Part shown: piece by piece, positions 1 to 53,250 of the stretch
How positions within the stretch are numbered: position 1 is the stretch's first letter
Layout: the number at the start of each line of letters is the position of its first letter
Assembly: GCA_900319275.1 (NCBI GenBank)
Contig: ONNS01000008.1
Span: 1-53,250 of the forward strand
Direction of reading: 5' to 3'
Length of the DNA stretch: 53,250 nucleotides
DNA from: an uncultured Eubacteriales bacterium
GTDB lineage: Bacteria > Bacillota > Clostridia > Oscillospirales > Oscillospiraceae
Made by a program: the position numbers and the translations under genes
The notes under the pieces: generated by a model
Told to the model about the DNA's origin: nothing
Database searches by the model: none
The model's input: the letters and a program-made list of their open reading frames with translations, nothing else

Positions 1-10
1 GCCGCATAGC

Positions 11-76
11 ACCTAATACAAAGGAGCATGTGGCCTGCCACATACTCCTTTGTATTAGGTTTCTTCTTTTTGCTCT
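11..76 (+). terminator. Long hairpin with T-rich tail
   Basis: Arms at 11-33 and 38-60 pair over 23 positions with one mismatch (27/44) around a CCTG loop, and a T-rich run follows at 61-76. The polarity fits a terminator for a plus-strand gene to the left of the window. The tips, ACCTAAT and ATTAGGT, are the same as those of the hairpin at 27704-27738. The remaining sequence to 190 shows no gene I can support. Confidence 0.6.
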
Positions 77-190
77 ACCCCAACTATTGACATAGAGCCC
101 TTTCGGAATGCCTGCGTCCATTGTAGCATAGCCACACACAAATGTGTAGCAGCTGGCATAATCCGTTATGATTTTGACACAATCGGTCGC

Positions 191-3133
191 TCAGCAACCG
201 GAAACGCGAATCAGGAATTTCAGCTCATAATCCGCTTTGGCCGGATAGCAGAACTCCGGCATGATGGCCGGTCCGCAGGCGCCGGTGCCGATGCCCTGCT
301 GGAAGGCCTGCACCGTTACATAAGTCCCGGTGCGTTTCTCGTCCTTGCGGTGCTTCATGGCAAACAGCGCCTTGTCAGTATAGGGCTTGATGCCGAGCTC
401 GTAGGGCTTCTCGATTGCCGCAAAGCTCACGACGCTCTTCCCGTCGGAGACGGCGGCCTCTCTGCAGTCGCAGCGGTTGCCGCTCTCCTGCGGTCTGATG
501 TTCGGCTCGGTCATGTCTGCGACCGTGCACTGCACCGTGCGGATCGGGAACTGCTCCTTCATATCGCAGTAGCTCTCGCCGCTGCGGGCGGTATAGGTCA
601 CCGCGTCGAACTTGTCACTGAGACTAAAGCACTTGCCGAAGCGCGGCACATTGCCGCCGCCGGACACACAGTGCAGCCGGCTTGTAACAAGGATGCCGTC
701 GGCCGTCCCCTGATAGATGTCCGTCACAAGGAATTTTGCCTTTTTATTGGAAACCTTGGTGACGACCTTCATGCCGTTTTCGATCTCCTCGCAGGAGACG
801 AGCTCTTCTTTCTGATCGAAATACGGCTTCATCGTGTTCTGGAACAAGGGGTTGGTATCGTTGTCCGTCGCAGCGCGGTAGAGGAGCGTGTACTGCTCGC
901 TGCCGCTGAGCACCTCGCCGTTTGGCAGTGTCAGGCGGGGCTTTCCGTCCACGACAGAGAAGATATCCGGCAGGGGCTTTGTCTCTGGCGCGGCCGGCAG
1001 CTTCTGCGCGAGCACCAGCTGCTCCTCAGAAACTGTCTGACCCGTCACAGTGTCGACCGTCGTGACGATCGCGCTGCAATTGCCGTCCACACTCTGCCCG
1101 ACGGGGAGCTCCAGCTTTGCCTTTGTCAGCGGGGCGACCTCGGGCCGGACAGACGACGTACTGCCGTCATTCCAGGCAAAAGTCAACTCATAACGCCGAC
1201 CGTCGGAAAAAGCCGTGGTGTTGAAGATTTCAAAGCTCTTGCCGCTGACATGCGAAACCCGGATCGGGCGGTAGATAAAGCGGATGATCTTCGCGCCGAC
1301 CGATGGCTGGCGGTCGGGATAAAAGATGCCGTCGACGCAGAAATTCCCGTCGTGCTCCCACTCGCCGTGGTCGCCGCCGTAGGTGAAGCTGCCGTCGGCG
1401 TGACGCACCGCGTGATCGACCATCTCCCAGACGCAGCCGCCCATGAGATTGTCGTAGGCGTAGATTTCCTTCCAGTAGGCCTCGGTATTGCCCGGGCCGA
1501 CACCCATCGCGTGCGCGTACTCGCAAAGGAAGTACGGCCTGTCATTGAGCGGCGCCTGCTTGCGGCAGTGCTCGCCGACCTTATGTACATTCTCCACGCT
1601 CGGGTACATCTCGCTGCCGACATCATAGGCGATGCGCTTACAGTGCACCGCACTCTCGTAGTGCACAGGCAGTGCGGAGTGTGCCTTCAGATAGTCGTAC
1701 ATCGCGTCGGTATTCGCATAGCCGCCGGCCTCGTTGCCGAGCGACCACATGACAATGGCCGTATTGGCGTGGAGCTTGTCGCGCTGATAGAGCCGCGTGA
1801 TGCGGTCGAGATAGCGCGGCTGCCACTTGGGATCGTGGCTGATGGTGTTGTAGGTAGGCGGGATCTGATGAGACCAGGTGCCGTGCGTCTCCAGATCGTT
1901 TTCGTCGACGATATAGATACCGTATTCGTCGGCCAGCTCCAAAAGCAGCGGATCCGGCGGATAGTGGGACGTGCGGATCGTATCGATATTGAACTCCTTG
2001 CAGAGCTTCACGTCCCGCTCGATCTCATCGGGAGTCATCGTATATCCGTTGGTAGGGCTGGTATCGTGGTGATTGACACCTTTGAACTTGATCTTTCTGC
2101 CGTTGAGCAGGAACACGTCGCCGCGGATCTCCACGGTTTTAAAGCCGATGCGCTCGCGGACGCAGGACGTCGCGGTCTCATAGTAAATCGTATAGAGTGT
2201 CGGCTCCTCGGCGCTCCACTCGGAAACGGAGAGGTTTTCAAAGCTCACCGTCGCGCTCTTCCCTGTGGTCGCTACTGTCTTCGTCTCGTGCAGGCCGTGC
2301 CCCTCCAGCGTGAAGGTCACATTGGTATCGGAGAGTGTAGAGGCCGTCAGCGTCAGCGTATAGGTCTCCCCCGTCTTTTTCGTGACGGCATTCAGATCCT
2401 GAAAATCGGTCGGTTCGGAGATGCGCAGCAGCACATCGCGAAAAATGCCGTTGTTGCGGAACATATCCTGGCTTTCGAGATAGGTGCCGGTGCACCAGCG
2501 GTGCACGACGGCCACGAGCTCGTTCTCCCCCTCGTGCAGCAGGCCGCTCAGATCGAACTCCGCAACGTTGTGCGCGCCCTCGGAATAGCCGACAAAGGCT
2601 CCGTTCAGATAGAGGTCGAGGCAGCTCGCCACGCCCAGGAAAGAGATCACATAGTTCTTGCCCGTGTCCGTGATCGTCAGACTGCGCCGATACACGCCGA
2701 CGAAATTATACTCGTCCGGGTGTTTCCAGCGCGGAGAGATCGCCTGATCCACGCCCATCCAGGTAAACACCGTGCCGACCCGCTCGGTCGTCGGGATCAC
2801 CGGGGGCTTGAACGGAAACTGATAGCGGATATTGACATAGAAGGGCCGATCATAGCCGCGAAACTGCCAGCAGGCCGGTACGTCGATCTTGTCAAAAGCG
2901 ACCATGTCCGTATCCAGGACCTCCGGCAGCTCAGCCGGACGGGGATAGAAATGAAAATCCCATTGCCCGTTCAGGCAGATGACTTTTTCGGATGCATAGC
3001 GTTTTTCCTTGGGAGAAACGCTGTCCGCCGCCGCGCGATCCGGATAGGGCACAAAGTAGCTGCGGCCGGGAAGTTTGTTTTTCTCATAGACGCCGAAATC
3101 ATGATAATTGCTTTGATTCAAGACATATTTCAC
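191..3133 (-). CDS. lacZ: Beta-galactosidase, glycoside hydrolase family 2
   Basis: A 980-residue GH2 enzyme that should hydrolyse terminal beta-galactosides (lactose or plant/mucin galactosides) in the cytoplasm; no signal peptide is visible. The N-terminal sugar-binding jelly roll is followed by immunoglobulin-like GH2 domains, then a TIM barrel with the acid/base region SLGNEAGG (near residue 466) and the nucleophile region FLCEYAHAMG (Glu near 538), and a C-terminal beta-sandwich of the LacZ small-chain type. The length is close to the usual ~1,000 residues. The start is a GTG at 3133, preceded by GGGAGGG about ten bases upstream; no in-frame ATG lies nearby. It has its own promoter (3235-3263) and is not tightly joined to the SGNH gene upstream. 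The family is certain; the natural substrate is not. Confidence 0.95.
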   Translation of the reverse strand: MKYVLNQSNYHDFGVYEKNKLPGRSYFVPYPDRAAADSVSPKEKRYASEKVICLNGQWDFHFYPRPAELPEVLDTDMVAFDKIDVPACWQFRGYDRPFYVNIRYQFPFKPPVIPTTERVGTVFTWMGVDQAISPRWKHPDEYNFVGVYRRSLTITDTGKNYVISFLGVASCLDLYLNGAFVGYSEGAHNVAEFDLSGLLHEGENELVAVVHRWCTGTYLESQDMFRNNGIFRDVLLRISEPTDFQDLNAVTKKTGETYTLTLTASTLSDTNVTFTLEGHGLHETKTVATTGKSATVSFENLSVSEWSAEEPTLYTIYYETATSCVRERIGFKTVEIRGDVFLLNGRKIKFKGVNHHDTSPTNGYTMTPDEIERDVKLCKEFNIDTIRTSHYPPDPLLLELADEYGIYIVDENDLETHGTWSHQIPPTYNTISHDPKWQPRYLDRITRLYQRDKLHANTAIVMWSLGNEAGGYANTDAMYDYLKAHSALPVHYESAVHCKRIAYDVGSEMYPSVENVHKVGEHCRKQAPLNDRPYFLCEYAHAMGVGPGNTEAYWKEIYAYDNLMGGCVWEMVDHAVRHADGSFTYGGDHGEWEHDGNFCVDGIFYPDRQPSVGAKIIRFIYRPIRVSHVSGKSFEIFNTTAFSDGRRYELTFAWNDGSTSSVRPEVAPLTKAKLELPVGQSVDGNCSAIVTTVDTVTGQTVSEEQLVLAQKLPAAPETKPLPDIFSVVDGKPRLTLPNGEVLSGSEQYTLLYRAATDNDTNPLFQNTMKPYFDQKEELVSCEEIENGMKVVTKVSNKKAKFLVTDIYQGTADGILVTSRLHCVSGGGNVPRFGKCFSLSDKFDAVTYTARSGESYCDMKEQFPIRTVQCTVADMTEPNIRPQESGNRCDCREAAVSDGKSVVSFAAIEKPYELGIKPYTDKALFAMKHRKDEKRTGTYVTVQAFQQGIGTGACGPAIMPEFCYPAKADYELKFLIRVSGC

Positions 3134-3234
3134 GTTTTATGAACCCTCCCTATCACGAAAAAGCTGCGCTTAGCTGGAAAAATAACCAAATGAGCGGCCA
3201 TATCCGCCTCAAGTATATAGCTAATATTGAGACT

Positions 3235-3263
3235 ATTATATAAGAATTCCCTAATTCTTGCAA
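3235..3263 (-). promoter_or_regulatory. Sigma-A type promoter of lacZ
   Basis: On the minus strand TTGCAA (3258-3263) is separated by exactly 17 bases from a consensus TATAAT (3235-3240). It lies about 100 bases upstream of the GTG start, leaving an untranslated leader in which I see no riboswitch. Confidence 0.65.
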
Positions 3264-3325
3264 GCAATTTATTTCTTCTATGGATTCCAATTTCATCTTT
3301 CTATCTATAACATTTTTGTTATTAA

Positions 3326-3361
3326 AGTGCCCCGTTTCCCTTTGCATTGAAACGGGGCACT
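3326..3361 (-). terminator. Terminator after the SGNH hydrolase gene
   Basis: Perfect 12-bp arms (3326-3337 and 3350-3361; AGTGCCCCGTTT paired with AAACGGGGCACT) lie eight bases past the stop of the minus-strand hydrolase. On that strand a moderately T-rich stretch follows. Confidence 0.7.
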
Positions 3362-3368
3362 CCTGTAT

Positions 3369-4619
3369 TTATCCCATATATTCTGTCAAAGCTGCGTCGA
3401 TCACGGGTGTCCACCATTCCACATAGCCCACCCGGAACGGATGTACCTCATCGTACATATAGGTGTTGTACTGCTCGGTGCCGTAAACCGCGGTCATGTC
3501 GGGATTGTTGAACATGTCGATCACGCCGATGTCCCATTTCTTCTGGATCTCGAGCAGCAGTTGCACCATTTCGTCGTAGTGCTCCTTCTGGCAGTAGGTG
3601 CCGGTATAGAAGCACACGGGGCAGTTAAAGGTATCGCGCGCATAGGCAATGATGGTTTCGATGGCTCCGGCGATCGTGGTGTCGTCAAAATCCGCAAGGT
3701 CTTTGCTGTCGGAGATCTCGCCGAAGGGCTTGTTGGTGGTGGCGTCGTTGGTGGACAGCTGCACCACGATCAGATCGGGGGTCTTGCTCTTGGGAATGCG
3801 CTTCAGGCGGCCCACGTAGGAATCCTCGCCGGTGTTTACCAGGGTCGTGGCGCTGATCGCGTATTTCTCGCAGACCAGAGCGCTGTGCAGATCTTCCACC
3901 GCGTCGACCATCGAGTAGTGGCCGCCCGACTGCGCACCGTAGGTGACGGAGGAGCCGATCCAGAGGATGGTCTTGCCGGAGAGAGGATCGCTCGGGTCGA
4001 TTTCTTCGGCCTCGGGCAGCGTATAGTCATAGCCCACGGCTACCTCGGCGCCGGCGGGGGCCAGCGTGAGCGCAGCCACGCCCGGGAACACCATGCCCTT
4101 GAGACTCGGGCCCTTGCCGCCGTAGCTGGCGATCACGGTCACGGTGTCGCCCGGCTTCAGCGCCACACCCTCGGCGATCAGGAAACGGCCGTCGTCAAAG
4201 ATCGAGCCGGTGTTATACTCCGCGCCGTCGGTATCATACTTTGCCGGCGAGTCCGCAGAAACCTGGCAGTTGATCGGCACCGACCAGGCATCTTCGCCGT
4301 TGATGCTGAAGGAGAAGGGCTGGGAAGTAAACTGTACCATCATCTTCGAGACGGTCAGATAGAGGTCAAACGTGCCGTCGGCCCCTTCGGGGACCGTGAA
4401 GGTGATCTCGCCGTCCTTGGCGAGGTTGATGATCATGCCGTGTTCGGCGTCGTACTCGGTAGCCGCCTTCTTGTTCTCGATCGAGACGCCCTTGCCCTCG
4501 GTAAAGCTTGCGTCCGCGGCGGGAATGACGATCGCGCCCTCGACCTCGCGGCCCTCGGCCAGCGCAGTAACGCCCTGGCAGAGCAACAGTGCCAATAGAA
4601 TTGCCAATAACTTCTTCAT
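3369..4619 (-). CDS. Secreted SGNH/GDSL-family hydrolase (esterase-like)
   Basis: A 416-residue protein beginning with a classical signal peptide (MKKLLAILLALLLCQG, then an Ala-rich cleavage region), so it is exported. An N-terminal beta-rich region of about 200 residues precedes an SGNH hydrolase fold. Block I reads IGSSVTYG (probable catalytic Ser224), block III has VQLSTND, and block V has YDEVHP (probable catalytic His393). Such enzymes often remove acetyl or other acyl groups from polysaccharides. Divergence from the neighbouring GH43 glycosidase suggests a joint role on decorated plant glycans, which is an inference. The start at 4619 is preferred over an in-frame ATG at 4649, because GGAGG sits seven bases before it and the signal peptide begins there. 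Substrate unknown. Confidence 0.85.
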   Translation of the reverse strand: MKKLLAILLALLLCQGVTALAEGREVEGAIVIPAADASFTEGKGVSIENKKAATEYDAEHGMIINLAKDGEITFTVPEGADGTFDLYLTVSKMMVQFTSQPFSFSINGEDAWSVPINCQVSADSPAKYDTDGAEYNTGSIFDDGRFLIAEGVALKPGDTVTVIASYGGKGPSLKGMVFPGVAALTLAPAGAEVAVGYDYTLPEAEEIDPSDPLSGKTILWIGSSVTYGAQSGGHYSMVDAVEDLHSALVCEKYAISATTLVNTGEDSYVGRLKRIPKSKTPDLIVVQLSTNDATTNKPFGEISDSKDLADFDDTTIAGAIETIIAYARDTFNCPVCFYTGTYCQKEHYDEMVQLLLEIQKKWDIGVIDMFNNPDMTAVYGTEQYNTYMYDEVHPFRVGYVEWWTPVIDAALTEYMG

Positions 4620-4827
4620 AGCTCGTCCTCCGGTAAACAATTCATTCATGATAACCCAGGCGAAAAGCGTTTCTGCTCCGCGCTCAACACGCCTGATATT
4701 ATATTTTTATCATAAACAAAACACATCCGTTTCGCAAGTGCTTTGTGCAATTTTTCCCTCTCTGGTCTCTCATTACGGTGCTGCGATAGGTAAAATTGAG
4801 CAAAAAAATGCTTTCCCTTCAAAATTT

Positions 4828-4856
4828 TTGATTGTCGAGGAGCAAAACAATATATT
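4828..4856 (+). promoter_or_regulatory. Probable promoter of the GH43 gene in an AT-rich divergent region
   Basis: TTGATT (4828-4833), a 17-base spacer and TATATT (4851-4856) precede the GH43 gene. The whole divergent interval 4620-4900 is AT-rich. On the minus strand it carries a TATAAT-like -10 near 4693-4698 for the hydrolase, so both genes may share regulators. No clear operator palindrome was found. Confidence 0.45.
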
Positions 4857-4900
4857 ATAGTGATACATATACATCCCGATAATAGTTTAAGGAGGCAACC

Positions 4901-6367
4901 ATGAAAACACGTCAGGCGTTCAACCCCTATCTTCCCAGCTGGGAATACATCCCCGATGCGGAACCCCATGTTGTAAACGGCCGCGTCTATGTTTACGGCT
5001 CTCACGACCTTTTCAACGGCATCAACTTCTGTCTGGGCGACTATATGTGCTGGTCGGCCCCGGTGGACGATCTCGGCAACTGGACCTGCCACGGCTGCAT
5101 CTATAAGCGCGAGCAGGACCCCGCCGCGCCGAAGATCCGCGTCACCAACGGTCTCGCCGCACCGGACATGGTTGTCGGTGACGACGGCCGCTACTATCTC
5201 TATTACTTCATGGGCGGCACGAAGATGATCTCGGTCGCCGTGTGTGACGAGCCCGCCGGCAAGTATGAATTCTACGGATATGTGAAGTATCAGGACGGAA
5301 CGCCCATCGGCAAGCGGAATGAGCCCTTCCAGTTCGACCCCGGCTGCCTGAAGGACGACGACGGACGGCTCTATCTGTATACCGGCTTTGCTTTCGGCGG
5401 CAACCCGATCCTGCTCGACGGCTCACAGCCGACCAAGCACGGTCCGATGTTCTTTGAGATCGACACCAAGGACATGCTGACGGTCATCTCCGGCGACGAA
5501 CTGCGCTATATCGGCGTGCTCACCGGCGACGAGGCCAAGGGCACCCCCTACGAGCAGCAGCCCTTCGGCGAGGCCAGCTCCATGCGCAAGTTCAACGGCA
5601 AATACTACTTCATATACAGCTCGCTCAACAGCCACAACCTCTGCTACGCGGTCTCGGACTACCCCGATCACGGTTTCGAGTACGGCGGTATTCTGGTCAG
5701 CTGCGGCGATATCGGTCTGCCCGGCGTGCCCGATGTGGAGCATGCGCGCATGTGCACCGGCAACACCCACGGCTCGCTGATCGAGATCGAGGGCCATTAT
5801 TACATTTTCTATCACCGCCACTCCAACCGCAAGCAGTCCTCCCGCCAGGCCTGCGCCGAGGAGATCCGCTTTGAGGACGGCAAATTCTATCAGGCCGAGA
5901 TGACCTCCTGCGGTCTCAACAACGCCCCGCTCGAGGGCCACGGCCACTACCCGGCCTACATCGCCTGCAACGTCTACGGCAAGAGCGGCACCCGCTTTAT
6001 GTCCATGATCAAATACCGCAAGGGTCTCAACCCCTTCCTGACGCAGAAGGGCGTCGACCGCGAGGAAGGCCCCGACCAGTACGTTTCGAACTTCTGCACG
6101 GGCTGCACGGTCGGCTTCAAGTACTTCGACCTGCGCGAGACGAAGACCCTCACCGTCAATCTGCAGGGCTACGGCAACGGCTGCGCGGTCACGGTGCGCA
6201 CGAAGGAGCACGGCGACGTGATCCTGCGCATCCCCGTGGAGACCTGCACCACCGGCAAGAGCTTTACCGGCGAGCTGCCCGGCGGTCTCGGTGAGAAAGA
6301 GGCGCTCTACTTCTCCGTCGAGGGCCAGGGCGGCACCTTCGATTTCGTTTCCTTCGATCTGGCCTGA
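4901..6367 (+). CDS. Glycoside hydrolase family 43 (arabinofuranosidase/beta-xylosidase type)
   Basis: A 488-residue cytoplasmic GH43 enzyme: a five-bladed propeller followed by a beta-sandwich resembling CBM6 (about residues 370-488). The probable catalytic base is Asp19 in YIPDAEPHVVNGRVYVYGSHD; the APDMVV Asp near residue 90 is the likely pKa modulator, and Glu224 in FGEASSM the likely proton donor. GH43 members cleave alpha-L-arabinofuranosyl, beta-xylosyl or galactan linkages, and the exact activity cannot be read from sequence. No signal peptide is present, so it probably acts on imported oligosaccharides. AAGGAGG lies just upstream of the ATG. It is divergent from the SGNH hydrolase and close to lacZ, forming a small glycan-use patch. 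Confidence 0.9.
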   Translation: MKTRQAFNPYLPSWEYIPDAEPHVVNGRVYVYGSHDLFNGINFCLGDYMCWSAPVDDLGNWTCHGCIYKREQDPAAPKIRVTNGLAAPDMVVGDDGRYYLYYFMGGTKMISVAVCDEPAGKYEFYGYVKYQDGTPIGKRNEPFQFDPGCLKDDDGRLYLYTGFAFGGNPILLDGSQPTKHGPMFFEIDTKDMLTVISGDELRYIGVLTGDEAKGTPYEQQPFGEASSMRKFNGKYYFIYSSLNSHNLCYAVSDYPDHGFEYGGILVSCGDIGLPGVPDVEHARMCTGNTHGSLIEIEGHYYIFYHRHSNRKQSSRQACAEEIRFEDGKFYQAEMTSCGLNNAPLEGHGHYPAYIACNVYGKSGTRFMSMIKYRKGLNPFLTQKGVDREEGPDQYVSNFCTGCTVGFKYFDLRETKTLTVNLQGYGNGCAVTVRTKEHGDVILRIPVETCTTGKSFTGELPGGLGEKEALYFSVEGQGGTFDFVSFDLA

Positions 6368-6400
6368 GTCCATAGCTGTATCTCAACACTCATTTGTCCC

Positions 6401-6429
6401 TTGACAAAGCAGTCTGTCAGTATTAAAGT
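6401..6429 (+). promoter_or_regulatory. Promoter of mnmA
   Basis: A consensus TTGACA (6401-6406), a 17-base spacer and TAAAGT (6424-6429) lie about 70 bases before the mnmA start. No terminator is evident between GH43 and this promoter. Confidence 0.6.
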
Positions 6430-6498
6430 CTATTACATATCAAAAAGATAGGCAATTAATTCAGAGTGAACCAAATCCAAGGGGGCTGTTGAGATCGC

Positions 6499-7572
6499 AT
6501 GAAGAAAGCATTGATCGCAATGAGCGGCGGCGTTGACAGCAGCGTCGCCGCTCTTTTAACCAAAGAGGCAGGTTTTTCCTGTATCGGCTGTACGATGAAG
6601 CTCTATGACTTGCCCGAGGATACCTCCTGTGAACGCAGCTGCTGTTCCCTGCGCGATACCGAGGACGCCAGGAGTGTCGCCTACCGGCTCGGCATGCCCT
6701 ATTACGTCTTCAATTTTAAGGACGAGTTTTATCGAGAGGTTATCGAACCATTTATTCGAAGCTACGAAAATGGCATGACTCCAAATCCCTGTATCGACTG
6801 TAATCGTTTTTTGAAATTTGGGAAGCTGTTTGACCGCGCCCGGATCCTCGACTGTGACAAGGTCGTCACCGGGCATTATGCCCGAATCGAGCGACATAAC
6901 GACGTCTACTATCTGAAAAAAGCCTTCGATCCGACCAAGGATCAGAGCTATGTGCTCTACGCCATGACGCAACAGCAGCTCGCCCACACGCTGTTTCCGC
7001 TCGGTACACTGCGCAAAACAGAGGTGCGTGAGATTGCCGCCGCCCACGGCTTTGCGACGGCCGATAAAGCGGAGAGCCAGGATATCTGCTTTGTGCCGGA
7101 TGGGGATTACGCCAGGGCGATCGAGGCCTATACCGGCAAACGCTATCCGCCCGGACCGTTTCTCTCCGTTGACGGCAGACCGATGGGGACGCACAAAGGC
7201 CTGATCCGTTACACGGTCGGTCAGCGCAAGGGACTGGGGATCTCTTCTCCGGAGCCGCTCTACGTCTGCCGGATCTGCCCGGAGAACAACACGGTCTATC
7301 TTGGCGGCAGAGAAGCGCTTTTTGCGCGGCATGTCATGGTTCAGCACATGAACTGGATCGCGGGTACGGCTCCGACTGCGCCGTTTCGCTGCCATGTAAA
7401 GCTGCGCTATCGCCAGCGAGAGCAGGCGGCCACAGTTAATCCGCTCGATGGCGAGACCGTCAGCATTCTGTTTGACGAACCGCAGCGCGCTCCCACGCCC
7501 GGGCAGGCCGCCGTACTGTATCAAGACGATACTGTTCTGGGCGGCGGCGAGATCACCGGCGCCCAGAACTAA
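6499..7572 (+). CDS. mnmA: tRNA-specific 2-thiouridylase MnmA
   Basis: A 357-residue enzyme that thiolates U34 of tRNA(Lys/Glu/Gln), taking sulfur from a cysteine desulfurase relay and activating the base with ATP. The N-terminal PP-loop motif MSGGVDSSVAALL (residues 8-20) binds ATP. The two conserved catalytic cysteines are visible in NPCIDCNRF (about residue 100) and DICFVPDGDY (about 198). The length is typical. The start follows AAGGGGGC at a rather long spacing of about 13 bases, but no better start exists. It has its own promoter and no cotranscribed neighbour. Confidence 0.95.
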   Translation: MKKALIAMSGGVDSSVAALLTKEAGFSCIGCTMKLYDLPEDTSCERSCCSLRDTEDARSVAYRLGMPYYVFNFKDEFYREVIEPFIRSYENGMTPNPCIDCNRFLKFGKLFDRARILDCDKVVTGHYARIERHNDVYYLKKAFDPTKDQSYVLYAMTQQQLAHTLFPLGTLRKTEVREIAAAHGFATADKAESQDICFVPDGDYARAIEAYTGKRYPPGPFLSVDGRPMGTHKGLIRYTVGQRKGLGISSPEPLYVCRICPENNTVYLGGREALFARHVMVQHMNWIAGTAPTAPFRCHVKLRYRQREQAATVNPLDGETVSILFDEPQRAPTPGQAAVLYQDDTVLGGGEITGAQN

Positions 7573-7580
7573 AACTGAAA

Positions 7581-7682
7581 TCAATCCTCCATGGCCTCGT
7601 AGTATTCCGACTCCGAGGCGAAGAGCACATACCGTCCGTCAACAATCCCGTAATAGCCCTGTGCGGTGAAATATCCTTTCAT
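7581..7682 (-). CDS. Small 33-residue protein, unknown function
   Basis: A short minus-strand reading frame begins MKGYFTAQGYYG and ends with an acidic tail YYEAMED. AGGGAGG lies eight to nine bases before the ATG, an ideal spacing, and the composition (Tyr-, Gly- and Glu-rich, no low complexity) looks like real coding sequence. No membrane segment or metal motif is visible. It ends only nine bases from the convergent mnmA stop and lies beyond the trxA terminator, so it is probably transcribed separately. I have a general impression of similar tiny proteins in Clostridia but cannot name a family or function. Confidence 0.65.
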   Translation of the reverse strand: MKGYFTAQGYYGIVDGRYVLFASESEYYEAMED

Positions 7683-7757
7683 CTTTATGACCTCCCTGTG
7701 TTTTTCTGATGTCAGAATACCACAGAGAGTGTCCGATAAAACGGATTCAGACAACGG

Positions 7758-7802
7758 ATATGAAAAAAGCGTAACCGATCCGCGGTTACGCCTTTTTCAT
7801 AT
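7758..7802 (-). terminator. Terminator after trxA
   Basis: Arms at 7758-7776 and 7784-7802 pair over 19 positions, with one G/T-type mismatch near 7767. A-rich and T-rich outer flanks make it usable in both directions. It starts six bases past the trxA stop. Confidence 0.85.
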
Positions 7803-7807
7803 CATTT

Positions 7808-8122
7808 TCAGCCAAGCAGCGCTTCGAGCTGGCCCTTGGAGTGGACGCCGACGACCATGTTGGCAACGGCGCCGTTCTTGAAGATCAGCAGCGAGGGGAT
7901 GCTGGAAATGCCGTACTTCTGGGCGAGCTCCGGAACCTCATCCACGTCGACCTTGGCGACCTTGACCTTGCCGGCCTGCTCCGCAGCGATCTCAGCGACG
8001 GCGGGCGCCTGCATACGGCAGGGACCGCACCAGGTGGCCCAAAAGTCCACAAGGACGGGGAGCTCGGATTTCAGGACCTCCTGCTCGAACTGAGCGGCGT
8101 CTTTGATGATGATTTCAGCCAT
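7808..8122 (-). CDS. trxA: Thioredoxin
   Basis: A 104-residue thioredoxin, the general cytoplasmic disulfide reductant kept reduced by thioredoxin reductase. The active site FWATWCGPCRMQAP carries the canonical WCGPC (cysteines near 32 and 35), and the cis-proline loop is IPSLLIF. The length is typical. AAAGGAGA precedes the ATG. It is followed by a strong hairpin terminator and preceded by a hairpin-rich spacer that also carries TATAAT-like sequences, so it is probably monocistronic. Confidence 0.95.
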   Translation of the reverse strand: MAEIIIKDAAQFEQEVLKSELPVLVDFWATWCGPCRMQAPAVAEIAAEQAGKVKVAKVDVDEVPELAQKYGISSIPSLLIFKNGAVANMVVGVHSKGQLEALLG

Positions 8123-8185
8123 GCGTAGTATCTCCTTTTCTGTTTCTATGTCTGTGTCTGATTCATTGGGTTCAATCTATTTCTT

Positions 8186-8302
8186 ATTATACCATAAGGC
8201 CAGACGCCTTATGGTATAATTCGCCATGTTTTTCGGTTGCCGCGCCAGCGGCGAGAAAAACGGCGTAGATGAAATATAATAAGCGCATCTGCGCTTATTA
8301 TA
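8186..8302. repeat. Cluster of three intergenic hairpins upstream of trxA
   Basis: The first hairpin is a perfect 15-bp stem (8186-8200 with 8206-8220). The second is a longer imperfect stem centred near 8245, built from GCCGC/GCGGC and TTTTTC/GAAAAA blocks. The third is a near-continuous 13-bp palindrome (8275-8287 with 8290-8302). The direct repeat CTTATTATACC occurs in the first and third; on the minus strand it reads GGTATAATAAG and contains a -10-like TATAAT that could serve trxA. No protein is supported here. Confidence 0.6.
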
Positions 8303-8364
8303 CCCGAAGTTTTGCAATTGTAAAGGCTTTTTTGTGAACAATGCCGTTTTTATCATGAAAGTGA

Positions 8365-8396
8365 AAAACCACCGCCTATCAATCGGCGGTGGTTTT
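8365..8396 (-). terminator. Terminator after rpsU
   Basis: A perfect 12-bp stem (8365-8376 with 8385-8396; CCACCGCC paired with GGCGGTGG, flanked by A/T runs) lies ten bases past the rpsU stop. The T-run follows the stem on the minus strand. Confidence 0.9.
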
Positions 8397-8406
8397 ACGG
8401 CATTCA

Positions 8407-8592
8407 TTAATAGAAGCGCTTGTTCTTGTTCTTGCGAGCAGCCTCGGATTTCTTACGGCGCTTCACGCTGGGGCTCTGGTAGTACTCCTTCTTTCTCAGA
8501 TCGGCCAGAACGCCAGACTTGGCGCAGCTGCGCTTGAATCTTTTCAGAGCGTTATCCAGAGACTCGTTCTCTTTGACGTAGATTTCAGACAT
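8407..8592 (-). CDS. rpsU: 30S ribosomal protein S21
   Basis: A 61-residue small-subunit protein that sits near the anti-Shine-Dalgarno end of 16S rRNA and aids initiation. The sequence [20 protein letters not shown] and a strongly basic, Arg/Lys-rich tail ending NKNKRFY are typical of the Firmicutes form. The start at 8592 follows GGGAGGG; an upstream in-frame ATG at 8610 would put that ribosome site inside the protein. It is closed by its own terminator. Confidence 0.95.
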
Positions 8593-8712
8593 GTATTTCC
8601 CTCCCTCCAAATGCGCCTTGCGGCACCTTAAGGGCCAATGCTTAGGAACATAGGCTTTTTAGCAGTGGTATTATACCGAGAAAACAGAGGTTTGTCAATG
8701 ATTTCTTTCCAA

Positions 8713-11220
8713 TTACTTGGCAGGTTTTACGATGATGTTGATAATTTTATTTTTGACGACGATCGTCTTTACGATGCTCATGCCCTCGAGCCGGCGGGCG
8801 ATCTTCTCATCCGCGGTGGCTGCGGCGACAACCGTGGCTTCGTCCGCACCGGTCGGAACAACGATCGTGCCGCGGACCTTGCCGTTGATCTGCACAGCCA
8901 TCTCCTGCTCGGCGGCGACGGTCTTGCTCGCCTCATACTGCGGCCAGGGCATCTGCATGGCCATCTTGCCGTATTTGGCGGCAAAGCCGGTCAGCTCCCA
9001 CATTTCCTCGACGATATGCGGGGCAAAGGGAGAGAGCATCAGCATCAGATACTCGAGATCGCCCTTCGTGGCACCGTTGAGATACAACTCGTTGACCATC
9101 GTCATCAGCGCGGCCAGCGCCGTGTTCAGCTTCAGGCTGTCGATATCCTCGGAGACCTTTTTGATGGTCTTGTGGATGATCGGCTCGTTCTTCTTCGATA
9201 CGTTCTCGTCGTCCGCGGCCAGATCCATCAGATTCCAGCAGCGGTCCAGGAAGCGCTTCGAGCCCTTCACGGCTTCGTCCGACCAGGTGGCGGTCTTCTC
9301 AAAGTCACCGATGAACATGATATAGACGCGCATCGTGTCGGCGCCGTAGGCCTTGACGACGTCATCGGGGTTGACGACATTGCCGAGGGACTTGGACATC
9401 TTGACGGCCGGGCGCAGCGCCTGGTTGCCGTACTTTTCGATCAGGGCCTGCTTCTCCTCCTCGCTGTCGACATTGCCGACATAGTGGGGGTTCTGGCCCA
9501 GGATCATGCCGTGGCTTGTGCGCTTGAAATAGGGCTCCTTCGTGTGGACCACGCCGATATCATAGAGGAACTTGTGCCAGAAACGGCTGTACAGGAGGTG
9601 GAGCGTGGTGTGCTCCATGCCGCCGTTGTACCAGTCGACCGGGCCCCAGTACGATTCGCTCTCCTTGGAGACAGGCGCGCTGTCGTTGTGCGGGTCCATA
9701 TAGCGCAGATAGTACCAGCTCGAGCCGGCCCACTGCGGCATGGTGTCGGTCTCGCGCCGGGCGGGGCCGCCGCAGCAGGGGCAGGTGGTGTTGACCCAGT
9801 CGGTCATCTTCGAGAGCGGAGACTCGCCGTCGTCCGTGGGCTCGTAGGAGTCGACCTGTGGCAGCACAACGGGCAGCTGCTCCTCGGGTACCGCGACCCA
9901 GCCGCACTTCTCGCAGTTGACCAGCGGGATCGGCTCGCCCCAGTAGCGCTGGCGGGAGAACACCCAGTCGCGCAGCTTGAAGTTGATCTTCTCCTCGCCG
10001 ATCTTCTGCTCGTGGAGCCAGTTGATCATGGTGGGGATCGCCTGCTTGACCGTCAGGCCGTTGAGGAAGCCGGAGTTGACCATGATGCCGGTGTCGTCTT
10101 TGAGCGTGAAGGCCTCTTTTTCAACATCGCCGCCGGCGACGACCTCGACGATCTCGCAACCGAACTTTTTGGCGAAGGCCCAGTCGCGGTCGTCATGGGC
10201 CGGCACGGCCATGATGGCGCCGGTGCCGTAGGTGACAAGCACATAGTCCGAAATGAAGATCGGGATCTCTTTGCCGTTGACCGGGTTGATGCCGCGCACA
10301 CCGTCGATCTTCACGCCGGTCTTGTCCTTGTTGAGCTCGCTGCGCTCAAAATCGGACTTGCGGGCGGCCTCGGCCACATAGGCTTCGACCTCAGTCCAGT
10401 TCGCGATCTTGTCCTTCCACTGCTTGACATAGGGGTGCTCCGGGGCCAGGACCATGTAGGTCGCACCGAAGAGCGTATCGGGGCGGGTCGTAAAGATCGT
10501 CAGCTCGTCCCCGGCTGTGGTCTGGAAGCGGACCTCCGCACCGGTGGAGCGGCCGATCCAGTTGCGCTGCTGAGTCTTGACGCGCTCGATATAGTCGACG
10601 TCGTCCAGATCGTCGATCAGGCGCTGGGCATACTTCGTGATGCCGAGCATCCACTGGCTCTTTTCCTTGCGGATAACGTCGCTGCCGCAGCGCTCACACT
10701 TGCCCTCGACCACTTCTTCATTGGCCAGAACGCATTTGCAGCTTGTGCACCAGTTGACGGGCATCGTGGTCTTGTAGGCAAGGCCGTTTTTAAAGAGCTG
10801 CAGGAAGATCCACTGCGTCCACTTGTAGTACTGCGGATCAGTGGTATCGACCACGCGGTCCCAGTCAAAGCCGTAGCCCAGCATCTTCAGCTGGCGGGTA
10901 AAGTTCTCGATATTCCGCTTGGTGACGATGGCAGGATGAATGTGGTTTTTGATGGCAAAGTTTTCGGTGGGCAGGCCGAAGGCGTCAAAGCCGATCGGAT
11001 AGAGGACGTTATAGCCCTCCATGCGCTTTTTGCGCGTGACGATGTCCATGGCCGTGAAGGGGCGCGGATGGCCCACATGCAGTCCGGCGGCGCTGGGGTA
11101 CGGGAACTCGATCAGGCCGTAGAATTTGGGCTTGTCACTGCCGGTCTCGGCCGCATAGGGCTTGCTCTCTTCCCACCTGGCCTGCCATTTCTTTTCGATG
11201 GCGGCAAAATCGTATTTCAT
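8713..11220 (-). CDS. leuS: Leucyl-tRNA synthetase
   Basis: An 835-residue class I synthetase that charges tRNA(Leu). The ATP-binding HIGH-type motif is LHVGH (about residues 47-51), a zinc-type insert has CTSCK and CERCG pairs, the CP1 editing domain lies at about 220-420, and KMSKSLGN is near 606. The C-terminal anticodon-binding and tRNA-binding domains are complete and the length is standard. It is the last gene of the smc-ftsY-yhbY-nadD-rsfS-leuS run but is separated from rsfS by the hairpin array at 11246-11453. I looked for a T-box leader and found no T-box consensus. Confidence 0.97.
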
Positions 11221-11245
11221 ACGGATACGCTCTCCTACTATTGTT

Positions 11246-11453
11246 CTATAATGATTATAGGATGGCGAAAAGCCAAAAAGCTTTTCGCCGCGCCGCTTTG
11301 CGGCGCAGCAAAACAGCCACGCTGTTTTGCCATATACTCATTGCAATGAGCAACGGGCGAATGATTCAAGGAATCATTCGCTGCCAAACCTGTCGTTTGG
11401 CAGCGAAATCAATCGAATCATCGATTGATTTCGCCATCCGATGGTCATTATCG
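11246..11453. repeat. Hairpin array bounded by 25-bp inverted repeats
   Basis: The outer arms 11246-11270 and 11429-11453 match as inverted repeats at about 21 of 25 positions, including ATAATGA and an uninterrupted 11-base GGATGGCGAAA. Seven independent hairpins fill the interval: 11264-11289, 11290-11306, 11308-11330, 11337-11350, 11357-11381, 11381-11403 and 11403-11434. Most stems are perfect over 7-14 bp. No reading frame is credible. The left boundary lies 26 bases from the leuS start and the right boundary two bases from the rsfS stop, so it is probably transcribed as the leader of leuS. It could be a MITE-like element or a structured RNA. Confidence 0.75.
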
Positions 11454-11455
11454 TT

Positions 11456-11824
11456 TTATTTTTCGGCTTCGCCGAGCAGTGCATCGGGGTCGATCACCTC
11501 GGCGTCGCTCCACAGGCGCTCGAGGTTATAGAACTTGCGGGCCTCGTCGGTGAAGACGTGGACGATCACACAGCCGAAGTCCATCAGCACCCAGATATCC
11601 GAGCGCAGGCCTTCGCGGCGGATCGGGGGCTCGCCGGCCTCGCTGAGCTGGCGGTCGACCTCGTCGACCAGGGCTTTGATATGCGTGGAACTGCTGCCGT
11701 TGCAGATGACAAAATAGTCGGCCAGCACGGTCTGGGCTTCGGTCTTCAGGACCTTGACATCGCGGGCCTTCTTGTCGCTGAGCGCCTTGACGGCGATCGT
11801 GACGATCTCTTTGGAAGTAAGCAT
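11456..11824 (-). CDS. rsfS: Ribosomal silencing factor RsfS
   Basis: A 122-residue protein of the RsfS/Iojap/DUF143 family. It binds L14 on the 50S subunit and blocks subunit joining when nutrients are scarce. The signature ADYFVICNGSSSTHIKAL and the later VLMDFGCVIVHVF are clear. The start at 11824 (MLTSKEIV) has AAGGAGG nine bases upstream; an in-frame start at 11884 would run through it. It follows the nadD-yqeK fusion by 23 bases, the usual arrangement in Firmicutes. Confidence 0.95.
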   Translation of the reverse strand: MLTSKEIVTIAVKALSDKKARDVKVLKTEAQTVLADYFVICNGSSSTHIKALVDEVDRQLSEAGEPPIRREGLRSDIWVLMDFGCVIVHVFTDEARKFYNLERLWSDAEVIDPDALLGEAEK

Positions 11825-11847
11825 GTTTGTTTCCTCCTTGTAAAGAT

Positions 11848-13026
11848 TCATACGCGGCGCTCGCCGATCCGCTCGGCGTACCACGCGGCGGCTTCGGCCG
11901 TATCTTGCAGCGGTTGTTTTCCCTTTTTTATCAGGTGGTCAACGGTGTGGCGCAGCCCTTCATACAGCGCGGCATCCAGGTCGTCATAGGCCAGCGCCCT
12001 CGCCCTCTCGACGCCCTTAAAGTCGCGCGTCGGCTCGATATAATCGGCCAGCCACAGGATCTTTTCGAGCAGCGTCATATCGGGTTTGCCGGTGGTGTGC
12101 CAGCGGATCGCGTCACGCACCGCCTCGTTGACGCCAAACAGGTCGGCCGCCAGTGCGGCGCCGGTTTTGGCGTGAAGGGTCTGCGGGTTCGCTATCTCTT
12201 CCTCGGTATTGAGGATACCATATTTTTCACACAGTTTCAACTGCTCATCCACGCTGAGTCGCTTCGTGATATCGTGGAGGATCCCCGCCTCGGCGGCGAG
12301 TTCCGGATCCTCACCCCAGCGCTGTGCCAGCTGCATGGCCTCGTACTCGCAGCCCATGACGTGGGAGATGCGCTTGGGGTCGAGATACTCGATGCTGCGC
12401 GCTCGCAGCCAGCTGAGTTCCGGCTGGGCATTGTACCAGCGGTGTCGGATGATTTCGGCATACACGTTCTCTGGAAGCAGGTCGGAGCCGAGCCGCCGAC
12501 TGAGCTTGTCGCGCACCTCGCTCGAGGATATCTCGAGCGGCGTGTGGGGGATCAGTTCCACACGCGCACCGTATTCGCGCTGCAGCAGCTCGCGCTGCTC
12601 GCGCAGCGGCGCGTCTCCGTCCTCATAGCGCGAGAGCACGACGAGCGTACACTCATCGAGCAGATAGCGGAAGCGATACCAATTGGTAAAGCACAGGAAC
12701 ATATCCGAGCCCATGACCAGCAGCAGCTCGTCGTTTGGATACAGCTGCCGCAGTTCTTCGATCGTGTTGGCCGTATAGCTCCTGCCCTCGCGGCGGAGCT
12801 CGATATCGGAGACCTCCGCACCGGGAACATCGGCAAAGGCCAGACGGCAGAGTGATAATCGCGCCTCACTGTCGGGGCTGTCCTCTGTCAGTTCCTTGTG
12901 GGGCGGCAGATTGTCGGGCACGATCAAAAGGCGGTCGGGCCGGACGCTCTCGGCCACGGTGCGCGCGGCGGCCACATGTCCCAGGTGCGGCGGATTGAAG
13001 CTGCCGCCGTAGATGGCGATCCTCAT
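11848..13026 (-). CDS. nadD: NadD-YqeK fusion: nicotinate-nucleotide adenylyltransferase plus HD phosphohydrolase
   Basis: A 392-residue two-domain protein. Residues 1-195 are NadD, which joins NaMN with ATP to form deamido-NAD; the motifs IYGGSFNPPHLGH and EISSSEVRDKL are present. Residues from about 205 onward are a YqeK-type HD hydrolase with an HVMGCEYEA histidine and GILHDITK HD pair, a family associated with symmetrical Ap4A hydrolysis. In Bacillus these are two adjacent genes; here they form one open frame with no internal stop. The start overlaps the yhbY stop by ATGA, showing translational coupling. A bifunctional role in NAD synthesis and dinucleoside polyphosphate clean-up is inferred. 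Confidence 0.93.
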   Translation of the reverse strand: MRIAIYGGSFNPPHLGHVAAARTVAESVRPDRLLIVPDNLPPHKELTEDSPDSEARLSLCRLAFADVPGAEVSDIELRREGRSYTANTIEELRQLYPNDELLLVMGSDMFLCFTNWYRFRYLLDECTLVVLSRYEDGDAPLREQRELLQREYGARVELIPHTPLEISSSEVRDKLSRRLGSDLLPENVYAEIIRHRWYNAQPELSWLRARSIEYLDPKRISHVMGCEYEAMQLAQRWGEDPELAAEAGILHDITKRLSVDEQLKLCEKYGILNTEEEIANPQTLHAKTGAALAADLFGVNEAVRDAIRWHTTGKPDMTLLEKILWLADYIEPTRDFKGVERARALAYDDLDAALYEGLRHTVDHLIKKGKQPLQDTAEAAAWYAERIGERRV

Positions 13027-13334
13027 GCTTTTTTCTTGTCCTTTACAAGTTCGATCTTCGGCTCTTTCTCGTTGCGCTTATAGAGCACAAACTTGCTGCC
13101 GATGACCTGGACCGGCTCGGCCTTGCATGCCTCACAGAGGGCGTCACAGGCCTCGCGGGCCGTGAGCATGGAATTCTCCAGCACTTTACCCTTGACAAGT
13201 TCCCGGGCTTTGAGGGCGGCGGACACCGATTCGACAAGACTGTCGCCGATCCCGCCTTTGCCGACCTGAATGATGCAGTCGGCATTCATTGCTAAACCGC
13301 GCAGTTGCGCGCGCTGTTTACTGGTAAGTGGCAT
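13023..13334 (-). CDS. yhbY: YhbY-family RNA-binding protein (CRM domain)
   Basis: A 103-residue protein starting MPLTSKQRAQLRGLAMNAD, a single CRM/YhbY domain with the GKGGIGDSLVES loop that contacts RNA. It associates with pre-50S ribosomes in other bacteria. A Lys-rich tail of about 15 residues follows the domain. The start at 13334 follows GGAGAG. A longer in-frame extension to 13745 is an antisense-like read through ftsY and is rejected. It lies between ftsY (27 bases) and nadD (ATGA overlap). Confidence 0.92.
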   Translation of the reverse strand: MPLTSKQRAQLRGLAMNADCIIQVGKGGIGDSLVESVSAALKARELVKGKVLENSMLTAREACDALCEACKAEPVQVIGSKFVLYKRNEKEPKIELVKDKKKA

Positions 13335-13360
13335 AATACTCTCCGTTATTTCTGAAATAA

Positions 13361-14269
13361 TTATGATTTGAACAGGGCTGTGACAAAGTTTTCGGCATTG
13401 AACGGGATCAGATCGTCGATCCCCTCGCCGACGCCGACGTATTTGACCGGCAGATTGAGTTCCTTGGCGATGGCAAAGACGATGCCACCCTTGGCCGTGC
13501 CGTCGAGTTTGGTCAGGATGATGCCGGTCAGACCCGCGGTGTCGAGGAACTGCTTGGCCTGCAGCAGACCGTTCTGGCCGGTCGTGGCGTCGAGCACCAT
13601 CAGGGTTTCGACGTCGGCCTCGGGCAATTCGCGGTCGATGATGTGGCGGATCTTGCCGAGTTCGTTCATAAGATTGGCCTTGTTGTGCAGGCGGCCAGCC
13701 GTGTCGATCAGCACGATGTCGCAGCCGCGGGCCTTGGCCGCACATAGCCCGTCATAGACGACAGCGGCAGGGTCGCTCCCCTCCTCATGGCGCACGATAT
13801 CGACACCGGCGCGCTGCGCCCAGATATCGAGCTGCTCGGCCGCGGCGGCGCGGAAAGTGTCGCCCGCCACAAGCAGGACCTTTTTCCCTTCGTTTTTAAA
13901 CTGATTGGCAAGCTTGCCGATCGTAGTCGTCTTGCCGACGCCGTTGACGCCGACCATCAAAATCACAGACGGCTTCGTGCCGAGTTTCAGTGCGCTCTCG
14001 CCGACGTTCAGCTGATCGGTCAGCAGCCCGATCAGGCCCTCGCGCGCCTCCTCGCCCCGGCGGTAGCGCTTGTCCCAGGTCAGGCGCTTCATGCCGCGCA
14101 CGACCTCCTCGGCGGCCTCGCCGCCAACATCGGAGAGCACCAGTAACTCCTCGAGATCGTCATAAAAGTCCTCGTCGTCGGGCTCGTAGTCCTGGAACAG
14201 GGCCTCGAGTTCCACCATCTTCTTGCGGGACTTGCTCAGACCCGAAAACAGCTTTTCAAAAAATCCCAT
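13361..14269 (-). CDS. ftsY: Signal recognition particle receptor FtsY
   Basis: A 302-residue SRP GTPase that docks ribosome-nascent chain complexes at the membrane. It has a short N-terminal helical segment ([15 protein letters not shown]), an N domain, and the G domain with P-loop [15 protein letters not shown] (about 108-122), [22 protein letters not shown], and [10 protein letters not shown]. The long acidic A domain of some Gram-negatives is absent, as is usual for Firmicutes. It starts six bases after the smc stop. Confidence 0.97.
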
Positions 14270-14275
14270 AGCGGT

Positions 14276-17200
14276 CTACTCCTCTATCGTTTTCTGCGCG
14301 CTCTCGAGATCGAGCTCGATCACGCTGGAGACGCCCTTTTCCTGCATCGTCACGCCGTAGAGCATATCGGCCTCTTCCATCGTGCCGCGGCGGTGTGTGA
14401 TGACGATGAACTGGGTGTTGTCGGCCATGCGGCGCATATAGGCGGCATAGCGGGCGACGTTGGCCTCGTCGAGCGCTGCCTCGATCTCGTCCATGACGCA
14501 AAACGGCGTCGGACGGACCTTCAATATGGCGAAATACAGGGCAATAGCTACAAAGGCCATCTCGCCGCCGGACATCAGGCTGATCGTGCTCAGCGCTTTT
14601 CCGGGAGGCTGTACTTTGATCTCGATACCGCAATCGAGCACGTTGTTCTCATCCTCTAAAATCAGTGCGGCCTTGCCGCCGCCGAACAGTTCAAGGAAGG
14701 TCTCGCGGAAGGCGGCGTCAATCGCCTTGAACTGTGTGACGAACACCGATTTCATCTCGTCGGTCACGTCGCGGATGATGCCGAGAAGTTCGCTCTTGGC
14801 TTTCTCCACGTCGTCGCGCTGCGAGGTCAAAAACTCATAGCGGGTGTTCACGCGCTCATATTCCTCGATCGCGCCGAGGTTCGGCGTGCCGAGTGCGCTG
14901 ATACTGCGGCGCAGATCGTGGATCTCACGGTTGAGCCGCTGCAGGTTTTCGACTGGCTGGCGCAGCGCATTGGCCGCCGTGTGGCTGAGCTCGTAGCTGT
15001 CCCAGAGCTTGGTGAGGATCTGGCTCTCTTCCATCTCGGCCGCGTTCTTCTTCTGCTCGATCTTCGCGACGCGGCGCTCGAGTTCGATGATCTGGGCATT
15101 CAGCGCCTGGGCGTCCTTCTCCGCCTTCGTGCGGCGCCCCTCGAGTTCCAGCTTACGGCGGCTGATCTCCGCGATCTCATCGCGCACGGTCTGGGCCTTG
15201 GCGCGCAGCCGCTCGAGCTCCTGCTCCTGCTCTCGCTGGCGGGTGCGGAAGGTCTCGATCTGATGCTTGGCGTTATCGACCATAGCCCGGCGGTTTTCGC
15301 TGTCACCGGTCAGGCTTTCAAGCAACTGGGTAAACTGGCGCACACTGTTTTCTGTTGTGCGCTTTTCGGCCAGCAGACTCGACTCGCGCGAGAGAAGCCT
15401 GCTCTGGTCCTCCATCGCCATGTCGAGCTGATACCGCAGGCCCGAGAGCTGGCTCTTCGCCTTTTCCAGTTCGTCGCGGCAGCTCTTTTCCTGTTTTTCC
15501 AGCGCGTCGCGCTCGCCGCGCAGGCGCTCGAGCTCGTTGGCACGCGAGAGGATGCCGCTGTTTTTGGCGGTACTGCCGCCGGTCATTGAGCCGCCGGCGT
15601 TGATCAGCTGGCCGTCGAGCGTGACGATCCGCAGGCGGTTGCCGTTCGATTTGGACATGCGGATCGCGTCCGAGAGCGTCTCGGCGATCACCGTCCGGCC
15701 GAGGAGATTGGCAATGATATTCTCATATTGGCTGTCAAAGCGCACGAGATCATAGGCCACGCCGACAAAGCCCGGCGCGTTCACGGGCGCGTCGTGCATG
15801 ACGCTGCCGCGGATCGTGTCGATCGGCAAGAACGTGGCTCGTCCGGCGTCGCGGCGCTTTAAGAGCTCGATGGCGCTGCGGCCGTCGTTCTGCGTGTCGA
15901 CGACAATATGCTGGGAGGCGGCGCCGAGCGCCGTTTCGATGGCAAGGGCACAATCCTCGTCCGCCTTGACAAGGTTGGCCACGGGGCCGTGGACACCGCG
16001 GAGCGTGCCGCGCTCGCACTCGCGCATGACGACCTTGACGGCCTTGGAATAGCCCTCATATTCTTTTTCCATCTCGGAGAGCATCTGGATGCGCGAGCTC
16101 ATGCTGCGCAGCTCGACGGACAGACTGCTCGAGCGGTCGCTCAGCTGCTGCTGCTTGTCCTCGCGGCTTTTGAGCTTCATGCGGCAGCCCTCGAGTACGT
16201 TGCTGTTGGCCTGCTTTTCGTCGGCGAGTTTTTTCAGTTCGCCGTCCAGCGTGGCAATGCGCGCCATCGCATCGTCGATCCCCTGCCGGACCTCCCGCGC
16301 GCGTCCCTCGCGCTCTTCCATGTCCCGCAGCAGGCGCTGCAGGTTTTCTTCGCTGCTTTTGACGTTGGCGCGCAGCACGGCGACTGTGGAATCGCACTGG
16401 GCGGCCTCGTTTTCGGCCGCGGAAAGGCGGTCACGTGCCCGCTCGGACTCGATATCCTTCTGGTGCATACGCTCGGTGATGCTGCCGGACGAGGCGTAGA
16501 GCGCTTCCAGATCGCCCTTTGCGCCGGATAGCACGTCGCTGGTCTGCTGGTATTCGAGCGCAATGGCTTCGGACTGCCCGTGCAGCTTATCGAGCGTCTC
16601 CATCCAGGCGGAGATTTCCTTGACGCGCAGCTCGTCGCGCAGTACCAGGTATTTTTTTGCAGTCTCTGACTGCTTTTTGAGCGGCCCGACCTGCATTTCC
16701 AGCTCTTCGATCTTGTCGTTGATGCGCAGCAGGTTTTCTTCCGTCCGCTCGAGCTTGCGTTCGGCCTCTTCCTTACGGTAGCGGTAGCGCGAAATACCGG
16801 CCGCCTCCTCGAACACCTCGCGGCGGTCGGTGGATTTGGTCGAGACGATTTCGGCAATGCGCCCCTGCCCGATAATGGAATAGCCGTCGCGGCCGAGACC
16901 TGTATCCATCAGCAGAGAGTTCAGATCCTTCAATCGGACGGATTCCTTGTTGATGAAGTACTCGCTCTCGCCCGAGCGGTAATACCGCCGGGTGAGCATG
17001 ATCTCGCTGCTGTCGGAATCAAAGATGTGGTTGGAGTTGTCCAGGATCAGCGATACCTGAGCAAAGCCCAGCTTCCCGCGCGTCTCGGTACCGCCGAAAA
17101 TGACGTCCTCCATCTTGCTGCCGCGCAGGGCCTTGGAGCGCTGTTCGCCCATGACCCACAGCAGCGCGTCGGAGATGTTGGACTTGCCCGAGCCGTTCGG

Positions 17201-17293
17201 GCCGACGATGGCGGTGATATCCTTTTCAAACGTGAGCCGGGTCTTGTCGGCAAAGCTTTTAAAGCCCTGGATCTCAAGTGCTTTCAGGTACAT
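14276..17293 (-). CDS. smc: Chromosome partition protein SMC (short-coil form)
   Basis: A 1,005-residue condensin subunit that organises and segregates the chromosome with ScpA and ScpB. Head motifs are GPNGSGKSNISDALLW (Walker A, about 32-47), MSGGEMAF near 906 (signature) and PFCVMDEIEAALDEAN (Walker B). The hinge is at about 430-590 and ends GGSMTGGS. Coiled coils occupy about 170-430 and 590-800. Bacterial SMC is usually about 1,150-1,200 residues; the head and hinge here are full size, so both coil arms seem shortened by similar amounts. The signature has Met where Lys/Arg usually follows GGE. It heads the operon with ftsY; the ribosome site is weak. Confidence 0.95.
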   Translation of the reverse strand: MYLKALEIQGFKSFADKTRLTFEKDITAIVGPNGSGKSNISDALLWVMGEQRSKALRGSKMEDVIFGGTETRGKLGFAQVSLILDNSNHIFDSDSSEIMLTRRYYRSGESEYFINKESVRLKDLNSLLMDTGLGRDGYSIIGQGRIAEIVSTKSTDRREVFEEAAGISRYRYRKEEAERKLERTEENLLRINDKIEELEMQVGPLKKQSETAKKYLVLRDELRVKEISAWMETLDKLHGQSEAIALEYQQTSDVLSGAKGDLEALYASSGSITERMHQKDIESERARDRLSAAENEAAQCDSTVAVLRANVKSSEENLQRLLRDMEEREGRAREVRQGIDDAMARIATLDGELKKLADEKQANSNVLEGCRMKLKSREDKQQQLSDRSSSLSVELRSMSSRIQMLSEMEKEYEGYSKAVKVVMRECERGTLRGVHGPVANLVKADEDCALAIETALGAASQHIVVDTQNDGRSAIELLKRRDAGRATFLPIDTIRGSVMHDAPVNAPGFVGVAYDLVRFDSQYENIIANLLGRTVIAETLSDAIRMSKSNGNRLRIVTLDGQLINAGGSMTGGSTAKNSGILSRANELERLRGERDALEKQEKSCRDELEKAKSQLSGLRYQLDMAMEDQSRLLSRESSLLAEKRTTENSVRQFTQLLESLTGDSENRRAMVDNAKHQIETFRTRQREQEQELERLRAKAQTVRDEIAEISRRKLELEGRRTKAEKDAQALNAQIIELERRVAKIEQKKNAAEMEESQILTKLWDSYELSHTAANALRQPVENLQRLNREIHDLRRSISALGTPNLGAIEEYERVNTRYEFLTSQRDDVEKAKSELLGIIRDVTDEMKSVFVTQFKAIDAAFRETFLELFGGGKAALILEDENNVLDCGIEIKVQPPGKALSTISLMSGGEMAFVAIALYFAILKVRPTPFCVMDEIEAALDEANVARYAAYMRRMADNTQFIVITHRRGTMEEADMLYGVTMQEKGVSSVIELDLESAQKTIEE

Positions 17294-17789
17294 GATGTTC
17301 TTATATCCTAATATATGTTCTTAATTCTTCATTTTTCGTGTATTTTCAGAATATTTTGTATATTATTTCTTATATCTTCTCATATTCTCTCGGTCACTTG
17401 GTATAAAACATGGTTCTGCGCCCGGATTTCGTTTACGACGCTTTTCTCTATGGAGCACTTTGCACATTAGAAACCATTGGGATTGTGCAAATGCCAGCCC
17501 TAGTTTTTTGCAGTGATCGTATACCGATATTTTATCAATCGTATAAAAGTAAGCAGACAATGTATTTTAGCACACGTCTGTTTCCTTTTCAAGACACGAA
17601 TCACAATGTTTTCGCCATTGTTACCTGCCAAACACAACTGTTCCGCCCCTCAGGAGCTGAAGAGTTACTGTCAAACAGCAGGCCCATCCGATGGCGTTCG
17701 ACCACCGGATGGGCCTTATACTTTTTTCTGTGATTAATAATTGCCTCAGGACACCGAAATAAAAACGAATCGAAGCCTATTGCGTATCG
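17294..17789. other. AT-rich intergenic region upstream of smc, one strong hairpin
   Basis: About 500 bases, clearly more AT-rich than the flanking genes, between the smc start and the phosphatase stop. A 14-bp stem (17681-17694 with 17702-17715, one mismatch) is followed on the plus strand by a T-run near 17721-17727. On the minus strand it could also end phosphatase transcription. The smc promoter must lie here; TTGTCT/TATACG-like sequence near 17540 is only suggestive. A 65-codon minus-strand frame (17363-17560) has a poor start and no recognisable content. Confidence 0.5.
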
Positions 17790-19682
17790 TCAGGCCGCAG
17801 CGCCCAGTTCCTCCGCAGTCCCAGCCCCGGACGAATACGTGTCCTCCAGGTCGGCCAGCACGTCGATGCTCCGATCGAACAGGTCAATGAGATCGTCCTC
17901 GGCGATCAGACCGTCCGTGTTGGTTCCGACGCCGTCAAAACGCAGGTCATAGCGCAGGGGCGGATTGTCCATCGTCAGCATCTCGCCGCTGCGGATTTGC
18001 TCGGTGCTGCGATAGAGCAAACTGACGCGGTACCAGGCCTTGCCCTCCGCGTCGCGCCAGCGCTCGAACATCAGCTTCACACCGACCGGCGTCTTGGTCT
18101 CGATGCTGTCCGGCAGGGAAAAATCCTCCGCGCCGAGGGCGGAGAGGGTGCCAAGCACGGTGCAGTCGTGGGCACAGAAGAAACTGAACTTGCGCTGCTC
18201 GTTTTGCAGTTCGGCCTTCAGCTCGCGGAGCAAGGGATTCGTGATGTTGGCAGCCACCAGCGGCGCGCCGTGCTTTATCTCCAGGCACGTCGTCATGAAG
18301 GCGCCAAGCGTCGCCCAGTCCTCATCCGTCAGCTCGTGGCCGAAAGCGGCCCTGAGGGCGTCCGGCTCTTCATAGTATTGCAGAATCAGCGCGTCCGCCA
18401 CCTGGTACGCCGGCTTGATCGCCCCGGCAAGATCGGGCTCCTTGCCGGCTTCCATGATGTATCCGAAGCTGTCCGTCAGCAGGTCACCGTATTTTCCGCT
18501 TTTATATGCTTCACTCTCCTGCATATCGACGGTGTCCATGATCAGACGGATGACGTCCCGCGTTTGATCGGCGAGACCGTCAAAGCCCGCTTCGCCGCCC
18601 ATGGAGGCCACCTGCGCAGTGGCGTCGGCAGCATAGTCCTCGCTGTAGAAGTGCAGGATGGGCTGCATGAAGTCCTCGGTACCCTTATCATCTCCGGGGT
18701 ACTCCACCTCGATGTCCGCCAGCGGAAGCATGCCCGCAGCGAAATAGCGGGCAGTAGCACGGCAGCGCTGCTTGTCGCGGGCGTTGAAGCGCACTTCTCC
18801 CTCCGCCGGGATACTGTTCTCGGGGATCAGTCCCTCGCTGGCCAGCCACTTGCGGAAATACTGGCCCATGCTGGTCTCCTCAAGGCCGCCGAGCAGCGTC
18901 AGCTCGCTGGAGAGTGCCGACCACTCGATCCAGGAATGGGGCGTCAGCTCATTGGGCACCGAGCCATTGCTGGACAGGGGCGCACGCAGATTGTGGCGGC
19001 TCAGGACAACCACCTGCTCGAGGGTATAATTGTCGGAGATATTCACTTCGCTCTCCGCGGCATCCTCTATCTCGTACAGATCATAGTATTCGTCGTAGAA
19101 TCCCAGACAGGCGTCCATGCCCGGATTGGTTCCCAGCGCCTTGAGCAGTACGGTCTCCCAAGAGCCGTATTTTTCATACAGCGCATCCTGTGTCGGTCCA
19201 AATTCATTTCCGTAGGTCTCCAGATTCCGTTTTTTCACGAGATCCAGTTCTTCCGGATCGTCCGCGTAGGCCTCCAGCCGCAGCTCATTACGCCGCTGGC
19301 TGACTGCGCGGGCGATGGTCTCGATCTCCTGCCCCTCAGACACCATGGAGACAATCATGTCGTAGAGTTCTTCCATGCTGTCATGATACGCCTGCCGCTG
19401 TGCACGGGCGGCGGCCACCTGCCCGGCATCCGTCCAGTCGAGAGCATCCGCATATTCCTTCAGCGTGGAATCCTCCGCCGTGCTGGGAGAAAAACCGTAG
19501 ACCGCCTCCGGGTTTTCCACGATATCCCGCATAGCCACAGGGTTTTCACGGGGATCATGCTCGTAGACATATCGGCCCGCCTCTGCGCCCTCCGCCCAGG
19601 CAGAGGGACAGCACATAAGCAGCCCCAGCAGCAGGGCAAGGCAATGGGCTGCCAGACTTATCCGTGTTTTGATTCCTTTCAT
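17790..19682 (-). CDS. Secreted histidine acid phosphatase (phytase/MINPP-like)
   Basis: A 630-residue exported protein with a signal peptide (KTRISLAAHCLALLLGLLMC, then AWA cleavage). The histidine phosphatase clan-2 motif appears as VVVLSRHNLRAPLSS (His and Arg of RHxxRxP conserved) at about residue 227, and the proton-donor HD motif as FFCAHDCTVLGTLSALG near 506. Family members release phosphate from sugar phosphates or phytate. The N-terminal ~200 residues are charged, helical and not part of the catalytic core; I do not recognise them. AGAGGA precedes the ATG. It sits between the radical-SAM gene and smc, which are often adjacent in Clostridia, so it looks inserted. Substrate unknown. 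Confidence 0.85.
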   Translation of the reverse strand: MKGIKTRISLAAHCLALLLGLLMCCPSAWAEGAEAGRYVYEHDPRENPVAMRDIVENPEAVYGFSPSTAEDSTLKEYADALDWTDAGQVAAARAQRQAYHDSMEELYDMIVSMVSEGQEIETIARAVSQRRNELRLEAYADDPEELDLVKKRNLETYGNEFGPTQDALYEKYGSWETVLLKALGTNPGMDACLGFYDEYYDLYEIEDAAESEVNISDNYTLEQVVVLSRHNLRAPLSSNGSVPNELTPHSWIEWSALSSELTLLGGLEETSMGQYFRKWLASEGLIPENSIPAEGEVRFNARDKQRCRATARYFAAGMLPLADIEVEYPGDDKGTEDFMQPILHFYSEDYAADATAQVASMGGEAGFDGLADQTRDVIRLIMDTVDMQESEAYKSGKYGDLLTDSFGYIMEAGKEPDLAGAIKPAYQVADALILQYYEEPDALRAAFGHELTDEDWATLGAFMTTCLEIKHGAPLVAANITNPLLRELKAELQNEQRKFSFFCAHDCTVLGTLSALGAEDFSLPDSIETKTPVGVKLMFERWRDAEGKAWYRVSLLYRSTEQIRSGEMLTMDNPPLRYDLRFDGVGTNTDGLIAEDDLIDLFDRSIDVLADLEDTYSSGAGTAEELGAAA

Positions 19683-19706
19683 AGCTTTACGATTCCTCTT
19701 TTCTCA

Positions 19707-19835
19707 TTACTTTACGATCAGCGCGTATTCCGGTTTCTCCGGCAGATGTTTGATGCGCAGCCTGCTGCCCTCCATGAACATGCTTTCCCCGTATTCGTCA
19801 CCGGAGGCCACATTACGTGAAGAGTGGATTACCGT
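19707..19835 (-). pseudogene. Possible 3' remnant of a displaced gene
   Basis: A minus-strand frame with protein-like composition runs into the stop at 19707-19709. It ends GSRLRIKHLPEKPEYALIVK and includes IHSSRNVASGDEYGESMF. It has no convincing start and enters from a second frame inside the 3' end of the radical-SAM gene. The next gene, the phosphatase, starts 24 bases later. The simplest reading is the C-terminal tail of a gene lost at a recombination joint. I do not recognise the family, and chance openness in GC-rich DNA is possible. Confidence 0.35.
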
Positions 19836-20890
19836 CCCCTCTTCACAATCTCCCCATGCGAGTCGATACCTTGCCGCATGGGTTTGTCTACAGTCTGGAT
19901 TTCTCCGTTTTTCCCGCTGTTGGGGCGCACGCGGAGGTCGGAGAGGGAAAATTCACGCATCAGCTGCTCCAGATTCTGCCGGTGCTGGCCGATCATCTGG
20001 GACAGCTGCGCGGGCGGAACGGACAGCGTGACCGCGCTGCCCGGCTCCACGCCGTGCAGCAGCTGCCGCGCCTCATTCAAAAGGATGCGGCTGCGCACCA
20101 GCTCGCCGAGTGCCGGGTGATAGGCTCCGGCGACGGCCGCGCCGGCGGACAGCTCCTCGGTTGGGTTAAGACCGAGGCGGATGACCGGGATCCCCGCGGC
20201 GTCGAAGAGCGGCAGAAGCTGCGCGCAGACGCGCACCGCATCCTCCACCGTGTGCTCGCGGTATGCTCCCCTCTGCCAGAGATCATAGAGCGCGGTATCC
20301 CGGACAATGACCGTGGGGTAGATGCGCACGCCGTCCGGCTGCAGCGCAATCAGCCGCCGGGCCGTCTCGACGTCCGATTCATCCGTTGCGCCGGGCAGGC
20401 CGGTCATCATCTGCAAAATCAGTGTAAAGCCTGCCGCTTTTACGAGGCGAGCGGCTTGTTCGACCTGCGAGGCCGTGTGGCCGCGGCCGGCACGGCGCAG
20501 CACCTCGTCGTCCATACTCTGCGCGCCGAGCTCGACGGTCTCGACCCCATAGCGCTTCAATCGCGCGAGCACGGACTCGTCGATCGCATCGGGCCGCGTG
20601 GACAGGCGGATCGACGTGATCGCTCCGGCGTCGATATGCCGCCTGGCCGCGGCCAGCAGCTCCTCCTGCTGCTGTACAGGGATGGCCGTGAAGCTGCCGC
20701 CATAAAACGCCAACTGCCGCTTTGCCCCGTTGCGGGGCAAGGCGGCTGCGTCCTCTATGATTTTGTCTACATCTGCAGCCGTCGCCGGGCGCTCTGCCCC
20801 GGAGATGCGGTTCTGATTGCAGAACACGCAGTGCCAGGGACAGCCCCAGTGCGGCACGAAGAGCGGCAGCACCGCCGCGCGCGCACTCAT
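19829..20890 (-). CDS. Elp3-like radical SAM protein
   Basis: A 353-residue radical SAM enzyme with the cluster-binding CxxxCxxC in HWGCPWHCVFCNQNRI (near residues 17-24), GGSFTAIP, and ELGAQSMDDEVL typical of the Elp3/oxygen-independent coproporphyrinogen-like group. Such proteins are commonly encoded beside rnc and smc in Clostridia; the reaction is unknown. It begins with ATG overlapping the rnc stop (20887-20890), so it is translationally coupled. The final 15-20 residues (after NGEIQ) look unlike a conserved tail and lie over a second open frame, so the native C terminus may have been replaced by an insertion joint. Confidence 0.88.
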   Translation of the reverse strand: MSARAAVLPLFVPHWGCPWHCVFCNQNRISGAERPATAADVDKIIEDAAALPRNGAKRQLAFYGGSFTAIPVQQQEELLAAARRHIDAGAITSIRLSTRPDAIDESVLARLKRYGVETVELGAQSMDDEVLRRAGRGHTASQVEQAARLVKAAGFTLILQMMTGLPGATDESDVETARRLIALQPDGVRIYPTVIVRDTALYDLWQRGAYREHTVEDAVRVCAQLLPLFDAAGIPVIRLGLNPTEELSAGAAVAGAYHPALGELVRSRILLNEARQLLHGVEPGSAVTLSVPPAQLSQMIGQHRQNLEQLMREFSLSDLRVRPNSGKNGEIQTVDKPMRQGIDSHGEIVKRGR

Positions 20891-21564
20891 TGGCGCAGCG
20901 CCTCGAGCGCCATCCGGGCGGCCATCTGCTCGGCCTCCTTTTTGGTGCGCCCCTCGCCCTCGCCCGCGACCGTGCCGTTGATGCTGACAGAAAAGACAAA
21001 ACGCTTGTTATGATCCGGCCCGGACTCCCCCACAAGCTCGTAGCTGATATGCCGGTTCGGCTTTTGCTGCACGAGCTCCTGCAGCTCGGTCTTATAGTCC
21101 GCGGAGCGGTGGTCCTCGGTGATAACCGCATCCGCCAGCACCTTTTCCATCACGAAGCGGCGGGCTTCGTCAATGCCGCTGTCGAGATACAGCGCGGCAA
21201 TGATCGCCTCGACCATATCGGCCAGGATCGACGTGCGCTCGCGCCCGCCGGTGTTCTCCTCGCCCTTGCCCAGGCGCATATAGCTGCCAAGCTCCAGCGA
21301 GAGCGCCACCTTGTGCAGCGCCGCTTCACAGACGAGCTCGGCACGCAGACGGGTCATACGCCCCTCGGGGAGCCGCGGCTCGTGCCGATAGAGAAAGTTC
21401 GCCGTGACAGCGCCGAGGATCGAATCTCCAAGGAACTCCAGACGCTCATAGCTCTCGCAGCCGTGGGCGGCGTGCTCGTTGGCATAGGAACTGTGGGTCA
21501 ACGCCGTCAGCAGCAGGTTTTTATCCTTGAACCGGTGTCCGATTCTCTCCTCAAGCTTCTGCAT
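20887..21564 (-). CDS. rnc: Ribonuclease III
   Basis: A 225-residue double-stranded RNA endonuclease used in rRNA and mRNA processing. The RNase III signature ERLEFLGDSILGAV (about 39-52) carries the catalytic acidic residues, with the second set in DMVEAIIAALYLDSG. A dsRNA-binding domain fills about 155-225 and ends with KKEAEQMAARMALEAL. The length is standard. It overlaps plsX by 14 bases; no acpP gene lies between them, unlike the plsX-acpP-rnc order in some bacteria. Confidence 0.97.
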   Translation of the reverse strand: MQKLEERIGHRFKDKNLLLTALTHSSYANEHAAHGCESYERLEFLGDSILGAVTANFLYRHEPRLPEGRMTRLRAELVCEAALHKVALSLELGSYMRLGKGEENTGGRERTSILADMVEAIIAALYLDSGIDEARRFVMEKVLADAVITEDHRSADYKTELQELVQQKPNRHISYELVGESGPDHNKRFVFSVSINGTVAGEGEGRTKKEAEQMAARMALEALRQ

Positions 21565-22576
21565 CGCCGCTGCTTCCGATCCTCATATAGTCGATGTTTT
21601 CTTTGATCTGGCCGATAATGTTGCTGTCGACCACGTGCTTGGCCTGCCGCACCGTGGCAAACAGGCTCTCAGCATTGGACGAGCCGTGCGCCTTGCACAC
21701 GGGCTTGGAGATGCCGAGCAGCGCCGTCCCGCCGACCTTGTTGACGTCCAGCGTGTCCTTCATAAGTGTGAAGTCCTTCTTAAGTGCGAGAGCCGCCAGC
21801 TTGTTTTTCGTGCTCTTGTAGAAGACGTCTTTAAGCGCGTGCATCATGAATTTGATCACGCCCTCGCAGCCCTTCAAAAGCACGTTGCCGGTAAAGCCGT
21901 CGCAGACCGCGACCTCGACCTTGCCGCCGAACACGTCGCTGCCCTCGATATTGCCGACAAAATTGATACGGCCTTCCTCGCCCGCTTTTTTCAGCAGGGC
22001 AAAGGTTTCGTGCTGCATGGCGCCGCCCTTGGTGTCCTCGGTGCCGACGTTGACAAGGCCGACCCGGGGATTTTCAGCGCCCATGACGGTTTTGGCATAG
22101 AACGAGCCCATATAGGCAAACTGCAGCAGATACTCGCTCGAGCACTCGACGTTCGCGCCGCAGTCGATCAGCAGCACACCGTGCTCGCCGGCCGGGAGCA
22201 CCGGGGCAAGAGCCGCGCGGCGGATGCCGCGGATGCGCTTGACGATCAGCGTGGCGCCGGTCAGCAGTGCGCCGGTGCTGCCGGCGGAGACCATGGCGTC
22301 GCCCTTGCCGTCACGCAGGAGATTCAGCGCCACGGTCATCGAGGCGTCTTTCTTACGGCGCGTGGCCGTGCTGGGATCGTCCTCCATCGTGATGACCTCG
22401 GTGGCGTTCACGACTTCGATATCCTCGCAGTTTTCAGCGGCGAGGCACTGACGCACCTCGGCCTCACGGCCGACCAGCGTAATGTCAACACCGAGCTCAC
22501 GTCTGGCGCGGACCGCGCCCTTTACGATCTCGCCGGGGGCGTTGTCGCCGCCCATGGCGTCAATGATGATCCTCAT
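21551..22576 (-). CDS. plsX: Phosphate acyltransferase PlsX
   Basis: A 341-residue peripheral membrane enzyme that makes acyl-phosphate from acyl-ACP for PlsY, the first acyl transfer in phospholipid synthesis. The N terminus MRIIIDAMGGDNAPGEIVKG is diagnostic, and the conserved GSTGALLTGAT, CDGFTGNVLLK and GGTALLGI stretches are present. Its start overlaps the trmFO stop by ATGA and its end overlaps rnc, so the three genes are tightly coupled. Confidence 0.97.
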   Translation of the reverse strand: MRIIIDAMGGDNAPGEIVKGAVRARRELGVDITLVGREAEVRQCLAAENCEDIEVVNATEVITMEDDPSTATRRKKDASMTVALNLLRDGKGDAMVSAGSTGALLTGATLIVKRIRGIRRAALAPVLPAGEHGVLLIDCGANVECSSEYLLQFAYMGSFYAKTVMGAENPRVGLVNVGTEDTKGGAMQHETFALLKKAGEEGRINFVGNIEGSDVFGGKVEVAVCDGFTGNVLLKGCEGVIKFMMHALKDVFYKSTKNKLAALALKKDFTLMKDTLDVNKVGGTALLGISKPVCKAHGSSNAESLFATVRQAKHVVDSNIIGQIKENIDYMRIGSSGDAEA

Positions 22577-23889
22577 AGCTGTAAAATCTCTCTTTCTTTC
22601 AGCATGGTATCGATGATACCCAACGAGCGCTCGGAGATTGCGGCATTCTTGTTGCGCTTCCCCTTCACGCGGTGATCAAGCGGTGTGATAATGCCGAAGT
22701 TGATGTTCATCGGCTGAAAATCGCCCACACTGCCGCCCGAGATATACAGGCTCAGCGCGCCGATCGCCGTCTCCTGCGGGAAATCGACGGCCGGCAGGCC
22801 GAGGACGGCGGCAGCCGTCTCGATTCCGACGAGCAGCCCGCTCGCTGCCGATTCGACATAGCCCTCCACGCCGGTCATCTGTCCGGCAAAGCGGATGCGC
22901 GGGTCGCTGCGCAGCGCGTAATGGCGATCCAGCAGCCGCGGAGAGTTTAAAAATGTATTGCGGTGCATGACACCGTAGCGGACAAACTCGGCGTTTCTGA
23001 GCGCCGGGATCATCGAAAACACGCGCTTCTGCTCGCCCCAGGTCAGGTGCGTCTGGAAGCCGACCAGATTGTAGAGCGTGCCCTCGGCGTTGTCGCGCCG
23101 CAGCTGCACAACGGCATAGTTCTCCCGCCCCGTGCGGGGATCCTTCAATCCGACCGGCTTCAAGGGGCCGTAGCGCAGCGTATCGACGCCGCGGCGGGCC
23201 ATGACCTCGACGGGCATGCAGCCTTCAAACACGCCGCTGTCGTCAAAGCCGTGGATCTCAGCCTCTCTGGCGGTTGTCAGTTCCCGGACGAAGGCGAGAT
23301 ACTCGTCTTTGTCCATCGGGCAGTTTACATAATCCGCCGTCCCCTTATCGTAGCGGGAGGCGAAGAAGGCGCTGTCCATATCCACGCTTTCCAGTGTGAC
23401 GATTGGCGCAACGGCGTCGTAAAAGTGCAGATCACTGTCGGGGCAGAGTGCCGCGATCCGCTCGGCGATCGCGTCGCTCGAGAGCGGCCCGGTCGCCACA
23501 ATGACGTCCCCTTCGGGGATCGCGTCGGCCTCGGCCTCGACCACGGTAATGTTCGGGTGGTTTTTCAGCGCCTCGGTGATCGTGTGGGCAAAGCCGTACC
23601 GGTCTACCGCCAGTGCGCCGCCGGCGGCCACGCGGTTTTGATCGGCGCTCTTCATAATCAGAGAATCAAGCCGGCGCATCTCGGCCTTCAGCAGGCCGAC
23701 CGCGTTCGTCAGCTCGTCCGAGCGCAGGGAGTTCGAGCAGACAAGCTCGGCAAAATCGGCGCTGCGGTGGGCCGGGGTCATCTTCTTCGGCTTCATCTCG
23801 ACGAGACGCACGCCAATGCCGCGCTTCGCAAGCTGCCAGGCCGCTTCGCTTCCGGCGAGACCGGCGCCCAGGACAGTCACTTCTCTCAT
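22573..23889 (-). CDS. trmFO: Methylenetetrahydrofolate-tRNA uracil-5-methyltransferase TrmFO
   Basis: A 438-residue folate/FAD-dependent enzyme making m5U54 in the tRNA T-loop, the pathway used by most Firmicutes instead of SAM-dependent TrmA. The dinucleotide-binding motif VLGAGLAGSEAAWQLAKRG is at the N terminus, followed by the family-specific PAHRSADFAELVCSNSLRS. The C-terminal MNINFGIITPLDHRVKGKRN is also typical. It overlaps topA by ATGA and is commonly adjacent to topA and dprA in Firmicutes. Confidence 0.97.
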   Translation of the reverse strand: MREVTVLGAGLAGSEAAWQLAKRGIGVRLVEMKPKKMTPAHRSADFAELVCSNSLRSDELTNAVGLLKAEMRRLDSLIMKSADQNRVAAGGALAVDRYGFAHTITEALKNHPNITVVEAEADAIPEGDVIVATGPLSSDAIAERIAALCPDSDLHFYDAVAPIVTLESVDMDSAFFASRYDKGTADYVNCPMDKDEYLAFVRELTTAREAEIHGFDDSGVFEGCMPVEVMARRGVDTLRYGPLKPVGLKDPRTGRENYAVVQLRRDNAEGTLYNLVGFQTHLTWGEQKRVFSMIPALRNAEFVRYGVMHRNTFLNSPRLLDRHYALRSDPRIRFAGQMTGVEGYVESAASGLLVGIETAAAVLGLPAVDFPQETAIGALSLYISGGSVGDFQPMNINFGIITPLDHRVKGKRNKNAAISERSLGIIDTMLKEREILQL

Positions 23890-26234
23890 GTCTTGTCTCC
23901 CGTCTCGGTCTTCTTTTTCGTGCTGCGCGCGGACTTGGCGGCCGTCGTTGTACTCTTGGCCTCGGTCCTGGTCTTTGCAGTGCTCTTCGCCGCTGTCTTT
24001 GTCTTTGCGGAGGCGGCTTTTGTCGTCTTCCTGGCGGCAGTCTTCGTTGTCTTCGCCGTCTTTGTTGCCTTTTCAGCAGCTTTGGCGGCTTTCTTTGTCT
24101 CTGCCTCGGCCTTCTCCTCCGGCGTCTTTTTCTTATAGTGCCGCTTTTCTTCCGGGACGAAGTTCGGGCACTCCTCGTTGATGCAGAAGGATTTCAGCGG
24201 GCCGCGGCCGCTGCGCTTGAACATGGTCTTGCCGCAGCTCGGGCAGAAGTCCTTGGTCGGCACGTCCCAGGTGATGAAGCCGCAGTCGGTGCCGCGCTCG
24301 CAGGCGTAGAACACATAGCCCTTCTTCGACGTGCGCTTGAGGATGCGTCCGCCGCACTTGGGGCACTTGCCGGGCATTTCCACCACAATGGGCTTGGTGA
24401 AGGTGCACTCGGGGAAGCCGGGGCAGGCCAGAAAATAGCCGAAACGGCCCTTTTTCACGACCATCTGCCGCCCGCAGACTTCGCAGTACTCATCGCTGAG
24501 GACGTCGGGGACCTTGATGCGCACGCCGTCCAGACTCTGCTCGGCGGCCTGCATCTCCTTGTCAAAGCTCCTGTAAAAGTCCGAGAGCACCTGACGCCAC
24601 GCGACCTTGCCGCTCTCGACGGCGTCAAGCTCGGATTCCATGTGGTTGGTAAACTTCAGATCGACGATGTCGGAAAAATGTTCCTCCATCAGCTTTGTCA
24701 CGACCTCGCCGAGCGGCGTCGGGCGCAGATAGCGCCCCTCCTTGATGACATAGTCGTGCGAAATGATCGTTGTAATGGTCGGCGCATAAGTCGAGGGGCG
24801 GCCGATACCCTTCTCCTCCATGGCGCGGATCAGCGTCGCCTCGGTGTAGCGGGCCGGGGGCTGGGTGAACTGCTGTTCGCTGTTCATTTTGTCGAGCGTG
24901 AGCTGCTCGCCCTCGCTCAGTGAGGGCAGCGGATTCTGAATCTCGTCGGATTCCTCATCCTTGGCTTCTTCATAGACAGCGGTGTACCCGGCAAATATCA
25001 GCTCCGAATAGTTGGCGCGGAAGGCATGGCGCGCCGCCGTGACCTCGACCGCCACGTTGTCATAGCGGGCGTTGGCCATCTGGCAGGCCGTGAAGCGGCC
25101 CCAGATCAGCCGGTAGAGCCGGTACTGCTCCTGCGTCAGGTCCTTGCGGACCAGCTCGGGCGTCAGGTTCACGTCGGTGGGGCGAATGGCCTCGTGCGCG
25201 TCCTGTGCGCCGGCCTTGGTTTTATAGTGGCGGGGCGAGCCGTAATAGTATTCTTTCCCGTAGTGGTCGATGATAAAGCCGCGGGCCGCGGTCAGCGCCT
25301 CGTCCGAAAGGCGCAGCGAGTCGGTACGCATATAGCTGATCAGACCGATGCTGCCGCGGCCCGAGATCTCAACGCCCTCATAGAGCTGCTGGGCGATCGA
25401 CATCGTGCGGCGCGGGGTCATGTTCAGACGGCGGGAGGCCTCCTGCTGCAGCGTGGAGGTGATGAACGGAGGCGCGGGACTGCGCTGCTTTTCGCCGCGC
25501 TTGACCGAGCTGACTGTAAAGGGGCGGCCTTTGGTTTCGGCAATGACCGTATCGACCTCTGATTTGGAGTGGAGCTCGGCTTTTTTGCCGTCGCTGCCGT
25601 AGTAGCGGGCCGTAAAGCCGCCCTCGTCCCCGCGGCGCAGCACGGCGTCGAGCAGCCAGTACTCGGTGGGCTGAAAGGCCTTGATCTCCTCCTCGCGGTC
25701 GACGACCATACGCGCGGCCACAGACTGTACGCGCCCGGCGGACAGCCCGGTCTTTACCTTTTTCCACAGCAGCGGCGAGAGCTTATAGCCCACGATGCGG
25801 TCGAGAATACGGCGCGCCTGCTGTGCATCGACCAGTTCCTGATCGATGCTGCGCGGCTGCTGAATGCTCTCGCTGACGACCTTTTTGGTGATCTCGTTAA
25901 AGGTCACCCGGCGGGCCTTCTGGTCGGGCAGCTCCAGCAGCTCCTTGAGATGCCAGGAGATCGCCTCTCCCTCGCGGTCAGGGTCAGTCGCGAGATAGAC
26001 GGTTGAAGCCGATTTAGCCTCTTTCTTCAGTTCCGCGATCAGATCCTTCTTGTCCTTGACAGGGACGTATTCGGGCTCGAAGCCGTGCTCGATGTCCACG
26101 CCCATCCTGCTCTTCGGCAAATCGCGCAGATGCCCCATCGAGGCTCTGACCGTATAGTTGCCGCCCAGATATTTTTCAATGGTCTTTGCCTTCGCCGGAG
26201 ATTCGACGATGACAAGGTCCTTTCCCTTTGCCAT
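23886..26234 (-). CDS. topA: DNA topoisomerase I
   Basis: A 782-residue type IA topoisomerase relaxing negative supercoils. The Toprim domain begins LVIVESPAKAKTIEKYLGG and includes ATDPDREGEAISWHL (DxDxE metal site). The active tyrosine is in ISYMRTDSLRLS, near residue 305. Topo-zinc repeats follow: CEVCGRQM...C, CPKCGGRI...C and CPSCGKTM...C. After about residue 700 the protein ends in an 80-residue Lys/Ala/Thr-rich, probably disordered, basic tail, likely a non-specific DNA-binding extension. It starts ten bases after the dprA stop. Confidence 0.97.
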   Translation of the reverse strand: MAKGKDLVIVESPAKAKTIEKYLGGNYTVRASMGHLRDLPKSRMGVDIEHGFEPEYVPVKDKKDLIAELKKEAKSASTVYLATDPDREGEAISWHLKELLELPDQKARRVTFNEITKKVVSESIQQPRSIDQELVDAQQARRILDRIVGYKLSPLLWKKVKTGLSAGRVQSVAARMVVDREEEIKAFQPTEYWLLDAVLRRGDEGGFTARYYGSDGKKAELHSKSEVDTVIAETKGRPFTVSSVKRGEKQRSPAPPFITSTLQQEASRRLNMTPRRTMSIAQQLYEGVEISGRGSIGLISYMRTDSLRLSDEALTAARGFIIDHYGKEYYYGSPRHYKTKAGAQDAHEAIRPTDVNLTPELVRKDLTQEQYRLYRLIWGRFTACQMANARYDNVAVEVTAARHAFRANYSELIFAGYTAVYEEAKDEESDEIQNPLPSLSEGEQLTLDKMNSEQQFTQPPARYTEATLIRAMEEKGIGRPSTYAPTITTIISHDYVIKEGRYLRPTPLGEVVTKLMEEHFSDIVDLKFTNHMESELDAVESGKVAWRQVLSDFYRSFDKEMQAAEQSLDGVRIKVPDVLSDEYCEVCGRQMVVKKGRFGYFLACPGFPECTFTKPIVVEMPGKCPKCGGRILKRTSKKGYVFYACERGTDCGFITWDVPTKDFCPSCGKTMFKRSGRGPLKSFCINEECPNFVPEEKRHYKKKTPEEKAEAETKKAAKAAEKATKTAKTTKTAARKTTKAASAKTKTAAKSTAKTRTEAKSTTTAAKSARSTKKKTETGDKT

Positions 26235-26243
26235 GCTGTGTCC

Positions 26244-27449
26244 TCACTTTTTAGCCTTGATATTCAATACGACACGTCTGCCCGCTTCAGCGCGGACAAA
26301 ACCCTTGATCTGCAAAACGGTGAGCTGCGATAGTACCCTTGCGGTACCAAGCTGCGTTGCTTCAATGATGTCGTCAACGTGACTGCCGCCCTCTTCGATG
26401 GCCGTGATGATCTTCAGCTGATCTTCACTGAGCCCGGAGAGCTGTTCACGCAAGTCAATATACCCGGCAGAATCGGTCTTGTCAACGCTTTTTTCCTCGG
26501 AAACGGACGGTACCGGCGCGGACGGAGCCGGTTTTGGCGCAGCGGCAGCCGCCGGGGCAGCCGTGGTTTGTTCGTGCAGGCGGCCCGGAAAACGCCGTTC
26601 AAATTCACACAGCACATCCCAACCGCTGCGCACTGGCTTGGCGCCGTTTTGCAGCAGCGTCAGGATACCGGCGCTGTTCGGCGCGTCGACGTTGCCGGGG
26701 ACGGCGTACACGTCCCTTCCCTGCTCGATCGCGTCACGGGCCAGCAGCAGCGCGCCGCTGCCCTCGGGTGCCTCGACGATAACCAGGGCCACCGAAAGCC
26801 CGGCCGTAATCCGGTTGCGGTCGCGAAAGAAGCTGCGGAAGCTCGGCGAGCCCGGCGGGTATTCGCTGATCAGGCAGCCGCGCGCGGCCACGTCGCGCGC
26901 AAGTGACGAGCGCTCCTTTTCATGCGCCACGCCCAGCACGCCGACACAGCGCCCGGAGAGCAGTGCGCCGTAGGCCGCCGTCTCGTCAATGCCGCGCGTC
27001 AGGCCAGATATGACAAGACCGCCGCAGTTACTGATCTCCCATCCGAGTTCCCTCGCCATTTTCAGCCCGTAGGGGCTGGCCTTGCGCGTGCCGGCCACGG
27101 TCACCGCGGCCTCCTCGTCCAGCTCCGGCAGGCGTCCCTCCACATAGAGTACCGCAGGCGGGGCATAAATATTCCGAAGCCTTCTCGGATAGGCGGAATC
27201 ATTGATCGTGACAAGCTGCAGGTGCTGCCGCTCGCACTGGCGCAGGATCTCACGGGCCCGGTCGAGCTCGTGAAACGTGAGCTCCGCGAGCTCTGTCTTC
27301 TTCAGATCCGGCACAGCGGTTTTCAGTGCCTCTTCCGAAGCACGATAGATACTCTCGGCATCGCCGAAGTGTGCCAGCAGCGCCGCCTTGGCCGCGGCGC
27401 TCACGCCCGTCATCGACGAGAGCCAGGCCCAGTATTGCATGGACGCCAT
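26244..27449 (-). CDS. dprA: DNA-processing protein DprA
   Basis: A 401-residue single-strand DNA-binding protein that loads RecA on incoming DNA during transformation. The Rossmann-like core contains VAGTRKASPYG, GLVISGLTRGIDETA and SEYPPGS...RNRITAGLS. A Pro/Ala-rich linker (about 300-325) leads to a C-terminal winged-helix domain (LSGLSEDQLKIITAIEEGG). The start at 27449 follows GAGGTGA; an in-frame ATG at 27464 would overlap that site, and Met at 27440 is a second possibility. It heads dprA-topA-trmFO-plsX-rnc. Confidence 0.94.
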   Translation of the reverse strand: MASMQYWAWLSSMTGVSAAAKAALLAHFGDAESIYRASEEALKTAVPDLKKTELAELTFHELDRAREILRQCERQHLQLVTINDSAYPRRLRNIYAPPAVLYVEGRLPELDEEAAVTVAGTRKASPYGLKMARELGWEISNCGGLVISGLTRGIDETAAYGALLSGRCVGVLGVAHEKERSSLARDVAARGCLISEYPPGSPSFRSFFRDRNRITAGLSVALVIVEAPEGSGALLLARDAIEQGRDVYAVPGNVDAPNSAGILTLLQNGAKPVRSGWDVLCEFERRFPGRLHEQTTAAPAAAAAPKPAPSAPVPSVSEEKSVDKTDSAGYIDLREQLSGLSEDQLKIITAIEEGGSHVDDIIEATQLGTARVLSQLTVLQIKGFVRAEAGRRVVLNIKAKK

Positions 27450-27477
27450 CCTATCACCTCGCATTCGTTCTATGGAT

Positions 27478-27739
27478 GGGGGAGTTCAGAGGGGGAACTC
27501 CGCCCCCCTTTTGTCTGCTGCGCAGACATTTCCCCCGCCGGGGGAATCTTCCTCTGATTTTTCGCCTCGAAAGGCGAAAAAGGAATTGAAATCTGTTTTT
27601 GAGGCAGCTTTGCCGCTTCAAAAACACTCTAAGCCGAGCTTAGCGAGGCCTCGCGCCGACCAAAGCGGGCAATAGCCCGCTGCGATAAGCGGGAGTGTCC
27701 CCTACCTAATCAGTCTCCCCTTGGGAGACTGATTAGGTA
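27478..27739. repeat. Second intergenic hairpin array
   Basis: Between dprA and the methyltransferase gene there are at least eight short inverted repeats in a row: 27478-27506 region (GGAGTTC/GAACTCC), 27513-27527, 27530-27546, 27558-27581, 27594-27625, 27629-27643, 27644-27653 and 27665-27680. The last, 27703-27739, is a perfect 17-bp stem with tips ACCTAAT/ATTAGGT. No outer inverted repeat enclosing the whole set is evident, and no coding frame is credible. The last hairpin may terminate the methyltransferase message although no T-run follows it on the minus strand. Confidence 0.65.
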
Positions 27740-27746
27740 TTAGGTA

Positions 27747-28496
27747 TTATCGAAACATTTCCCACATGATGACCGACGCGGCTACCGCCGCATTGAGTGA
27801 TTCACTGTCGGGATTCATCGGAATAATGAGTTGTTTTAAGCACAGGGAAAGCAGTTCTTCGCTCAAGCCCCGCCCCTCGCTGCCGACGGCGACAGCGCTG
27901 CGATGCAGATCGAGCGTGTGGATATCCTGCGAACGCTCGCTGAGCGCCGCGCCATAGAGCGGCAGTCCGTTTTTGCGCAAAAGAGCGGGCAGCTCCTGGC
28001 GCTCCACCGTCAGTACACGCTGGCGGAAAATGGCCCCCATCGTGGCGCGGACTGTTTTCGGAGAATAAAGATCGGCGCAGCATCCGCAGAGGATCACCGC
28101 CCCAATCCGAAAGGCGTTGGCCGTGCGAATGACCGTGCCGACATTGCCCGGGTCCTGCACGTTTTCGAGCACGATCGCGTTGCCGATCGCGCCGTCTGTC
28201 TGCTGCTGCGCGATGCGGACCGTGAAGAGCGGACCGGGACTGTTCTTCAGGGGGCAGACATAATCATAGAGCTCCGGCGGCAGCAGAAACTGCGCCGTAT
28301 CAGCCGGGAGTTCCGCGCTCTCTGCACGTCCCTTCCAGAAGACCGACTGCACGGCGGCGCCGCTGTGCAGCGCCTCTTGAAGGGTCTTCATCCCGTCGCA
28401 GAGGAACAGTCCCTGCGCATACCGTGCAGACGCATCCGTCGAGAGGGCACGCAGTGTCTGGATCAGCGGATTTTTCCGCGAAGTGATCTGCTCCAT
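27747..28496 (-). CDS. SpoU/TrmH-family RNA 2'-O-methyltransferase
   Basis: A 249-residue SPOUT methyltransferase. An N-terminal RNA-binding domain (SRKNPLIQTLRAL) is followed by the knotted catalytic domain with motif 1 VLENVQDPGNVGTVIRTANAF, motif 2 VAVGSEGRGLS and motif 3 IPMNPDSESLNAAVAASV. It should methylate a ribose in rRNA or tRNA with SAM; the target base cannot be told from the sequence. The length fits the RlmB/TrmH-like group. It follows the DUF4250 gene by 15 bases and begins a run that continues, beyond the hairpin array, to dprA. Confidence 0.93.
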   Translation of the reverse strand: MEQITSRKNPLIQTLRALSTDASARYAQGLFLCDGMKTLQEALHSGAAVQSVFWKGRAESAELPADTAQFLLPPELYDYVCPLKNSPGPLFTVRIAQQQTDGAIGNAIVLENVQDPGNVGTVIRTANAFRIGAVILCGCCADLYSPKTVRATMGAIFRQRVLTVERQELPALLRKNGLPLYGAALSERSQDIHTLDLHRSAVAVGSEGRGLSEELLSLCLKQLIIPMNPDSESLNAAVAASVIMWEMFR

Positions 28497-28511
28497 CTCT
28501 GCTCTCCCCGC

Positions 28512-28685
28512 TCAGGCAAAACGCCGGTGTTCGGCATCGTAGACAAAGCCCGCCGCGCGCAGCTTTTCCTCCAGCGCCTCGCGCTCGATATTCTCATCGG
28601 CGCAGAGATCCTCGAGCGAATCGTATTCATCGCGCAGCTTCATATTCACGGCGCTCAGCAGCATATAGACATCCTGCGGCAGCAT
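28512..28685 (-). CDS. DUF4250-family small protein
   Basis: A 57-residue protein starting MLPQDVYMLLSAVNMKLRD and ending FVYDAEHRRFA. It matches my recollection of DUF4250, a short helical family found mainly in Clostridia with no known function; two or three helices rich in Leu and Glu are apparent. The start at 28685 follows GGGAGG at good spacing. An in-frame frame back to 28820 would overlap the metallopeptidase and is not needed. Confidence 0.8.
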   Translation of the reverse strand: MLPQDVYMLLSAVNMKLRDEYDSLEDLCADENIEREALEEKLRAAGFVYDAEHRRFA

Positions 28686-28765
28686 TGGCGTGTCCTCCCA
28701 ACAGGTAAAAACTTTGAGACCTATCTTATCAATGATTTTATAAAAGTGCAAGTCCCAGTTCGCTT

Positions 28766-29323
28766 TTATCGCATGCGCGCCATGATGGCCGGACCATTCT
28801 CCTTCAGCCAGCGGTTCCATGTATCGTAATCGGGATAGACGCGCCGGACCTCGGCATAAAAGCGCGGGGAATGGTTCATCTCGAGACGGTGGCAGAGCTC
28901 ATGCACCACGACGCTGTCGATGACCTCGAGGGGCGTTAGCATCAAGAGACAGTTGAAGTTCAGATTGCCCTTGCTCGAGCAACTGCCCCAGCGTGTACGC
29001 TGATTGCGTATCGTAATGTGCTGAACCGTGACGCCGACCAGCGGCGCATACAATCTGACCCGCTCGGGGATCACGCGCAGGGCTTCGTCCGCGAGCGCGC
29101 GCAGCTCGTCCGCCGTCAGCTTTGGCTGGCTATCGGCAAGAGCGGCGCGCTCCCGGAGTTTTTCGGTGTGGGCGGCGATCCAGTCCGCCTTTTCACGCAG
29201 AAAGTGCTCGATCTCCGCGCGGCTGACCCAATAGGGTGCGCGGACGAGCAGGCCCTCCGGTGTGATCTGCAAGCCGATCGTCCTCCGGCTGCTGCGTATC
29301 AACCGGTACTTTCCCTGTTCCAA
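28766..29323 (-). CDS. YgjP-like M48-type metallopeptidase (SprT-like)
   Basis: A 185-residue cytoplasmic protein of the DUF45/YgjP family. The zinc motif VVHELCHRLEMNHSPRFYAEV (HExxH plus a downstream His) and the preceding RTRWGSCSSKGNLNFN are diagnostic. Members are predicted metalloproteases; some are linked to restriction systems, but no such genes are near. It is the first gene of the run toward DUF4250 and lies just beyond the terminator of the diguanylate cyclase gene. Confidence 0.9.
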   Translation of the reverse strand: MEQGKYRLIRSSRRTIGLQITPEGLLVRAPYWVSRAEIEHFLREKADWIAAHTEKLRERAALADSQPKLTADELRALADEALRVIPERVRLYAPLVGVTVQHITIRNQRTRWGSCSSKGNLNFNCLLMLTPLEVIDSVVVHELCHRLEMNHSPRFYAEVRRVYPDYDTWNRWLKENGPAIMARMR

Positions 29324-29345
29324 TGCTTTTCCTCCCCAAACAAAC

Positions 29346-29371
29346 GCAGAGCCGACAACCGCCGGCTCTGC
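29346..29371 (-). terminator. Terminator after the diguanylate cyclase gene
   Basis: Perfect 9-bp arms (29346-29354 with 29363-29371; GCAGAGCCG paired with CGGCTCTGC) are followed on the minus strand by GTTTGTTTG. The plus-strand side also has a T-run after 29378, so it may act in both directions. Confidence 0.7.
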
Positions 29372-29398
29372 CAGAACCTTTTTTGATATTTCAGCCTG

Positions 29399-31393
29399 TC
29401 ACGGCTTCTTTTCCTGTCGGACGACACTGCTGCGGCGGTGGGCCTTGGCCTTATAGAGCGCGGCATCTGCCTGCCTGAAATGCTCCATGATATCATCGGA
29501 CTGCTCGTAGGAAAAAACCTTACAACCGACAGAGAGCTCCTCATACCAGGGCTTGCCGCTCTCCTCATTGTGAATGCGGCACAGCTCGCTGAGACGGCGC
29601 CTGAAGTCGTCCGCCGAGAAATCCTCGCGCAGCTGAAAGACGCATGCAAACTCATCGCCACCGGTGCGTCCAAGCGGGCTGCCCTCGGGCAGTGCGGCGT
29701 GCAGCAGCGCGGCGGCCGTCTGAATGGCCTCATCCCCGGCACTGTGGCCGAAGGTGTCGTTGATCTGCTTGAGATGGTCGATGTCGGCCATAACCGCGGC
29801 AAATCGGCTGCCCTTTCCCTTCTCGCGCACAAAGCTGTAGCCCCGGTGCAGACTCGCGACGCGGTTGTAAAGCCCCGTCAGGGCATCGTGCGAGGCGGAG
29901 TAATCGAGGATCCGGTTCTGCTGCTCGAGCGTCTTTCTGGTCTCCTGCTGATCCAGTGCCATGTATAGATAGCGCAGTCCGGTACCGATTTCGAGCGAAA
30001 GCGTGTAGTAAAACAGCATGTCCTCCGGTCGAATACTGACCATAAACACGCCATAGTGGATATTGCTGTAGAACAGCGGAAACACACAGGTCGATAAGCC
30101 TGCGCCGTCAAGCTCCCTCTGAAAGGGATTGCCCTCGCCCGCTGTCAGCAGCGGGGCATTATCTCTTGCCCAGGTCTGTACGGAATGCCGCATTTGCACC
30201 ATGTGGACGCGCACTTCCTCAGGCAGGAACAGCTTTCCGCAGTCAGAGACGTTCATCGGCTCGCGCAGCAGCGCAATCAGCGAGGTCTCGGTTTTCAGGG
30301 CGGCAAGCTGCATCCCGAGCTTTTCAAAAAACAGATGCACCGAGATATTCTCATGCAGCAGATTGCGCAGCATCAGAGCCGAGAGCATATTGTTGTTCGT
30401 CAGCTGCTTATTCTTCAGGCGCGTGGACATCAGCCAGCCGTGCTCCTCGTGCAGCTTTTCGCTGCCCTCGGTGGGGACAGCTCCCTCCCGGCAGCCGCAG
30501 GAGCTGCGCCGAACAAGCCGTGCCGGAAGACGCACTGACTTTGGCCTATGGCCATCGAGAAGCTCCGTGACAAGCTGCGCCGTTCGATCCGCGATCTCGC
30601 GGCAGCTCTGGCGCACTGACGTCAGCGGCGGATCCATAAAGGGCGTTGAGATATTGTCATCAAAGCCGGTGACGGCGATGTCGACACCTGGCGTAAGACC
30701 GCGGCGCCGCAGGACACGGTAGGCACTCTCCGCCATTTCGTCATTGCCGCACACAATAGCTTCTGCCCTGGGATTTGCTTCAAGCAGCGTCTCTATGACG
30801 GGATCGACGCGGTCTGTGAAATTGCCATGGCCGATCGCGGTTTCTGGGACAGGCAGACCGTGGGCCGCCATGCTGTCCAAAAACGCGCGCAGGCGTACCT
30901 CCGCGTCGCTTACACCGCTCGGACCGGAGACATAAAGGATCGAACGGTAGCCGTGATCCTCGATCAGATGCTCCACACAGTCGCGCATACCGGTGTAGTT
31001 GTCCACCGTGATAAAGCAGCCGTTTGACAGCTCGTGTTCATCCTCCAGCAGGATCACCGGTACCTGCGGGAGCTTTGCGAGGAATTCTTCCAGGCTGACT
31101 GCATCCGGTATGGCCGAGATCGTGCCAAAGGAGATGATCAGCGCATCGAGAGACAGGAATTTGCTGTACTCAAACTGGGAGTAGTAGTGTCTGTCAAAGC
31201 CGGGGTCGACATAGTCGGACAGGTTTAAAAAACGGGAGGCGTCCAGTCCCTGAAACAGGAATACATCGCGGTCGGCCTCATGCAGCGCACGGCTGAGCTC
31301 CTGGGCGATCCTGCGCGAGTAGTCCGTGTGAAAGCTCCCGGTCATGACGCCGACAGATCGGCGGCGCGGCCGCCCGACCGGTCGTTCATCCAT
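29399..31393 (-). CDS. Diguanylate cyclase with LacI-type sugar-sensing domain
   Basis: A 664-residue soluble protein. Residues 12-290 look like the periplasmic-binding fold of LacI/GalR regulators (RSVGVMTGSFHTDYSRRIAQ, VTGFDDNISTPFMDPPLTSV), but the helix-turn-helix that normally precedes it is missing. A middle region (about 310-490) resembles a GAF-like or helical sensor. The C terminus is a GGDEF domain: HDALTGLYNR, then GRTGGDEFACVF near 578 with the motif intact, so it should make cyclic di-GMP. No RxxD inhibitory site precedes GGDEF. No signal peptide or membrane segment was seen. AAGGGGGG precedes the ATG. It probably converts intracellular sugar levels into c-di-GMP; the ligand is unknown. 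Confidence 0.9.
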   Translation of the reverse strand: MDERPVGRPRRRSVGVMTGSFHTDYSRRIAQELSRALHEADRDVFLFQGLDASRFLNLSDYVDPGFDRHYYSQFEYSKFLSLDALIISFGTISAIPDAVSLEEFLAKLPQVPVILLEDEHELSNGCFITVDNYTGMRDCVEHLIEDHGYRSILYVSGPSGVSDAEVRLRAFLDSMAAHGLPVPETAIGHGNFTDRVDPVIETLLEANPRAEAIVCGNDEMAESAYRVLRRRGLTPGVDIAVTGFDDNISTPFMDPPLTSVRQSCREIADRTAQLVTELLDGHRPKSVRLPARLVRRSSCGCREGAVPTEGSEKLHEEHGWLMSTRLKNKQLTNNNMLSALMLRNLLHENISVHLFFEKLGMQLAALKTETSLIALLREPMNVSDCGKLFLPEEVRVHMVQMRHSVQTWARDNAPLLTAGEGNPFQRELDGAGLSTCVFPLFYSNIHYGVFMVSIRPEDMLFYYTLSLEIGTGLRYLYMALDQQETRKTLEQQNRILDYSASHDALTGLYNRVASLHRGYSFVREKGKGSRFAAVMADIDHLKQINDTFGHSAGDEAIQTAAALLHAALPEGSPLGRTGGDEFACVFQLREDFSADDFRRRLSELCRIHNEESGKPWYEELSVGCKVFSYEQSDDIMEHFRQADAALYKAKAHRRSSVVRQEKKP

Positions 31394-31542
31394 ATAGATT
31401 CCCCCCCTTATCTCGCGTTTTGTCCTTTCTGCTGTTGTTCACTCAATGAATCCGTTGGAAGCGTCTGCGTGCAGGGCCATCAGTCCCGAGAAAAGGCGCT
31501 CACATACGGTGATATATAAACCCGCTCAGTCTGTGTTTGCCG

Positions 31543-32526
31543 TCATTCCGTGCGGCCGAGCTGCATAGCCTGCATGATCTCATAGCGATCCATCTGCAGG
31601 TGCTTCTTCATCTGCAGGGCTTCCTCGATCGGCAGCTTGACCATGCTGCCCTCCTGGGTGCCGACGATGACGTTGCCCTCGCCTTCGGCGAAGGATTTGA
31701 CCGCATAGTAGCCCATGCGGGTGGCCGTCTCGCGGTCGCGCGCCGTGGGTGAGCCGCCGCGCTGGATGTGACCGAGCACCGTCACGCGCGGCTCAATGCC
31801 GATGGCTTCGCGGATCTGCTTGCCGATTTCGACGGCGCTGCCGACGCCCTCGGCCACGACGATCATAAAGTGCGTGTTGCCCGCGAGGCGGGAATCCTGG
31901 ATACGCTCGACAACGTCCTTCTGGAAATCCAGCTCATGCTCGGGGACAAGGACAGCCGTGGCGCCGACGGCAATGCCGACATACAATGCCAGGAAACCGG
32001 CATTGCGGCCCATGACCTCGACCACGGAGCAGCGCTCATGGCTCTGCATCGTGTCGCGCAGGCGGTCGATGCACTCGATAGCCGTGTTGCAGGCCGTGTC
32101 AAAGCCGATCGTGTAGTTTGTGCAGCCGACGTCGTTGTCGATCGTCGCGGGAATGCCGACGACGGGGACGCCGAGACGGCTGAGCTCCAGCGCGCCGCGG
32201 AAGGTGCCGTCACCGCCGATGGCGACGATCCCCTGCAGGCCGAGCATCTTGCAGGTGAACACGGCCTTTTTGCGGCCGGCCTCGGTCATGAATTCCTCGC
32301 TGCGGGCGGTGTAGAGGATCGTGCCGCCGCGAGAGAGGATGTGGCCCACACTGGCGCCGTCGAGGCGCACAAAGTCCCCGTTGATCAGGCCCTGCCAGCC
32401 GCGCCGGATGCCCACGCATTCAATGTTGCAGTCCATGGCCGTGCGGACAACCGCGCGCACCGCCGCATTCATGCCCGGAGCGTCGCCGCCGCTGGTCAGA
32501 ACGCCGATTCGTTTGATTTTATCCAT
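31543..32526 (-). CDS. pfkA: ATP-dependent 6-phosphofructokinase
   Basis: A 327-residue glycolytic enzyme phosphorylating fructose-6-phosphate. Motifs include IGVLTSGGDAPGMNAAVRA (ATP site), AIGGDGTFRGA, PATIDNDVGCTNYTIGFDTA with the catalytic Asp, VVEVMGRNAGFLALY, and LGHIQRGGSPTARDR. The GGDGT form indicates ATP rather than pyrophosphate use. The start at 32526 follows GGAGG; the longer in-frame extension to 32604 is unsupported. It appears monocistronic. Confidence 0.96.
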   Translation of the reverse strand: MDKIKRIGVLTSGGDAPGMNAAVRAVVRTAMDCNIECVGIRRGWQGLINGDFVRLDGASVGHILSRGGTILYTARSEEFMTEAGRKKAVFTCKMLGLQGIVAIGGDGTFRGALELSRLGVPVVGIPATIDNDVGCTNYTIGFDTACNTAIECIDRLRDTMQSHERCSVVEVMGRNAGFLALYVGIAVGATAVLVPEHELDFQKDVVERIQDSRLAGNTHFMIVVAEGVGSAVEIGKQIREAIGIEPRVTVLGHIQRGGSPTARDRETATRMGYYAVKSFAEGEGNVIVGTQEGSMVKLPIEEALQMKKHLQMDRYEIMQAMQLGRTE

Positions 32527-32673
32527 AGTTTGTATCCTCCCTGTCCGGGCTGCCATCGTGTGCAGCCCGTAATAATTCTTGGTTTCAGTATACTCTCCCC
32601 GCATCGGACGGTCAAGAAAGAATTGCGCAATTAAACAAAATTATTGTATTTTTTTCTTGAATAATACAGCAGC

Positions 32674-32702
32674 TTGACAATTATCAACGACCATGCTATC
32701 CT
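32674..32702 (+). promoter_or_regulatory. Promoter of the deoxyinosine glycosylase gene
   Basis: A consensus TTGACA (32674-32679), 17 bases and TATCCT (32697-32702) lie 30 bases before the GTG start, in an AT-rich divergent spacer shared with pfkA. Confidence 0.6.
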
Positions 32703-32732
32703 CAGATCAATGAACGAAAAGGGGTTGATCCT

Positions 32733-33239
32733 GTGGCGCAGCGCCAATTTCTCGACCACAGCGCGTTTGGCCCCTTTGTCCGGCCGGACTCCCGACTGCT
32801 GATTTTAGGGAGCTTTCCCTCGCCGAAATCGAGAGAGCAGGCCTTCTTTTACGGTCATCCGCAGAATCGGTTCTGGCGGGTTCTCGCCGCCCTCTCCCAC
32901 GAGCCGGTGCCTGAAACGCGGGAAGAGAAGGAGCGTTTTCTGGAGAAAAAGCAGATTGCCCTCTATGACGTGATCGAAAGCTGCTCCATCATCGGCGCGG
33001 CCGACAGCACGATCGCCGATGTGCAGAGCGCCGATCTCCGTCCGCTGCTGGAGTGCTCCCGGATCGGGCATTCGATCTACGTCAACGGCGGCAAGGCCTT
33101 CGAGATGTACCGGAAATACACGCAGCCCCTTCTGGGGATCGAGGCTGTCAAGCTGCCCTCGACAAGCCCGGCCAATGCGGCCTTTTCGCTCGAGAGGCTG
33201 ATCGAGCTGTGGGCGAAGGAATTAGGAGGGATGCTCTGA
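32733..33239 (+). CDS. DNA-deoxyinosine glycosylase (uracil-DNA glycosylase superfamily)
   Basis: A 168-residue repair enzyme of the hypoxanthine-DNA glycosylase group (UDG family 6). The motif LILGSFPSPKSREQAFFYGHPQNRFWRVLA and the later LPSTSPANAAFS are characteristic; the GHPQNRFW stretch lines the active site. It removes deaminated adenine from DNA. The start is a GTG with AAGGGG eight bases upstream; the nearby ATG at 32710 is out of frame. Its stop overlaps the next start as TGATG, coupling it to DUF3783. Confidence 0.88.
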   Translation: MAQRQFLDHSAFGPFVRPDSRLLILGSFPSPKSREQAFFYGHPQNRFWRVLAALSHEPVPETREEKERFLEKKQIALYDVIESCSIIGAADSTIADVQSADLRPLLECSRIGHSIYVNGGKAFEMYRKYTQPLLGIEAVKLPSTSPANAAFSLERLIELWAKELGGML

Positions 33240-33640
33240 TGGAAATGACCGATGCACCGCAGGTTTTGCTGTTCAATCTGCCTGCGGACGAGAGGACGAA
33301 GGCGATCGAAGCCTACCTTACGGAACGGCAAATTGGAGTGCGGCATGTGCAGAGCGTCGAATACCGGCAGAAGCTCGGCTATCTGCTGCAGCTGCCGGGT
33401 TATACGGACAGCGGCTGTCATTTCGGCGCCGCGTTTTCAGACGAGATGGCTGTCATGGTCGGCTTTGACGCGCAGCAGCTGAACGCCTTTCTGGACTTTT
33501 TCCGACAGGCAGGTCTCCGCCGCATTGAATACAAGGCCATGCTGACGCCGACCAACGTCAGCTGGGACGTGCTGACGCTCCACCGCCATCTGCGCTCGGA
33601 GAGGGACGCACTGGAGGCCGCGAAGCGGAAAAAGCACTGA
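33239..33640 (+). CDS. DUF3783-like protein
   Basis: A 133-residue protein starting MEMTDAPQVLLFNLPADERT. The composition and the ending LTPTNVSWDVLTLHRHLRSER resemble the DUF3783 family of small Clostridia proteins of unknown function. It has an alpha/beta pattern with a C-terminal charged helix. The start overlaps the stop of the glycosylase gene (TGATG), and AGGAGGG lies just upstream inside that gene, so the two are translated together. A functional tie to DNA repair is only a neighbour-based guess. Confidence 0.7.
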   Translation: MEMTDAPQVLLFNLPADERTKAIEAYLTERQIGVRHVQSVEYRQKLGYLLQLPGYTDSGCHFGAAFSDEMAVMVGFDAQQLNAFLDFFRQAGLRRIEYKAMLTPTNVSWDVLTLHRHLRSERDALEAAKRKKH

Positions 33641-33667
33641 TTTTTTTGTCTGCTTTGTAAAAAACGC

Positions 33668-33696
33668 TTGCATCAAACGTATGACTATGGTATACT
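33668..33696 (+). promoter_or_regulatory. Promoter of secG
   Basis: TTGCAT (33668-33673), a 17-base spacer and TATACT (33691-33696), with a TG extension of the -10, lie about 50 bases before secG. Confidence 0.65.
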
Positions 33697-33747
33697 CACA
33701 TTTGCTGTTATCACTACATATAGATTATTGTTGAAAGGATAGATTTC

Positions 33748-33987
33748 ATGAACGCACTCACCATCATCCTGATCATTCTTCAGCTGCTCTCCGGTCTGGC
33801 TGTCACTGCCGTCGTCCTGATGCAGAGCGGCAAGAGCGCCGGTCTGTCGGGCGCCATCTCCGGCGGTGCCGAGACCTTTATGTCCAAGGGACAGGCCAAG
33901 ACCTGGGACGCCAAGCTTGCCAAGGCCACGAAGTGGTTTGCTCTGGCCTTTGTGCTGCTTACTTTCATTCTGCTCTGCGTCATCTGA
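33748..33987 (+). CDS. secG: Protein translocase subunit SecG
   Basis: A 79-residue membrane protein that stimulates SecYEG export. Two transmembrane helices (about residues 3-24 and 56-78) flank a polar loop containing VLMQSGKSAGLSGAISGGAE, the SecG hallmark. GAAAGGA precedes the ATG. In many Firmicutes secG precedes rnr and smpB; here it stands alone, with its own promoter and a strong terminator. Confidence 0.95.
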   Translation: MNALTIILIILQLLSGLAVTAVVLMQSGKSAGLSGAISGGAETFMSKGQAKTWDAKLAKATKWFALAFVLLTFILLCVI

Positions 33988-34010
33988 TCGTAATAGATTC
34001 GTCCCAATAT

Positions 34011-34056
34011 AGAGAACGCCTTCAAGTCGATGAACTTGAAGGCGTTCTCTTTTTTG
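34011..34056 (+). terminator. Terminator of secG, probably shared with rfbA
   Basis: A perfect 16-bp stem (34011-34026 with 34035-34050) is followed by a T-run on the plus strand. The complementary A-rich flank is weaker, but the stem lies only 50 bases past the convergent rfbA stop. Confidence 0.9.
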
Positions 34057-34104
34057 CACTGTGACATATGCATGCATACGGCGGAAAACCGGCCGGATGT
34101 CGAT

Positions 34105-34992
34105 TCAATATCTGACTTTTCCCTCGGCCACCGCCTTGAGATGTGCTCCGTAAGGAGATTTTCCGTACACCTCTGCGCTCTCGCGCAGTTTATCCCGATC
34201 AATGAAATCGTTGACATAGGCGATCTCTTCCGGGGCCGAAATCACGATCCCCTGCCTGCTTTGAATCGTTTCCACGAAATTGGCCGCCTGCAGCAAGCTG
34301 CTCATTGTGCCGGTATCCAGCCAGGCAAAACCGCGGCCCAGCAGCTGAACATCCAGAAGGCCGTCCTTCAGATACATCTCGTTGAGCGTGGTGATTTCCA
34401 GCTCTCCGCGCGCGGACGGTTTCACCTGATTGGCCCTTGCGCTTACCCCGGCAGGGTAAAAATACAGGCCGGTCACCGCATAGCTGCTCTTCGGCTCTTT
34501 GGGTTTCTCTTCGATGCTCAAAACCTTGCCGTTATCATCGAATTCCACGACGCCAAAGCGCTCCGGGTCGGGAACATAGTAGCCGAACACGGTCGCTCTC
34601 CCGGCTTCTTCCGCATTCTTCACGGCAGCACGCAGGATCGTCCTGAAGCCGTTGCCGTAGAATATATTGTCACCGAGAACCATCGCGCCGGCTTCCCCGC
34701 CAAGGAATTCCTCGCCGAGGATAAATGCCTGTGCAAGGCCGTCCGGCGAGGGCTGGACCTTGTAGGACAGCGATATGCCGAATTGACTTCCATCCCCCAG
34801 CAAAGCCTCAAACCGCGGCGTATCGCCGGGGGTGCTGATGATCAGAATCTCTTTGATCCCGGCAAGCATCAGCGTGCTCAGCGGGTAGTAGATCATGGGC
34901 TTGTCATAGATCGGCAGCAGCTGCTTGCTTGTCACCTTCGTCAACGGATAAAGCCTGGTTCCGCTGCCGCCGGCCAGAATGATTCCTTTCAT
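34105..34992 (-). CDS. rfbA: Glucose-1-phosphate thymidylyltransferase
   Basis: A 295-residue nucleotidyltransferase forming dTDP-glucose, the first step to dTDP-L-rhamnose. The motif [18 protein letters not shown], the following [18 protein letters not shown], and VLGDNIFYG are characteristic. The start at 34992 follows GAGGAGG; the longer in-frame version to 35037 overlaps rfbC and is rejected. It is the last gene of the rfbBDCA operon in transcription order. Confidence 0.95.
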
Positions 34993-35003
34993 GCGCCGCC
35001 TCC

Positions 35004-35612
35004 TCAGAATGTAAAAGTGTCTCTGAGCCCCGACCACTTCTGATCCTTCTCGCTTAAGATCAGCGGGGTTCCATCCTTCAATGTATAGCCGTCAGCACTG
35101 GCCGTGCCGTGATAGTCGCCGACCACCTCCGGCCATACGATGCCGATTTCCGGATCGTTCCAGGCCATGCCGCCTTCATCGTTCGGATGATAAAAGTCGT
35201 CACATTTATAGCAGAATTCCGCATCCTCCGACAGCACCAGAAAGCCGTGGGCAAAACCGCGCGGGATCAGGAACTGCTTATGATTCTCCGCCGTCAGGAT
35301 CTCCCCGTAGTATTTTCCGTAGGTCGGCGAATCTCTCCGCAGATCGACAGCGACGTCATAAACCGCTCCCCGGATCACACGCACCAGCTTGGTCTGCGGA
35401 AAACGCTTCTGAAAGTGGAGCCCGCGCAGCACGCCCTTTGTTGACATGCTCTGGTTGTCCTGCACGAAGGTGATATACAGTCCTGCCTCATACATATCCT
35501 TCTGGCTGAAGGTCTCCATGAAATAGCCCCGGGAATCCCCATGCACGGCAGGCTCGATCATGCAAAGTCCTTCGATTCCGTCAACATCGTATGTAACCTT
35601 TATCTGTCCCAT
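35004..35612 (-). CDS. rfbC: dTDP-4-dehydrorhamnose 3,5-epimerase
   Basis: A 202-residue cupin-type epimerase acting third in dTDP-rhamnose synthesis. [22 protein letters not shown] with the catalytic His, [11 protein letters not shown] and [12 protein letters not shown] are present. The start chosen is 35612 (MGQIKVTYD), overlapping the rfbD stop by 13 bases; a longer frame to 35663 would overlap much more. The ribosome site (GGAGAAA) is modest, consistent with coupling to rfbD. Confidence 0.93.
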
Positions 35613-36544
35613 GTGCACGTTTCTCCAATCTCCATCAAGTATCTTGCCAGTGCATCTTTCCAATCCGGAAGAGGCCGGAAGCCCATTTTAACCAATTTAC
35701 TTTTGTCCATGCGTGAATTCAACGGTCTTTTTGCCCGGCTCAGCCCGTATTCCGCCGTCGTTACAGGGATCACCTTTGTCTTCAGACCTGCCTGCCGGTA
35801 AATCTCACAGGTAAAATCATACCAGGAGATAAAGCCGCCCTCGTTGGTCGCGTGATAATAGCCGTAGTGTTCCGTCTCGATCATGTCTGCCAGCAGTCTG
35901 GCCAGATCCGCCGTATAGGTCGGCGTGCCGATCTGATCGCAGACGACCCGCACCGTGTCGTGCGTCTTTCCGACGTTCAGCATCGTCTTGACAAAGTTCC
36001 TGCCGTTCTTGCCGAAAACCCAGGCGATACGCACAATATAATAGTTTTCCAGGGTATCGGCAACCGCCGCTTCACCTTCCAGCTTGCTCTGACCGTAGAC
36101 GTTCAGCGGCGCAAAGCATTTGTCATCCGGCTGCCAGGGGCGCTCGCCCTGTCCGTCGAAGACATAGTCTGTCGACAGATACAGCATTTTGGCCCCCACC
36201 GCGCGGGCCGCCTCGGCCAGATAGCGCGTAGAGAGCACATTGGCCGCATATACGGCCTCGCGGTTTTCCTCCTCTTCCGCCGCGTCGACCGCCGTCCACG
36301 CCGCGCAATGGATGATCGCATCGGGTCTGAGCTTCTCGATTTCCGCCTTTACAGCGGCTTCATCCGTCAACTCGAGCAGGCGAAACGCGCTGGCGGCGGT
36401 TTCAGTATCAAGGGCATCGCTCGCCGTCGGGATATCTTCCGGTTTATGTCTGGCCGTGCCCCACGCCGTGTGGCCCCTGCGCCCAAGTTCAAGCATCACA
36501 TCATGCCCAAGCTGTCCGCTGACACCGGTGACAAATACATTCAT
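35600..36544 (-). CDS. rfbD: dTDP-4-dehydrorhamnose reductase
   Basis: A 314-residue short-chain dehydrogenase completing dTDP-L-rhamnose. NAD(P) motif FVTGVSGQLGHDVMLELG, the STDYVFDGQGERPWQ stretch and the YxxxK pair in NVYGQSKLEGE are seen. The ATG at 36544 overlaps the rfbB stop (TGATG). An insert around residues 25-50 compared with short homologues is not alarming. Confidence 0.94.
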   Translation of the reverse strand: MNVFVTGVSGQLGHDVMLELGRRGHTAWGTARHKPEDIPTASDALDTETAASAFRLLELTDEAAVKAEIEKLRPDAIIHCAAWTAVDAAEEEENREAVYAANVLSTRYLAEAARAVGAKMLYLSTDYVFDGQGERPWQPDDKCFAPLNVYGQSKLEGEAAVADTLENYYIVRIAWVFGKNGRNFVKTMLNVGKTHDTVRVVCDQIGTPTYTADLARLLADMIETEHYGYYHATNEGGFISWYDFTCEIYRQAGLKTKVIPVTTAEYGLSRAKRPLNSRMDKSKLVKMGFRPLPDWKDALARYLMEIGETCTWDR

Positions 36545-37572
36545 CAAGCTTTCCCCCGATTGCCGTACATCTGTTCATAATAATTCTGGTATTCGCCGGT
36601 AATGATCGGCTGCCACCAATCCTCGTGCTTTAAGTACCACTGAATGGTCTGCTCGATGCCGTCAGCAAACTTTGTCTCAGGCAGCCAGCCGAGTTCATTG
36701 TGGATCTTGGTCGGATCGATCGCGTAGCGCAGATCATGGCCTTTGCGATCCCCCACATGGGTGATCAGGCTCTCGGGTTTGCCAAGCTCCCTGCAGATCA
36801 GTTTGACGATCTCGATATTCTGCATCTCGTTGTGGCCGCCGATGTTGTAGACCTCACCGACCCGGCCGTTATGGATCACAAGATCGATCGCCTTGCAGTG
36901 GTCTTCGACATACAGCCAGTCGCGCACGTTCAGTCCCGCGCCGTAGACCGGCAGCGGCTTGTCGTGCAGCGCGTTTATGATCATCAGCGGGATCAGCTTT
37001 TCCGGGAAATGGTACGGGCCGTAGTTGTTCGAGCAGCGGGAAATGCTGACCGGCAGGCCGTAGGTGCGGTGGTAAGCCAGCACCAGCAGATCCGCCGACG
37101 CCTTGGAGCTGGAATACGGGGAGCTTGTATGGATCGGCGTCTCCTCGGTGAAAAACAGATCCGGCCGGTCCAGCGGCAGATCGCCGTACACCTCATCCGT
37201 CGAGACCTGATGATAGCGCGTGATCCCATACTTGCGGCAGGCGTCCATCAGCACCGAGGTACCGATGATATTGGTCTGCAGGAAGATGGACGGGTTTTCA
37301 ATGCTGCGGTCCACATGGCTCTCGGCCGCGAAGTTCACCACGATGTCCGGATGCTCTTCTTCAAACACCTTATATACCGCCTCACGGTCGCAGATATCCA
37401 ATTTACAGAAACGGAAGTTGGGCTTTTCCATGATCGGCGCGAGCGTGGAAAGATTGCCGGCATAGGTCAGCTTATCCAGGCAGACGATGCGATATTCGGG
37501 GTGCTTTTCCAGCATATAAAAGATGAAATTGGAGCCAATAAACCCGGCGCCGCCGGTCACAATAATGGTCAT
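36544..37572 (-). CDS. rfbB: dTDP-glucose 4,6-dehydratase
   Basis: A 342-residue extended short-chain dehydrogenase, second step of the rhamnose pathway. TGGAGFIGSNFIFYML, AAESHVDRSIENP, STDEVYGDLPLD and YSSSKASADLL with the catalytic Tyr/Lys are typical. CAGGAGG precedes the ATG. It heads rfbB-D-C-A, whose product feeds rhamnose-containing cell-wall polysaccharide. The promoter lies at 37644-37672, directly against a MITE. Confidence 0.96.
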   Translation of the reverse strand: MTIIVTGGAGFIGSNFIFYMLEKHPEYRIVCLDKLTYAGNLSTLAPIMEKPNFRFCKLDICDREAVYKVFEEEHPDIVVNFAAESHVDRSIENPSIFLQTNIIGTSVLMDACRKYGITRYHQVSTDEVYGDLPLDRPDLFFTEETPIHTSSPYSSSKASADLLVLAYHRTYGLPVSISRCSNNYGPYHFPEKLIPLMIINALHDKPLPVYGAGLNVRDWLYVEDHCKAIDLVIHNGRVGEVYNIGGHNEMQNIEIVKLICRELGKPESLITHVGDRKGHDLRYAIDPTKIHNELGWLPETKFADGIEQTIQWYLKHEDWWQPIITGEYQNYYEQMYGNRGKA

Positions 37573-37643
37573 CGAATGAACCTCCTGAAATGTTCTTCAG
37601 AACGAAAAGCGGTATGAACGAATAACGCTATACCAGTTATCTT

Positions 37644-37672
37644 ATCATACTGCTTTTTATGCCTTTTTTCAA
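37644..37672 (-). promoter_or_regulatory. Promoter of the rfbBDCA operon
   Basis: On the minus strand TTGAAA (37667-37672), 17 bases and TATGAT (37644-37649). The -35 hexamer is the last six bases before the terminal GGGCAAC of the adjacent MITE. Confidence 0.6.
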
Positions 37673-37833
37673 GGGCAACACCGCATAATTCGGCAAGAGC
37701 GGATGGCGAGAAAAATTGAGTTCTGATGAAGGCACTTTTTCGCAGAAATACTTTGTGTATTTCAAGAAAAAGTGACGAAATCAGGGCACAATTTTTCCGG
37801 CAGACGCCGCAGGCGGACTGTGCGGTGTTGCCC
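37673..37833. mobile_element. 161-bp MITE with long imperfect inverted repeats
   Basis: The element starts GGGCAACACCGC and ends with its complement GCGGTGTTGCCC. The two halves are imperfect inverted repeats over almost their whole length: matching blocks include GAAAAATTG, CTGAT, CACTTTTTC and GAAATAC around a central hairpin at 37745-37763. Flanks show AA on both sides, a possible short target duplication. It is non-coding; frames crossing it are chance. It resembles short palindromic elements I associate with Faecalibacterium-like genomes, from memory only. Confidence 0.8.
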
Positions 37834-37866
37834 AAGGTGTTTCGTAAGCGCTTATCAGGACTGTTA

Positions 37867-38199
37867 TCAGGACCAGGTTTTCCATACATCGGGACAGTAG
37901 CCCACCGTCGCCTGTTTGCCGTTGCGGACGATAGGCGTGCGGATCAGATAGGGATCTTCATACAGCTTATCCAGCTTGGCCTCGTTCGAGGCGAGGTACT
38001 GCACCAGCGAATAGTCCTCGTCCTGCGTATCGATCATCGCCTCGAGCCCGACTGCGCTCTTTACGCTGTTGAGCTCTCCCCTGCTCATCCCGTAACGGAG
38101 AATATCAATAAACTGGTATTTGATCCGCCGCTCCTTGAAATAACGCTCGGCCTTCTTTGTGTCAAAGCATTTGGCCTTTCCGAATATCTGGATATTCAC
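37867..38199 (-). CDS. ArsC/Spx-family thioredoxin-fold protein
   Basis: A 110-residue protein of the arsenate reductase-like glutaredoxin fold. NIQIFGKAKCFDTKKAERYFKE has a single cysteine (Cys11) in the position of the ArsC catalytic cysteine, and the TPIVRNGKQATVGY segment is the conserved cis-Pro strand. The Arg set required for arsenate binding is not obvious and no ars genes are nearby, so a role as a general thiol or Spx-like protein is possible. The start is GTG at 38199, with GGGAGG six bases before it; TATAAT-like sequence lies at about 38246-38251. Confidence 0.85.
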   Translation of the reverse strand: MNIQIFGKAKCFDTKKAERYFKERRIKYQFIDILRYGMSRGELNSVKSAVGLEAMIDTQDEDYSLVQYLASNEAKLDKLYEDPYLIRTPIVRNGKQATVGYCPDVWKTWS

Positions 38200-38356
38200 G
38201 GTATACCTCCCTTTTCCATTCGCTTTGCTGCCCGGTTGATTATGTATTATAGCACAAGTTACCCGCCATGTTGATCCTTTTATTCAAATTCCACGTGAAT
38301 TCTCCATGGCGCGGGGCGGCCGCGCATATCGCGGGCAGGCCTGCTGTCGCATATTG

Positions 38357-38373
38357 TGTCGTTTTAAACGACA
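38357..38373. promoter_or_regulatory. Palindromic operator 1
   Basis: TGTCGTTTTAAACGACA: an inverted repeat (extended arms 38355-38375, ten bases each side of one central base). It is about 60 bases upstream of the -35 of the dehydrogenase-fusion promoter and nearly identical to the second copy at 38491. It also sits inside a longer hairpin (GCCTGCTGT ... ACAGCAGGC) followed by CTTTTTG, so a terminator role for upstream plus-strand transcripts cannot be excluded. Confidence 0.6.
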
Positions 38374-38430
38374 CAGCAGGCAATCGCTGCCTTTTTGTTG
38401 CCTTCCGTGCCGTTATTCAAGAATTCGACG

Positions 38431-38459
38431 TTGACAAATGGATTATTATAGGGTATGAT
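38431..38459 (+). promoter_or_regulatory. Promoter of the HTH-dehydrogenase gene
   Basis: Consensus TTGACA (38431-38436), exactly 17 bases, and TATGAT (38454-38459), with a leader of about 70 bases to the ATG. The two palindromes lie on either side. Confidence 0.75.
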
Positions 38460-38490
38460 TTCGCTGTCTGACAAAAACATCTTTGCTTTT

Positions 38491-38507
38491 TGTCGTTTTA
38501 GGCGACA
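38491..38507. promoter_or_regulatory. Palindromic operator 2
   Basis: TGTCGTTTTAGGCGACA matches the upstream palindrome at 15 of 17 positions. It lies in the leader, about 30 bases past the -10 and 27 bases before the start codon, where bound protein would block transcription. The likely binder is the XRE domain of the gene it controls. Confidence 0.6.
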
Positions 38508-38533
38508 GAAAGCATATTCAGGAGGAATCATTC

Positions 38534-40036
38534 ATGCGCACCTTATCCCTTTCGCTGCTGTCGGAAACTGTGGTCTCCCGGCGAAAGGCTTTGAAGCTCA
38601 CCCAGGCTGAGCTCGCCAGACGCACAGGTATGAGCCGCTCCATTCTCTCGAATCTCGAGACCGGGAGCTATACGCCGTCCATCCCACAGCTTGAAGCGCT
38701 CTCCGCCGCGCTCAATTTCGACCTGACCGAACTGTTTGTCGAGCAGACCGGCGATCCTGTCCGCGTGGAAAAGAGCTACAAAGTCGCCGTAGCCGGTGTG
38801 GGATACGTCGGACTGTCGCTGGCGGTTCTGCTCTCGCAGCACCACGAGGTCACTGCTGTGTGCACAAAGCCCGAAAAGGCCGAGCTGATCAATCACTACC
38901 AGTCCCCCATTCAGGACGATTACATCGAAAAGTATCTGGCTGAGGCCAAAGCCGGAAAGCGCAGCTTGCAGCTGACCGCCACCACCGACGGCGCCGCTGC
39001 CTACGCCAATGCGGATTTCATCATTCTGGCCGTTCCCACGAATTACGATTCCAAGACCAATTACTTCGACTGCTCGGCCGTGGAGACGGTGCTGCAGCTT
39101 ATTAAGGACTGCACCGCCGAGCACGAAACCAAGCCCACCGTTGTGATCAAGTCCACCATTCCCGTCGGCTACACCCGGCACGTCCGGGAGATTTTTGGCA
39201 TGGACAACATCCTGTTCAGCCCGGAATTTCTGCGCGAGTCCAAGGCGCTTTATGACAATCTCTACCCCAGCCGCATCATCGTCGGCTGTGACAAGGGGAC
39301 CGAAGAGGCCGCGCACGTCTTTGCCGCCATGCTGCAGCAGGCCGCGCTGAAGAACCCGGTTGCGACGCTGTTTATGGGCTTTACCGAGGCGGAGGCCACC
39401 AAGCTCTTTGTCAATACCTATCTCGCCCTTCGCGTCAGCTTTTTCAACGAGCTGGACACCTACGCTGAGATCAAGGAGCTCAGCACCGCCGAGATCATCA
39501 AGGGCGTCTGTCTGGACCCGCGTGTGGGCGACTACTATAATAATCCCTCCTTCGGTTACGGCGGCTACTGCCTGCCGAAGGACACCAAGCAGCTGCTGGC
39601 CAACTACCGCGATGTGCCGGAGAATCTGATCCAGGCCATTGTCGAATCCAACCGCACCCGCAAGGATTTCATCGCCGACCGTGTGCTGGAGATCGCCGGG
39701 ACCTACGGCAACAGCGAGGCCTACTCGGCTTCCAAGGAAAGCCAGCAGAAAGATACCGTGGTGGGCGTCTACCGCCTGACCATGAAGTCCAACAGCGACA
39801 ACTTCCGTCAGTCCTCGATCCAGGGCGTGATGAAACGCATCAAGGCCAAAGGCGCGACCGTCGTGATCTACGAGCCGACACTGGAAAACGGCTCCACCTT
39901 CTTTGGCAGCAAGGTTGTCAACGACCTGAACGCCTTCAAAAAAATGTGCGGCTGCATCATCGCCAACCGCTATGACCCGGTGTTGAACGACGTAGAGGAC
40001 AAGGTCTACACCCGCGACCTGTTCCGCCGCGACTAA
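38534..40036 (+). CDS. ugd: UDP-glucose 6-dehydrogenase-type enzyme with N-terminal XRE helix-turn-helix
   Basis: A 500-residue fusion. Residues about 12-66 form an XRE/HTH_3 DNA-binding domain ([20 protein letters not shown], then [14 protein letters not shown]). From about residue 82 a nucleotide-sugar dehydrogenase follows: [19 protein letters not shown] (NAD site), [32 protein letters not shown], and [13 protein letters not shown] with catalytic Cys346. The expected reaction is UDP-glucose to UDP-glucuronate with 2 NAD; other UDP-sugars are possible. The start at 38534 follows AGGAGG. With two palindromic sites around its promoter, it looks like an enzyme that senses its own substrate or NAD state and represses itself (inference). 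It leads the three-gene module. Confidence 0.9.
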
Positions 40037-40198
40037 TACTGATATCTAATAGAAATCTCGGATTCTTTCCGGCCAGAATTGCGCCATGCATCGTTGAAGC
40101 CCTTGACCATATATGTCCATTATGCTCTGCGGGCTTCGCCTCACCTGGCACAATTCTGTCTCGGAAATCATTTCCGACCTTTCTATCAGATACCAGTA
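40037..40198. mobile_element. 162-bp MITE-like inverted-repeat element
   Basis: The termini TACTGATATCT and AGATACCAGTA are imperfect inverses, and similarity continues inward for about 65 bases: TCGG, TTTCCG, CAGAATTG and GAAGCCC blocks recur in inverted order. TA flanks both ends as a possible duplication. It begins directly after the dehydrogenase stop codon and ends 15 bases before the kinase start, so it is transcribed within the operon. It has no credible coding frame. Its sequence is unrelated to the MITE at 37673. Confidence 0.75.
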
Positions 40199-40213
40199 TA
40201 AGGAGAAACTGCC

Positions 40214-41389
40214 ATGCTTTGTGAAGAATCTTTTTTTAACATTTATAACCGCGCCCCGTCCGGGCTGAGCTTCTCCCCCTATCGCATCTGCCCGATCGGC
40301 GCGCACTCCGATCACAATCTGGGCAAGATCACCGGCTTTGCGATCGACAAGGGCATCCACATTGCCTACAACACCAAGCAGAACGGCGTCATTGAGATGA
40401 CAAGCCTGCAGTTCCCCAAGCGCGCCCAGTGGCACATCCGCGAGATCGGCGAAAAGACCGGCGACTGGGCCGATTATCTGCGCGGCGCGACCTGGGCCCT
40501 GGCCAAGGAGCATCCCCTCACCGTCGGTCTGTGCGGCGTGATCGAAGGCTCGCTGCCGATCGGCGGGCTGTCGTCCTCGGCGGCGGTGATCCTCGCGTTT
40601 CTGGATGCGCTGTGCAAGGTAAACCACATTACGCTGACGCCGCAGGAGCTGATCGATATTGCCTTTGATGCGGAGAAGAACTACGTCGGTGTGAATGTCG
40701 GCACGCTGGATCAAAGCTGCGAGGTGCTGTCCAGGCGGGATCATCTGCTGTATCTCGACTGCCGGGACAACCACTACGAGCTGATCCCGGCCCATCCGGG
40801 CATGAAGCCCTATCAGATCGCTATCTTTTTCTCGGGGCTGGAGCACACGCTGGCGGGCAGCAAGTACAACATGCGCGTGGACGAGCTGCGCGCGGGCGTG
40901 TATGCGCTGCAGGCCTTTGCCGGTATGGAGTACGGCAAGTTCAACCAGGCCAACGCCCGGGATGTCAGCTGGGAGATCTACCAGACCTACAAGAACAGGC
41001 TGCCCGAACAGTGGGCGCGCCGCTGCGAGCACTGGTACACCGAGTTTCAGCGCGTCGAGGCCGGGGCCGAGGCCTGGCGGCGCGGCGATATCGAGGAATA
41101 CGGCCGTCTCTCGTTTGCCTCGGGCTGGAGCAGCATCCACAACTGGGAATCCGGCGCGCCGGAGCAGATCAAGCTGTATGAAATCATGACCGAGACCGAC
41201 GGCATCTACGGCGGCCGATTCAGCGGCGCGGGCTTCAAGGGCTGCTGCATGGCGCTGATCGATCCGGCCAAGGCTGAAACCATCGCCGAGCAGGTGGAGA
41301 GGAAGTATCTCGACGCCTATCCGGTCATGCGCGGGAAATACAGCTTCCATCTGTGCCAGAGCGCGGACGGCATCGCCAATCAGATATGA
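40214..41389 (+). CDS. GHMP-family sugar kinase, galacturonokinase-like
   Basis: A 391-residue kinase of the galactokinase clan. The substrate motif reads YRICPIGAHSDHN rather than the GEHTDY of true galactokinases. The ATP loop is LPIGGLSSSAAVILAF, and the C-terminal GRFSGAGFKGCCMALID is the third GHMP motif. From memory the CPxGAHxDH motif and the C-terminal SGxSSIxNxxxGAP stretch match plant galacturonic acid kinase (GalAK), so the likely product is galacturonate-1-phosphate or a related uronate/sugar-1-phosphate. AAGGAG precedes the ATG. It lies between the dehydrogenase and a nucleotidyltransferase, the expected setting for a UDP-uronate salvage step. Galactose or another sugar as substrate is not excluded. 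Confidence 0.85.
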   Translation: MLCEESFFNIYNRAPSGLSFSPYRICPIGAHSDHNLGKITGFAIDKGIHIAYNTKQNGVIEMTSLQFPKRAQWHIREIGEKTGDWADYLRGATWALAKEHPLTVGLCGVIEGSLPIGGLSSSAAVILAFLDALCKVNHITLTPQELIDIAFDAEKNYVGVNVGTLDQSCEVLSRRDHLLYLDCRDNHYELIPAHPGMKPYQIAIFFSGLEHTLAGSKYNMRVDELRAGVYALQAFAGMEYGKFNQANARDVSWEIYQTYKNRLPEQWARRCEHWYTEFQRVEAGAEAWRRGDIEEYGRLSFASGWSSIHNWESGAPEQIKLYEIMTETDGIYGGRFSGAGFKGCCMALIDPAKAETIAEQVERKYLDAYPVMRGKYSFHLCQSADGIANQI

Positions 41390-41403
41390 GGGGGGTACGG
41401 GGC

Positions 41404-42141
41404 ATGAAATGTCTGATTCTCGCCGCGGGCTATGCGACGCGGCTCTATCCGCTGACGGAAAACTTCCCGAAGCCGCTGTTGAAGGTCGGGGAGAAAACCA
41501 TTCTCGACTGGCTGCTGGACGATATCGACACGAGCGGGGCCGTCGACGGCTATTATGTGATCTCGAACCACAAGTTTGCCGATCATTTCCGGCACTGGGC
41601 GGAGGCCAGCCGCCTGCCGATCACCGTGGTGGACGATGGCACCAGCACCAACGAGACCCGTCTCGGCGCCGTGCGCGACATCCAATTTGCCATTGAGCAG
41701 GTCGGACTGGACGACGATCTGCTGATCATCGCCGGGGACAACGTGCTGGATTTCAGCCTGAAGCACTTTATCGACTATGCGCTTGAAAAGGACAGCTCGT
41801 GCACGATGCGCTATTACGAGGCCGACGAAAAACGCCTGACGAAGAGCGGCGTGGCGGAGCTCGGCGAGGGCGAGCGGCTGCTGTCGCTGGAGGAAAAGCC
41901 CGCGCAGCCCAGATCGCACTGGTGTACGCCCCCCTTCTATTTCTACAAGAAGGAAGACGCCAGGCGCATCCCCGAGGCGATCGCCGACGGCTGCGGCGTA
42001 GACGCGCCGGGCAGTCTGGTGGCGTGGATGTGCCGCCACAGCGTGATGCACAGCATGGAGATGCCGGGCAGCCGCTATGACATCGGGAATCTGGAGAGCT
42101 ACGAGGCCGTGAAAAAGGCCTATCGCGGTATTACGAAATGA
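41404..42141 (+). CDS. Sugar-1-phosphate nucleotidyltransferase
   Basis: A 245-residue NTP-transferase with the pyrophosphorylase signature MKCLILAAGYATRLYPLT and the following NFPKPLLKVGEKTILD. LIIAGDNVLDFSL provides the metal-binding Asp. The C-terminal left-handed beta-helix of GlmU-type enzymes is absent. The most natural role is to turn the sugar-1-phosphate made by the upstream kinase into a UDP- or dTDP-sugar. It begins 14 bases after the kinase stop behind a GGGGGG site; a longer in-frame start at 41353 is unsupported. Two terminators follow. Confidence 0.88.
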   Translation: MKCLILAAGYATRLYPLTENFPKPLLKVGEKTILDWLLDDIDTSGAVDGYYVISNHKFADHFRHWAEASRLPITVVDDGTSTNETRLGAVRDIQFAIEQVGLDDDLLIIAGDNVLDFSLKHFIDYALEKDSSCTMRYYEADEKRLTKSGVAELGEGERLLSLEEKPAQPRSHWCTPPFYFYKKEDARRIPEAIADGCGVDAPGSLVAWMCRHSVMHSMEMPGSRYDIGNLESYEAVKKAYRGITK

Positions 42142-42208
42142 TACCGTACTCTGATAGTTACTGCAAAAGCTTACAATAGTAAACTCTACCTGTAGAGAGC
42201 CAAAACAC

Positions 42209-42235
42209 GCCGGGGAGCCTGTCGGCTTCCCCGGC
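42209..42235 (+). terminator. Terminator after the nucleotidyltransferase gene
   Basis: Stem GCCGGGGAGCC paired with GGCTTCCCCGGC (one bulged base), then TGTTCTTAT on the plus strand. It closes the three-gene nucleotide-sugar operon. Confidence 0.75.
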
Positions 42236-42250
42236 TGTTCTTATAGAATA

Positions 42251-42285
42251 AGCCCTGCCCCGTTATGATTGGGGCAGGGCTTTTA
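42251..42285. terminator. Bidirectional terminator between convergent genes
   Basis: Perfect 11-bp stem (42251-42261 with 42271-42281) followed by TTTTA on the plus strand. It lies 14 bases beyond the stop of the minus-strand giant surface protein and may serve both directions. Confidence 0.75.
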
Positions 42286-42298
42286 TGGGTTTGCCTGG

Positions 42299-45200
42299 TT
42301 ACTTTCTGAGAATGTACTCATCTCTCGCAGCAGTCCGGGCTTCATCCAGAGTTAGATACCTGCCGGGCTGGCCCGGGCCTTCAAATACGCCGTTGGCCGT
42401 AACGACCAGGTAGAAGTAGATATGCGGAACCTGCTCTTCGATGATATACCAGCCGTACGGCAGCTCGCCGACCCAGAAAACGCCGGTCGGGCCAGAGGTA
42501 AGATTGCTCATCTGTGTTCCGCCCTTCGGTGTGTACGGCGCTCCGTTCGTGCCCTTGTAGACATAGAACTTCTTGTCGCTGAGCGGATTGTAATCCGTAT
42601 CGACCTTTCTCAGAACGACCTTGCTGGATCCGGCGATCCCGGACCAGTAGATATAGCCGGAAGCTTCCCCTTCCAAAGTGCCGTACAGGTATTCGCCAGT
42701 ATCGTTCTCTGTCAGTTTGTCGTCGCGGGCGTTGCGGAAGGCGTTGCAGCTTGTCTCACTCACTGTGCCCTTCACTACAGCAAACTGCTGCAGTGTCTTA
42801 TAATGCGGGGAATCCTCGGCCCAGACCCAAATGGTTCCGGCACCGGATGTGATGTCGCCATTGACGAACAGAGACGCCGCATTCTTGGATTCCTCTGCGC
42901 CGGCGTATCCGGCGATGTAAATGTCCTGACGGGCACGTGTGTAGCTCTTTCCACCATTCAGCTGTGCCACCAGATTTTCGGTTTTGAAGTTGCCGTTGGT
43001 CGTGGTGATGTTGCCGCCGACGTCCAGACCGTTCCCGCCGAAGTTCGGATTCCCCGAGAGATAGAGCATGCTGTCCTGTGCCAGATAGATGCCGGCGCCA
43101 TTGCCGTCCGACTCATTGTGGTTGACTGTACCGCCGGTCATCGTGACGGAACCGCGCGCCGCGACATATACCGCACCGCCACTGTAGTTCTCAGCGGTTT
43201 TGGCGTTCTGCAGCATTGCTCCGCCCTGGATGGTCAGCTTTCCGCCATTCTTAACATTGGCAATTCCGCCATTGGCCGCGACCGTGTAGGCGCTCTTCGC
43301 ACCTTCGAGGATGATTGTCGCAAATGTCAGATCGCCGCTCACATCAAACATGGACGCATTCGCAAACGCGCGGCGTATGGTGGACGTGGTTCCCGCATCC
43401 TGCTTGGGGAACAGCGTGTCTCCGGAAGATGCTGTGGTCAAAGTGACCTTACCTGTGTTTGCTGTGATGGTTTCGTTCAGTCTGTAATCACCTATCAGCA
43501 TCTGAATCTGAACGCCATTGCTTACGGAATAACTTGTTGGATTACTGCCATTCGATCTGTAGAGAGTTCCCTCCAGCGCCTTAAATGCACCATCGTTACC
43601 CGCGAGCTCTGTATAGACTGCAGGAGCGTAGTAATACGGCTGATTTGTGCTATTGCCACCGTCTTGTCCTTCGCCCGTCTTGTTGGTCACCTTATCCCAG
43701 TCACACCTCCGATACAAGAGATTTCCACTCATATCCGTAATCTTGCAGACCGGCATCAGGTTGCTGAATGTCAGCGCTGAGGTGTAAGGATCCACATCCG
43801 TCCTGGTCTTGTTTTCGCCGATGGTGCTTGCGAAAGTACTGACCCTGATGACCTGATAGGTTACGCCGTTATACTCCAGAGATTCGGTTGTCGTACCAGC
43901 CCCATTCATAGGCATCGCAGCGTAGCGTTTGGCCTGATCAACCGTCAGATACTCTGTCACCTCATAGGTCAGGCCTTCTGACAGATTCACGCCCGAAATA
44001 GTCTGACCATCAACCAGGCCAAATACCGCCGTCGTAGTTTCCGATTCATTGCTGGTGAACTGCATCTCACCATAATCGCCGGTTCTACTGTCAATCTGGG
44101 CGGCATTCAATTGCCCCGCCACTGTCGCGTTTCCCCGGACATTGACCTTGAAGAGGAACATTTCATCCGGGTCGACCGTTGTGGATGCGCCGGATACAAC
44201 CTCCTTGGTTACTTCGAGCGAGAATATCTTGATCCAATAGATGCAACAGTCTGCATACTCCCCTGTCTTCACATAGTTGGGATCTGTTTTTTCGATGATA
44301 CCGCCCTTCAGGCCGTTTCGATCATTCACGAAGCTGTAAAAGTTGGTGGTGTTGGTTTGGCTGTTCTGATTCTTAAAGTTACCAAACGGTTTACGCTCCA
44401 CACCATGCTTGTCATATAATGTTGTTCCATCCGGCACATACACACCGATATAGGCGCCCGGATACAGCCCATCACCAGTGGTATTGATTACCCCGTTAAA
44501 ATCTTGATTCAGTTCCACGTTGCAGGCTTTGTTCGTCGCCTTACTGGCCTCGCTGGTATTGCCGGAGATATTGACCTTGCCGGAGAAGTAGAGGCGGGAG
44601 GCATTGCTGTATACCATGATACCACCACCGGTTTTTTGGGCGCTGTTGTTGATGATGGAGCCGCCGGACATGTACATGCTTTGGCCACCAGCTATACATA
44701 CACCGCCGCCACCACTACTCGTACTCGTTGACGAGCAGCCCTGGATCGTTCCACCGGTCATCTTAAAGGTGCCGTTCTTAGTACGCACGCCGCCGCCGGT
44801 GCTGGCTGAGCACTGGTAGATGCTGCCGGCTGTAAGCGTTAATGTACCTACTGTACTATTACTGCCCACATAAACGCCGCCGCCGTCGCCAGCCGCGCAG
44901 TTTCGTATGACGCCGCCCTCAATGTTCAATGTGCCTTCGTTGAGGAGGACGCCGCCGCCGTTCTTGCCGCTTTTGACCTTCCCGTTTTGCAGCACGGCAT
45001 TTTCTCCGAGCGTAACAGTACAGTCCGCATTATTGATGTACATACACCGTGTCTCATCCGATACGGTAACACCGTTCTCTGTTCCGCCGTCGATGCAGAT
45101 GTTCGTAAGGGTAAGGTTGCCTTGTACGTTCAACAGGCTGTTGTTTCCCACTCCAGAACCGCGAATCACCGTTGCGCGTCCGCCGGCTCTGCCTTCAAAG

Positions 45201-46024
45201 TGATACGTATCCAGATCAGCCTCGGTATAGGGCCAATCGCTTGGGAAGCTTTTTTCCGCCGTGGTAAAGGTTACCTTTCTTCCCTCTACGTACGGAAGCG
45301 TCATATCAGCGGGGGTTTCATAGTGCTCCACCAGCATCTTGATGCAGAAATCCGTCCCTTTGTACTCAGTACCATCCTTGTAGTACAGCTTCAGATCCTC
45401 CATACGGAGCAGACTGAACGGGCTGGCTATACTTCCCTCATTATCGACGCCGGTATCCAGTCGGTCAAAGATGGCCGGATATGTAGCAGTTCCTTCATAA
45501 TACTTAATATACAGGAGTCTGCCGATTCCATCCGTGAGCTTTGCGATGGGCGGTCCGGCCCAAATGATCGTTCTGTTGGTTGGGTCTGTTCGGTCTGTAA
45601 TGCCGTAGAGCGTGCTGCTGTCCGCCTTGAAGACAGGTTTATCATCGGAGAATCCATTCGTTAATGCATACTTTGCTTCGCCGAACTTTGTACCCGCCTT
45701 CGCCGCGTTCACGACACGGATTTCGCTATCATCACTCAGGTTGCAAAAGACATAGACGCTGTTGGCATTGTTTTCCTTTGTGCTGCTGTTCCACCACAGG
45801 CGCAGATCGGAGAGCGTACCGTTGACCGTGGTGTTGTTGTGGACAATGATGGTATCGCTATCACCTTCCGCCGCATTCTCAGGGCCAACAAACAGTGTTC
45901 TTTCATCGACCAAATACACACCGGCGCAGTTTGCTGCGGTATTGTTGGTCAGGCGGTTGCCGGTGATCTCGGTGCCATTGCGCAGGGTCAGCTGGGATTG
46001 GTCATAGATGCCGCCGCCCTGGTT
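42299..46024 (-). CDS. C-terminal part of the giant beta-helix surface protein (after a frameshift)
   Basis: An open frame of about 1,240 codons that continues the protein encoded at 45988-53250. It joins at the A-run 46023-46026, just after an in-frame TAA; the first internal ATG is at 45919. Read in this frame the junction gives QGGGIYDQSQLTL, exactly the repeat pattern lost in the upstream frame. Two further beta-helix blocks (GGGVYVGSNSTVGTLTLT, GGAVYVAARGSVTMTGGTV) alternate with Cna-B-like segments (FSLEVTKEVVSGAS, KVVLRKVDTDYNPLSDKKFY ... ELPYGWYIIEEQVP). The protein ends DEARTAARDEYILRK without an LPxTG motif or membrane helix. It is either a pseudogene half or joined by slippage or sequencing error. 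Confidence 0.8.
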   Translation of the reverse strand, partial: NQGGGIYDQSQLTLRNGTEITGNRLTNNTAANCAGVYLVDERTLFVGPENAAEGDSDTIIVHNNTTVNGTLSDLRLWWNSSTKENNANSVYVFCNLSDDSEIRVVNAAKAGTKFGEAKYALTNGFSDDKPVFKADSSTLYGITDRTDPTNRTIIWAGPPIAKLTDGIGRLLYIKYYEGTATYPAIFDRLDTGVDNEGSIASPFSLLRMEDLKLYYKDGTEYKGTDFCIKMLVEHYETPADMTLPYVEGRKVTFTTAEKSFPSDWPYTEADLDTYHFEGRAGGRATVIRGSGVGNNSLLNVQGNLTLTNICIDGGTENGVTVSDETRCMYINNADCTVTLGENAVLQNGKVKSGKNGGGVLLNEGTLNIEGGVIRNCAAGDGGGVYVGSNSTVGTLTLTAGSIYQCSASTGGGVRTKNGTFKMTGGTIQGCSSTSTSSGGGGVCIAGGQSMYMSGGSIINNSAQKTGGGIMVYSNASRLYFSGKVNISGNTSEASKATNKACNVELNQDFNGVINTTGDGLYPGAYIGVYVPDGTTLYDKHGVERKPFGNFKNQNSQTNTTNFYSFVNDRNGLKGGIIEKTDPNYVKTGEYADCCIYWIKIFSLEVTKEVVSGASTTVDPDEMFLFKVNVRGNATVAGQLNAAQIDSRTGDYGEMQFTSNESETTTAVFGLVDGQTISGVNLSEGLTYEVTEYLTVDQAKRYAAMPMNGAGTTTESLEYNGVTYQVIRVSTFASTIGENKTRTDVDPYTSALTFSNLMPVCKITDMSGNLLYRRCDWDKVTNKTGEGQDGGNSTNQPYYYAPAVYTELAGNDGAFKALEGTLYRSNGSNPTSYSVSNGVQIQMLIGDYRLNETITANTGKVTLTTASSGDTLFPKQDAGTTSTIRRAFANASMFDVSGDLTFATIILEGAKSAYTVAANGGIANVKNGGKLTIQGGAMLQNAKTAENYSGGAVYVAARGSVTMTGGTVNHNESDGNGAGIYLAQDSMLYLSGNPNFGGNGLDVGGNITTTNGNFKTENLVAQLNGGKSYTRARQDIYIAGYAGAEESKNAASLFVNGDITSGAGTIWVWAEDSPHYKTLQQFAVVKGTVSETSCNAFRNARDDKLTENDTGEYLYGTLEGEASGYIYWSGIAGSSKVVLRKVDTDYNPLSDKKFYVYKGTNGAPYTPKGGTQMSNLTSGPTGVFWVGELPYGWYIIEEQVPHIYFYLVVTANGVFEGPGQPGRYLTLDEARTAARDEYILRK

Positions 46025-49000
46025 TTAGAATTGTCAACGATCAGATGGTAGTCATTGCCTTCAATATTCTTGTAAATGCCACCGCCGTGTTTTTTTGCGG
46101 TATTCCCACTGACTTCCGAATTGGTAAGGATCATGTTCCGGACATTGGCATAAACACCACCGCCGCCAATCTCATTATTCCCTGTGCCATTGGCAGTATT
46201 ATTTCTGATGATCGCGCCTGAGATCGTGAGCATGGAGCCTTCAACATCCAAGTTTTGGTATATTCCTCCACCGTTCTTAGCCGCTGTGCTGCCGGAAATC
46301 TCGGATTTTGTAACTGCGCTGCCTTCTGTTTGCGCTTTGACCTCCACCGTCTTAGCTATGGTGTAGACGCTGCCGCCGTTGCCGCCGGAGTTGTTGCTGT
46401 CCAGAGTACTTCCCTCGACAGTCAGCGCCATAGAAGCACCGGTATCATTAATATAGAACCAAATGCCGCCGCCGTCACCGGTTGCCGAGTTTTTGGAAAT
46501 CTCTGCCGATGTGATCTCAAGTGTCCGTACGCCAGCATAGATGCCGCCGCCCGCTCCGCCGGTAACAGTATTACCGTTCACATTGGCGCAGCTTACGTCA
46601 AGCTTGGAGCCATCCACATTCCGGCTCTGATAGATACCGCCGCCGTTGGTCTTGGCTATGTTGTTGGATACAGAGGAGCGGATCGCTTTACCGTTGTAGT
46701 CGGTCTTTGTCTCGCTGGCCCCGACATTCACGGTCTTGGCGAGGGTATAGATACCACCGCCGCTGGCGCCGGAGGTATTTCCGTCGATAGAACTGCCATT
46801 GATGGTCAGAACCTGCTTTGCGCGATTGGTATCATTATCTGCGTCGAACCACACGCCGCCGCCATCGCTGGAGGCGATGTTTCTGGAAATACTGGAATCC
46901 GCGATAGTCAGCGACTTATAGCTGTAAGCATACAAACCGCCACCCTTGCTGGTGCAGATATTGTCGGTGATCATTGCACCATTGATCGTTACCGTTCGGC
47001 AGTTGGTAAAGACGCCGCCGCCGTTCTTTGCGCTATTTTTCGTCTGATTGCCAGAGATCGTGGCATTTGTGATCGTCAGCGAAGTGTTGTCCGCATTTTT
47101 ATCATGGTAAATGCCGCCGCCTTCATTATTTGACGTGCAATTTTTGATCTCCGTATGGCGGGACTGGATGCTTCCGAGGATGGCATCGTCGGAAATGGTG
47201 TTCTCGGACAGATCCTTGTAACTGCCGTCTTCAAACAGCACGGAAACGGCTTTTTGGTTACTATCAAGGTAATAGTATCCGTCTCCGATGATAAGCTCCT
47301 TCGGTTTTCCGTAGATGCCGCCGCCCTGGTTGGCCGTGTTCCGTTCAAAGGTACAACCATAGACCTCGCCCTTCTTCGCGTTTCCGTTGGAGATACAGAA
47401 GCCGCCACCATAAAGAGCCAGGTTGTTCGTAAATGTGCTGTTGATCACCTTGGTGTAGACTGCGTTGCAGCGGAAACCACCGCCGTTGCCGTTACTGGTA
47501 TTTGTTGTAGTCAGCTGACAATCGTTAAAGGTGCAGTCCGAAACCGTAACCCAGCAGTCAGCCGTCGGTGTAGCGGCATTCAGCGCATAAACATTGAATC
47601 CGCCGCCGTTACGTTCTTTTGCGACACAGTGTTCAAACCTGCAGTTGGTAACGTTGATGGTCTTGGAGTCAATCTCCAGGCCGCCCGCCGCGTTGGCCGA
47701 GCAATTTGTAAACGTACAACCGGTGACATTTGTCCAAGAACGGTTATCCTTATCTACGCGGTGGAACACCGCGCCCGCCTGGTCGACTGCGGTACAGCTA
47801 GTGAAATCACAATCTTCCAGCGTCATAGTCTCGGCATTGGTGACAATCGCGCCTCCGCCCAGTCGGTTGGATTTCACCGTCGTCGTGGACGTGCAGCCGA
47901 TAAAGTCGGAATCCTTGACCTCAAGAACCGTGCCAGGTAATGTATTCTGTGCATCTTTGGTATGATCCGGACGTTTGTCAAAATTGAACATCACCAGAAG
48001 TGCGCCGCCGTTGCTGGCGTATACGTTCTTGAAATCGACCGTATCGATATAAACATTCGTATATTGTGTTGCCACGGCGCCTCCGTCACTGGAACCGCGG
48101 ACGCTCTTTCCGTCAAAGATAATGTTATTCAGCCTTAGCGTCGTCACAACCTTGTTGTTCTCCAACGCATTCCAACCTTTAATCATGGAATCCGTATTCA
48201 GCGTATCGCGGCTGATGGTTGCACGGTCACCGGAGCCATTATAGCAATAGGTCGCTCCTTCCTTCGCCGCCGTGGTCAGCGTAATATCGTAGCCCTTCGG
48301 GATGTTCACATCGTCGGAGGCCGTCAGCAGATAGTCCGTCACCATCTCAATGGTGGCCGTCTTTGCCGTTGCCAGCGTGTAGGGCCGGTTTGCCCCTGCG
48401 GTGGCAACGATATCCGCAATGGCATCGCTGATCTTGCTGTAGGGATGTTCGTTGTCTTCTGCGTCCATGACCTTGCAGATGATCTTATTGCTGCCGAAGA
48501 TGATGTTATAAGTTCCCGCAGCGTTCAGCGTCGTGCCCGTGAGCTGTTCAAATGTTCCGTCTGTGGCAGAGACCGTTACCGTCTCCTCGCTGAGACTGGT
48601 CTCTGCTCCCCTGCGGAGCCGGACACTCCCGCCCGTCGTTGTCTCAAAGCTGCCGTCCAGAGTGTAGGCCATGTTCTGACCACCGGGGATCAGCAGACTG
48701 ACAGACTGTCCGGCCGCCAGCGTCAGGTCAGACGCTGTGATCGGCAGCAGCGCGGTACGGATCGCGCCATTCTTAGCGAAAACCATGCCGTAGCCGGCCG
48801 ACGTGCCGCTGTTGATCACGCTGATGGGACTGCCGTTCACCGTCATTTTGAGATCGCTGACCGTCAGCTTCTCCTCGGTGTTGTTCTCGATAGAGATGTA
48901 GGCGGGCTCAGAGTAAATGACATAGATTTGCCCGGGAAGGTCATATGTCTGACCACTGCGCGTCCTGACCTGCCACTTTTCAGCTGTCGTATTCCAGATG

Positions 49001-52000
49001 AGTGTTGTAATGTCATAGCCGTAATCGGGTGCGTTGAAGTAAAACGCGCCACCAAAAGCGGCATTGGGGTGTTTATTGTTTTTGAACCAGTTGCTGACAT
49101 CCGTATACTTCGTGTAAACGTCAGCGGCCAGTTCGGACAGCGCCACTTCTCCTTCGCTGTTGATCGTCGGATAGTATGTGCCGATGTCCTTGACAGTTGT
49201 CCCTCTGGCTTCGGATGTGCCGTTCGGAAGTCCACTTGAATTGCTCGCCCGATACATGACTTCGATCCTGACGCCGTTGCCCCAATAGAGCTTTTTCGCC
49301 GCAGTGTCGCTCTGAACCGTCAGGGACGTATAGCGGTCGTTGGTAATTTTGGCTACATTGCTGTTGCTGGTATAGACAGCGAATCTCGCGCCGGGGACGC
49401 TGCGGGTCGGCACTACCGCATCCGGGACATAGATGCCGATTTCCGCGCTGCCGCCCAGCGTATCAATATTGATCACCGCGTCATCGTCCTGATCCAGATA
49501 CACATTGCTCTTCGGCGCGTCGTCAGCGGTTCCCAGCCTGTTGTCCTTGATCTGCACATCGCCGGTAAAGACCAGCCGCGCGTCTTTGCTGCCCACGCCG
49601 ACCGCACCGCCCTCGGAGGGGACGTTGCCCGTATAGGAACCCGCACTGAAATTGGCTCTGCCGGTATTCGTAAAGATCGCCGCGCCGTTGATCGCGCTGT
49701 TGCGGGTAGCGGTGACCGTCGTCAGGGTGAGGGAGCCGCTGTCCAGGTAGACCGCGCCGCCTTTGCCAGCCGCCGCGCTGTTGTCGGTAAACTGAGTATA
49801 CACTGTAACATCGTTTGCCGTATACCCGGAAATGATTACTGTACCGCTTCCAGCATAGAGAGCACCGCCGTTTCCATTAGTCGATTTGTTGTTCTTCATG
49901 CTGCCGCCAGATACCGTCACATTGCCGCTGCCTGCGTATACCGCACCGCCGTTTCCGTCTGCGGTATTGCCATCAGATGTTGTATCTCCGCCAAAGGTGC
50001 TGTTTGTGAGCGTCACAGCACCGGAACCGGCATACACCGCGCCGCCGTCAGTGCCAGCAGCATTTTGGGTCAGCGCAGTTCCCGTGATCGAGACCGCGCC
50101 GGAATTGGTATACAGCGCGCCGCCCTTGCCGGACTCCGCTTTGTTGCCTTGAATCGTCGGAGCCGTTCCACTGTTGGAAGCAGACACCGTGATACTGCCG
50201 CTTCCGGCAAACACAGCGCCGCCGTCGGTATTAGCCGTATTATTTGACAGGCTGCCGCCGGTTACTGTTACATTGCCGCTGCCCGCATAGATCGCACCAC
50301 CGCTACCGGCTGTTGCATTGTTCTGGGTCATGCTTCCGCCGGACACCGTCACATTGCCGCTGCCCGCATAGATCGCACCGCCACCGCCTGTGGAAGCTGT
50401 ATTGTTATCGACCGAGCCTCCAGAGATCGTGGCTGGGCCGGAGACGGTATAGACCGCGCCGCCCTCTTTTGCTGTATTGTTTTTTACTTCCGCCGTTTCA
50501 GATACCGTTATGGAAGCGTTATTTGAACAGACTGCACCGCCCTGACCGTTTTCTGCTTTATTTCCAGACATACTACCGCCGGAAACGCTGACGGAGCCAC
50601 CATTCACATAGATCGCACCGCCGTTGCCCGTGGTCGCCATATTGCCCGTTAAGGCGGGTTTTACCGTAACACCCTCCGTTTCGGAAATACTGATCGTAGC
50701 GGTCGCATTGGCGTAGATCGCGCCGCCTTCCTTCGCTGTGTTGGTCTTAATAGCGCCGCCCTGGTAGATCTCGATCTCGACGACATTGTTCGCAAAAATG
50801 GCACCTCCGTTGCCGGACTCCGCCTTGTTGCCAGTAATCGTGGCCGTTCCAGAAACCGTAACCATACCGCCGGCGAGCCAGATCGCGCCGCCGTTGCCGG
50901 AGGTCGCGGTGTTGTTCTGAATCGCGCCGGTTCCGCTCAGAGTTATGGTGCTGTTTCCGCTGTGATAGATCGCGCCGCCCTCCGCCGCGCTGCAGTTTTG
51001 GATCGTACCGCTGACGTTGATATTCCCGGCCGTGGCGTTAATCGCGCCGCCGCCCACACAGTTCTGGATTATCGCGCCGGAGCCTATCACCAAGTTACCG
51101 GCACTCCGAATCATCGGGGCTGTAGCTTCAATGGAGCTACCCTCCAGCGTCAGGTTTGTGAACGTAAGATTTCCAGCGCTGGAAAATAGCGGTACCGCCG
51201 CCAAATCAGCCGTTCTGCTGATAACGGCAGGGTGATCCATAACATCCGGATCCTCTATCGTAGTCAACGTAATATTGAAATCACTCGGAATCTCTACGGT
51301 ATCCGCCAAAGGCATGAGATAGTCCGTCAGCATTTCTGCTGTTGCCGTCTTTGTAGCAATATTCTCATCCACATAGTCGACCATGCTTCGCAGGGTATAG
51401 AAATAATGGTCGTCGATCTTGCAGATTGCCTTGGGGCTGTTGGTCAGATCTACTTTCTTTTCTGCATCCAGAGTGAAGGAGACCGTTGTATTGCCCGTTA
51501 CCGCCATCGGGGTCGTCGTACTTCCAATGATCGAACCAGTTCTCGCTGTGAGCGTATAGTTCTCATTTCCACTCTCTGTGATGGTGTATTCGCCGCGGCC
51601 CAGACCCTTGATTCTTACTCTCGTGCCATCTACAACAGTCAGCGTTATAGTACCCGGCGTAGTGCCTTCAGCCGGTGTGGCAGTAACAGTTGCGCTATCG
51701 GTGCCTTCGGCGTCATAGCTGCTCTTCGTGATTCCCGTCGAACTGATGATAACGGTAAAGCTGGCACCACTGAAAAGCGGATCCTCGCCGCTCTGAGACA
51801 TATCTACCGTTTTACTTATCTGGAGGTCATAACCTCGCTCAGAATAAATCGCATAAACTGTAGGTGTCCCGGAAAGCGGAAGGTCTTTCCATGTACTCCC
51901 GTCAAAGCTGTACTGAAGCGTATTGTTCTGCACCTTGAGTTGCATGTTTAGACCAGTGCTTACGTCCAGGTTGGAACTGTTCGACGCTGTTCCGCTGCCT

Positions 52001-53250
52001 GCACCGATCTTCACATAACCCAAATACCGTTCATACAAACCGTCATCAAGTACGGGAGGCATGCGGAAGTTGTTTCCGTCCTGGCTGATGACAAAACCGG
52101 AGAGAGGAATCTCAAAGCTCTGGTTTTGTGTCACAGTCTTTCCATTCATGGTAAGCGTTTGATGACCGTAAGTTACGGATTCGCTTGCCTCAATGTTACC
52201 CGTGGTCTGATTGATAAGGCAGCCCGTAATGTCCGTCAGCGTCCCATCCGTAGCTTCTTTTACATAACGGATTTTGGGCATGGGATAATAGAGGTAGTAT
52301 AGCTGATTACTACCCAACTCGCTGATCGTATTTCCTTCGCTGTCCTTTAGCACCAGCTCATAGACATTGTCGCTGATCTGCGCATAGGCGATGGAAACAG
52401 CGCCCATATTGTTGACGGTTATTGCGTTGTCTTCTGTCCCATTACCCCAAGCAACGGAGCCAAATGCGTAAGAACCGGTATCTCCTATGAATAAACCTTC
52501 GTGGGAAACCTGATGTGCTTCGTCTCCTTCTCCTTCTGTTGTTTCATAAGCAACTGCCGGGAGCTTTTCAAGCAGTTTCACGCTTTCGCCGAGCGTAAGA
52601 TTAAACTTATACGCTGTTTCTGTGGTGTTTCTGTATGTTCCATCCCGCTGGACGATGCCGCTGCTCGCGCCATCACCTTCCACCATGGCCACATGCACCT
52701 CAACAGGGAGAGATTTATGGGTGTTGGTGAAAGTGACATTTTTGGTGCCGCCGGAGCCGGTTGCTGTGTAGGTATATACATTCTGTCTTTCTGTGTACGC
52801 ACTTCCGTCCACATTGATGGACGTTGTAAACGCTTCCACTAATGTCTGTGTGATCACGGCAGTCTGGGCGGTCACCGTGGTTGTGGTGCTCACGGTTTGG
52901 GTGTTTTCATCCACTTTTACAGGCTCGCCGATCTGCACCGAAGAGCTGTAGAACAGGATGGAGGAATTGGCCTCGCCGTTTTTAAGAATATAGGGCCGAT
53001 TCCCAGAAGCGGTAGTATCAAAGATGGTTGCCGGCGTACTCGTCGTCTCCGTCACGACAGGATCGCCGGAATTGACCCACTTTTCACCATCCCACGTCTG
53101 CGTCTGCACAGATGTTGTGGTTGTGGTGGTCTGCGTCACAAGCAGGTTATAAGTAAACTCTGTATTCATGACAGCGCTGGTTCCCACGGTCTTCTCCTCG
53201 AACATGACAACCGTGGGCTGCTGGGTATAATAAACCACATAGAGTTGAGG
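45988..53250 (-). CDS. Giant right-handed beta-helix repeat surface protein, 5' part (start beyond the window)
   Basis: At least 2,416 residues, open to the right edge. The right-hand 600 codons carry Thr-rich strands and a Cna-B-like domain (YDLQISKTVDMSQSGEDPLF ... IKGLGRGEYTITESGNENYT). A block of about 18-20 GG(A/G)(I/V)(Y/W) repeats of about 25-27 residues follows (GGAIYAGSGNVTVSGGSM pattern), then a linker, then a second, more diverged block rich in GGGIY/GGGFxC. Each block is introduced by an (A/I)ICKxxD...TATxEMxTDYL unit, so the modules are duplicated. The fold is expected to be a long parallel beta-helix, as in surface adhesins. The frame ends at 45988 through an apparent one-base deletion. 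GC content is lower than in the neighbours, suggesting transfer. Confidence 0.85.
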   Translation of the reverse strand, partial: PQLYVVYYTQQPTVVMFEEKTVGTSAVMNTEFTYNLLVTQTTTTTTSVQTQTWDGEKWVNSGDPVVTETTSTPATIFDTTASGNRPYILKNGEANSSILFYSSSVQIGEPVKVDENTQTVSTTTTVTAQTAVITQTLVEAFTTSINVDGSAYTERQNVYTYTATGSGGTKNVTFTNTHKSLPVEVHVAMVEGDGASSGIVQRDGTYRNTTETAYKFNLTLGESVKLLEKLPAVAYETTEGEGDEAHQVSHEGLFIGDTGSYAFGSVAWGNGTEDNAITVNNMGAVSIAYAQISDNVYELVLKDSEGNTISELGSNQLYYLYYPMPKIRYVKEATDGTLTDITGCLINQTTGNIEASESVTYGHQTLTMNGKTVTQNQSFEIPLSGFVISQDGNNFRMPPVLDDGLYERYLGYVKIGAGSGTASNSSNLDVSTGLNMQLKVQNNTLQYSFDGSTWKDLPLSGTPTVYAIYSERGYDLQISKTVDMSQSGEDPLFSGASFTVIISSTGITKSSYDAEGTDSATVTATPAEGTTPGTITLTVVDGTRVRIKGLGRGEYTITESGNENYTLTARTGSIIGSTTTPMAVTGNTTVSFTLDAEKKVDLTNSPKAICKIDDHYFYTLRSMVDYVDENIATKTATAEMLTDYLMPLADTVEIPSDFNITLTTIEDPDVMDHPAVISRTADLAAVPLFSSAGNLTFTNLTLEGSSIEATAPMIRSAGNLVIGSGAIIQNCVGGGAINATAGNINVSGTIQNCSAAEGGAIYHSGNSTITLSGTGAIQNNTATSGNGGAIWLAGGMVTVSGTATITGNKAESGNGGAIFANNVVEIEIYQGGAIKTNTAKEGGAIYANATATISISETEGVTVKPALTGNMATTGNGGAIYVNGGSVSVSGGSMSGNKAENGQGGAVCSNNASITVSETAEVKNNTAKEGGAVYTVSGPATISGGSVDNNTASTGGGGAIYAGSGNVTVSGGSMTQNNATAGSGGAIYAGSGNVTVTGGSLSNNTANTDGGAVFAGSGSITVSASNSGTAPTIQGNKAESGKGGALYTNSGAVSITGTALTQNAAGTDGGAVYAGSGAVTLTNSTFGGDTTSDGNTADGNGGAVYAGSGNVTVSGGSMKNNKSTNGNGGALYAGSGTVIISGYTANDVTVYTQFTDNSAAAGKGGAVYLDSGSLTLTTVTATRNSAINGAAIFTNTGRANFSAGSYTGNVPSEGGAVGVGSKDARLVFTGDVQIKDNRLGTADDAPKSNVYLDQDDDAVINIDTLGGSAEIGIYVPDAVVPTRSVPGARFAVYTSNSNVAKITNDRYTSLTVQSDTAAKKLYWGNGVRIEVMYRASNSSGLPNGTSEARGTTVKDIGTYYPTINSEGEVALSELAADVYTKYTDVSNWFKNNKHPNAAFGGAFYFNAPDYGYDITTLIWNTTAEKWQVRTRSGQTYDLPGQIYVIYSEPAYISIENNTEEKLTVSDLKMTVNGSPISVINSGTSAGYGMVFAKNGAIRTALLPITASDLTLAAGQSVSLLIPGGQNMAYTLDGSFETTTGGSVRLRRGAETSLSEETVTVSATDGTFEQLTGTTLNAAGTYNIIFGSNKIICKVMDAEDNEHPYSKISDAIADIVATAGANRPYTLATAKTATIEMVTDYLLTASDDVNIPKGYDITLTTAAKEGATYCYNGSGDRATISRDTLNTDSMIKGWNALENNKVVTTLRLNNIIFDGKSVRGSSDGGAVATQYTNVYIDTVDFKNVYASNGGALLVMFNFDKRPDHTKDAQNTLPGTVLEVKDSDFIGCTSTTTVKSNRLGGGAIVTNAETMTLEDCDFTSCTAVDQAGAVFHRVDKDNRSWTNVTGCTFTNCSANAAGGLEIDSKTINVTNCRFEHCVAKERNGGGFNVYALNAATPTADCWVTVSDCTFNDCQLTTTNTSNGNGGGFRCNAVYTKVINSTFTNNLALYGGGFCISNGNAKKGEVYGCTFERNTANQGGGIYGKPKELIIGDGYYYLDSNQKAVSVLFEDGSYKDLSENTISDDAILGSIQSRHTEIKNCTSNNEGGGIYHDKNADNTSLTITNATISGNQTKNSAKNGGGVFTNCRTVTINGAMITDNICTSKGGGLYAYSYKSLTIADSSISRNIASSDGGGVWFDADNDTNRAKQVLTINGSSIDGNTSGASGGGIYTLAKTVNVGASETKTDYNGKAIRSSVSNNIAKTNGGGIYQSRNVDGSKLDVSCANVNGNTVTGGAGGGIYAGVRTLEITSAEISKNSATGDGGGIWFYINDTGASMALTVEGSTLDSNNSGGNGGSVYTIAKTVEVKAQTEGSAVTKSEISGSTAAKNGGGIYQNLDVEGSMLTISGAIIRNNTANGTGNNEIGGGGVYANVRNMILTNSEVSGNTAKKHGGGIYKNIEGNDYHLIVDNSKTRAAASMTNPS
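46023..46026 (-). other. Frameshift site in the giant surface-protein gene
   Basis: The minus strand reads TCTAAAACCAGGG. With five A residues instead of four it would read TCT AAA AAC CAG GGC GGC GGC, i.e. S-K-N-Q-G-G-G, restoring one uninterrupted repeat protein across the two frames. Confidence 0.75.
49560..51100 (-). repeat. Tandem coding repeats in the beta-helix block
   Basis: Degenerate units of about 75-81 bases encode the GGAIYAGSGNVTVSGGS pattern. A 29-base stretch at 50270-50298 recurs exactly at 50351-50379, a period of 81 bases (27 codons); a diverged copy lies near 49918-49950. Such identity favours slippage or recombination that changes the number of helix rungs. Confidence 0.75.

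Follow-up and report, generated by a model that had tools for sequence, protein, structure and literature searches.

The window considered here, a 53,250-nucleotide stretch of DNA, encodes a UDP-glucose 6-dehydrogenase (UGDH) with an XRE-type helix-turn-helix (HTH) domain joined to its N terminus, and comparison with its relatives suggests that the protein is probably bifunctional, regulating its own UDP-glucuronate operon by way of palindromes that flank the promoter. The palindromes are very probably the binding sites of the fused HTH, with the gene's own promoter as the target of the protein. Enzymes that act as transcription regulators are a known kind of protein; the HTH-UGDH form appears to be new, and no description of it was found in the open-licence PMC literature (most subscription papers lie outside it). 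The features concerned are:

38357-38373, no strand assigned: putative upstream operator TGTCGTTTTAAACGACA, centred about -101 from the predicted transcription start; called from sequence, with the same design 5' of relatives
38431-38459, forward strand: predicted sigma-70-type promoter TTGACA-17-TATGAT between the operators, an 11/12 match to consensus
38491-38507, no strand assigned: putative downstream operator TGTCGTTTTAGGCGACA, centred about +33, between promoter and ribosome site; called from sequence
38534-40036, forward strand: XRE-type HTH (residues 16-67) fused to a complete UDP-glucose 6-dehydrogenase (residues 83-500); from the open reading frame, Pfam and alignments
38630-38659, forward strand: codons of the recognition helix region, residues 33-42, including Ser34; counted from the start of the open reading frame
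40214-41389, forward strand: GHMP-type sugar kinase (galactokinase-like), the next gene; profile match
41353-42141, forward strand: nucleotidyltransferase (NTP_transferase), overlapping the kinase gene; profile match

The initial annotation of this DNA had read an HTH_3 domain and a complete dehydrogenase, with a catalytic Cys346, in one 500-residue frame, and profile searches bear this out. The frame runs from an ATG at 38534 to a stop at 40036, with AGGAGG immediately 5' of the start codon. Pfam HTH_3 matches residues 16-67 (E 6e-14; 52.3 bits, cut-off 23), which places the domain among the XRE (Cro/C1-type) HTHs, and the N-terminal, central and C-terminal UDPG_MGDP_dh domains together cover residues 83-487. 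The TIGR03026 subfamily model scores above its cut-off (298 versus 189.8), and NCBIfam PRK15057 (UDP-glucose 6-dehydrogenase) matches residues 83-500 with 495.6 bits, under its cut-off of 757. Among solved structures, the fusion matches the UGDHs 3PHL/3PID and 1DLI/1DLJ (E 1.6e-140 to 7.7e-130), which we take to be the enzymes of Klebsiella and Streptococcus pyogenes, respectively. The likeness is confined to the UGDH part: the alignments begin at residue 80 (3PHL) or 83 (1DLI), extend to residue 500 and leave the HTH unaligned. A 10-residue site containing Cys346 is kept in all three UGDH alignments shown. A structure model of modest quality (mean pLDDT 77, pTM 0.59, active-site region partly below 50) puts the HTH helices within residues 6-67, the recognition helix at 35-42 and a linker of about 12 residues between the two domains (pLDDT about 69 over residues 71-80).

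Is the enzyme part likely to be active? The catalytic Cys, Lys, Asn and Asp are all present as residues alongside the three UDPG_MGDP_dh domains. Moreover, 11 positions taken, on the basis of solved UGDHs, to belong to the active site or cofactor motif, Cys346 among them, are invariant in all 35 fusion proteins longer than 450 amino acids (two truncated ones were left out). Of the 15 genomes in the window's genus that bear a fusion, 13 have no second UGDH of more than 50% identity listed, so the fusion should supply UGDH activity there unless these assemblies, being incomplete, have missed a copy. The two exceptions are the window's own genome, which has a 69% identical plain UGDH copy on another contig, and genome G065, with a 70% identical copy that contains one TGA within its match. 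We expect the fusion to be a working UGDH.

The promoter of this gene lies between two related palindromes. TGTCGTTTTAAACGACA is a perfect 8+1+8 palindrome of 17 bp, and TGTCGTTTTAGGCGACA is identical to it at 15 of 17 positions. The initial annotation had described paired palindromes around a strong promoter at 38431-38459; the promoter, the places and the 15/17 identity all stand, and the second palindrome turns out to be imperfect, with six of its eight pairs matching. A generalised operator pattern allowing up to three mismatches finds these two places only in the window (four strand-matches); shuffled sequence gave a mean of 0.90 matches, and at least four strand-matches in two of 100 shuffles. 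The strongest evidence against chance palindromes, which we regard as decisive, is their conservation 5' of relatives. Three other elements were noted in this region: a leftward promoter-like site between the operators (TTGTCA-18-TATAAT, 11/12, 38445-38474, reverse strand), a longer imperfect inverted repeat, seen by eye, that contains the upstream operator, and after it a terminator-like hairpin at 38378-38392 with a T run, repeat and hairpin together lying within 38338-38392.

The HTH plus UGDH architecture, which the initial annotation had proposed looking for, was found at 49 loci, 37 in a first set that includes the window and 12 in a second set fetched once the operator pattern had been fixed. 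The loci were drawn from the window's genus, its family, other families of the order and named records; the sources include metagenome assemblies and few named strains, one of which is Ruminococcus flavefaciens 007c (L075). Listing thresholds were E 1e-150, or 1e-180 for the second set, so that weaker fusions fall outside the sample. Copies were removed (L059, L061 and L067, as copies of L010, L009 and L014), G012 and G098, whose matches begin at residue 42-44, were left out, L068 with its 117 bp of upstream DNA was excluded from the counts, and the UGDH loci L048, L054, L057, L058 and L205 were not used. The genus of the window has the fusion in at least 15 of 102 genomes, one of them with two copies. 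The sample contains groups of close relatives, namely L070 with L073-L077, and L184-L188 of a single genus, each of which amounts to little more than one event.

Sites fitting the loose pattern TGWYR-N7-YRWCA were scored within 250 bp upstream at loci with at least 200 bp of upstream DNA. The first set served to fit the pattern, which occurs there at 30 of 36 fusions, near relatives being counted repeatedly, and at 0 of 37 HTH-less UGDHs; its background, taken from other parts of the same DNA, is 0.023 per 250 bp. Because of that fitting, it was tested on the later-fetched second set, where 9 of 12 fusions have it versus 0 of 19 plain UGDH genes. (For control genes the upstream distance was taken from the start of the match, sometimes other than the true start codon.) The check proposed in the initial annotation, whether the palindrome is conserved 5' of orthologues, has a positive outcome for the loose pattern at most fusions. 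The strict pattern of the window itself, TGTCG-N7-CGACA, is rarer: 8 of 36 fusions versus 0 of 37 HTH-less genes in the first set, and 0 of 12 second-set fusions. A leave-group-out weight matrix found at least one site at 34 of 36 fusions (that of L165 is barely over threshold and untrusted) and at least two at 24 of 36, with 3 and 2 of 37 HTH-less UGDHs passing the two matrices used. With these matrices the second set gave 11 of 12 fusions versus 4 of 19 plain genes, a contrast made weaker by the trial of two matrices, and the 4 of 19 show the matrix to be less specific than the loose pattern. The half-sites differ between groups, being TGTYG-N7-CRACA in the window's group and TGTTRC or TGACGC in a sister group. 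Sites are carried even by L168 and L079, although their HTHs share no more than 46% and 39% identity with that of the window. The site of L180 is weak, and L179 and L071 each have one site outside the loose pattern. In addition, one genome (G024) has two fusions, L161 (G024:C58) and L159 (G024:C143), each preceded by an operator at a distance of about 134 bp, one of the two operators being identical to the window's; and L184, L187 and L188, all of one genus, have sites at three places, about -191, -158 and -31, with a spacing of about 33 bp between the outer two.

The operator appears to have few other places to act. Across seven genomes, the window's upstream operator occurs with up to two mismatches at seven places, six of them upstream of fusion genes and the seventh (G065) inside long frames; a reversed-pattern control gave two matches, both in G024. 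In the window's genome only the fusion promoter is matched, at both sites. Two of the seven, the fusion-bearing genomes G043 and G051, are without a match at this level of mismatch, their sites being more divergent. Such a near-unique target fits a single-target autoregulator. Two candidates for further targets were tried and rejected. The first was a wider regulon: TGTCG-N7-CGACA occurs at 15 places in the window's genome versus 10 for the reversed control, 12 of the 13 places away from the promoter lie inside stop-free frames of at least 200 codons by a heuristic count (the exception being L143), and none of the 13 is within two mismatches of the window's upstream operator. The second was a conserved divergent target; the upstream genes are mostly unlike between loci.

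How might an enzyme control its own operon? The scheme we favour is that an active UDP-glucose dehydrogenase doubles as the regulator, its N-terminal XRE domain binding, presumably as a dimer, the 17-bp palindromes on either side of the promoter. Occupation of the downstream operator, aided by the upstream one, would lower transcription, and UDP-glucuronate synthesis would thereby be limited by the enzyme's own amount. The most likely refinement would be that UDP-sugar, NAD or NADH in the active site alters DNA binding, as in other trigger enzymes. Self-controlling enzymes are known from a handful of pathways. PutA, BirA and NadR are trigger enzymes with a DNA-binding domain, often with few targets that include their own pathway, and the fusion would resemble them in having enzyme and regulator in one chain. 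The DNA-binding domain of PutA is a ribbon-helix-helix, and to our knowledge none of the three is a UDP-sugar dehydrogenase.

A closer parallel is BzdR, described in PMC3602430 as an XRE HTH with a shikimate-kinase-like domain that lacks activity, together with Q1, a synthetic HTH-shikimate kinase chimera that is enzyme and repressor at once. These proteins share with the fusion an N-terminal XRE HTH, a linker and a C-terminal enzyme-type domain, as well as several operators in the regulated promoter (PMC3602430). BzdR differs in that catalysis has been lost and another compound is sensed, whereas the fusion has an intact UGDH active site; Q1 was built, whereas the fusion is natural (PMC3602430). 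The fusion falls outside the BzdR family, its C-terminal part being a UGDH and PRK08154 matching residues 6-72 only (27.6 bits, cut-off 204). It may be, and we suggest so tentatively, that the fusion is a natural and widespread trigger enzyme of nucleotide-sugar metabolism, with an XRE domain that responds directly to the state of the catalytic site (UDP-glucose/UDP-glucuronate, NAD/NADH) and either loops or brackets the promoter of its own gene, and hence a natural counterpart of the lab-built enzyme-repressor intermediate proposed for BzdR. By analogy to Q1, one might speculate that the DNA is released when UDP-glucose is bound without NAD: in vitro, one substrate alone derepressed the chimera and both substrates together did not (PMC3602430).

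Perhaps, instead, the HTH gauges only the amount of enzyme and ligands of the active site have no effect on DNA binding. This is a serious possibility, though we would favour it only tentatively: nothing in the sequence indicates ligand coupling, the linker is some 12 residues long, and the synthetic fusion of XRE and shikimate kinase had enzyme activity but could not be induced in vivo (PMC3602430). Against such a purely quantitative control, the same chimera was derepressed in vitro by one substrate alone and needed its linker (PMC3602430), and it is the fusion, rather than a separate repressor, that is kept across families, which hints that the join matters. If the trigger-enzyme reading is true, the supply of UDP-glucuronate would be under one-protein control. 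The family tree includes eroded and apparently lost HTHs. Since many related rumen and gut bacteria, as well as the named strain R. flavefaciens 007c, carry a fusion whose active site is intact and whose operators are conserved, the step from enzyme to regulator becomes directly testable in nature.

Repression is suggested by the positions of the sites, about +33 and -101 in the window. Among relatives, with close ones counted repeatedly, the downstream site, whether second or sole, has its centre between +20 and +42 in 23 of 27 loci, and that of L162 sits in the core promoter; the upstream site is centred at -100 to -104 in 18 of the 30 loci that have one. A promoter is predicted between both sites in 21 of the 24 loci with a site pair. 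The arrangement recalls the gal operon, in which GalR forms a loop between two operators flanking the promoter. GalR, however, is a separate LacI-type regulator, whereas here the regulator domain is fused and looping is without support from phasing. The pairs are 50-246 bp apart, with 17 of 24 at 120-136 bp, and their helical phase vector is short (R 0.12, n=24, the pairs of L154 and L157 being doubtful). Phasing neither supports nor disproves the looping between the two sites that the initial annotation thought possible, and at least two sites are present at 24 of 36 loci. Activation through the upstream site near -102 is an unlikely alternative that draws on five loci (L157, L159, L160, L161 and L163) whose single good site occupies the upstream position, between -102 and -104 relative to the predicted start. 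A lone site near -103 is poorly explained by simple blocking and might work by another mechanism; the prevailing downstream positions, in contrast, fit repression.

Do the sites belong to the fused HTH or to some separate XRE regulator, with the fused domain decorative or used elsewhere? XRE-type HTHs are common in these genomes, which gave many HTH-only matches. Even so, we consider a separate regulator quite improbable, since the sites accompany the fused HTH rather than the UGDH, are not found where that HTH is eroded, and tend to track its residue 34. The erosion is seen in L170, the sole fusion of 35 without Arg35, and L165, the sole one without Glu42; neither has a convincing operator site, nor does the HTH-less L034. 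A quick tree of 69 UGDH parts, from which L060 and L076 (truncated), L072 (motif not found) and L055 and L056 (short) were left out, unites 32 fusions and L034 in one group (SH-aLRT 99). In it L034 is the sister of L170, and since the HTH of L170 is eroded, the L034 lineage seems to have lost its HTH. L168, a long branch, and L079 fall outside the main group, so that presence or absence of the HTH needs three changes on the tree. Two fusions go the other way: L169 keeps an HTH with 48% identity to that of the window, and the 9.2 kb of DNA before its gene, which lies closely behind another one, contain no loose-pattern site, and L191 has an HTH with no operator site found upstream. The initial annotation took HTH-bearing orthologues without palindromes to speak against its proposal; these two and the eroded L165 and L170 are four such loci among the 48 with at least 200 bp upstream, a minority of the relatives.

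Residue 34, just ahead of the recognition helix, is Ser, Asn or His among the fusions, and base 4 of the operator half-site tends to follow it, a suggestive trend. Ser34 goes with C at all six scorable loci and Asn34 with T at nine of 11, five of the nine being close relatives in the R. flavefaciens group, while the His34 loci are mixed. Over 17 rows, after removal of the ties (L157, L167, L066, L078), of the rows with His and of those lacking a loose-pattern site (L159, for example), Fisher's test gives p 0.0023, uncorrected for kinship. Independent contrasts number one on well-supported branches, where none opposes the trend, and four on all branches (sign test p 1); being so few, they make the trend a hint and no proof. 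Of the self-targeting XRE repressor in the initial annotation, then, the self-targeting part gains from the operators that accompany the fused HTH, the near-unique target and the residue 34 trend, and repression is read from position only.

It is very hard to see the palindromes as RNA hairpins of a terminator or leader, even with a 5-bp stem possible in 18 of 26 downstream sites and the terminator-like structure after the upstream copy (38378-38392), because 8 of the 26 downstream sites and 15 of the 30 upstream ones are unable to form the full set of five outer pairs and the upstream copy precedes the predicted promoter; in addition, no Rfam match was present in 37000-42500, and the HTH-less UGDH genes have no loose-pattern sites.

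The genes downstream vary. An NAD-dependent epimerase follows the fusion in 20 of 37 loci, directly in 16 and further along in four, and in R. flavefaciens it starts three bases past the fusion stop codon. Among the solved structures related to this epimerase are 5U4Q and 6ZL6, which we take to be UDP-glucuronate 4-epimerases. The window has the GHMP kinase and the nucleotidyltransferase in the epimerase's stead, and in G043 kinase, nucleotidyltransferase and epimerase are consecutive. Relatives of the kinase adjoin the fusion in three of the 36 other loci and stand second downstream in one more, and a relative of the nucleotidyltransferase occurs in two of the 36. Upstream of the fusion, on the opposite strand, lies a dTDP-rhamnose-type gene run (34105-37572, reverse), named by eye, whose last gene (36544-37572, reverse) belongs to the epimerase/dehydratase family by profile search. 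Beyond the operon are two adjoining giant frames, 42299-45919 and 45988-53238 (both reverse; 1206 and 2416 amino acids), with GGAIYAGSGNVTVSGGS-like repeats; judged by eye, they probably encode surface proteins of the beta-helix kind and may be two parts of a single gene.
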